Source: an uncultured Faecalicoccus sp. (GTDB lineage Bacteria; Bacillota_I; Bacilli_A; Erysipelotrichales; Erysipelotrichaceae). Taken from it: a stretch of 36,099 nucleotides of DNA. The notes beneath the pieces were generated by a model that was not told where the DNA came from, made no database searches, and worked only from the letters and a program-made list of their open reading frames with translations. Location of the stretch: contig NZ_CALVGO010000010.1 in NCBI RefSeq assembly GCF_944327125.1, forward strand, positions 1-36,099, given 5' to 3'. Position numbers and translations under genes: made by a program. This document shows positions 1 to 36,099 of this stretch, piece by piece; positions within the stretch are counted from its first letter, which is position 1, and each line of letters starts with the position of its first letter.

Positions 1-180
1 TTTGTGTGCCAGGAAGAAAGAAATATCAAGAAAACTTTTTTGGTCAAAGAGGTGTGGGAACTGTTAGAAATGACGCCTTACCGCTATAAAACTAAAAAAG
101 AATCTTTAGAAAAAGTTAAGACTTTGGATTCTTTAACGTTAACTTTTGATTTTATAATTAGAATATGGAGAAAAGTGTGA
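1..180 (+). CDS. 23S rRNA (guanine-N1) methyltransferase, RlmA-like, C-terminal fragment
   Basis: The window opens inside a reading frame whose last 59 codons are present; it ends at TGA 178-180. The tail contains a leucine/glutamate helix, then MTPYRYKT and a final strand ending FDFIIRIWRKV. The MTP-(Y/F) motif about 35 residues from the end, followed by a strand closing in (I/H)xW, matches what I know of the C-terminus of RlmA-type SAM-dependent guanine methyltransferases acting on 23S rRNA helix 35. The catalytic Rossmann domain lies outside the window, so this rests on the tail alone. The stop codon overlaps the next gene, also an rRNA methyltransferase, which suggests a two-gene rRNA-modification unit. 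Another class I methyltransferase remains possible. Confidence 0.6.
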   Translation, partial: FVCQEERNIKKTFLVKEVWELLEMTPYRYKTKKESLEKVKTLDSLTLTFDFIIRIWRKV

Positions 181-1472
181 AGACAACGATTAAAAAGTGG
201 GGTATCAACGGAGAAGGAATTGCCTATATCAAAGGCAAACCTGTGTTTATCGATGGGGCGATTCCCGGCGAACTGGTAGAATTCTCTGTTGCAGAAGAAA
301 AAGAAAAATATGAGATAGGGAAATTGGAAAACGTTATACAGCCATCCAATTTACGGCATTCACGCCCTTGTCAGGTTCAGGAATGTCAGGGCTGTTCCTT
401 GATGCATGTAAATTATAAGGGACAATGTAAGATGAAGGAGGCTATCTTAAAACAGACATTGGCCAAGTATGCCGGTTATACAAAAAAGATAGCACCAATC
501 ATCAAGAATGAAAGAGTACTGGGATATCGAAACAGCTGCAAGTTGCCCGTCAAGATGGTTGATCAAGTGATTCGAATCGGAATGTATCAAAATCGTTCCA
601 ATCAATTTGTTCCCTTGCCTCGTTGTATCGTACATCAGAAAAATTTGGAGATAGTTCGTCAAGAAATCGAAAGTTTGATGAATCAATTCCATCTCAAGGA
701 ATATGACAGTAAGACAAAAACCGGTATCCGTACTCTGGTCTTAAAAGAATTTGAAGAAAAAGTACAGGTGATCTTCGTAACGGGCGACATGGATCTTGAG
801 GAAAGCTTTATTCAGGAAGTTAGTCAGTTAAAGCCGGTTGGATCGATTTGGCAAAGCATCAAGACGGATTCCAGTATCGATATTTTTGGGAAAACGATGC
901 GACACCTGGCAAAAGACAAAGATATGAAGATTCATCTTCACCAGTATACATTGAATTTATTGCCGCGCTCTTTTTATCAGCTGAATACGAGGCAGGCTGT
1001 TGTACTGTATGATTATGTTCAAAGTCTGGTCAGGCCCTGCCGTTTTATCGTGGAAGCCTACAGCGGGATTGGAGCGATGAGCCTGATGGTTTCTTCCAAG
1101 GCCAAGCGGGTACTGGGAATCGAAGTGATAGAAGATGCCGTGATCAATGCCAATCAGAATGCCAGAAACAATCATCTGGAACACGTATCATTCGTCTGTG
1201 ATGATGCGGCCAATGCGTTTTTAAAAATCAGGGACAAGGTGGAGTGTCTGATCGTGGATCCTCCTCGAAGCGGATTGGACAGCTCGATGCGGCAGGCGAT
1301 TTTAAAGAAAAAGCCGTCACAGTTGATTTATATCTCTTGCAATCCTTCCACCCTGGCAAAGAATTTGAAGGAATTAAAACAGGTATATCATATCGTATCG
1401 GTGCAGCCTTTTGACATGTTTTCTCAGACCCAGCATGTCGAGACGGTGTGCCTTTTAGAAAAGAAAAAGTAA
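177..1472 (+). CDS. rlmCD: 23S rRNA (uracil-5)-methyltransferase, RlmCD/TrmA family
   Basis: This is a SAM-dependent RNA m5U methyltransferase. An N-terminal TRAM-like RNA-binding domain fills roughly residues 1-55. A cysteine cluster follows (CQVQECQGC), typical of the [4Fe-4S] site of RumA-type enzymes. The C-terminal Rossmann domain carries VEAYSGIGAMSL (SAM binding), DPPRSGLD and the catalytic-cysteine motif YISCNPSTL. Length (431 aa) is normal. The upstream ATG at 165 has no ribosome binding site, whereas GTG 177 has GGAG at 167-170 six bases before it and forms a GTGA overlap with the preceding stop, so I prefer GTG 177. In Bacillota a single enzyme often modifies both U747 and U1939; which site this one uses cannot be read from sequence. 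Confidence 0.88.
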   Translation: MKTTIKKWGINGEGIAYIKGKPVFIDGAIPGELVEFSVAEEKEKYEIGKLENVIQPSNLRHSRPCQVQECQGCSLMHVNYKGQCKMKEAILKQTLAKYAGYTKKIAPIIKNERVLGYRNSCKLPVKMVDQVIRIGMYQNRSNQFVPLPRCIVHQKNLEIVRQEIESLMNQFHLKEYDSKTKTGIRTLVLKEFEEKVQVIFVTGDMDLEESFIQEVSQLKPVGSIWQSIKTDSSIDIFGKTMRHLAKDKDMKIHLHQYTLNLLPRSFYQLNTRQAVVLYDYVQSLVRPCRFIVEAYSGIGAMSLMVSSKAKRVLGIEVIEDAVINANQNARNNHLEHVSFVCDDAANAFLKIRDKVECLIVDPPRSGLDSSMRQAILKKKPSQLIYISCNPSTLAKNLKELKQVYHIVSVQPFDMFSQTQHVETVCLLEKKK

Positions 1473-1489
1473 GACAGGAAGGAGAAGCT

Positions 1490-2218
1490 ATGAGATTGAG
1501 ACAATGGATAGGATTTTTATTGACGATTCTTATTATATGGCTGTTGGCTTCGTATGTGATCGATAATTCGATCATATTGCCAGATCCCATTCTGGTAGGA
1601 CAAACAATGGTTTCACAGCTTTGTTCTACGGAACTGTATCAGTCTTTGGGAATCACTTTGATACGTGTTGTTTTTTCGGTGACATTGTCCTTTCTGTTTG
1701 CTTTTGTTCTTTCGTTTGTCATGACTCACTATAAAGGCGTTCGCCCTTATTTTGATCAGATTCTTCTTTTTATAAGAAGTATTCCCAATGTGACCTTTGT
1801 GATTCTTCTTTTGTTCTGGATCAATCGGGAAATGAGCATCTATGTGGTTTCCTTTTTGCTGCTGTTTCCAATTTTTTATCAGAATCTGGCTGAATCCATT
1901 GAGGACATTCAAATGAAGAGACATGATTTTTTGATCATTTATCCGCAGTCTCTTTTTACTCAGATCAAATACGTGTATGTTCCGGAATTGAAATCGGCGA
2001 TTTCTTCTGGCTGGATCACTTGTTCATCACTGGGGTTCAAGGTCGTGGTTATGGCAGAGATCTTAACTTCGATTTCTGCTGGAGTGGGTTATAAAATGCA
2101 GTTTTCACGCTTAAATATCGACTTAGCAGGTGTTATGGCGTGGACAATTTGGCTATTGATTTGTGTTAGCATTTTTAATAAACTATTAAAGAAAGTTTTA
2201 AAAATGCTTTTTAGCTAA
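1490..2218 (+). CDS. ABC transporter permease, SsuC/TauC/ThiX-like
   Basis: This is a 242-residue integral membrane permease of the binding-protein-dependent type. It has about six hydrophobic segments: an N-terminal one in the first 25 residues, others near 60-85 and 100-145, and two in the last 50. A cytoplasmic EAA-like loop (YVYVPELKSAISSGW) would contact an ATPase. The layout and the VVMAEILTSISAGVGY stretch resemble permeases for sulfonates, nitrate, taurine or thiamine precursors. The start is ATG 1490 with AAGGAG at 1479-1484; an earlier in-frame ATG at 1448 lies inside the upstream gene. No ATPase or binding-protein gene is adjacent, so the substrate is unknown and partners must be elsewhere or lost. 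Confidence 0.8.
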   Translation: MRLRQWIGFLLTILIIWLLASYVIDNSIILPDPILVGQTMVSQLCSTELYQSLGITLIRVVFSVTLSFLFAFVLSFVMTHYKGVRPYFDQILLFIRSIPNVTFVILLLFWINREMSIYVVSFLLLFPIFYQNLAESIEDIQMKRHDFLIIYPQSLFTQIKYVYVPELKSAISSGWITCSSLGFKVVVMAEILTSISAGVGYKMQFSRLNIDLAGVMAWTIWLLICVSIFNKLLKKVLKMLFS

Positions 2219-2230
2219 GGAGGACTTTCT

Positions 2231-3172
2231 ATGATCAGTATTCTGGTTCCTGTATATAATGTAGGCGATTACCTTTCTCGATGCCTGGATTCTATATTAG
2301 GACAGACGTTTAAAGATTTTGAAATCGTGATCGTAAACGACGGATCGAAGGATCATTCCCAAAAGATTGCACAGAAGTATGCAGAACGTCATGACTGTAT
2401 ACGTTTATATAACTATAAGAATGCCGGTATTTCCACTACACGAAATCGTTTATTGGAACATGCTTCGGGTGACTATGTGATGTTTGTGGACAGTGATGAC
2501 TACATTCATCCCAAGACATTGGAGACCATGATGAACATCATGATCCAAAGAGATTGTGACATCGTTTGCTGCGGTTATTCGATGGATTATCGATTGGGGT
2601 CGTTTTACCGTAAAGTGGAAACAAAACCGGTTTTGACGAAGATGGAAGCACTGCGCTCTTTGGCTGAAAACAAAGGGATGAACAACTATCCGTGGGCCAA
2701 GCTTTTTAAAAAGTCTTGTTTTGACAATGTCCGTTTTCCAGAATCTCTGCGTGGTTTTGAAGATACTTATACGATCTTTAAGGCCATCAACAATGCTGCG
2801 CGGATCGGGTGTACGCCGAAGCGTTTTTATCACTATGTTCAGCATACGGGTTCTTTGACCCATCATATGGATCTGGAAGAGGCTTACGATATGCGCCGGG
2901 CGTATGAATATCAGGAAAATTATCTGCACCGACTCTATCCGGAAGAGAACTTTAAATACGACACGCATTTGGTCAATAGTGATTTTGTGATCTTATATAC
3001 AATCTTTATGTATTACACAAAAAAAGAAAGACCGAAATATACACCGTGTTCTGTAAACTGGAAAAACGTAAATCCTTTTACACATTTGGCCTATGAACTT
3101 TTTAAGAATCTTTGTGCAGTGCGTTACGGGTGGTCCAAGAAAAGTGCCCAGGAGTTTAACGAATGGCTGTAA
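2231..3172 (+). CDS. Family 2 glycosyltransferase
   Basis: This is a 313-residue GT-A fold glycosyltransferase. The N-terminus ISILVPVYNVGDYLSRCLDS is the classic GT2 nucleotide-sugar binding strand and helix. It is followed by VNDGSKD (about residue 37) and the metal-binding DxD-type motif DSDDYI (about residue 86). The C-terminal 100 residues form an acceptor region typical of EpsH/CapJ-like enzymes, and no membrane segment is obvious. It probably adds a sugar to a cell-surface polysaccharide or teichoic acid; donor and acceptor cannot be inferred. A strong AAGGAGGA at 2217-2224 precedes ATG 2231, 12 bases after the permease stop, and the following acetyltransferase gene overlaps its end by 10 bases. 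Confidence 0.88.
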   Translation: MISILVPVYNVGDYLSRCLDSILGQTFKDFEIVIVNDGSKDHSQKIAQKYAERHDCIRLYNYKNAGISTTRNRLLEHASGDYVMFVDSDDYIHPKTLETMMNIMIQRDCDIVCCGYSMDYRLGSFYRKVETKPVLTKMEALRSLAENKGMNNYPWAKLFKKSCFDNVRFPESLRGFEDTYTIFKAINNAARIGCTPKRFYHYVQHTGSLTHHMDLEEAYDMRRAYEYQENYLHRLYPEENFKYDTHLVNSDFVILYTIFMYYTKKERPKYTPCSVNWKNVNPFTHLAYELFKNLCAVRYGWSKKSAQEFNEWL

Positions 3173-3648
3173 GACACGCGACATTAGAAGATATGGATGT
3201 CTTGATGGAAATCTATGCCAGGGCTCGTGCTTTTATGAGGGCTTCGGGCAATCCTACACAATGGAAAGAAGGCTATCCAAGTAAAAAGATTCTCTTAAAG
3301 GATATGGAAAAAGACCGGCTGTATGTCTATGAGATCGATGGACAAGTCGAAGGCAGTTTTGTGTTTTTTATTGGGGAAGATCCCAACTATAAGAAAATTG
3401 ATGGACAATGGCTCAATGATGAGCCTTATGGAGTGATCCATCGCATTGCCACAAGAGGACGGGTTCCTCATGTGGGTCAGAAAATCATCGATTCTTGTTT
3501 TGAGAAAATCCATAATCTTCGTATGGATACGCATGAGGACAATCAACCTATGCAGAATCTTTTAAAGAGAAATGGATTTGTTCATACAGGAACGATCGTA
3601 TTGTTAGAGGTCAATGAGCCAAGACTGGCTTTTCAGGCCGTTCGATAA
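3163..3648 (+). CDS. GNAT-family N-acetyltransferase
   Basis: This 161-residue protein has a GNAT-like layout. The N-terminal strand and helix (VRHATLEDMDVLMEIYARAR) is followed by a central acidic strand region. A degenerate acetyl-CoA loop (HRIATRGRVPHVGQKI, about residues 103-118) comes next, then the usual DTHEDNQPMQNLLKRNGF segment near the end, where N-x-x-M/A-x-x-L-x-x-x-G-F is characteristic. It should transfer an acetyl group from acetyl-CoA to an amine; the substrate is unknown. The start at ATG 3163 has AGGAG at 3150-3154 inside the glycosyltransferase gene, so the two are probably translationally coupled. It occupies the place where ylxM often precedes ffh in Bacillota, but it is not YlxM, which is a helix-turn-helix protein. 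Confidence 0.8.
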   Translation: MAVRHATLEDMDVLMEIYARARAFMRASGNPTQWKEGYPSKKILLKDMEKDRLYVYEIDGQVEGSFVFFIGEDPNYKKIDGQWLNDEPYGVIHRIATRGRVPHVGQKIIDSCFEKIHNLRMDTHEDNQPMQNLLKRNGFVHTGTIVLLEVNEPRLAFQAVR

Positions 3649-3667
3649 TTAGTTTGGAGTGAAGAAA

Positions 3668-5086
3668 ATGGCTTTTGAATCATTAAGTGATCGATTAAGC
3701 AAAGCGCTGAAGAATATTACCGGTCAGGGGAAACTGACGGAATCCAATATGAACGACATGCTCAAGGAAGTGCGCATGTCTTTGTTGGAAGCGGATGTAA
3801 ACTATACCGTCGTTAAAGATTTTATTGCCTCTGTTAAAGAAAAAGCTTTAGGACAGGAAGTGATTGACTCTGTCAATCCAGGACAGATGGTCGTTAAGAT
3901 CGTTCACGATGAGATCCAGAAATTGCTTGGGGATGGAGATGCCCGTCTGAATTTGAAGAAAAGCGGTATTTCCACTTTGATGATGGTGGGTCTTCAGGGG
4001 ACTGGTAAAACAACAGCCAGTGCCAAGATTGCCCGATTCTGTAAAGACAAGTTAAAAAAACGTGTGCTTTTAGTAGCCTGTGACGTGGTGCGCCCGGCGG
4101 CTATTGAACAGCTGCAGACCTTAGGGGCTTCCATCGATGTAGAGGTATTCTCTTTAGGCGTATCGGTCAATGCGGTTGAAACGGCCAGACAGGCTTTGGC
4201 CTATGCCAGAGAAAGACAAAAAGACCTTGTGATTTTTGATACGGCGGGTCGTCTGCATGTGGATCAGGAATTGATGGATGAGCTTTCACAAATGAAGGCC
4301 ATCGTTGAGCCGGATGATATTCTCTTGAGCGTGGATGCCATGTCGGGGCAGGATATTGTCACTGTTGCCGGTGAATTTAACGAAAAGCTCTCCATTACAG
4401 GGCTCGTAGTCACTAAGATGGATGGCGATGCCCGCGGCGGTGGTTTGTTGTCGGTTCGTTCCATAACCGATGTGCCGGTATTGTTTGTATCCAACGGAGA
4501 AAAAGTGGAGGACCTGGAAGAATTCCATCCAGACCGTATGGCCGATCGAATTCTTGGCATGGGGGACATCGTTACTTTGGTGGAACAGGCCCAGGAAAAA
4601 CTGGATATGGAAGTCCAGAAGAAAACGGTCAACCGTATGTCAAAAGGAATCTTCACGTTCAACGATATGCTGGATCAGTTTGGTCAGGTGCAGAAGATGG
4701 GCTCCATGCAGAATATGCTGAAGATGATTCCGGGCTTGGGAAAAATGGTCAATAAGATCGATGATGAAAAGATGAATGATTCTTTCAAGCGTTCTCGTGC
4801 CATTATTGAATCTATGACACCTTACGAACGTGAAAATCCATCCTGTCTGAAGGCAAGCCGTAAAACACGTATTGCCAGAGGGGCTGGGGTAAAGGTGATG
4901 GAAGTCAACCGCCTGATTTCTCAGCTGGAACAGATGCAGATGATGACAAAGATGATGTCTTCTGGCGGAATGCCGAATATGAGTGCTTTGCAGGGAATGC
5001 AAAGAGGGGGCGGCCTTCAGGGCACCAGCAAACATGCGGGCAGCAAGAAGCAGAAGAAGTCCAAGAAAAAGAAGAAGAAAAAATAG
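3668..5086 (+). CDS. ffh: Signal recognition particle GTPase Ffh
   Basis: This is the SRP54 homologue that binds signal sequences and SRP RNA and, with FtsY, targets ribosomes to the membrane. The N-terminal helical bundle (residues 1-90) is followed by the GTPase G domain: P-loop GLQGTGKTT at 108-116, then DTAGRLHVD, TKMDGDARGG and the methionine-rich M domain. The M domain contains SMTPYERENPSCL...SRKTRIARGAG, the SRP RNA-binding helix-turn-helix. The C-terminus is a run of lysines. Length is 472 aa. GTG 3659 lies in frame upstream, but ATG 3668 has GGAG at 3656-3659 with 8-base spacing and gives the canonical MAFESLSDRL start. The usual upstream neighbour ylxM is absent. Confidence 0.97.
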   Translation: MAFESLSDRLSKALKNITGQGKLTESNMNDMLKEVRMSLLEADVNYTVVKDFIASVKEKALGQEVIDSVNPGQMVVKIVHDEIQKLLGDGDARLNLKKSGISTLMMVGLQGTGKTTASAKIARFCKDKLKKRVLLVACDVVRPAAIEQLQTLGASIDVEVFSLGVSVNAVETARQALAYARERQKDLVIFDTAGRLHVDQELMDELSQMKAIVEPDDILLSVDAMSGQDIVTVAGEFNEKLSITGLVVTKMDGDARGGGLLSVRSITDVPVLFVSNGEKVEDLEEFHPDRMADRILGMGDIVTLVEQAQEKLDMEVQKKTVNRMSKGIFTFNDMLDQFGQVQKMGSMQNMLKMIPGLGKMVNKIDDEKMNDSFKRSRAIIESMTPYERENPSCLKASRKTRIARGAGVKVMEVNRLISQLEQMQMMTKMMSSGGMPNMSALQGMQRGGGLQGTSKHAGSKKQKKSKKKKKKK

Positions 5087-5088
5087 AA

Positions 5089-5120
5089 TGTCAAGCAAAA
5101 ATGCTTGACACTTTATTTTT
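5089..5120 (+). terminator. Intrinsic terminator after ffh
   Basis: A perfect 9-bp inverted repeat (TGTCAAGCA 5089-5097, TGCTTGACA 5102-5110, loop AAAA) is followed by CTTTATTTTT. It begins three bases after the ffh stop. The descending arm also contains TTGACA, which looks like the -35 element of the rpsP promoter. Confidence 0.75.
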
Positions 5121-5133
5121 GTTATGATAAATT
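5105..5133 (+). promoter_or_regulatory. Candidate sigma-A promoter for rpsP-khpA
   Basis: A consensus TTGACA at 5105-5110 lies 17 bases before TAAATT at 5128-5133. The -35 is perfect and the -10 is mediocre (four of six); an overlapping TATGAT at 5123-5128 has a better hexamer but a 12-base spacer. The -35 is embedded in the ffh terminator stem. Confidence 0.5.
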
Positions 5134-5164
5134 GTCTAGGCAACGAAAAGGAAGGTATTTATAT

Positions 5165-5431
5165 ATGGTTAAATTACGTTTAAAAAGAATGGGTAAAAAG
5201 GGACGTCCTTTCTACCGTATCGTAGCTGCAGATTCCAGAAGTCCTCGTGATGGACGAATCATTGAAGAAGTGGGAACTTACAACCCGATCGCATCTGAAG
5301 TCACTGTAAATAAAGAGTTGGCCATGAAATGGCTGAACAATGGTGCAAAACCTTCAGATACAGTTCGTTCTATCCTTTCTAAAGAAGGGATCATGAAAGA
5401 ATTCCACGAATCTAAAATGGTTAAGAAGTAA
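5165..5431 (+). CDS. rpsP: 30S ribosomal protein S16
   Basis: This small-subunit protein binds 16S rRNA early in 30S assembly. The 88-residue product begins [19 protein letters not shown] and contains [20 protein letters not shown], both diagnostic of bS16, and its length is typical. The start is ATG 5165 with a GGAAGG stretch ending about nine bases upstream; in-frame TTG codons further up would add residues never seen in S16. It is first in a two-gene unit with khpA, whose ATG overlaps the rpsP stop by one base (TAATG), the order found in Bacillus and relatives. Confidence 0.97.
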
Positions 5432-5679
5432 TGGTAGATTTAGAAAAAACATTAATGGATCTTTGCCTGCCGTTAGTTGATGATGCCAATGCACTTTCTG
5501 TAAAGACAATGACAAGCACCAATGAAAATGAAGTGTTGTTGTATGTCTACGCCAACAGTGAAGACGTGGCTCGTCTGATCGGCCGAAAAGGCATGATGGC
5601 AACCAGCATCCGTCAGATGATGTCGATTGCCGCACGAGATACAAAGAAAAGGATTTCTGTTAAATTTGAAGCATACTAG
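5431..5679 (+). CDS. khpA: KH-domain RNA-binding protein KhpA
   Basis: This 82-residue protein consists of a single KH domain. The GxxG RNA-binding loop is GRKG within ARLIGRKGMMATSIRQMM (about residues 48-65). KhpA (YlqC) pairs with KhpB/Jag in several Bacillota, where the complex binds RNA and affects cell division and elongation; this is family knowledge rather than something seen here. The start overlaps the rpsP stop, and the conserved position between rpsP and rimM supports the assignment. The stop codon TAG forms part of the stem of the following terminator. The ylqD gene found after it in Bacillus is missing. Confidence 0.93.
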   Translation: MVDLEKTLMDLCLPLVDDANALSVKTMTSTNENEVLLYVYANSEDVARLIGRKGMMATSIRQMMSIAARDTKKRISVKFEAY

Positions 5680-5704
5680 GATGTGAAAACATCCTAATTT
5701 TTTT
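5677..5704 (+). terminator. Intrinsic terminator after khpA
   Basis: An 8-bp perfect stem (TAGGATGT 5677-5684, ACATCCTA 5689-5696) with a GAAA tetraloop is followed by eight T residues. The khpA stop codon TAG is the first three bases of the stem. It stands between khpA and rimM, so it may act as a partial terminator within the cluster. Confidence 0.8.
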
Positions 5705-5717
5705 AAGGGTGAGATTT

Positions 5718-6206
5718 ATGATCAAAGTGGGTACGATTATCAATACACATGGACTAAAAGGGGAATGCAAGATCTATCTGACGACCGATGATGTAAAGGA
5801 TCGTTTCCGTCAGGGGCGAATTTTATATCTGAAGGATGGAAAGCCATTAACGGTGACTGGTTTTCGCATGCAAAAAGGATTTGGCTATGCGAAATTTGAA
5901 GAGATCAAAGATATTGATGAGGCACAAAAATATAAAACATTTGATTTGTTCATTCGAAAAGAAGACCTTCCATCTTTGGAACAAGGCGTCTATTATTATC
6001 ACGAGCTGATGGATTGTCAGGTTATCGATGAAAAAGGAATTTCTGCCGGATGTGTGGTGGATATCCTTGAAACGGGAACGCATATCGTATTGCGCGTTCA
6101 AGACGAAGAGTCTTCATTCCTGCTTCCTTTTGTTCCTGCCTTTATTTCCAATGTAGATAAAGAAAACCGTATTATTTATTTTAAAGACATGGAGGGGCTC
6201 CGATGA
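5718..6206 (+). CDS. rimM: 16S rRNA processing protein RimM
   Basis: RimM helps mature the 3' domain of 16S rRNA and binds S19. The 162-residue product opens IKVGTIINTHGLKGECKI, the RimM N-terminal beta-barrel signature. A C-terminal PRC-barrel domain includes YYHELMDCQVID and the late LLPFVPAFISNVD motif. The start is ATG 5718 with AAGGGTGAG just upstream; GTG 5709 is in frame but lies inside that ribosome binding site. The 3' end overlaps trmD by four bases (ATGA), the classic rimM-trmD coupling. Confidence 0.96.
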   Translation: MIKVGTIINTHGLKGECKIYLTTDDVKDRFRQGRILYLKDGKPLTVTGFRMQKGFGYAKFEEIKDIDEAQKYKTFDLFIRKEDLPSLEQGVYYYHELMDCQVIDEKGISAGCVVDILETGTHIVLRVQDEESSFLLPFVPAFISNVDKENRIIYFKDMEGLR

Positions 6207-6931
6207 AAATTACCGTGTTGACGCTTTTTCCCGAATACTTTGAAACACTGCTAGGATCCAGCATTATCGGAAGGGCCTATGCCGCTGGAAAATTCGAGTT
6301 CGAATGCATTGATTTTCGTCAATTTACCAAGGAAAAACATGGCCATGTGGACGATACTCCCTATGGAGGCGGGGCCGGAATGGTATTGATGTGCCAGCCG
6401 GTGATCGATGCGTTAAACAGTGTACGCACGCCGGAAAGTACGGTGATCTTATTGAGCCCTCAGGGAAAGACCTTTAAACACGCCGTTGCCAGAGATCTGG
6501 CTTTAAAGGAGCATCTGATTTTTATTTGCGGACACTACGAAGGCTTCGATGAAAGGATTCGAAGCTATGTGGATATGCAGCTTTCGTTAGGAGACTTTGT
6601 ACTGACGGGAGGAGAACCCGCCTGCATGGTGATGTGTGATGCGATCCTTCGTCTTCTTCCGGGCACGATTCGTCAAGATAGTTTTGAAGACGATTCGTTT
6701 TCCAACGGTTTACTGGAATATCCGCAATATACTCGTCCTGAAATCTATGATGGGAAAAAGGTGCCGGATGTCTTGTTGAGCGGGCATCATGCCAATATAA
6801 AAAAATGGCGCCGGCAAATGGCTCTGAAGAACACATGGCTCCATCGTCCTGATTTACTGGAAACCGCAGATCTGGACGAGGAAGATCGAACATTTCTTTC
6901 AAAAATGATTGAAAACGAAGATCAACTATGA
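6203..6931 (+). CDS. trmD: tRNA (guanine-37-N1)-methyltransferase TrmD
   Basis: TrmD makes m1G37 next to the anticodon and so prevents +1 frameshifting. The SPOUT-family trefoil knot motifs are visible: LLSPQGKTFKHAVARDLA, FICGHYEGFDERI and LGDFVLTGGEPA, which together bind SAM in a bent form. Length is 242 aa, within the usual range. Translation starts at ATG 6203 inside the rimM stop, with GGAGGGG upstream. The likely promoter of rplS lies in its last 25 bases, so rplS can be transcribed separately. Confidence 0.97.
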   Translation: MKITVLTLFPEYFETLLGSSIIGRAYAAGKFEFECIDFRQFTKEKHGHVDDTPYGGGAGMVLMCQPVIDALNSVRTPESTVILLSPQGKTFKHAVARDLALKEHLIFICGHYEGFDERIRSYVDMQLSLGDFVLTGGEPACMVMCDAILRLLPGTIRQDSFEDDSFSNGLLEYPQYTRPEIYDGKKVPDVLLSGHHANIKKWRRQMALKNTWLHRPDLLETADLDEEDRTFLSKMIENEDQL

Positions 6932-6937
6932 TATTAT
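6909..6937 (+). promoter_or_regulatory. Promoter for rplS
   Basis: TTGAAA at 6909-6914 and TATTAT at 6932-6937 are separated by exactly 17 bases. The same pair of hexamers with the same spacing occurs in front of rpsB at 14775-14803. Start of transcription is expected near 6944, just before the structured rplS leader. Confidence 0.65.
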
Positions 6938-6942
6938 TTTGA

Positions 6943-7015
6943 AGCATTATTGCACGGTATTGTTCCGCTGACACGATGTGTGAATGAACAAGCTAGCCGT
7001 ATGGAAGAAAAGGAG
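6943..7015 (+). promoter_or_regulatory. Structured rplS leader, candidate L19 autoregulatory element
   Basis: The 5' untranslated region folds into three nested helices: ACGG 6954-6957 with CCGT 6997-7000, TTGTTC 6960-6965 with GAACAA 6986-6991, and ACAC 6971-6974 with GTGT 6978-6981 closed by a three-base loop. Bacillota carry a known L19 leader in this position, thought to let L19 repress its own synthesis. I assign it by position and foldability; I could not align it to the Rfam consensus. Confidence 0.55.
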
Positions 7016-7023
7016 GAACAAAG

Positions 7024-7371
7024 ATGAATTTAAATTTAGTTAACGAAATCACAAAATCACAGCTGAAAACGGATATTCCTTCATTCCGCTCTGGTAGTAC
7101 CGTTCGTGTACACGTACGTATCAAAGAGGGGGACAAGAGCCGTATCCAGGTTTTTGAAGGAGTTGTCATTGAACGAGTTGGCGGCGGTATTTCTGAAACA
7201 TTTACTGTTCGTAAAATGTCCAATGGTGTAGGTGTTGAGCGTAAATTCCCATTGCATTCACCAATCGTTGATAAAATTGAAGTGGTTCGTAACGGTAAGG
7301 TTCGTCGTAATAAATTGCATTATTTACGCGGTCGTTCCGGAAAAGCTGCTCGTCTTAAAGAAGTACGCTAA
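7024..7371 (+). CDS. rplS: 50S ribosomal protein L19
   Basis: L19 sits at the interface of the two ribosomal subunits. The 115-residue sequence contains [39 protein letters not shown] and [20 protein letters not shown], the nearly invariant core of bL19, ending in a basic [20 protein letters not shown] tail. Length is normal. AAGGAGG at 7010-7016 precedes ATG 7024. It has its own promoter and leader and a strong terminator, so it can be a single-gene unit within the rimM-trmD-rplS cluster. Confidence 0.98.
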
Positions 7372-7374
7372 TTC

Positions 7375-7404
7375 AATGCCGAGAAATCGGCATTTTTTCT
7401 TTTT
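7375..7404 (+). terminator. Intrinsic terminator after rplS
   Basis: ATGCCGA 7376-7382 pairs perfectly with TCGGCAT 7387-7393 around a GAAA tetraloop, extended by A7375-T7394, and is followed by TTTTTCTTTT. It begins four bases after the rplS stop. Confidence 0.85.
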
Positions 7405-7421
7405 GCCGATTAGTGTATAAT
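7393..7421 (+). promoter_or_regulatory. Candidate promoter for lepB
   Basis: A perfect TATAAT at 7416-7421 is preceded by TTAGTG, and 17 bases upstream the only -35 candidate is the T-tract of the rplS terminator (7393-7398). The 12-mer TTAGTGTATAAT is repeated exactly in front of pyrH, also behind a terminator T-tract. Confidence 0.5.
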
Positions 7422-7451
7422 ACACAATAGAAACGAAATGGGGTTTAGAAA

Positions 7452-8147
7452 ATGAGAAAAGCGAACAAACGTGAAAAAAAAGCAGCTTATCGATATAACG
7501 AAGAAGATGAAAGAACTCTTTTAGAAGACGTCCTTGGCTTTATCAAGGTTTTTGCGATTACGGCAATTGTCATACTGATTTTTATGAATTTTATTGCCCA
7601 TCCTATCAAAGTGAATGGAAAAAGTATGGATCCTACACTGCAGGATGGCGAATTTGGTTTTACCAACCTGGCCAGCGCCTGGTTATCGCAAATCGATCGT
7701 TATGACATCGTTGTTGTGACCACGGAACAAGAAGTCACCGATGACGAGGGCAAATCATCTATGCAGGAGATCCAGATCGTGAAACGAGTTATTGGAATGC
7801 CGGGAGATACAGTTTCCTGTATTGATGACGAGATCTATATCAATGGAACCATCATTGAGGAAGATGATTATATCGATCCGGACTATATCGAACAGTGTCG
7901 GGAGGAATACGGATATTTCAACCAGATCGAACAAGTTTCAAAAAGTGAAGATGGAAAAACCATCGTTGAATATGTAGACTTCCCTGAAGTTACTTTAGGG
8001 GATGATGAATATTTTGTGATGGGAGATAACCGTCCTGTTTCCAAAGATTCAAGAGACAGTTCGATTGGTGTCATTAAGAAAAGTCAGATCTATGGAGTGG
8101 GGACTTTGATCTTGCTTCCATTTGATGAATTTGGAATCAAAGGATAG
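7452..8147 (+). CDS. lepB: Type I signal peptidase
   Basis: This membrane serine protease removes signal peptides from exported proteins. A charged cytoplasmic N-terminus (residues 1-30) leads to one membrane segment (about 31-49). The catalytic serine lies in NGKSMDPTL (Ser58) and the lysine general base in IVKRVIGMPGD (Lys111). Box E, GDNRPVSKDSRDS, comes near the C-terminus. Length is 231 aa; an acidic insertion of about 60 residues separates the Lys and box E regions, longer than in the smallest Bacillota enzymes. ATG 7452 follows a GGGG-type ribosome binding site. The position between rplS and rbgA ties secretion to the ribosome-assembly block. Confidence 0.95.
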   Translation: MRKANKREKKAAYRYNEEDERTLLEDVLGFIKVFAITAIVILIFMNFIAHPIKVNGKSMDPTLQDGEFGFTNLASAWLSQIDRYDIVVVTTEQEVTDDEGKSSMQEIQIVKRVIGMPGDTVSCIDDEIYINGTIIEEDDYIDPDYIEQCREEYGYFNQIEQVSKSEDGKTIVEYVDFPEVTLGDDEYFVMGDNRPVSKDSRDSSIGVIKKSQIYGVGTLILLPFDEFGIKG

Positions 8148-8155
8148 GACACATC

Positions 8156-9010
8156 ATGTCAAATCAAAAACAGATTCAGTGGTTTCCCGGCCATATGACC
8201 AAAGCCAAACGTCAGATGGAGGAAAATTTAAAGAAAGTAGACTTTGTGATTGAGATTCGGGATGCCCGAATCCCTTTTTCCAGTAAAAATCCCATGTTGG
8301 AGAATTTGATCCAAAATAAGCCTCGTCTGATCATTCTTTCAAAAAGAGATAAAGCCGATCCCAAGGCAAGCGACTTGTGGAAAAAAGCGTTAGAGAAAGA
8401 AAACTGCACCGTTTTAACGCTGGATCTGATCCATGATTCTTATTTTAAGGTTTTGGTCGAGAAAGCCAATGAAATCTGCAGTGCGTTGATTGAAAAACAA
8501 AAGCGGCGAGGGATTCGTCCCCGTGCGTTAAGAGCGATGGTATGCGGAATTCCCAATGTAGGGAAAAGCACGTTTATCAATACTCTGGCCAAGCGAAAAG
8601 CGGCCATGACCGCCGATCGCCCTGGTGTTACCAAATCACTTCAATGGATCAAACTGTCGTCATCTTTGGAATTGCTGGATACGCCAGGTGTATTATGGCC
8701 CAAATTTGATGATCAGGATATTGGGATTCGTCTGGCACTTTTGGGGTCGATTCGCGATGAAGTCGTAAACATCGAAGAGTTGGCGATGTATGCCTGCAAG
8801 TGGTGTTTAGATACAAAACCGGGTTTACTGGCATCAATCTATCAAGTGGATGAAACGACGCCATGGCAAACTCTCGAAAACATTGCCCGCAAAAGAGGTT
8901 ATCTTCAAAAGGGACAGATCGACGAAAATCGTCTGGTCCGTTCCTTTGTCAAAGATATCCGTGAGGATAAATTAGGTCCGCTGACCTGGGAGCTGCCCGA
9001 TGATCAGTAA
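8156..9010 (+). CDS. rbgA: Ribosome biogenesis GTPase RbgA (YlqF)
   Basis: RbgA is a circularly permuted GTPase needed for late 50S assembly. The permutation is visible: G4 (SKRDKAD, residues 62-68) precedes G1 (GIPNVGKST, 131-139) and G3 (DTPG, 175-178). The N-terminal QWFPGHMTKAKRQM signature and the C-terminal ANTAR-like RNA-binding region (about 205-284) are both present. Length is 284 aa, as in Bacillus. The start ATG 8156 is eight bases after the lepB stop; rnhB overlaps its end by 11 bases, the usual rbgA-rnhB coupling. Confidence 0.96.
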   Translation: MSNQKQIQWFPGHMTKAKRQMEENLKKVDFVIEIRDARIPFSSKNPMLENLIQNKPRLIILSKRDKADPKASDLWKKALEKENCTVLTLDLIHDSYFKVLVEKANEICSALIEKQKRRGIRPRALRAMVCGIPNVGKSTFINTLAKRKAAMTADRPGVTKSLQWIKLSSSLELLDTPGVLWPKFDDQDIGIRLALLGSIRDEVVNIEELAMYACKWCLDTKPGLLASIYQVDETTPWQTLENIARKRGYLQKGQIDENRLVRSFVKDIREDKLGPLTWELPDDQ

Positions 9011-9611
9011 TCCTTTGGAAAATGAACTTTGGAATGAATACCCTCTGATCCTGGGAATGGACGAAGCAGGCCGTGGTCCGATTGCCGGACCTCTGGTTGT
9101 GGCCGGCTGTATTTTTGAGACAGGCTATCTGCATCCTGAAATTGATGACTCAAAAAAGCTGAGTGAAAAGAAACGGGAAGCCCTTTTTCATGAGATCCAG
9201 GAAGAAGCCTTATGGTTTGAGATCCTTGTGATTTCGGAAAAAGAAATCGATCAGAAAAATATTTATCGGGCCACACAGGATGCGATGGTCCAGATTGCCA
9301 AGGATGCCCCTTGTGATTATTGTCTGAGCGATGCGATGAAGTTGCCTTCTTATCAGGGAGAGTATGAAGCCATCGTAAAAGGGGACTCCAAATCCATTTC
9401 CATTGCCGCTGCCAGTATCTTGGCCAAAGTCACCCGAGACCACATCATGGTAGAACTGGATCAAAAGTATCCGGAGTATGGTTTTAAGAAGCATAAGGGA
9501 TATCCGACAAAAGCCCATCTTGAGGCTTTAAAGACATATGGTGTTCTTCCTTGTCATCGAAGATCCTATGGTCCGGTTCAAAAAGAATTAGAAATCAAAT
9601 TATTTGGATAG
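9000..9611 (+). CDS. rnhB: Ribonuclease HII
   Basis: RNase HII removes ribonucleotides from DNA and the RNA of RNA-DNA hybrids. The active-site motif GMDEAGRGPIAGP supplies Asp21 and Glu22. DDSKKLSEKKRE and GDSKSISIAAASILAKVTRD follow, the second containing another metal-binding aspartate region. The 203-residue length is typical of the RNase HII core without the N-terminal domain of RNase HIII. ATG 9000 overlaps the end of rbgA and has GGAG in the coding sequence upstream. The stop codon TAG lies in the stem of the terminator that follows. Confidence 0.96.
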   Translation: MISNPLENELWNEYPLILGMDEAGRGPIAGPLVVAGCIFETGYLHPEIDDSKKLSEKKREALFHEIQEEALWFEILVISEKEIDQKNIYRATQDAMVQIAKDAPCDYCLSDAMKLPSYQGEYEAIVKGDSKSISIAAASILAKVTRDHIMVELDQKYPEYGFKKHKGYPTKAHLEALKTYGVLPCHRRSYGPVQKELEIKLFG

Positions 9612-9635
9612 AAAGTCGATTCTATCCTTTTTTTT
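9606..9635 (+). terminator. Intrinsic terminator after rnhB
   Basis: GGATAGAA 9606-9613 pairs with TTCTATCC 9620-9627 around a six-base loop, followed by eight T residues. The rnhB stop codon is inside the ascending arm. The end of the T-tract is only 13 bases from the dprA start. Confidence 0.85.
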
Positions 9636-9648
9636 CGTATATATATAT

Positions 9649-10389
9649 ATGAAAAAAATCACTAGAGAAGCTATTTTATGGTATGCCCTGCAAACACAGG
9701 GCGACTGGTTTCAAATTGCCCATTCCATTCGGGATAAAGATGACTATAAGATCGTTCATTATCGTTATCCGTATATCACCATCCTGGATTCGGACTATCC
9801 GTCCTGTTTTCTAAGGCTTCGCTATCCGCCCTGGATCTTGTTTTATCAGGGGAATCTGTCGTATCTGTATTTAGAAGGCATCGGTATCGTAGGCAGCCGA
9901 AACTGCACGGCCCAGGCAATAAAGGATACCCAGACAGTTGCAGAGATCGTAAAGAAAAAGTATGTGGTTGTCTCTGGACTTGCTTCAGGGGTGGATGCGA
10001 TGGCACATCGATGTGCTCTGGATCGTAAAACGATCGGATTTATCGGATGCGGAATCGACCGAATCTATCCAAAATCAAATACAGAACTGTATCAGATCAT
10101 GCGCAAAGATCATTTGATTGTCAGTGAATATCCTATGGGTGTTTTGCCTCTCTCTAAACATTTTCCGTGGCGTAACCGTTTGATTGCTGCCTGTTCTAAA
10201 AGTTTGATCGTGATCCAGGCAAAGTACAAAAGTGGAACGATGCATACGGTCAAACAATGTTTGGAGCTGTCAAAAACAGTGTATTGTCTTCCCAGTGCTT
10301 TTTCAGATACAGAATACCAGGGATGTAATTATTTGATTCAAAGCGGGGCGCAAATCATCGTAAATCAAAAAGATCTGGAAGAATTATAA
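9649..10389 (+). CDS. dprA: DNA-processing protein DprA (Smf)
   Basis: DprA binds incoming single-stranded DNA and loads RecA during transformation. The Rossmann-like core is clear: IVGSRNCTAQA (about 80-90), VVSGLASGVDAMAHR (107-121), FIGCGIDRIYP, LIVSEYPMG and FPWRNRLIAACS (172-183). At 246 aa it is shorter than many homologues because it ends after the core and has no C-terminal winged-helix domain. The start is ATG 9649; no Shine-Dalgarno sequence precedes it, only TATATATATAT directly after the rnhB terminator. Whether the organism is competent cannot be said; dprA is also kept in non-competent species. Confidence 0.9.
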   Translation: MKKITREAILWYALQTQGDWFQIAHSIRDKDDYKIVHYRYPYITILDSDYPSCFLRLRYPPWILFYQGNLSYLYLEGIGIVGSRNCTAQAIKDTQTVAEIVKKKYVVVSGLASGVDAMAHRCALDRKTIGFIGCGIDRIYPKSNTELYQIMRKDHLIVSEYPMGVLPLSKHFPWRNRLIAACSKSLIVIQAKYKSGTMHTVKQCLELSKTVYCLPSAFSDTEYQGCNYLIQSGAQIIVNQKDLEEL

Positions 10390-10418
10390 TTGACAAATCG
10401 AAACTTTTATTGTTTGAT
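10390..10418 (+). promoter_or_regulatory. Candidate promoter for topA
   Basis: TTGACA at 10390-10395 is a perfect -35 element. TTTGAT at 10413-10418, 17 bases on, matches the -10 consensus at four of six positions. It lies between the dprA stop and the topA ribosome binding site. Confidence 0.5.
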
Positions 10419-10443
10419 AACTATCGAATAATTGGAGGAAGAC

Positions 10444-12570
10444 ATGGGGAAGAATTTAGTCATTGTGGAATCGCCTTCGAAATCAAAGACGATTGAAAAG
10501 TATTTAGGAAAAGATTTTAAAGTGGTTTCCAGTAAAGGACATATCTGTGACCTTGCCACTTCGGGTAAAGAAGGACTGGGGATTGATGTGGAACATGACT
10601 TTAAACCAACATATAAAATCAGTAAAGATAAAAAGGACACTGTTAAAGAGTTAAAAGCGCTGGCAAAAAAATCCGATTCGGTATATCTGGCAAGTGACCC
10701 GGACCGTGAAGGAGAAGCGATTGCCTGGCATCTGGCCAGAGAGCTGGATCTGGATCTTGATCAGACCAAACGTATCATTTTCCATGAGATCACCAAACCC
10801 GCCATTCTGGAGGCAATCAAAGAACCGACGCATATTGATATGGATCTGGTGCATTCTCAGGAAACACGTAGAATGTTGGACCGTATCATCGGTTTTAAGC
10901 TCAGCAAGCTTTTACAGAATAAGATTCAGTCCAAATCGGCCGGACGTGTGCAGTCGGTGGCGTTGCATTTGATCGTATTAAAAGAAAAAGAAATCAAGAA
11001 TTTCAAACCGGAAGAATACTGGACGATCCATGCGGATCTGAAAAAGGGCCGTCAGAATTTTGAGGCTGTTTTGAATAAAGTAGACGGAAAAAAACCAAAA
11101 CTTCAAAAGGAAGAGCAGGCAAAAGACATCGTTCAAAGATGTCAGGCTCCTTTTGTGATCTCATCTTTGACCAACCGCTCCAAGAAAAAACAGGCCCGCC
11201 TTCCTTTTACGACGTCGACACTGCAGCAGGAAGCCAGCACCAAGCTGGGATTTGGTGCCAAAAGGACCATGAGCATTGCACAGAAACTTTATGAAGGTAT
11301 CGATTTAGGGGGCCAGATGGAAGGTTTGATCACGTATATGCGTAGTGACTCGACCCGATTGAGCGATTTGTTTGTTAAAGACGCCTTGTCTTATATTGAA
11401 CAAGAATATGGGAAAGAATATGTAGGAAAGGTTCATGCCAAGAATTCTAAGAATTCACAGGATGCCCATGAAGCGATACGTCCTACGAATATTTTAAATA
11501 CGCCAGAAAGAGTCAAGCCGTATCTTTCTTCGGAACAGCATCGTCTTTATTCATTGATCTATGCCCGTACGGTTGCGTATTTGATGAGCGATGCCGTTTT
11601 CAGCGTGACCAACGTGAAGTTTGACTGCAATGGCTGTGAATTTGCAGTTTCCGGCCAGGCTTTGACTTTTGACGGATATCTCAAGGCCTACAGCAAGTAT
11701 GAAAAACAAAAAGATGATTTGCTTCCTGAGCTGGAAAAGGGAGAGACTTTTCATGATGTTCCGGTGGAAGCCAAACAGCATTTTACCGAAGCACCGGCCC
11801 GTTATACAGAAGCCAGACTGATCAAGGAACTCGAAGAAAAATCGATTGGCCGTCCAAGCACCTATGCGATGATCATTGATACACTTCAGAAAAGAGATTA
11901 TTCGCAATTGATGCAGGATCCGGATAAAACAACGAAAACAAAAGTCTTTTTCCCTACCGAGCAGGGAATCTTGACCGATGAAAAACTGCAGGAATACTTT
12001 AAGAGTGTAATCAATGTCGAATATACAGCCAATATGGAAAATACCCTGGATGAGATTGCCGAAGGACATATCGATCCAATCGAGTATATGCATACTTTCT
12101 ATGATGAGTTTGCTCCATTGGTCGAAGATGCTTATACGAAAATGCCTAAAAAGGAATTGGAACGGGTAGGAAAAGTCTGTCCGGAATGCGGCGGAGAGCT
12201 GGTATACCGGAATGGAAAGTATGGAAAGTTTATATCCTGCATCAATTTCCCGAAATGCCGGTATACAGAAAATCAAGAAGAGCCAATGAATCAGGAACAG
12301 CCGCAGGAAGAAAAGCTTTGTCCAAACTGCGGGGCGAAGATGGTTATCAAAAAAGGACGCTACGGACCTTTCTGGGCTTGTTCCAATTACCCGGAATGTA
12401 AAACGATCGTGCCTCTTAAAGAAAAGGCAAAACCGGAACCGACCGGTGAAATGTGTCCGGAGTGCGGCCATGAACTTGTTAAGAGAAAATCCCGGTTTGG
12501 AACGACCTTTATTGGCTGCAGCAATTATCCAAAATGCCGATATATCAAAAAGGAGACAAAGAATAAATGA
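10444..12570 (+). CDS. topA: DNA topoisomerase I
   Basis: This type IA topoisomerase relaxes negative supercoils. The N-terminal TOPRIM domain carries [16 protein letters not shown] and the acidic triad in [14 protein letters not shown] (about 83-96). The catalytic tyrosine is Tyr298 in [14 protein letters not shown]. The C-terminus has three zinc ribbons of the CPxCG...C-x(n)-FPxC or YPxC type, starting at [18 protein letters not shown] and CPECGHELV. Length is 708 aa, normal for Bacillota. The start is ATG 10444 with GGAGG at 10434-10438. It overlaps trmFO by ATGA, giving the topA-trmFO-xerC order seen in Bacillus. Confidence 0.97.
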
Positions 12571-13862
12571 GTCAAGTGACGATTGTAGGCGCCGGGCTTG
12601 CCGGATCCGAAGCAGCCTGGCAATGTGCCAAAAGAGGAATCAAAGTCAAACTGATCGAAATGAGGCCGGATAAAAAAAGTCCGGCTTTTCATAGTGGAGA
12701 TTTTGCCGAACTTGTCTGTTCCAATTCGCTTCGTTCCAATGCCTTGAACAATGCGGTAGGGATCTTGAAGGAAGAACTGCGCAGGTTGGATTCTTTAGTG
12801 ATTCGCGTTGCGGATCAGACAAGCGTTCCTGCCGGAAGTGCACTGGCTGTGGATCGAACCTTGTTTTCTAAGAAAATTACAGAGATGCTTGAAAACCATC
12901 CAAACATTGAAGTGGTCCGTGAGGAAATCACGAAAATTCCGCAAGGACCCTGTATTCTTTGTACCGGACCTTTGACCAGTGATGCTCTGGCACAGGAAAT
13001 TGATCGATATTTGGGCCAGGATCCGCTTCACTTCTATGATGCGGCTGCCCCTATTGTCGAAAAAGATTCCATTGATTTTTCCAAAGCGTATTTTAAGTCG
13101 CGTTACGACAAGGGCGAGGCCAGCTACATCAACTGCCCGATGGATCAGGAAGAGTTTGACCGTTTCTATGATGCCTTGATCCATGCCGAATGTGTAAAGA
13201 TGCATGATTTTGAACTCAAGGTCTTTGAAGGCTGCATGCCAATCGAAGAAATGGCCAGACGCGGAAAGAAAACCATGTTGTTTGGACCGTTGAAGCCTGT
13301 GGGCCTGGAAAAAGACAGCATGCATCATCCGGTTGCGGTCGTTCAGCTTAGACAAGATAATGTAGCAGGTTCTTTATATAATATTGTAGGATTTCAGACG
13401 CATTTGACCTGGCCGGAACAACGCCGTGTTTTCTCGTTGATTCCCGGACTGGAGAATCTGAAGATCACCCGTTATGGTGTAATGCATCGAAACTCTTTTA
13501 TCTGTTCTCCTAAAGTGTTACGGGAAACCTATCAGTCACTGAAACGAGAGGATTTGTTTTTTGCCGGTCAACTGACGGGGGTCGAAGGATACGTGGAATC
13601 TTGTGCCAGCGGTTTGATTGCGGGCATCAATATGGCATTGTTTATCCAGAAAAAAGAGCCGATCGTATTTGACAATACTTGTATCATGGGAAGTCAGGCT
13701 CACTATATCACGCATTGTACACCGGAGCATTTTCAGCCGATGAATGCCAATTTCGGTATTGTATCTTTAACAGAGAAATGTAAAAAATCAGTTCGCAAGG
13801 AAAAGATCCTGGAGCAGGCGCTGAAACGTATCGATCAGATTTCGGAGATAGTCAATGGATGA
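12567..13862 (+). CDS. trmFO: Folate-dependent tRNA (uracil-54-C5)-methyltransferase TrmFO
   Basis: TrmFO makes ribothymidine 54 in tRNA using methylenetetrahydrofolate and FAD, unlike the SAM-dependent TrmA. The FAD-binding motif [13 protein letters not shown] begins at residue 7. The family block [23 protein letters not shown] follows at about 50-72, including the catalytic cysteine region. [18 protein letters not shown] sits near the C-terminus. Length is 431 aa, typical of this GidA-related family. The start overlaps the topA stop (ATGA), and xerC overlaps its end by eight bases. Confidence 0.97.
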
Positions 13863-14766
13863 GTTGATCGAACGCTTTCTGCAGTATGTCTATCATCAGC
13901 ATTCGCAATCGGAAAAAACGATGGATGCATATCGTCGAGATCTAAACCAGCTGCGTGATTTTCTACAGGCTCAGGGCATCGATGATTTTGAAAAAGTGGA
14001 TCGTCTGACTTTTCTGGACTTTTTAAAAAACTGCCGCCAGCTAAAGGATGGTTCTCTGGCCAAAAATTCGACGATCGCAAGAAAGTTAAGTACATACCGT
14101 TCTTTTTATCGTTATCTAAATGAATATATCGGTATCCAGAACAATCCGATGGTTTCTATACACGCTCCCAAAAACAATCGTAAGATCCCAGATTTCTTAT
14201 TTGTCTCAGAGATTCGAACGTTTTTGGATTCGTACGATCTTTCCAAACCCGCTTCTATCCGGGATCGTATGATATTTACTTTGATGTATGCCTGTGGTTT
14301 GCGTTTGAGTGAAACCGTCAATCTATGCTGGGAAGACGTCCATCTTCAGGAACGCTTTTTACTCATCAAAGGGAAAGGCAGCAAAGAAAGGTTGGTTCCT
14401 TTTTATGCGGCGCTGATTCAGGCGTTTCAGGAATACCGTTTGCGGTATTGGGAAAAATATGCCCGTTCAACCGATGCGGTCTTTGTTTCGCTTCGTGGCA
14501 ATCCGATGACGCCGCGTTCGATCCAGTACTTGATGCAAAAACATGCCGATGAGATCGGTATGCATATGAACGTACATCCGCATATGCTTCGCCACAGCTT
14601 TGCGACCCATCTTCTGGATAATGGGGCCGATATCCGTATCGTGCAGGAGCTGTTGGGCCATTCCAGTCTGTCGACCACACAGATCTATACGCACTTGTCA
14701 TCCGGAAAACTTTTAAAAGAATATCAAAAAGCGCATCCTTTGGCCAATCAGGGCATAAAAAGGTAA
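13855..14766 (+). CDS. xerC: Tyrosine recombinase XerC
   Basis: This site-specific recombinase resolves chromosome dimers. The N-terminal SAM-like core-binding domain spans about 1-95. The catalytic domain has the complete R-K-H-R-H-Y set: Arg150 (ACGLRLSE), Lys174 (KGKGSKERL), His243 and Arg246 ([10 protein letters not shown]), His269 (LGHSSL) and Tyr278 (IYTHLS). At 303 aa it is a standard Xer protein. Position after trmFO matches codV/xerC of Bacillus; the clpQ-clpY-codY genes that follow there are not present here. The start ATG 13855 lies within the end of trmFO with GGAG upstream, so it is probably translated by coupling. Confidence 0.94.
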
Positions 14767-14774
14767 AAAGTCCA

Positions 14775-14803
14775 TTGAAATCGGGTCTTTGACATGGTAT
14801 TAT
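14775..14803 (+). promoter_or_regulatory. Promoter for rpsB-tsf
   Basis: TTGAAA at 14775-14780 is 17 bases before TATTAT at 14798-14803, with a TG dinucleotide one base upstream (extended -10). Hexamers and spacing equal those of the rplS promoter at 6909-6937. Transcription should begin near 14810. Confidence 0.68.
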
Positions 14804-14809
14804 GAACAA

Positions 14810-14890
14810 GCGTGAAAGCGCAAATACACACATCATGGATTCGGGTGCCCGTGCATTTTAAGTGTTGCACTCGTTCGAAATGATGGAGGA
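14810..14890 (+). promoter_or_regulatory. Structured 5' leader of rpsB
   Basis: About 100 bases separate the predicted start of transcription from rpsB. A small GNRA-type hairpin forms first (GCGT 14810-14813, GAAA loop, GCGC 14818-14821). A longer arm follows: CATCAT 14831-14836 with ATGATG 14880-14885, TTCG 14840-14843 with CGAA 14876-14879, and GTGCA 14851-14855 with TGCAC 14866-14870. The nested pairing suggests a protein-binding leader, perhaps for S2 itself. This function is inferred, not recognised from a named family. Confidence 0.5.
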
Positions 14891-14912
14891 GTAACGGAAA
14901 GGAAGGACTATT

Positions 14913-15836
14913 ATGTCAATTGTATCAATGAAGAAATTGTTAGAGAATGGTGTACATTTCGGACATCAGACTCGCCGCTGGAATCCAAAGATGAAACCTT
15001 ACATCTATACCAGCCGTAACGGGGTTTATATCGTAGATTTAAACCAGACGATCGAACAGATCGAAGATGCTTATGCAGAATTGAAAGCAATCAGTGAACG
15101 CGGAGGAAAAGTACTTTTTGTAGGTACAAAAAAACAAGCTGCGGAAATCGTAGAAGAACAGGCATTACGTTCAGGTTCTTTCTATGTCAACAAACGTTGG
15201 CTGGGCGGACTTTTAACGAACTTCCGTACGATCCAGAAACGTGTTAAACGTTTGGTTGAGATCGAAGAGATGGAAGCCAGCGGAAAAATTGAAGTCTATA
15301 CGAAAAAAGAACAAGCCAACCTGCGCAAGGAAAAGGCAAAACTGGAAAGCAGCTTAGGCGGAATCAAAGAAATGAAGAAACTGCCGGATGCTGTGATCAT
15401 TGTGGATCCAAAAGAAGAACACAATGCCGTAGCAGAAGCCAAAAAATTAGGTATTCCTGTATTTGCGATGCTGGATACAAACTGTGATCCAGAAGATGCA
15501 ACCTATCCAATTGCTTCTAACGATGATGCGGCTCGTTCTATCAAATTGGTGCTGACGATCTTGGCCGATGCCATCGTAGATGCCAAGGGCGGCGTTCTTG
15601 AACTGGCTTTCTTGGACAATACAGAAGAAGATGTAACGATGGATGACGTAATCAAAAACGTTGAACAGCAGATTGCGGAAAACGAAAGAAGACGTCGTCA
15701 GCGTATCGAAGAAAAACGTAAGAGAAACTTCGAACGCCGTAACCGTCGTTTCAACAAACCAGCTCAAAAAGAAGAAGCAAAACCAGAAACAAAAGAAGAA
15801 GCTCCTGCAGAGGAAACAACTTCAGAAGCTGAATAA
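14913..15836 (+). CDS. rpsB: 30S ribosomal protein S2 with charged C-terminal extension
   Basis: S2 binds the 30S head-body junction and is needed for S1 and mRNA positioning. The core is typical: SMKKLLENGVHFGHQTRRWNP, YIYTSRNGVYIVDL, VNKRWLGGLLTNF and PDAVIIVDPKEEHNAVAEA. The core ends near residue 230. It is followed by about 75 extra residues rich in Glu, Lys and Arg (ENERRRRQRIEEKRKRNFER, later ending in acidic repeats). At 307 aa it is clearly longer than the roughly 240-250 aa of Bacillus S2. AGGAAGG at 14900-14906 precedes ATG 14913. It forms an operon with tsf, as nearly everywhere in bacteria. Confidence 0.97.
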   Translation: MSIVSMKKLLENGVHFGHQTRRWNPKMKPYIYTSRNGVYIVDLNQTIEQIEDAYAELKAISERGGKVLFVGTKKQAAEIVEEQALRSGSFYVNKRWLGGLLTNFRTIQKRVKRLVEIEEMEASGKIEVYTKKEQANLRKEKAKLESSLGGIKEMKKLPDAVIIVDPKEEHNAVAEAKKLGIPVFAMLDTNCDPEDATYPIASNDDAARSIKLVLTILADAIVDAKGGVLELAFLDNTEEDVTMDDVIKNVEQQIAENERRRRQRIEEKRKRNFERRNRRFNKPAQKEEAKPETKEEAPAEETTSEAE

Positions 15837-15863
15837 TGATTAGATGAGAAAAGGAGAATAATC

Positions 15864-16754
15864 ATGGCTATTACCGCAAGTCAAGTAAAAGAATTACGTG
15901 AAAAAACCGGTGCCGGAATGATGGACTGTAAAAAAGCCCTGACAGAATGCGATGGAGATATCGCAAAAGCTGTTGACTGGCTCCGTGAAAAGGGAATCGC
16001 AAAAGCAGAGAAGAAAGCCGGACGTATCGCCGCTGAAGGTCTGACACGTGTCGCAAGCCAGGGTAATGATGCGGTGATCTTCGAAGTAAACTCGGAAACA
16101 GACTTCGTTGCCAAGAACGAACAGTTCCTGCACGTATTGGATGTTCTTCAGGCTGCACTTTTAGAGGCAAAACCTGCCACTTTGGAAGATGCTTTAAAAG
16201 TGAACACAGCGGAAGGAAGCGTAGAAGATGTGATCACAAACGCAACGGCTACGATTGGAGAAAAAATTTCTTTCCGTCGTGTCAATGTCATCACAAAACA
16301 GGATGATGAAGTATTCGGTACATACATGCATATGGGTGGAAAGATCTCCAGCGTTGTTGTATTGAAGGGAACACAGGATGCACAGATCGCAAAAAATATT
16401 GCGATGCAGGTAGCTTCTATGTCTCCAGCTTATGTAAGCCAGGATGAAATTCCGTCAGAAGTGGTTGAACACGAACGTGAATTGCAGTTACAGATGATGC
16501 AGAACGATCCAAAAATGGCAAACAAACCTGAAAATGTACTTCAGGGAATCTTGAAAGGGAAAGTCGACAAACACTTTAAAGATCTTTGCTTAAATGATCA
16601 GGAATACTTCCTGGAACCTAAACAGAAAGTTGGACAGTTCCTGAAAGAAAACGGATGCAGCGCAGTTTGCTTCGTTCGCTACCAGACAGGTGAAGGTATC
16701 GAAAAACGTGAAGAAAACTTCGCAGAAGAAGTTATGTCACAAATCAAGGGGTAA
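15864..16754 (+). CDS. tsf: Translation elongation factor Ts
   Basis: EF-Ts exchanges GDP for GTP on EF-Tu. The N-terminal UBA-like module with SQVKELREKTGAGMMDCKKA (5-24) is the family signature. It is followed by NSETDFVAKNEQF, the EF-Tu contact region, and two core subdomains. Length is 296 aa, normal. AAAGGAG at 15850-15856 sits before ATG 15864, and 27 bases separate it from rpsB. The stop codon TAA lies within the stem of the following terminator. In many Bacillota pyrH comes next; here 14 kb of amino-acid genes intervene. Confidence 0.98.
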   Translation: MAITASQVKELREKTGAGMMDCKKALTECDGDIAKAVDWLREKGIAKAEKKAGRIAAEGLTRVASQGNDAVIFEVNSETDFVAKNEQFLHVLDVLQAALLEAKPATLEDALKVNTAEGSVEDVITNATATIGEKISFRRVNVITKQDDEVFGTYMHMGGKISSVVVLKGTQDAQIAKNIAMQVASMSPAYVSQDEIPSEVVEHERELQLQMMQNDPKMANKPENVLQGILKGKVDKHFKDLCLNDQEYFLEPKQKVGQFLKENGCSAVCFVRYQTGEGIEKREENFAEEVMSQIKG

Positions 16755-16774
16755 TTTTATTACCTCTTTTTTTT
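16747..16774 (+). terminator. Intrinsic terminator after tsf
   Basis: A 9-bp stem (16747-16755 with 16759-16767, one G-T pair) has a TTT loop and runs into a T-tract to 16774. The tsf stop codon TAA is inside the ascending arm. Confidence 0.8.
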
Positions 16775-16813
16775 ATATATAAATGAAAATTAATGAAAAT
16801 AATGAAAATATAC

Positions 16814-16841
16814 TTGAAAATGTTTCATAAACATGTATAAT
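16814..16841 (+). promoter_or_regulatory. Promoter of the arginine operon
   Basis: TTGAAA 16814-16819 and a perfect TATAAT 16836-16841 are 16 bases apart. Between them lies the perfect inverted repeat ATGTTT-CAT-AAACAT (16820-16834), a plausible operator. Three copies of AATGAAAAT (from 16782, 16792 and 16801) stand just upstream. Transcription should start near 16848, where the T-box leader begins. Confidence 0.7.
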
Positions 16842-16847
16842 GGACCC

Positions 16848-17066
16848 ATAGTGATGAAGGGAAGGAGTACAGAACCTCTTTTTTCTAGAGAATTGGCGGA
16901 TGGTGCAAGCCATAAAAAATGTTCTGGAACGTGTCCTGGAGCTTCTATGTCGAAATCTTATGAGGCATAGACGCAATTCTGCGTTATCGATGAGGGTCAT
17001 TTACAATGTAAATGGAATTAAGGTGGTACCGCGTGTTCAACGTCCTTTTTTAAGGACGTTTTTTTT
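16848..17066 (+). promoter_or_regulatory. T-box leader, arginine-specific, with terminator
   Basis: The leader senses uncharged tRNA and lets transcription through when arginine is short. In Stem I, AGGA 16863-16866 pairs with TCCT 16934-16937, and CAGAAC 16870-16875 pairs with GTTCTG 16921-16926. This leaves a specifier loop whose 3' side is GAACGTG (16927-16933); the codon CGT (16930-16932, Arg) is followed by the expected purine. The distal loop has TGGTGCAAGCC. The T-box core AAGGTGGTACCGCG is at 17020-17033, with TGGT 17024-17027 pairing to the tRNA end. The terminator is AACGTCCTT 17039-17047 with AAGGACGTT 17052-17060 and a T-tract to 17066. The arginine genes downstream fit the CGU reading. 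Confidence 0.92.
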
Positions 17067-17082
17067 ATGAGGAGGATCGATC

Positions 17083-17124
17083 ATGAAACAGAAAGTCCGA
17101 CGATGGAATCGTATTTATGAGTAA
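17083..17124 (+). CDS. Putative 13-codon leader peptide before argG
   Basis: A short frame reads MKQKVRRWNRIYE and stops at TAA 17122-17124. It has a textbook ribosome binding site (GGAGG 17071-17075, seven-base spacing) and lies between the T-box terminator and argG. Three of its 13 codons are arginine (CGA, CGA, CGT), two of them adjacent. This recalls arginine-sensing leader peptides, but no hairpin that it could switch is visible before argG, whose start lies 27 bases further on. It may be a regulatory upstream frame, a coupling device, or a chance frame behind a real ribosome binding site. Function unproven. Confidence 0.4.
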   Translation: MKQKVRRWNRIYE

Positions 17125-17151
17125 AAAATAAAAAAATGGAGGAGAATGGAC

Positions 17152-18390
17152 ATGGAAAAGAAAACATATAAAAAAATCGTATTGGCATATTCAGGCGGGT
17201 TGGATACCTCGGTATTGATTCCCTGGCTGAAAGAAAACTATGGTGCTGAGATCATTGCGGTCAGCGGCAATGTAGGACAGGGAACCGAATTGGATGGTCT
17301 GGAAGAAAAAGCACTGAAAACAGGAGCTTCCAAACTCTATATTGAAGATCTGACCGAGGAATTTGTAAACGATTATATCATTCCTACCATGCAGGCAGGA
17401 GCAAGCTATGAACAATATCTGTTAGGAACGAGCTTTGCCCGTCCTATTATTGCCAAAAGAATCGTAGAGATTGCCAAAAAGGAAGGTGCGGATGCGATTT
17501 GTCATGGCTGTACAGGAAAGGGAAACGATCAGGTTCGTTTTGAACTGGCGATTCAGGCTTTTGCACCGGAAATCGATATCATTGCCCCTTGGCGATTCTG
17601 GGAACTCAATTCCAGAGAAAAGGAAATTGCTTATGCCGAGAAACATCATATTCCTTTAAAAATCAACAAAGAAACCAACTATTCCAAAGATAAGAATTTA
17701 TGGCATCTCAGCCATGAAGGACTGGATCTTGAAGACCCTGCCAATGAAGCGCCGATTAATAAACCTGGCTTCTTAGAAATGAGTGTGTCTCCGGAAAATG
17801 CACCGGATGCTCCTACGATGGTCAAGATTACATTTGAAAAAGGGGTACCGGTCAAAGTCGATGATGTTACGATGACACCGACACAGGTTATTGAAAAGTT
17901 GAATGAATTAGGCGGTGCCAATGGCTGCGGGATCTTGGACATTGTGGAGAACCGTCTGGTAGGAATGAAAAGCCGTGGCGTGTATGAGACCCCGGGTGGT
18001 ACGGTCTTATATAAGGCGCATGAAAAATTAGAAGAAATCACATTGGATAAGGAAACGCAGCACTTTAAACAGTCGCTGGCCTTGAAGTTTGCCGATCTTG
18101 TTTATAACGGACAATGGTACACCCCATTAAGAAAGGCGATGAGTGCATTTGTGACCAGCACTCAGGAAACGGTCACGGGCGACGTTGTCTTAAAGCTGTA
18201 TAAAGGAAATATTCTTCCTGTTTCTGTAACCAGTCCATATTCTTTGTATAGTGCCGGAATGGCGACATTTGATGAAGATGACTGTTACGATCAAAGTGAT
18301 TCTGCCGGTTTTATCCACTTATTTGGTCTTCCTTTAAAAGTGAGAGCCATCAAGGCCAAAGAAGTGGAAAATTTTCCAGGAGTCGAATAA
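17152..18390 (+). CDS. argG: Argininosuccinate synthase
   Basis: ArgG joins citrulline and aspartate with ATP hydrolysis to AMP, the penultimate step to arginine. The N-type ATP pyrophosphatase loop AYSGGLDTS (12-20) is present. Further family motifs include [20 protein letters not shown] and KGVPVKVDD, and the ring-closing C-terminus [16 protein letters not shown]. Length is 412 aa. Two ATG codons are possible (17146 and 17152). GGAGG at 17138-17142 is only three bases from the first but nine from the second, so I chose 17152. The stop overlaps argH by one base (TAATG). It is the first full gene behind the arginine T-box. Confidence 0.97.
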
Positions 18391-19784
18391 TGGCAAAACT
18401 ATGGACAGGCAGATTTTCAAAAGAAACCGATGTTCTTCTGGATCAGCTCAATGCGTCGCTTCCTTTTGACTCTCGCCTTTATGCTCAGGATATCCAGGGA
18501 TCACTGGCCCATGCCAAAATGTTGGCAAGACAAAAAATCATTTCCAATGACGATCTTTTGAAAATCGAGAACGGATTGAAATCCATTCTGAACGATATCG
18601 AACAGGGAAAACTGGTTATGGAAGGGGCCGAAGATATTCATTCGTTTGTGGAACAGGAACTGACCCGGCGAATCGGAGATCCAGGCAAAAAGCTGCATAC
18701 AGCACGTTCTCGTAACGATCAGGTAGCTGTGGATCTTCGACTGTACACAAAGGAAAATGTCAAGATCATTCAGAAATTGATCGGGAGTCTGATTCAAACG
18801 CTTTGTGAAAGCGCAAAAATGCATACGGAAACGATCATGCCCGGCTATACCCATCTTCAAAGAGCACAGCCGGTAACACTGGCCCACGTTTGGATGGCCT
18901 ACGGCAATATGTTTCACAGAGATTATAAGCGCTTTGAAAATGCATACGATCGGATGAATGAAATGCCTTTAGGATCGGGAGCCCTGGCTGGCACGACCTA
19001 TCCGATCGACCGGTATTTTACGTGCCGTGAATTGGGCTTTGAAAAACCTTGTGACAATTCTATCGATGGCGTCAGTGATCGGGATTATTGTTTAGAGATC
19101 GGCAGTGCTTCTTCCATTTTGATGATGCATCTATCAAGGATGTGTGAAGAAATGATACTCTGGTGTTCTTTTGAATTTGGCTTTATGGAACTGGATGATG
19201 CCTTTTCGACGGGTTCCAGTATTATGCCACAGAAAAAGAACCCGGATGTCTGTGAACTTATCCGCGGGAAAACAGGCCGCGTTTATGGGGATTTGCTCAC
19301 CCTTTTCACGATGCAGAAGGGATTGTGTCTAGCCTACAACAAAGACATGCAGGAAGATAAGGAAGCATTTTTTGATCTTCTCGACACCGTGATCCATTCC
19401 CTGCAGGTGATGATTCCCATGCTTCAAACAGCCAAATTTTATAAAGAAAATATGCATCAGGCAGCTTTGGGAGGCTATATCAACGCGACCGATTGTGCAG
19501 ATTATCTGACAAGAAAAGGAATGCCGTTCCGGGATGCCTATAAGATCACCGGGGAAATGGTCAGCTACGCCATTGATCGGAAAAAGTCGCTGAACGATTT
19601 GGATCTGGACGAATTCCACCGTTTTTCTTCTTTATTTGAAGAAGATATCTATCAAGCCTTAGACTTGATCACGTGTGTAACCAAACGAAACAGTTTGGGA
19701 GGACCCAGTCCAGACGAAGTAAAACGACAGATCCAAAATTTGGAATTGTTTTTGAAAGAGTGTGAGATTCATGAATCGATCTAA
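18390..19784 (+). CDS. argH: Argininosuccinate lyase
   Basis: ArgH splits argininosuccinate into arginine and fumarate. The fumarase/aspartase superfamily loop GSSIMPQKKNPD (about 275-286) with its catalytic serine is intact. So are HTARSRNDQVAVDLRL (103-118) and TIMPGYTHLQRAQPVTLAHV, which holds the general-acid histidine (His155). Length is 464 aa, normal. The ATG overlaps the argG stop, and argC begins inside its last codons, so translation of argG-H-C is probably linked. No missing active-site residue was noticed. Confidence 0.97.
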   Translation: MAKLWTGRFSKETDVLLDQLNASLPFDSRLYAQDIQGSLAHAKMLARQKIISNDDLLKIENGLKSILNDIEQGKLVMEGAEDIHSFVEQELTRRIGDPGKKLHTARSRNDQVAVDLRLYTKENVKIIQKLIGSLIQTLCESAKMHTETIMPGYTHLQRAQPVTLAHVWMAYGNMFHRDYKRFENAYDRMNEMPLGSGALAGTTYPIDRYFTCRELGFEKPCDNSIDGVSDRDYCLEIGSASSILMMHLSRMCEEMILWCSFEFGFMELDDAFSTGSSIMPQKKNPDVCELIRGKTGRVYGDLLTLFTMQKGLCLAYNKDMQEDKEAFFDLLDTVIHSLQVMIPMLQTAKFYKENMHQAALGGYINATDCADYLTRKGMPFRDAYKITGEMVSYAIDRKKSLNDLDLDEFHRFSSLFEEDIYQALDLITCVTKRNSLGGPSPDEVKRQIQNLELFLKECEIHESI

Positions 19785-20676
19785 AATCTATATCGATGGC
19801 CAGTATGGAACGACAGGTTTGGAAATATTCGACCGGTTAAAACAGCGGGATGACATTGAATTGTTGATCATTCCCGAACATAAGCGCCATGATCATTTCA
19901 TTCGTCAGGAATGTATGGCACAAGCGGATTTGATCTTTTTATGCCTACCGGATTCGGCCAGCATAGAAGCGATGAACTGGATTCCGGACAATACAAAAGT
20001 AATTGATGCTTCTACAGCGCACCGAACAAAAGAGGGATGGGATTATGGTTTTCCTGAACTCTCGCCTCCACATAAAGAGGCCATTGCTTCCAGTTATCGT
20101 GTTGCCAATCCAGGCTGTCATGCCACCGGTTTTATCAGCGTTGTGTATCCTTTGGTTCAAAAGGGGATCGTATCCTCTTCTTCTTTGATCCGCTGTACTT
20201 CTTTGACTGGATATTCCGGCGGCGGAAAAAAGATGATCGAAGAATACCAGACGCATAAAACCGAACTTTTACAGGCGCCTCGTTTGTATGGCTTGTCCTT
20301 GGAACATAAGCATTTAAAAGAAATGAAACAGATCTGTCATTTAAACAGAGAACCTTTGTTTGTACCCATCGTTAATGATTATTACCGCGGTATGCTGACA
20401 AGTGTGATGCTTGAAGGAAACGCCAGAGAGATTTACTCCTTCTATCAATCTTTTTATCCTCAGGATACTGTGCGTGTCCTGTTCCAGGATGAAGGCTATC
20501 TTTCGGCAAATTCCATGAAAGATAAGGATACACTTGAAATTGTTGTCAGCGGCAATGACCGTCAGGTTCTTGTCAGCGCTGTGTTCGACAATCTTGGAAA
20601 AGGGGCCTGCGGGGCCGCGATCCAGAATATGAATCTTATGTTAGGAATCCAGGAAACAAAGGGCTTACGGTTATAA
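19771..20676 (+). CDS. argC: N-acetyl-gamma-glutamyl-phosphate reductase, type 2
   Basis: ArgC reduces N-acetylglutamyl phosphate to the semialdehyde with NADPH. The N-terminus KIYIDGQYGTTGLEIFDRL is the type 2 form (IDGxxGTTG) rather than the GASGYxGxEL of the common type 1. The catalytic cysteine is Cys116 in VANPGCHATGF. At 301 aa it also has the shorter length of the type 2 group. GTG 19762 is in frame upstream, but ATG 19771, with a GTGAG-like site ahead, fits the family better. It overlaps the argH end by 14 bases. Confidence 0.93.
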   Translation: MNRSKIYIDGQYGTTGLEIFDRLKQRDDIELLIIPEHKRHDHFIRQECMAQADLIFLCLPDSASIEAMNWIPDNTKVIDASTAHRTKEGWDYGFPELSPPHKEAIASSYRVANPGCHATGFISVVYPLVQKGIVSSSSLIRCTSLTGYSGGGKKMIEEYQTHKTELLQAPRLYGLSLEHKHLKEMKQICHLNREPLFVPIVNDYYRGMLTSVMLEGNAREIYSFYQSFYPQDTVRVLFQDEGYLSANSMKDKDTLEIVVSGNDRQVLVSAVFDNLGKGACGAAIQNMNLMLGIQETKGLRL

Positions 20677-20695
20677 GGAAGGATAGGAAGAGTTT

Positions 20696-21904
20696 ATGAA
20701 ACAAATTCAGGGAGGTGTGTGTGCTGCCAAAGGTTTTTTGGCAGGAGGCGCACATTGCGGAATTCGAAAATCACAGGATAAACTGGACTTGGCCGTTATC
20801 TATTCTCAGGTCCAATGTCAGGCTGCTTGCGTCTATACATCCAACCGGGTAAAGGCGGACTGTCTGAAAGTGACAAAAGAACATTTGAAAAACGGGGTTG
20901 CACAGGCTATCGTCTGTAATTCAGGCAATGCCAATGCCTGTGCTCCCGATGGCTTTCAAAATGCGATCCGTCAGGCCAGGGCGTGTGCGCATTATTTAGG
21001 CATTGATGAACAAGATGTGATTGTCAGCAGTACCGGTGTTATTGGGCAAAGACTGCCGGTAGAGTGCATTGAAGAACATATTGATCAGGTCGCTTTGAAA
21101 GAGAATGGTTCCAAAGAAGCTTCGATTGCGATCATGACCACGGACACACGCCCTAAAAGCTATGCCGTTTCTTTTGAAATTGAAGGAACTGAGTGTCATA
21201 TTGGCGGGATCTGTAAGGGATCTGGAATGATCCATCCCAATATGGGAACGATGCTGGCGTTCATCACCAGTGATGTTCAGATAGAACAATCTTTACTGGA
21301 AGAGGCTCTCAAAGAGATCACCCGGAAAACTTTTAATCGTATCAGCGTGGATGGGGATACTTCTACCAATGATATGTGTGCTCTTCTTTGTAATGGGATG
21401 GCGAATCATTCCAAAATCGATCAAAAGAATGAATCGTATGCAATCTTTAAGAACGCCCTTCATACGGTGATGGAGAATCTTGCGATCCAGATTGCCAAAG
21501 ATGGAGAAGGAGCCAGCCGATTGCTGACGGTAAGCGTCACACATGCAGAAAGTGAGCTTCAGGCGGAGAAACTGGCCATGTCCGTGGCATCCAGCACTTT
21601 GTTTAAAGCGGCTATGTTTGGAAGCGATGCCAACTGGGGACGTATTCTTTGTGCCATGGGGTATGCCGGCGTTGATTTTGATATTGATAAAGTCAATGTT
21701 AGCTTCGAATCTGTCAAAGGTCGAATCGAAGTCTGTAAGAAAGGAAAGGCATTGTCCTTTGATGAGGAGCAGGCCAAACAAATTTTATCCAATGATGAGG
21801 TGCGGGTCTGGATCGATCTGGATTCAGGCCCAAAGAGCGTCACCTGCTGGGGATGCGATCTGACTTATGAATATGTAAAGATCAATGGAGATTATCGAAC
21901 ATGA
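20696..21904 (+). CDS. argJ: Glutamate N-acetyltransferase/ornithine acetyltransferase
   Basis: ArgJ moves the acetyl group from acetylornithine back to glutamate, so the cycle needs little acetyl-CoA; many homologues can also use acetyl-CoA. The precursor cleaves itself before a threonine nucleophile, here Thr185 in GMIHPNMGTMLAFITSD, where the usual ATML is GTML. The oxyanion-hole segment SSTGVIGQRLP (about 111-121) and the C-terminal FGSDANWGRILCAMGYAG are intact. Length is 402 aa. It starts 20 bases after argC with a GGAAG-type site, and its stop overlaps argB (ATGA). No separate argA or argE is in the window, consistent with recycling through ArgJ. Confidence 0.96.
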   Translation: MKQIQGGVCAAKGFLAGGAHCGIRKSQDKLDLAVIYSQVQCQAACVYTSNRVKADCLKVTKEHLKNGVAQAIVCNSGNANACAPDGFQNAIRQARACAHYLGIDEQDVIVSSTGVIGQRLPVECIEEHIDQVALKENGSKEASIAIMTTDTRPKSYAVSFEIEGTECHIGGICKGSGMIHPNMGTMLAFITSDVQIEQSLLEEALKEITRKTFNRISVDGDTSTNDMCALLCNGMANHSKIDQKNESYAIFKNALHTVMENLAIQIAKDGEGASRLLTVSVTHAESELQAEKLAMSVASSTLFKAAMFGSDANWGRILCAMGYAGVDFDIDKVNVSFESVKGRIEVCKKGKALSFDEEQAKQILSNDEVRVWIDLDSGPKSVTCWGCDLTYEYVKINGDYRT

Positions 21905-22761
21905 ACCCAAATGAAACCGCAAAAATATTAGTAGAGGCATTGCCTTACATTCAAAAATACCGAGGCAAAACCATTGTGATCAAATATGGCGGGAATGCCA
22001 TGGTCAATGAAGAACTCAAACAAGCCGTGATCCAGGATGTTGTCTTGTTGAATATGGTCGGGGTCCATGTGGTTCTAGTTCATGGCGGCGGTCCGGAGAT
22101 TTCCAGTTTACTGGAAAAAGTAGGGAAGGAATCCAGGTTTATTAACGGGCTTCGCTATACCGATCAGGAGACGATGGAATTTGTTCAGATGGCCCTTTGT
22201 GGAAAAGTGAATAAAGATCTTGTGTCCCTATTGGAAAAACAAGGTGGAAAAGCTGTCGGTCTTTCCGGCCTGGATGGTTCGATCTTCCAGGCGCTTCGAC
22301 ATACGGACATATACCGCACCGATTATGGATATGTCGGCGATATCATCAAGGTCGATTGTACTCTGGTCCAGGAACTTTTAGAAAAAGGATATATCCCAGT
22401 GATCAGCAGTGTTGCCAAAGGATACGATGAAGATGTCAGCTATAATGTGAATGCCGATCTGGCGGCGGAAAAGATCGCCATCGGATTAAAGGCAGAGAAG
22501 TTTATCTTATTGACCAATGTCAGCGGCGTTTTGGAAGATCCAGGCGATCCCGATTCATTGATTCCGTCCATCCAGGTTTCCCGGGTCGGTTCTTTAGAGA
22601 AAAAGGGGATCATCTCTGGAGGCATGATTCCTAAAGTTCAATGCTGTGTAGAAGCAATACGACAAGGTATTCGATCGGCCAATATTCAAGATGGACGGAT
22701 CCCGCACTCTATCCTGATCGAACTTTTGAGTGATCAGGGCGTGGGGACGGTCTTTTATTAG
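21901..22761 (+). CDS. argB: Acetylglutamate kinase
   Basis: ArgB phosphorylates N-acetylglutamate, usually the feedback-controlled step. The amino-acid-kinase fold is plain: IVIKYGGNAMVNEELK (about 24-39), VLVHGGGPEISSLLEKVG, NVNADLAAEKIAIGLKA and the C-terminal GGMIPKVQCCVEAIRQG. Length is 286 aa. An N-terminal helix before the kinase core (ETAKILVEALPYIQKYRGKT) resembles that of hexameric, arginine-inhibited forms, so feedback inhibition is plausible but inferred. The ATG overlaps the argJ stop, and argD follows after 14 bases with its own AAAGGAAG site. Confidence 0.96.
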   Translation: MNPNETAKILVEALPYIQKYRGKTIVIKYGGNAMVNEELKQAVIQDVVLLNMVGVHVVLVHGGGPEISSLLEKVGKESRFINGLRYTDQETMEFVQMALCGKVNKDLVSLLEKQGGKAVGLSGLDGSIFQALRHTDIYRTDYGYVGDIIKVDCTLVQELLEKGYIPVISSVAKGYDEDVSYNVNADLAAEKIAIGLKAEKFILLTNVSGVLEDPGDPDSLIPSIQVSRVGSLEKKGIISGGMIPKVQCCVEAIRQGIRSANIQDGRIPHSILIELLSDQGVGTVFY

Positions 22762-22775
22762 AAAGGAAGAAGCCT

Positions 22776-23957
22776 ATGAATTTTTCAGAAATCAAATCCC
22801 TGGAATCCAAGGTTGTGATGCAGACCTACAGTCGCGAAGATGTTCTTTTGACACATGGAGAAGGGTGTTATCTTTTTGATGATCAGGATCGGAAATATCT
22901 GGATCTGACATCAGGGATCGGTGTAAATTGTCTGGGACATAATCATCCTGTTCTTGTCAATGCCTTGCAGGACCAGGTTTCAAAACTGATGCATTGTTCC
23001 AATATTTTCTACAACGAACCCATGGTGTTGGCTGCCAAACATCTGGTTGAATCCACCGGGATGTCCCGTATGTTTTTTGCCAATACCGGCGCAGAAGCCA
23101 ATGAAGGAATGATCAAGCTGGCGCGAAAATATTCATCGGATCGCTATGGAAAGCATCGTTTTAAGATCTTGAGCCTGGTGCAATCGTTTCATGGGCGAAC
23201 CATGATGACGCTGACCGCCACTGGCCAGGATAAATTTCACCAGTATTTTTATCCTTTCCCGGAAGGGTTTGATTATGTGATTGCCAACGATATCGAATCA
23301 TTTAAAGAGAAGCTGGATGAGACTGTATGCTGTGTCGTGATGGAAATGATTCAGGGAGAAGGCGGTGTTCTTCCGCTTGAAAAAGAATTTGTCCAGGAGG
23401 CTGTACGTCTTTGTCAGGAAAAAGATGTCCTGGTCGCAATTGATGAAGTTCAGACCGGGATCGGAAGAACGGGTTCCTTGTTTTGTTACGAGCAATATGA
23501 CATTGAACCAGATATCGTGACCATGGCCAAAGGCCTGGGCGGCGGTGTAGTCATTGGTGGATTTCTGGTCAATAAAAAATGTGCCGATGTCTTGATTCCA
23601 GGTACGCATGGTTCAACTTTTGGTGGAAATCCATTAAGTACAAGAGCAGCGGTTACGGTTTTGGATATTGTGGATCAGCCGGAATTCCTACAATCCGTCA
23701 AGGAAAAAGGGGATTATTTTATGAAGGGGCTTCGTTCGATTTCTTCGAGAAATATCAAAGTGGTTCGAGGAAAGGGGCTGATGATCGGAGTCATTGTCGA
23801 TCCTGACAAACGAGCTTCTTATATTCGTCAGTTACGAGAACACGGTGTGCTGGCACTGACGGCCGGTAAAGATGCGATCCGTCTTCTGCCGCCGCTGATC
23901 ATTACTAAGCAGGAAATCGATATTGCCGTAGAGGCTTTTAGGGAGGTGTTTTCATGA
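22776..23957 (+). CDS. argD: Acetylornithine aminotransferase
   Basis: ArgD converts N-acetylglutamate semialdehyde to N-acetylornithine with glutamate. It is a class III PLP aminotransferase with FANTGAEANEGMIKLARKY (cofactor phosphate site) and SFHGRTMMTLTATGQ. AIDEVQTGIGRTG holds the PLP-contacting aspartate, and TMAKGLGGG supplies the Schiff-base lysine near residue 250. Length is 393 aa. The 3' end overlaps argF (ATGA). In Escherichia coli the same enzyme also makes succinyl-DAP, so this copy may serve the neighbouring lysine pathway, which lacks an aminotransferase gene in this window. Confidence 0.94.
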   Translation: MNFSEIKSLESKVVMQTYSREDVLLTHGEGCYLFDDQDRKYLDLTSGIGVNCLGHNHPVLVNALQDQVSKLMHCSNIFYNEPMVLAAKHLVESTGMSRMFFANTGAEANEGMIKLARKYSSDRYGKHRFKILSLVQSFHGRTMMTLTATGQDKFHQYFYPFPEGFDYVIANDIESFKEKLDETVCCVVMEMIQGEGGVLPLEKEFVQEAVRLCQEKDVLVAIDEVQTGIGRTGSLFCYEQYDIEPDIVTMAKGLGGGVVIGGFLVNKKCADVLIPGTHGSTFGGNPLSTRAAVTVLDIVDQPEFLQSVKEKGDYFMKGLRSISSRNIKVVRGKGLMIGVIVDPDKRASYIRQLREHGVLALTAGKDAIRLLPPLIITKQEIDIAVEAFREVFS

Positions 23958-24862
23958 AACATTTACTAAAGATGCAAGATCTGACCAGGGAAAAACTTCT
24001 GGAGATCCTGGACCTGGCGGATCAGTTGAAATACGAAAGAAAACATAACATTCCACATCGCTATCTGGAAGGAAAAAGCGTGGGGCTGATTTTTCAAAAA
24101 TCAAGCACTCGTACCCGCGTCTCTTTTGAAACCGGTGTTTATCAAATGGGAGGCCAGGCTCTGTTTTTATCCAGTAAGGACCTGCAAATTGGGCGAGGAG
24201 AACCCATCCAGGATACAGCCCGGGTCTTATCCCGCTATTTGGATATGATCATGATTCGGACCTTTGATCAAAAAGAAGTGGAAGATCTGGCTTATTATGG
24301 TTCGATTCCTGTTATTAACGGATTGACTGATTATTGCCATCCTTGCCAGGTACTGGCGGATCTGATGACCATTCGTGAACATTATTCGTATCTGGAAGGG
24401 CTGAAGATGTGTTATATTGGAGATGGCGATAATATGGCTAATTCTTTGATCGTCGGCGGCCTTTTGGCGGGCATGCAGGTATCTGTCGCAACACCAGAAG
24501 GTTATGAACCGGATGATACAGTCCTGGATTTTGCGAAAGACTATCCTTGTTTTTCTTTAACGACCGATCCCAAACAAGCAATTCGGGATGCCGATGTAGT
24601 GATCACGGATACCTGGGCAAGCATGGGAATGGAAGAAGAAAAAGAGATTCGCCAGAAAGCTTTCCAGGGATATACTGTGGATGACGATTTGATGTCTTTG
24701 GCAAAACCGAAAGCGATGGTTCAACACTGCCTTCCCGCTTACCGGGGACAGGAGATCACGGACAAAGTGTTTGAAGATCATGCCGATGAGATCTTTGAGG
24801 AAGCCGAAAATCGCCTGCATGTTCAAAAAGCCGTTATGGTTTTATTGGTGAAAGGGGAATAG
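23954..24862 (+). CDS. argF: Ornithine carbamoyltransferase
   Basis: ArgF makes citrulline from ornithine and carbamoyl phosphate. The carbamoyl-phosphate loop SSTRTRVSFE (50-59) is present. DYCHPCQVLADLMTIREH and the ornithine-binding motif TDTWASMGMEEE follow, and HCLPAYRG provides the C-terminal catalytic cysteine. Length is 302 aa. Anabolic and catabolic versions share these motifs; the argCJBD context points to biosynthesis. No carAB genes for carbamoyl phosphate are in the window. The small cupin gene starts one base after its stop codon. Confidence 0.95.
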   Translation: MKHLLKMQDLTREKLLEILDLADQLKYERKHNIPHRYLEGKSVGLIFQKSSTRTRVSFETGVYQMGGQALFLSSKDLQIGRGEPIQDTARVLSRYLDMIMIRTFDQKEVEDLAYYGSIPVINGLTDYCHPCQVLADLMTIREHYSYLEGLKMCYIGDGDNMANSLIVGGLLAGMQVSVATPEGYEPDDTVLDFAKDYPCFSLTTDPKQAIRDADVVITDTWASMGMEEEKEIRQKAFQGYTVDDDLMSLAKPKAMVQHCLPAYRGQEITDKVFEDHADEIFEEAENRLHVQKAVMVLLVKGE

Positions 24863-24863
24863 T

Positions 24864-25202
24864 ATGCGTATAGAAGATCGAAACAATGTACAAAACGGAA
24901 AGGGAACGGTCCATTTTGAATATATTTTAACCGCTGAAGAGATGCATGGATACAACACGTTATATGCACGAATCACATTGAAACCGGGATGCTCGGTGGG
25001 TTATCATGTTCATCAAGGAAACGGAGAAGATTATTTCATTCTTTCCGGGCATCCTACCATTAATGATAATAATGAAAGAGAAGTGGTTCTTCATCCGGGA
25101 GAACATTTGTTCTGTCCGGATGGCCGCGGTCATTCCATTATCAACAACACCAGTGAGGATGTCGTGTTCATGGCTTTGATCGTTACATCGCCTAAAGTAT
25201 AA
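24864..25202 (+). CDS. Small single-domain cupin protein
   Basis: This 112-residue protein is a single beta-barrel cupin. Motif 1 is GCSVGYHVHQGNGEDYFILSG, giving metal ligands His48, His50 and Glu55. Motif 2 is HPGEHLFCPDGRGHSIINN, giving His90. No catalytic partner domain, signal peptide or membrane segment is present, so it could be a small metal-dependent enzyme, a sugar or amino-acid binding module, or a sensor. It begins one base after argF, with AAAGGGGAA upstream, and ends in the operon terminator, so it should be co-expressed with the arginine genes under the T-box. I know of no standard arginine step for it. Confidence 0.82.
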   Translation: MRIEDRNNVQNGKGTVHFEYILTAEEMHGYNTLYARITLKPGCSVGYHVHQGNGEDYFILSGHPTINDNNEREVVLHPGEHLFCPDGRGHSIINNTSEDVVFMALIVTSPKV

Positions 25203-25228
25203 AAGCATCGATCAGTCGATGCTTTTAT
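25199..25228. terminator. Bidirectional terminator between cupin and M20 genes
   Basis: A perfect 13-bp inverted repeat (25199-25211 with 25216-25228, loop TCAG) has a run of four A on one side and four T on the other. It would end the arginine operon on the + strand and the deacetylase transcript on the - strand. Both stop codons lie in or at the hairpin. Confidence 0.75.
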
Positions 25229-26309
25229 AATGTTCTAGAATTTGAATATAGTTTTGAACACCGGTTTCCAGTATGCTTTCGTCAAAGTCAAAATGGTCGT
25301 TATGCAAAGGGATCCCGGTTCCGGTTCCCAGAAAAAAGAATACACCAGGGACATACTGCTGGTACCAGCTGAAATCTTCGGTGATCATCTCATGATGTTT
25401 TAAAAGAACGATATCCGGTAAGAAAGTCAACAGTTCCTGGACCAGGGCTTCATCGTTTGTCACTGGAGGATAGCCTTCGTTGATATCAAAGGTAAATGTA
25501 CCTTCATATTTTTTAGCTGTCGTTTTCAAAAGCTCGATCAGCTGATCATAAACGGGATCGCTCAGTGCCCGTAATGTTCCTTCCAAGCGTGTGTGGTCGC
25601 TGACGACATTGCGGATCTCTCCACTATCCATTTTTCCAAATCGCAAAAGATAAGGAACATGCGTTGGGATCTGTTTTAACCGGGAATAGATTTCCGTTAA
25701 ATAGGCGGCGCCGATTTCCAGGGCGTCGATTCCTTCCGTATAGCTGGCCGCATGACTTTTTTTGCCGTGGATGTCAATGTTTACTTCACTGCTTCGAGCC
25801 ATCATGGGACCCGGTTTTGTCGCAATCACACCTTTTGACAGATTCGGCCATAGATGGGTTCCGTAGATCTGGGTAACGTGGAATGTATCCAAAAAGCCGG
25901 TTTCACACAATAGTTTGGCTCCTCCAGGCGATTCCTCACCAGGCTGAAAGATCAAAAGGACATTCACATCCAGTTTTGAATAGTTGTCCTTTAAGTAGTC
26001 GGCCAATCCTAATGCCATGGCCATATGTCCATCGTGACCGCAGGCGTGCATGATCCCTTGGTGCTTGCTTTTGAAGGGACAGTCTGTTTTTTCTTCGACC
26101 GGCAAGGCGTCCATATCACTGCGAAAGGCAATGGTTTTTTCTTTATGATTATCAAAAAAGGCAAGAACACTGGAGCCAATAGGACTGTATAACTGACAAG
26201 GCATATCTTTTAGTACGTTAAGCAGATAAGCCTGTGTTTGGGGAAGTTCGAGCTCCAGTTCTGGAATTTGATGCAAGTCTTGCCGATATGTACGTAATTT
26301 ATCTAACAT
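25212..26309 (-). CDS. M20-family amidohydrolase, probable N-acetyl-diaminopimelate deacetylase
   Basis: This is a 365-residue metallopeptidase-fold amidohydrolase. Metal-binding motifs are FRSDMDALPVEE (about 62-73), HACGHDGHMA (88-97, with the Cys and His typical of the M20D group), FQPGEESPGGA and a late histidine. Members of this group remove acyl groups from amino acids: hippurate, N-acetyl-amino acids, or N-acetyl-LL-DAP in YkuR/DapL. Because it diverges from a lysine operon that uses the N-acetyl route (dapH), the deacetylase role (EC 3.5.1.47) is the best guess. It is the only minus-strand gene here and lies outside the lysine riboswitch. Its ribosome binding site is weak. Confidence 0.78.
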   Translation of the reverse strand: MLDKLRTYRQDLHQIPELELELPQTQAYLLNVLKDMPCQLYSPIGSSVLAFFDNHKEKTIAFRSDMDALPVEEKTDCPFKSKHQGIMHACGHDGHMAMALGLADYLKDNYSKLDVNVLLIFQPGEESPGGAKLLCETGFLDTFHVTQIYGTHLWPNLSKGVIATKPGPMMARSSEVNIDIHGKKSHAASYTEGIDALEIGAAYLTEIYSRLKQIPTHVPYLLRFGKMDSGEIRNVVSDHTRLEGTLRALSDPVYDQLIELLKTTAKKYEGTFTFDINEGYPPVTNDEALVQELLTFLPDIVLLKHHEMITEDFSWYQQYVPGVFFFLGTGTGIPLHNDHFDFDESILETGVQNYIQILEHYKSID

Positions 26310-26349
26310 GTCTTTATTTTACATAAAAATGAAAAATATTACAAAAGAA

Positions 26350-26378
26350 TTTACATTATCTTACATTTTATGTATAAT
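26350..26378 (+). promoter_or_regulatory. Promoter of the lysine operon
   Basis: TTTACA 26350-26355 and a perfect TATAAT 26373-26378 are 17 bases apart. The sequence between and beyond forms an imperfect palindrome: ACATTA 26353-26358 with TAATGT 26375-26380, and TACAT 26362-26366 with ATGTA 26370-26374. Transcription would begin at about 26385, at the 5' edge of the riboswitch. Confidence 0.72.
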
Positions 26379-26386
26379 GTTTCCAA
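26358..26386 (-). promoter_or_regulatory. Candidate minus-strand promoter for the M20 deacetylase
   Basis: On the minus strand, TTGGAA (26386-26381) is 17 bases before TAAGAT (26363-26358). It overlaps the plus-strand lysA promoter almost completely, so the two polymerases would compete for one site. Confidence 0.5.
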
Positions 26387-26581
26387 GATAGAGGCGCAAA
26401 AAAGAAGAAGACAAGGGGAGCTGGCAAGTTTGGATCCTTGTCGGAGGCGATTTTGCCGAACTGCTCTTTTTGGCAAAAAAGAGTGGTGGGCCGATAAAAA
26501 ATATTTATCGGACTGTCTACATTTGTAGGAGGGCTATCAAATGGGTGAATCACCGGCAAGAGATGGCTTGCTGGTTTTTTT
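26387..26581 (+). promoter_or_regulatory. Lysine riboswitch (L box) with terminator
   Basis: The leader shows the conserved L-box order: AGATAGAGGCGC at the 5' end, then GGGAGCTGGC, CGGAGGCGATTTTGCCGAA, GGTGGGCCGATAA, CGGACTGTCTAC and GTAGGAGGGCTAT near 26538. An intrinsic terminator follows: CCGGCAAG 26553-26560 with CTTGCTGG 26567-26574 and a T-tract to 26581. Lysine binding should stabilise the terminator and stop transcription of lysA and the dap genes. The riboswitch ends three bases before the lysA ribosome binding site. Confidence 0.94.
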
Positions 26582-26596
26582 GTTAGGAGGGATCGT

Positions 26597-27862
26597 ATGA
26601 AAAAGGTCTTGGAAATCGGAGGTGTTCCTGTGACTCGTCTGGCACAGAAGTATGGAACCCCGCTGTACATCTATGATGAAAACCAACTGCGAAATCAATG
26701 TCAAAAATATAAACAGAATTTTTTAGATGATGTGTTTTCAACCGAGGTCTTATACGCTTCCAAAGCATTCAGCTGTATTGGAATGTTGAAACTGATCAAG
26801 GAAGAAGGCCTTTCTGTGGATGTTGTATCGTTAGGAGAGCTTGCCACGGCCATACAGGCTGGAGTTTCTTGTTCACATATCTATTTTCACGGCAATAATA
26901 AAACGCCCGAAGAAATCCAGTATGCATTAGATCATGATGTCTGTCATTTTTTTGTTGATAATCAGCAGGAAGCCATGCTTTTAAAGACGATGGCTAAAAA
27001 TTCGAAAAAAACACTCTATGTGATGCTTCGCATCAATCCTTGTATTGAAGCGCATACCCATGAATATATTCAGACGGCCAATATTGATTCAAAATTTGGC
27101 ATCAGTCTCTATTTGGAAGAGGAAATCGTCAGGTTGATCAAAGAAATCCAATCCAGTCCGTTCATGATCTTTGAAGGGTTCCATTCGCATATTGGTTCCC
27201 AGATCTTTGAAAAAGAAGCCTTTGAAAAAGAGATCGAGACCATGTTTAGCTTTATCGCCAGGATGGAAGAAAGAGGAATCTCTTGTTCCAAACTGGATCT
27301 TGGTGGAGGGTTTGCAATCCATTATACCGATCATGACCAGCCCATTCCTGTCGAACAAATCTGTAAGGTCATTTTATCGGCCTGCCGTCACCAGCAGATT
27401 CTACATAAAACACACGTGGATACGATCTTGATCGAACCGGGAAGAAGCATAGCCGGAGAGGCCGGCTCTACGTTATATACGATCGGTTTCTCAAAGACGA
27501 CCCCTCATAAACGGTATCTTTTTGTGGATGGAGGAATGAGTGATAATATTCGCCCTTGTCTTTATCAGGCACAGTATGATGCCGATGTAGCCACCAATAT
27601 GGAAGCTGTAAAGGACCAGGAAGTCTGCGTGGCCGGTAAGTGCTGTGAATCTGGAGATATATTGATTCCAAACATCAAACTGCAGGCTTTTGATTCCAAC
27701 GATCTCTTGATCGTCTATTCAACCGGAGCCTATGGTTTCAGTATGTTCAATAACTATAACCGCAATCTTCGCCCGGCTGTTGTCTTTGTCAAGGATGGAA
27801 AGTCTTCTTTGGTGGTCAAAAGAGAAACGATCGAAGATCTGCTGAAGGGGGATGTCCGATGA
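26597..27862 (+). CDS. lysA: Diaminopimelate decarboxylase
   Basis: LysA decarboxylates meso-DAP to lysine. It is a fold III PLP enzyme: the cofactor lysine is Lys56 in VLYASKAFSC. The substrate and cofactor segments HSHIGSQI, LDLGGGFAIHY and IEPGRSI follow, then CCESGDIL, whose cysteine completes the partner subunit's active site. Length is 421 aa, normal. AGGAGG at 26585-26590 precedes ATG 26597, directly behind the lysine riboswitch. Its stop overlaps dapF (ATGA). Placing lysA first means that the step that drains DAP is made together with the steps that supply it. Confidence 0.96.
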   Translation: MKKVLEIGGVPVTRLAQKYGTPLYIYDENQLRNQCQKYKQNFLDDVFSTEVLYASKAFSCIGMLKLIKEEGLSVDVVSLGELATAIQAGVSCSHIYFHGNNKTPEEIQYALDHDVCHFFVDNQQEAMLLKTMAKNSKKTLYVMLRINPCIEAHTHEYIQTANIDSKFGISLYLEEEIVRLIKEIQSSPFMIFEGFHSHIGSQIFEKEAFEKEIETMFSFIARMEERGISCSKLDLGGGFAIHYTDHDQPIPVEQICKVILSACRHQQILHKTHVDTILIEPGRSIAGEAGSTLYTIGFSKTTPHKRYLFVDGGMSDNIRPCLYQAQYDADVATNMEAVKDQEVCVAGKCCESGDILIPNIKLQAFDSNDLLIVYSTGAYGFSMFNNYNRNLRPAVVFVKDGKSSLVVKRETIEDLLKGDVR

Positions 27863-28680
27863 AAATCGCATTTCGAAAATACCACGGCTGTGGAAATGAT
27901 TTTATTCTGGTGAAGGATTCAGATCTTGAAAAGTCCCTGTTGCCCGAGCTGATCGTAAAGATCTGTGACCGGCATACCGGAGTGGGAGCGGACGGATTTA
28001 TTGTCGTAAAAACCGATCCTTTGGAAATGGTTTACTATAACCAGGATGGGTCCCGGGCTCCGATGTGCGGAAACGGCATTCGATGTTTTTCCCAGTTCTG
28101 TGTGGATGAAGGCATCGTACACCAAACGATGTTTCATGTCTCTACGCTGGCAGGGGACAAAGTGATCAAAATCAGTGAGCCGGGAATGTTTGAAGTGGAC
28201 ATGGGAAAACCCGATCTGGAGGATCTTTCTCTGGTGGGGACAAAAGAAAAGATCTGGGGGTATCCTTACCGTCTTAAAGGGGAAAGGCCTGTCTTCTTGT
28301 ATACGCTTTTCCAAAGCACGATCCATACGGTTGTCTTTGTAGAAGATCTAAAGATGGTCCATATGGAAGAAACAGGAAAACAAATCTGTGAGGACCCGCT
28401 TTTTGAAAAACAAACCAATGTCAATTTTGTGCAAGTGATAGATCCTGGACATCTTAGAATGCAGACCTATGAAAGGGGCTGCGGAATTACGCTGGCCTGT
28501 GGAACCGGTGCCTGTGCTGCGGTGTCCGTGGCTTATCGTTTGGGAAAGTGTGAAAAAGAGGTCAAGGTTTCATTGCCTAGAGGGCAATTGAAGATTCAAA
28601 TCGGCGATGAAGGCCAGGTCAAGATGACAGGACCGGCAAGATGTATCGCGAAAGGAGATTATATTTATGAAACCGATTAA
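27859..28680 (+). CDS. dapF: Diaminopimelate epimerase
   Basis: DapF turns LL-DAP into meso-DAP, used both for lysine and, in many species, for cell-wall cross-linking. It is a cofactor-independent two-cysteine racemase: Cys70 in RAPMCGNGIRCF and Cys214 in CGITLACGTGACAA are both present. The opening FRKYHGCGNDFILV is the family signature. Length is 273 aa. The ATG overlaps the lysA stop, and dapA starts inside its last five codons. Presence of meso-DAP synthesis does not by itself prove a DAP-type peptidoglycan. Confidence 0.95.
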   Translation: MKIAFRKYHGCGNDFILVKDSDLEKSLLPELIVKICDRHTGVGADGFIVVKTDPLEMVYYNQDGSRAPMCGNGIRCFSQFCVDEGIVHQTMFHVSTLAGDKVIKISEPGMFEVDMGKPDLEDLSLVGTKEKIWGYPYRLKGERPVFLYTLFQSTIHTVVFVEDLKMVHMEETGKQICEDPLFEKQTNVNFVQVIDPGHLRMQTYERGCGITLACGTGACAAVSVAYRLGKCEKEVKVSLPRGQLKIQIGDEGQVKMTGPARCIAKGDYIYETD

Positions 28681-29548
28681 AGGAAGTATTGTAGCGATGG
28701 TAACGCCATTTCATGAAGATGGCAGCGTCAACTTTGAAAAGTTGGAAGAAATGATTGAATTCCAAATTGAGAATTCGACCGATGGGATCCTTGTATTGGG
28801 AACAACCGGAGAGAGTACGACCATGACGCACGAGGAAGATGACCAGGTTGCTCGTTTTGCCATTGATAAAGTCCATGGACGAGTTCCTGTTATTGTAGGG
28901 GCCGGCTCCAACAGTACACAAACACAGCTGGAAAAGAGTATCAAATATGCCGATATGGGAGCGGATGCCTTGCTTTTGATCTCGCCTTACTACAACAAAG
29001 CCAATACCCAGGGAATGATCTCCCATTTCAGTGTTTGTGCCGATCAGGCAAAATGTCCCGTCATTTTATACAATATCCCGGGACGTACCGGTTGTTCGAT
29101 CAGCGAGGAAGTCGTAAAAACATTATCGAAACATCCTAACATTTGCGGAATCAAGGAAGCCAGTGGAAATATTTCTTATGCCACCAGCATTGCTCGTTAT
29201 CTCAGTGATGATTTTGCGATGTACTCTGGAATCGATGATATGATCACCAGTATGCTTTCCATTGGTGCCAGCGGTGTGATCAGTGTTATGAGTAACATCC
29301 TTCCTGGGCAAACGCATGAGATAGTTGCTTCCTTTCATCAGGGTGATGTTCAAAGATCCCTGGATCTTCAGCTGCAATATCTTGATGTGATCCATGCGCT
29401 TTTCTGTGAGGTCAATCCGATTCCGGTCAAAGCGGCAATGAACTTGATGGGTATGGATGTCGGCGGCTATCGACTTCCGCTGTGTGAAATGGATCCTAAA
29501 AATCATGCCTTGTTGAAACAGGCATTACAGGAGCAGGGACTATGCTGA
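28667..29548 (+). CDS. dapA: 4-hydroxy-tetrahydrodipicolinate synthase
   Basis: DapA condenses pyruvate with aspartate semialdehyde, the first committed step to lysine. It is a TIM-barrel class I aldolase: GSIVAMVTPF at the N-terminus, LVLGTTGESTTMTHEE, the catalytic tyrosine in ILYNIPGRTG, and the Schiff-base lysine in CGIKEASGN. Length is 293 aa, typical. ATG 28667 has AAAGGAG at 28651-28657 and overlaps dapF; the stop overlaps dapB by seven bases. Lysine feedback may also act on the protein in addition to the riboswitch, but this cannot be read from sequence. Confidence 0.96.
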   Translation: MKPIKGSIVAMVTPFHEDGSVNFEKLEEMIEFQIENSTDGILVLGTTGESTTMTHEEDDQVARFAIDKVHGRVPVIVGAGSNSTQTQLEKSIKYADMGADALLLISPYYNKANTQGMISHFSVCADQAKCPVILYNIPGRTGCSISEEVVKTLSKHPNICGIKEASGNISYATSIARYLSDDFAMYSGIDDMITSMLSIGASGVISVMSNILPGQTHEIVASFHQGDVQRSLDLQLQYLDVIHALFCEVNPIPVKAAMNLMGMDVGGYRLPLCEMDPKNHALLKQALQEQGLC

Positions 29549-30246
29549 TTGGTATTGTAGGAAAAGGGAAGATGGGCCGTTTGATCGAATCGACTGCCCT
29601 TTCCAAGGGAATTGAAGTTGCCGGATGTTTTGATATCTACGATCATGATCAACTCAGACAAAATGTCGATGTTTTGGTTGACTTTAGTCATCGGGACAAT
29701 TTGGAATGGATCGTGGAATATACAAGATCGCATCGAAACGCACTGGTTTATGGAACCACGGGTCTAAGTGAACAGGATCTGCAGATGTTAAAGTCGCTTT
29801 CCAAAGAAGTTCCCGTGTTCTATTCGGCCAATTATTCCTTAGGGATCGCCGTGTTAAAATCGGTTCTTGAAAAGGTAACTCCTCTTTTAGAGGACGATTT
29901 TGATATAGAGATTCTGGAAAAACATCACAATCAAAAAAAAGATGCTCCCAGCGGAACGGCTTTATCCCTCTTGGAAGCTGTGGACCCGCAGGATCAGTAT
30001 GAACATGTCTTTGGCCGCCAGGGGATGACAGGGGCCAGAAAAAAAGAGATTGGAGTTCATGCCTTGCGAGGGGGAACGATTGCGGGAGAACACACAGTTT
30101 ATTTTTGCGGGCCGGATGAGATTCTCAGTTTTTCCCATGAGGCCTTGAGCCGCCAGATCTTTGTCAATGGGGCACTGAAGGCGGTTTTATTTCTAGAAGA
30201 AAAACCAGCCGGTTTTTATACGATGAAAGAATTGATTGGAGAATAA
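29542..30246 (+). CDS. dapB: 4-hydroxy-tetrahydrodipicolinate reductase
   Basis: DapB reduces the DapA product to tetrahydrodipicolinate with NAD(P)H. The nucleotide-binding [12 protein letters not shown] begins at residue 4. [17 protein letters not shown] is the catalytic His/Lys motif and [12 protein letters not shown] follows. At 234 aa it is shorter than the E. coli protein (273 aa), as a compact form common in Bacillota. The loop after the first strand ([12 protein letters not shown]) is shortened, which suggests cofactor preference may differ, but this is inferred. It starts within the last codons of dapA; dapH follows after a one-base gap. Confidence 0.93.
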
Positions 30247-30247
30247 T

Positions 30248-30925
30248 ATGGATGCACAGCAAATTATAGATTTTATACATAATGCACCGAAAACGACACC
30301 CGTCAAAGTCTACTTCAATGGAGACCCATCCATCGCCTGGCCAAACTGTAAAGTGTATGGAAATGTTGTTTTCGGAGATTGGAAAGATGTAGAACCGATT
30401 TTAAAGGCTCATCCTGAACTGGATGTGGTCCTCGAAAACGATTGCCGAAACAGTGCGGTTCCTTTACTGGATCTAAAGAAGATCAATGCCCGTATTGAAC
30501 CGGGAGCGATCATCCGTGATCAAGTTGAAATCAAGGAAAATGCAGTGATCATGATGGGAGCCATCTTAAATATTGGCGCCTGTGTGGGCAAAGGGACCAT
30601 GATCGATATGGGAGCTGTCTTAGGCGGCAGAGCTATTGTCAAAGACAATTGTCATATTGGAGCGGGGGCCGTTCTTGCCGGGGTTGTAGAGCCCGCCAGT
30701 GCGACTCCGGTCATCGTTGAAGACGATGTGATGATCGGAGCCAATGCCGTTGTGATTGAAGGGGTGCATATCGGCAAAGGTGCCATCGTGGCAGCGGGAG
30801 CCGTGGTGATTGAAGATGTTCCGGACAACGTCGTTGTTGCAGGGACACCGGCTCGCATCATCAAGGAAAAAGATGAGAAAGCCTCGTCCAAAACGGCTTT
30901 GGTCAAAGCTTTGCGCAGTTTGTAA
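30248..30925 (+). CDS. dapH: Tetrahydrodipicolinate N-acetyltransferase
   Basis: DapH acetylates tetrahydrodipicolinate, opening the N-acetyl branch found in Bacillus, as opposed to the succinyl branch of E. coli. The N-terminal alpha-helical domain (about 1-90) contains [14 protein letters not shown]. It is followed by a left-handed beta helix of hexapeptide repeats ([20 protein letters not shown], then [20 protein letters not shown]). Length is 225 aa. An in-frame TTG at 30236 lies in the ribosome binding site of the real start, ATG 30248, which has GGAG at 30238-30241. It is the last gene of the lysine operon. Confidence 0.94.
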
Positions 30926-30933
30926 ATCATTCG

Positions 30934-30964
30934 GGATGACCTGTAGATGGTTATCCTTTTTTTT
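30934..30964 (+). terminator. Intrinsic terminator after dapH
   Basis: GGATGACC 30934-30941 pairs with GGTTATCC 30949-30956 (one G-T pair), followed by eight T residues. It ends the lysine operon. Its T-tract lies 17 bases before the pyrH -10 element. Confidence 0.82.
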
Positions 30965-30985
30965 GCGATATTTTTAGTGTATAAT
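30957..30985 (+). promoter_or_regulatory. Candidate promoter for pyrH
   Basis: A perfect TATAAT at 30980-30985 is preceded by TTAGTG, as at the lepB promoter. At the -35 position, 17 bases upstream, there is only the terminator T-tract (30957-30962). Confidence 0.55.
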
Positions 30986-31014
30986 CTTTATGAATAAATT
31001 TTAGGGAGATTACT

Positions 31015-31725
31015 ATGTATAAACGAGTACTATTGAAGCTAAGCGGTGAAGCTTTATCGGGTCATGGTCAGTCTCTAGATCCAGAAGTATTAAAGAGACT
31101 CGCTAAAGAATTAAAAGAGATCCAGGAACTGGGTGTTGAACTGGCCATTGTTGTTGGCGGCGGTAACTTTATCCGCGGTAAGATGATGGCTGACTTAGGC
31201 ATGGATCGTGTCCAGGCGGATTATATGGGGATGTTAGGAACCGTGATCAACGCCCTGGCAGTGCAGAATGCCCTGGAACAGGAAGGGGTTCAGACACGTG
31301 TTCAAACTGCGGTAGAGATGCAGAAGGTGGCCGAACCATTCATTTTACGAAGAGCCATTCGTCATTTGGAAAAAGGCCGCATCGTCATCTTTGGAGCCGG
31401 AACCGGTTCTCCATATTTTTCCACGGATACAACAGCCGCATTACGTGCCAGTGAGATTGGTGCGGATGTGATCCTCATGGCTAAAAACGGAGTGGATGGT
31501 GTTTATGACTGTGATCCTAAGACACATCCGGAAGCAAAACGATACGATACTTTAAATTATCTGGATGTTCTGAATAAAGGCCTTCAGGTCATGGATTCCA
31601 CGGCCATCAGTATGTGCATGGATAACGATATTGATTTAGTTGTGTTTAACATGAATGAACCGGGAAATATCATGAACGCAGTGATCCAGAAAGTATCGGG
31701 TACGGTAGTAACAAAAATGAAGTAG
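31015..31725 (+). CDS. pyrH: Uridylate kinase
   Basis: PyrH phosphorylates UMP to UDP; bacterial forms are hexamers of the amino-acid-kinase fold regulated by GTP and [16 protein letters not shown] opens the protein, then [42 protein letters not shown] and [14 protein letters not shown]. Length is 236 aa, typical. AGGGAGA at 31003-31009 precedes ATG 31015. It forms the conserved pair with frr, nine bases downstream. In many Bacillota the pair follows tsf directly; here it has its own promoter after the lysine operon. Confidence 0.97.
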
Positions 31726-31734
31726 GAGAATTAT

Positions 31735-32280
31735 ATGAGTGATTATTTAGAAAATGCAGAAGTGAAAATGATGTCTGCCATCGAAAATTTAGAATCAAAC
31801 TTACATACGATCCGCACAGGACGTGCCAGTGCACAGATGCTGGACCGTGTACAGGTGGATTATTATGGTTCTATGACACCTATCAACCAGATGGCGCAGA
31901 TCCAGGTCGTAGAAGGTACGCAGCTTGTGATTCGTCCGTATGACCGTCAGATCATCAAAGGAATCAACAGTGCCATTCAGGCTGCCAACCTGGGATTGAA
32001 TCCTCAGGCAGAAGCCGACTGCATCCGAATCCAGGTTCCGGCCTTAACAGAAGAACGCCGTAAGGAACTGGCCAAAGAGGCACAAAAGTTTGCTGAGGAA
32101 GCAAAAGTTGCGATTCGTAACATCCGCCGTGATGTCAATGATCAAATCAAAAAAGATAAAGAAGCAACAGAAGATGATCGTAAAGCGGATCTGGAAGATT
32201 CACAGAAACTGACGGATAAGTATATCAAGAAAGTGGATACGATCGTTGAAGCGAAGAAAAAAGATATTTTAAGTGTTTAA
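31735..32280 (+). CDS. frr: Ribosome recycling factor
   Basis: RRF with EF-G splits the post-termination ribosome. The 181-residue protein shows the three-helix bundle signature: ENLESNLHTIRTGRAS (about 18-33), VDYYGSMTPINQMAQI, and the C-terminal NIRRDVNDQIKKDKE and LTDKYIKKVDTIVEAKKKDI. AGGAG at 31724-31728 overlaps the pyrH stop and serves ATG 31735, so the two are tightly linked. An intrinsic terminator follows. Confidence 0.97.
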   Translation: MSDYLENAEVKMMSAIENLESNLHTIRTGRASAQMLDRVQVDYYGSMTPINQMAQIQVVEGTQLVIRPYDRQIIKGINSAIQAANLGLNPQAEADCIRIQVPALTEERRKELAKEAQKFAEEAKVAIRNIRRDVNDQIKKDKEATEDDRKADLEDSQKLTDKYIKKVDTIVEAKKKDILSV

Positions 32281-32286
32281 GACAGA

Positions 32287-32316
32287 TTGCCCAATCTTCA
32301 TTGGGCAAATTTTTTT
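32287..32316 (+). terminator. Intrinsic terminator after frr
   Basis: TTGCCCAAT 32287-32295 pairs perfectly with ATTGGGCAA 32300-32308 around a CTTC loop and is followed by ATTTTTTT. The uppS ribosome binding site starts directly after the T-tract. Confidence 0.85.
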
Positions 32317-32330
32317 AGGAGGGTTCTATT

Positions 32331-33026
32331 ATGAAAGTGCCTGAAACGATTGCCATCATCATGGATGGAAACGGCCGCTGGGCCAAAGCCAAAGGTTTGC
32401 CTAGAACAGCCGGGCACAAACAGGGAGCGGATACGATCCGTACGGTTGCACTGCATGCCAATGCACGGGGTGTAAAAAAATTGATCTTATATGCTTTTTC
32501 TACGGAAAACTGGAAACGGCCGCAGGATGAAGTCAGTTTTTTATGCAAGCTTCCGGGATTGTTTTTCAATCGGTTTATCAAAGAACTGATGGTAAATAAT
32601 ATCCGTGTTACATTTGCCGGGGAACTGGAACGGTTTCCAGAGGATACCCAGAATGTCATCCTAAAGGCTGTGGACCAAACTTCGGCGAATACCGGGCTTG
32701 AACTCTGTATCGCCATCAATTATGGCGCCCGCCGGGAAATCGTCAAAGGCATCTTGCACTATGCCGAAGATGTGGTTTCGCAATCGCGTAAAAACGATTT
32801 GACTGAAGAAGAATTCTCCAGATACTTGATGATCCCGGAAGAAGTGGATCTTCTGATCCGCACCAGCGGGGAACTTAGGATCTCTAATTTTCTATTGTGG
32901 CAAATTGCTTATGCGGAATTGATCTTTACGCCTGTTGCATGGCCGGATTTCAATGAAGAAGAACTTGATCGCTGCATTGAAGAATTTGCAAAGAGAGATC
33001 GTCGTTTTGGAGGACTAACTTCATGA
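32331..33026 (+). CDS. uppS: Isoprenyl transferase (undecaprenyl diphosphate synthase)
   Basis: UppS elongates farnesyl diphosphate with isopentenyl units to the C55 carrier needed for wall polymers. It is a cis-prenyltransferase: IIMDGNGRWAKAKGLPRTAGH holds Asp12, which binds Mg-diphosphate. YAFSTENWKRP and ELRISNFLLWQIAYAEL (substrate chain and diphosphate binding) follow. At 231 aa it is slightly shorter than the usual 240-255. AGGAGGG at 32317-32323 serves ATG 32331. It overlaps cdsA by four bases (ATGA). No promoter is evident between the frr terminator and the start, so it is probably read through from pyrH-frr. Confidence 0.95.
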   Translation: MKVPETIAIIMDGNGRWAKAKGLPRTAGHKQGADTIRTVALHANARGVKKLILYAFSTENWKRPQDEVSFLCKLPGLFFNRFIKELMVNNIRVTFAGELERFPEDTQNVILKAVDQTSANTGLELCIAINYGARREIVKGILHYAEDVVSQSRKNDLTEEEFSRYLMIPEEVDLLIRTSGELRISNFLLWQIAYAELIFTPVAWPDFNEEELDRCIEEFAKRDRRFGGLTS

Positions 33027-33793
33027 AAGCACGTATATTGACAGCCATCGCCGTCATTGCGGTCTGTGCTTTGCCGGTTGTGCTGGGAGGATTCCTTTTG
33101 GAAATGCTGGCTCTGGTGATTCTATTGGGCGGCTGTCTGGAATGGATGCACACACAGGGGCGTTTCAATAAATCGAACTGGATCCTTCCTTTGGTCTGTT
33201 TTGTATTGACTTGTCTGACGCGTTTTATTCCGCAAAACTATTTATATCCGTATCTGGTTTTGTGTATTGTCTTTTTCTGGGGCTTGAATGTGTTCAGTGA
33301 ATCGGTGAGCCTTTCCTATGGATTTATGATGATCTTGTTTTTTGTCATCTTCTCATTGATTTACAGAAGCATCGGATATATCCAGGAGAATCATCTATAC
33401 TTGATCACCATCGTTTTCGCGACCTACGGAAGCGATACCGGCGCCTGGTTTTTTGGACGAAGATATGGAAAACATAAAATGAATCCCCGTATTTCTCCAA
33501 AGAAAAGCTGGGAAGGCTTTGTCGGCGGTGTGATCAGCGGTTTTGTGATTGGATGGATTCCTGTATTCTTCTATCTGCATCAGGTGAATCTGACTTTGAC
33601 ATTTTTACTTTGTTTATTATGTCCTGCTGTGGCCGAATTTGGCGATCTTTGTTTCAGCGCGATCAAACGCCATTATCAGATCAAGGATTTTTCGAACCTA
33701 TTGCCAGGACATGGCGGAATCCTGGACAGAGTGGATTCCCTGTTGATGAACATCTTATTATTTGGTATCTTATATACAACTTTCTTTAGGTAA
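33023..33793 (+). CDS. cdsA: Phosphatidate cytidylyltransferase
   Basis: CdsA makes CDP-diacylglycerol, the precursor of membrane phospholipids. The 256-residue protein has about seven hydrophobic stretches and the family block ISPKKSWEGFVGG in its middle. The C-terminal signature CFSAIKRHYQIKDFSNLLPG followed by HGGILDRVDS includes the metal-binding aspartate. It begins inside the uppS stop, the usual uppS-cdsA coupling. The dxr gene that follows cdsA in Bacillus is not here; rseP comes next after 12 bases. Confidence 0.94.
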   Translation: MKARILTAIAVIAVCALPVVLGGFLLEMLALVILLGGCLEWMHTQGRFNKSNWILPLVCFVLTCLTRFIPQNYLYPYLVLCIVFFWGLNVFSESVSLSYGFMMILFFVIFSLIYRSIGYIQENHLYLITIVFATYGSDTGAWFFGRRYGKHKMNPRISPKKSWEGFVGGVISGFVIGWIPVFFYLHQVNLTLTFLLCLLCPAVAEFGDLCFSAIKRHYQIKDFSNLLPGHGGILDRVDSLLMNILLFGILYTTFFR

Positions 33794-33805
33794 AGGAGGA
33801 TATAG

Positions 33806-34876
33806 ATGGATATTGTCATTGGCTTGATAGCCTTTGTCTTCATGTTGAGCGTGATCGTTATCATTCATGAACTGGGTCATTTTTTAGCGGCCAAGCATTA
33901 TGGTGTATTTTGTAAAGAGTTTTCAATTGGTATGGGTCCTTTACTTTATTCCCGGCAGGGGAAAGAAACACAGTTTTCGATTCGTGCGATTCCCTTTGGA
34001 GGGTATGTCATGATGGCAGGAGAAGAAGACGGCTCCCAAGATGAAGAGGACGAGTGGCTCAAGGAATTGCCGGAGAACCGCCGTTTAAATCATAAACCTC
34101 GCTGGCAGCAGATCATTATCATGGCTGCCGGTGTGTGCATGAATGTTTTACTGGCATGGGTGTTGTTTGTCGGACTGTCGATAGCACAAGGCTATGTGGT
34201 TGAAGATCCAATTCCGCAAGTTTATGAGGTCACTGAAAACTCAGCGGCTCAGCAGGCCGGACTTCAAAAAGGAGACTTGATCCTGGAAGCAAGCAACGGA
34301 AAAGATACGATCAAGCCGGCCACCCAATATGAACTTTTGGAATGGATCCAGTATCATCATGAGAATTTAGAACTTACAATCCAAAGAGATAATCAAACGC
34401 TGGAGATCCAGGCGGATCCTGTTTTGGATGAAGAAACCAACACATATACTTACGGCTATGTGGTTCAGGCCAATGCGCATTACATTTCGTGGTACGAAGG
34501 CTTTTATTATGGCACATTGGATATGCTGGACTCAGGCACGGCTATTTTCAGTGCGTTAGCTCATCTGGTACAGGGGGAAGGACTTCAAAATTTATCCGGA
34601 CCTGTGGGCATTGCGCAAGTCACAACACAGGCTACAGCCATGGGACTGAGTTCTTATCTTTCGCTGTTTGCACTGATATCAATGAATATTGGGGTCTTTA
34701 ATATTCTTCCTATTCCGGCTATGGATGGGGGTCGAATCTTGATTTTGATCCTGGAAAAGATCTTCGGACGAAAGATCAATACGAAAATTGTTGAGAACGT
34801 GATATTAGCTAGCTTTGTGTTGTTGATTGGCTTATTTCTATTCGCAACCTATAACGATATCTTACGATTGTTTTAG
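33806..34876 (+). CDS. rseP: RIP metalloprotease RseP/RasP (site-2 protease)
   Basis: This membrane zinc protease cuts anti-sigma factors and leftover signal peptides within the bilayer. The zinc motif HELGH is at residues 21-25 in the first membrane helix. A PDZ domain covers about 120-205. The second zinc-ligand motif is NILPIPAMDGGRI near residue 305, between the last helices. Length is 356 aa, somewhat short, in keeping with one PDZ domain instead of two. AAAGGAGG at 33793-33800 serves ATG 33806. The stop TAG is part of the following terminator stem. Its target sigma-factor system is not in the window. Confidence 0.94.
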   Translation: MDIVIGLIAFVFMLSVIVIIHELGHFLAAKHYGVFCKEFSIGMGPLLYSRQGKETQFSIRAIPFGGYVMMAGEEDGSQDEEDEWLKELPENRRLNHKPRWQQIIIMAAGVCMNVLLAWVLFVGLSIAQGYVVEDPIPQVYEVTENSAAQQAGLQKGDLILEASNGKDTIKPATQYELLEWIQYHHENLELTIQRDNQTLEIQADPVLDEETNTYTYGYVVQANAHYISWYEGFYYGTLDMLDSGTAIFSALAHLVQGEGLQNLSGPVGIAQVTTQATAMGLSSYLSLFALISMNIGVFNILPIPAMDGGRILILILEKIFGRKINTKIVENVILASFVLLIGLFLFATYNDILRLF

Positions 34877-34900
34877 ACAGGAGCTTCCTGTCTTTTTTTT
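34875..34900 (+). terminator. Intrinsic terminator after rseP
   Basis: AGACAGGA 34875-34882 pairs perfectly with TCCTGTCT 34886-34893 around a three-base loop, followed by seven T residues. The last two bases of the rseP stop TAG are in the stem. Confidence 0.85.
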
Positions 34901-34928
34901 AAACAAATTGATTTACTTTTAACTATAA

Positions 34929-35024
34929 TTGTAAAAATAACAATATCAATTATAATTCAATAAAAGATGGCACTATCTGCAATAATAAATAATTACAAGG
35001 GGGCTAGATTTTACGAAAAAAATT
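34929..35024 (+). pseudogene. Promoter, ribosome binding site and first codons of a gene cut by the IS
   Basis: The 148 bases between the rseP terminator and the insertion sequence are A/T-rich but not featureless. TTGTAA 34929-34934 and TATAAT 34951-34956 (16-base spacing) make a promoter, and AAGGGGG at 34997-35003 a ribosome binding site. Nine bases on, where a start codon is expected, stands ACG AAA AAA ATT (35013-35024). One base change from ATG would give the start MKKI, common in exported proteins. The IS begins immediately afterwards. I read this as a gene that lost its start codon and its body. If the remainder lies beyond the IS, it is outside the window. The upstream part holds no other feature that I can see. 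Confidence 0.4.
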
Positions 35025-35120
35025 GGCTCTTCTGTACTAAATGTGGGTAGATCCTTATCGTAATGGAAGGATATCTCCTTTATTTATCGAATAAAACAAG
35101 ATTATTTGAACATAAAAAAA

Positions 35121-35171
35121 CCATATGGTATTTTTCTTAAGCGACCAAACCAAGAAAGGAATACCATATGG
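35121..35171 (+). promoter_or_regulatory. Hairpin covering the transposase ribosome binding site and start codon
   Basis: CCATATGGTATT 35121-35132 pairs perfectly with AATACCATATGG 35160-35171. After a two-base bulge (GG) the stem continues with TTTCTT 35133-35138 and AAGAAA 35152-35157, 18 bp in all with a 13-base loop. The ribosome binding site AAAGGA (35155-35160) and the ATG (35168-35170) both lie in the 3' arm. Transcripts entering from outside would fold and hide the start site. Confidence 0.65.
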
Positions 35172-36099
35172 CACTTAAAAAATTACTAAAATCCATTCTC
35201 AATGTCAATTGTATCAAGATAATTAATGCAGAATTTGATCATGTTTCATCTTCTCTATATATTCGTGTTGAAATCACAAAAGGACAAAGATTCCGTTGTC
35301 CAGTCTGTGGCAGAAAGTGCAACGGATATGATTCTACTACTGAATACAGGTCTTGGAGAGCTTTAGATTTTGGAGCCTGTAGAGTATATATTCTTTCCCA
35401 TGTGAATCGTGTTCAATGCCCTGTCCATGGAATCCATACCGAACAGGTTCCATGGGCTCACCATCATTCCGGTTTTACCAGGGAATTTGAACAGCAGGTC
35501 GCTTATCTGGCTTTGCATCTCAATCGTACAGAAGTATCGAAACTGATGCGTATCAATTGGCGTACTGTAGGTATGATTCTTTCACGTACAAAGGATCGTC
35601 TTGAACCAGACAGTTCCATACGATTCAAAAACTTGAGACGAATTGGTATTGATGAAACGAGTTATCGCAAAGGCCACAAATATATTACGGTTGTCGTAGA
35701 TCATGATACGAATCAAGTGATCTGGGTAGGCAGAGGCACAGGGAAAGATGTATTAAGTTCTTTCTTTGCCCTTTTAACACAGGAACAAAGAGAATCTATT
35801 GAACTGACATCCGCTGATGGAGCCAGATGGATCCAAAGCTGTACTGAAGAATGGCTTCCAAACTGTGAAAGATGTATTGATGGATTTCATGTAGTTCAAT
35901 GGGCGATCGAATGCATGGATGAACTGCGAAAAGAAGTATGGCGTGAAGCTAAGCAGAAAAAGAGAGGGCAACCAAAAAGAGGAAGAGGACGTCCTAAAAA
36001 AGGAGAAGAAGCCAAGGCAACAACAAAATATGGGAAGAGCTATAAATATGCACTTGGCAAGAATCCTGAGAATCTAACAGAGCATCAACAATCCTGTTT
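35168..36099 (+). CDS. ISL3-family transposase, 3' end beyond the window
   Basis: The frame is open for 310 codons with no stop and is cut by the window edge. Its N-terminus has the ISL3 zinc-finger pattern (CPVCGRKC, then CPVHGIHTEQVPW). A helix-turn-helix follows (about 105-135, NRTEVSKLMRINWRTVGMIL). The DDE domain holds the first aspartate in IGIDETSYRKGHKYITVVVD and the second in LTSADGARW, followed by the family's DGFHVVQW. A basic insertion (KQKKRGQPKRGRGRPKKGEE) comes later. The third acidic residue should be past the window. Start ATG 35168 has AAAGGA upstream, inside a hairpin. It appears intact so far. Confidence 0.9.
   Translation, partial: MALKKLLKSILNVNCIKIINAEFDHVSSSLYIRVEITKGQRFRCPVCGRKCNGYDSTTEYRSWRALDFGACRVYILSHVNRVQCPVHGIHTEQVPWAHHHSGFTREFEQQVAYLALHLNRTEVSKLMRINWRTVGMILSRTKDRLEPDSSIRFKNLRRIGIDETSYRKGHKYITVVVDHDTNQVIWVGRGTGKDVLSSFFALLTQEQRESIELTSADGARWIQSCTEEWLPNCERCIDGFHVVQWAIECMDELRKEVWREAKQKKRGQPKRGRGRPKKGEEAKATTKYGKSYKYALGKNPENLTEHQQSC

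Follow-up and report, generated by a model that had tools for sequence, protein, structure and literature searches.

Layout of the region upstream of rpsB

The analysed window, a stretch of 36,099 nucleotides from an uncultured Faecalicoccus sp. (NZ_CALVGO010000010.1, positions 1 to 36,099), carries the genes for ribosomal protein S2 (rpsB) and elongation factor EF-Ts (tsf). A leader of about 100 nt follows a predicted promoter and is itself followed by rpsB and tsf. The features, all on the forward (+) strand, are:

14775 to 14803 (+): predicted sigma-70-like promoter from a consensus scan, TTGAAA, 17-nt spacer, TATTAT, with TG ahead of the second hexamer
14810 to 14821 (+): 5′-terminal hairpin GCGU-GAAA-GCGC from the minimum free energy (MFE) fold, kept as a hairpin and not as a sequence
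14825 to 14830 (+): single strand UACACA, a conserved stretch that E. coli shares
14831 to 14885 (+): helix P1, 6 bp (14831-14836 with 14880-14885), supported by pairing and double changes in the family
14837 to 14841 (+): 5′ side of the internal loop, GGAUU, conserved, facing UUCGAA (14874-14879)
14842 to 14873 (+): helix P2, 7 bp (14842-14848 with 14867-14873), double compensatory changes at 7 of 7 pairs
14849 to 14852 (+): bulge CCGU, putative 5′ strand of a pseudoknot, invariant in 87 of 87 parsed leaders, at the position of Meyer's J2-3
14853 to 14865 (+): helix P3 (14853-14856 with 14862-14865) with a G-U closing pair, double changes at 3 of 4 pairs
14886 to 14889 (+): GAGG box (GGAGG when the final P1 base is counted), GAGG in 84 of 87 leaders and also in E. 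coli
14894 to 14897 (+): ACGG, putative 3′ strand of the pseudoknot, 15 nt ahead of the start codon, invariant in 87 of 87 parsed leaders
14901 to 14907 (+): Shine-Dalgarno-like GGAAGGA, read from the sequence
14913 to 15836 (+): rpsB open reading frame, encoding an S2 of 307 aa whose C-terminal tail is charged
15864 to 16754 (+): tsf open reading frame (EF-Ts), second gene of the operon

The promoter consensus scan places the predicted transcription start near 14809, and a start downstream of 14850, which a preliminary description of this DNA had named as something that would count against the leader, is therefore unsupported. A TG-extended -10-like hexamer was found 5′ of the 5′ hairpin in 76/87 family leaders; this count comes from automatic assignments by a script that favours TG, and some of them look wrong (e.g. 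L005, L050, L073 and L088).

The GAAA-capped hairpin and the interrupted arm with three nested helices noted in the preliminary description are present in the sequence, and the hairpin with the P1-P2-P3 arm is the MFE fold of the window sequence. The element does lie at 14810-14890 as had been proposed, an extent that is slightly short because the GAGG box and ACGG occupy 14886-14897. The folding energy was ordinary both for 14809-14890 (z -1.00; 25 of 200 shuffles folded as well) and for 14809-14915 (z -0.16; 80 of 200 shuffles). Single-sequence folding energy, not being significant against shuffles, was dropped as support for the leader, and the question was settled by comparison instead.

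A search of 14600-15000 for terminator-like sites gave none, and the sequence from P1 to the rpsB start codon lacks a U run. Transcription attenuation is common among Bacillota leaders and could in principle take the place of translational repression here, but the lack of a terminator-like site and of a U run makes it very improbable at this locus. Control of translation is favoured, given that 14600-15000 holds no terminator.

At Rfam gathering scores, the only matches in the window were a T-box leader (RF00230, 139.4 bits, 16845-17050) before argG and a lysine riboswitch (RF00168, 90 bits, 26381-26544) before a lysA-like gene. Arginine and lysine/diaminopimelate genes, named by eye from their open reading frames, occupy 17146-30925 between tsf and pyrH-frr-uppS-cdsA. 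Two further members of the genus, L282 and L283, share the tsf-argG order, L282 with a transposase-like open reading frame between the two genes. Another transposase-like open reading frame (35168-36097) runs off the end of the window.

Conservation and covariation in the Erysipelotrichaceae

S2 was located in 88 of the 95 family genomes and in all four genus genomes searched; the seven family genomes with no S2 match stand outside the leader counts. Two of these seven (G019 and G057) are rated 98-99% complete, which looks like a gap in data or index and not like loss of rpsB. The 88 family genomes with S2 and one extra member of the genus gave 89 family upstream regions. All 89 kept a tail of the GGAGG...AACGG type, and the full leader could be parsed in 87. 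The two that did not parse were one cut at a contig end (L080) and one with the loop AGATT in place of GGATT (L085), which still scored 85.5 bits with the covariance model R1 described below.

P1 paired in 87/87 parsed leaders at pairs 1-5 and in 85/87 at pair 6, with double changes at five of the six pairs. Each position of P2 was paired in 70-78 of the 87 leaders, against shuffled means of 38-68. For the covariation analysis, the 65 parsed family leaders (out of 87) that have a short P3 were aligned with plain MAFFT. In this alignment 95.9% of cells over the whole structure were paired and 15 of 21 pairs showed double compensatory changes. The covariation score was 0.571, compared with 0.191 ± 0.011 after shuffling and at most 0.162 with slid partners; sliding the partner by 1-3 columns abolished the covariation. 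RNAalifold, given no input structure, returned the same P1-P2-P3 fold minus the closing G-U pair of P3. The compensatory changes that the preliminary description had called for among relatives are thus present, far above both the shuffled and the slid controls, and an absence of such changes can no longer be held against the helices. A genuine RNA structure under strong conservation precedes rpsB.

We also considered mimicry of 16S h35-h37; the likeness, judged by eye, was confined to GAA and GG, since P1 varies, and no such mimicry is claimed.

The CCGU bulge and the ACGG strand are complementary over 4 bp, a pairing that some family members could lengthen to 5-6, and both were without variation in the 87 parsed leaders. 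With both strands constant, their pairing shows no covariation inside the family. ACGG lay 14-20 nt from the start of the S2 match in 72/87 family leaders and adjoins the Shine-Dalgarno sequence. The proposed pseudoknot draws on complementarity, invariance, comparison with E. coli and a published model.

The degree of conservation also bears on whether the leader could be a purely constitutive 5′ UTR, serving mRNA protection or aiding initiation with no feedback. The hairpin at the predicted start would fit such a role: its structure is retained in 82/87 family leaders, which fold there with z < -1.5 relative to mononucleotide shuffles, and 5′ hairpins stabilise Bacillota mRNAs. However, the unpaired CCGU, GGAUU, UUNGAA and GAGG, which vary hardly or not at all, exceed the needs of a protective hairpin, and the unpaired elements are partly common to the E. 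coli S2 operator. We regard a constitutive role as improbable.

S2 itself carries a charged C-terminal tail (ENERRRRQR..., encoded at 15590-15833). The tail, described earlier as unusual, is real, and it is a family trait, being present in the window and in all 30 family loci that were read. E. coli S2 is without it and has a leader, so such a leader does not need the tail, and the tail was ruled out as the leader's necessary partner.

Distribution across the class and relation to known leaders

The covariance model R1, built from the 65 family leaders only, had matches at E ≤ 0.001 in 85/247 class genomes; its E-values, like those of model R2, rest on shortened calibration. Among the 85 were 64 genomes outside the family; R1 gave no match in the other 162. 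S2 was located in 80 genomes, including all 64 extra-family genomes with an R1 match. Of the 65 extra-family matches, 64 sat 11-144 nt 5′ of the S2 match on the same strand. The stray one (G200:C7:20074-20139) lies away from rpsB, is missing from the R2 matches and was rejected. In thirteen of the 64 extra-family genomes, the S2 reading frame contains 2-6 TGA codons, which these genomes read as sense.

Model R2 was built from an alignment (A3) of 74 sequences that includes E. coli and some extra-family class genomes. It matched in 139/247 class genomes, leaving 108 with no match, and in 216/295 genomes of a phylum sample, where all genomes listed belong to the same class. A3 showed double changes at 17/17 nested pairs and a score of 0.897 against 0.242 after shuffling, in an alignment that had been fitted to the structure. 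An independent DNA pattern that required no base pairing found at least 117 stretches in the named genome collection. Among the pattern matches listed, 79 of 80 precede rpsB, and the eightieth runs off its contig first. The leader thus stands directly 5′ of rpsB in the window, in 64/65 extra-family R1 matches and in 79/80 pattern loci listed.

Outside the family, pseudoknot pairs beyond GU:AC were at chance (12/49 and 15/49, compared with 11.3 and 15.3 after shuffling), and only GU:AC counted in 37/48 extra-family rows. The tails of E. coli and L155 are too short in the alignment for this count, and L120 was dropped because its bulge was misplaced; by eye, its strands read CAUGU/ACAUG. The strands differ as pairs between CCGU/ACGG here and GGGGU/ACCCC in E. 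coli.

We compared the leader with the E. coli S2 leader through the Rfam family t44 (RF00127). Positions 1-95 of t44 aligned end to end with 14809-14895 at 17.9 bits, where the gathering score is 44 (E 0.49 over 4227 families in 501 bases; 0.15 in 151 bases). Over its cut-off t44 matched in 0/95 family genomes, and at E ≤ 0.001 in one (G049, 26.7 bits, just 5′ of its rpsB); it did match in the control genomes, E. coli and Thermotoga maritima. In the reverse direction, R1 matched the E. coli K-12 leader (L122:376-453) at 17.5 bits and E 0.008 in 94 kb, while its next matches in that search (14.8 and 12.6 bits) are probably random. This match is suggestive alone and convincing together with its position. 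The two leaders have in common ACACAC before P1, UGGAGG and UAAC after P1, and P3. In the bulge, GU is common to both, and a GUGC bulge is a further likeness to t44 and E. coli. On the other hand, the internal loop differs, the score falls below the t44 gathering score and the present genome has no bS1. Being below the t44 cut-off, the leader is filed under the rpsB motif and not under RF00127.

Other autogenous leaders of ribosomal protein genes in Bacillota include those of S4, S15, L20 and L10, whose ligands differ from S2. A table of 20 new leaders in Eckert & Weinberg 2020 (PMC7247131) has none with S2 as ligand in Firmicutes, and a 2024 review describes S2 control of rpsB-tsf as conserved 'at least across gamma-proteobacteria' (PMC10931766). 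The preliminary description knew of no described counterpart in Bacillota, which was wrong: Meyer et al. 2009 (PMC2704228) report an rpsB motif with a pseudoknot in Alpha- and Gammaproteobacteria, Cyanobacteria and 'some Firmicutes'. Stav et al. 2019 rediscovered the motif as a known RNA (PMC6429828), and in the literature searched the phrase 'rpsB motif' led to no second paper besides Meyer et al. 2009. As in that account of the motif (PMC2704228), the leader lies before rpsB and has a long arm with an internal loop and P3 as its cap; Meyer's P2 is absent, as given there for Firmicutes, and the bulge would pair with a 3′ extension after P1. The putative pseudoknot has 4 bp here, compared with three given for the Firmicutes motif (PMC2704228). 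The Firmicutes-type arm, with P3 and no or a short Meyer P2, is kept by compensatory change. Judged against the published description, the leader belongs to the already described rpsB-motif class and is not a new element.

Proposed control of rpsB-tsf translation by S2

The structure, conservation and position of the leader, together with its resemblance to the S2 leader of E. coli, are best explained if S2 in excess binds the leader and represses translation of rpsB-tsf, a reading to which we give a probability of roughly 80%. The identification of S2 as the probable ligand draws on the E. coli case, in which S2 represses rpsB-tsf via its leader (PMC10931766; PMC2704228), and on the position of the motif. 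The control element suggested in the preliminary description is thereby upheld as the best explanation, through the likeness to E. coli and the tie to rpsB, while its novelty in Bacillota is not.

A leader of the same class could instead answer to another effector, EF-Ts or the free 30S subunit. tsf lies close behind rpsB as the next gene in 70/70 genomes checked, and the GGAGG box and ACGG strand lie near the ribosome binding site, both of which would suit such an effector. Against this, it is S2 that acts as the repressor in E. coli (PMC10931766), and in the located cases rpsB, and not tsf, is the gene that the motif immediately precedes. With tsf behind rpsB wherever checked, gene order cannot separate S2 from EF-Ts as ligand and was set aside as uninformative. 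We consider an effector other than S2 unlikely.

In the model of repression by S2, the rpsB-tsf mRNA would begin near 14809, its first bases forming a small hairpin that perhaps protects the 5′ end. The RNA would then fold into P1-P2-P3, and the CCGU bulge would pair with ACGG just ahead of the Shine-Dalgarno sequence. S2 in excess over free 30S subunits would bind this fold and stabilise the pseudoknot beside the ribosome binding site. The pseudoknot, as the presumed occluding part, would lie within reach of the initiating 30S subunit and so block translation of rpsB, and this block would lower tsf expression too.

In E. coli, bS1 is reported as a needed companion for effective repression by S2 (PMC10931766). 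A search of the present genome with the rpsA model TIGR00717 gave 0 matches over the cut-off, and the S1 domain PF00575 was found in three open reading frames, with one match each. By reading, two of these are PNPase- and RNase R-like; the third is 556 aa long. The assembly is rated 100% complete, in 87 contigs, and by these profile searches the genome is without a bS1-type protein. Given the need for bS1 in E. coli, the mechanism here would have to differ in part.

A wider proposal, which we put forward tentatively and at slightly less than even odds, is that S1-independent autoregulation by S2, of common ancestry with the E. coli leader, extends through much of the Bacilli, including reduced TGA-reading genomes. 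Within the Erysipelotrichaceae it would be fixed in every genome tested, and the GC-rich pseudoknot, some 15 nt ahead of the start codon, would act as the switch. The results make an S2-type leader a near-universal part of rpsB-tsf in this gut Bacillota family, in which the t44 cut-off misses it in all 95 genomes searched, and a common one across the Bacilli, reduced TGA-reading genomes included. As its host has no bS1, the leader may offer a clean system for how S2 alone can repress, a question left open by the E. coli case.
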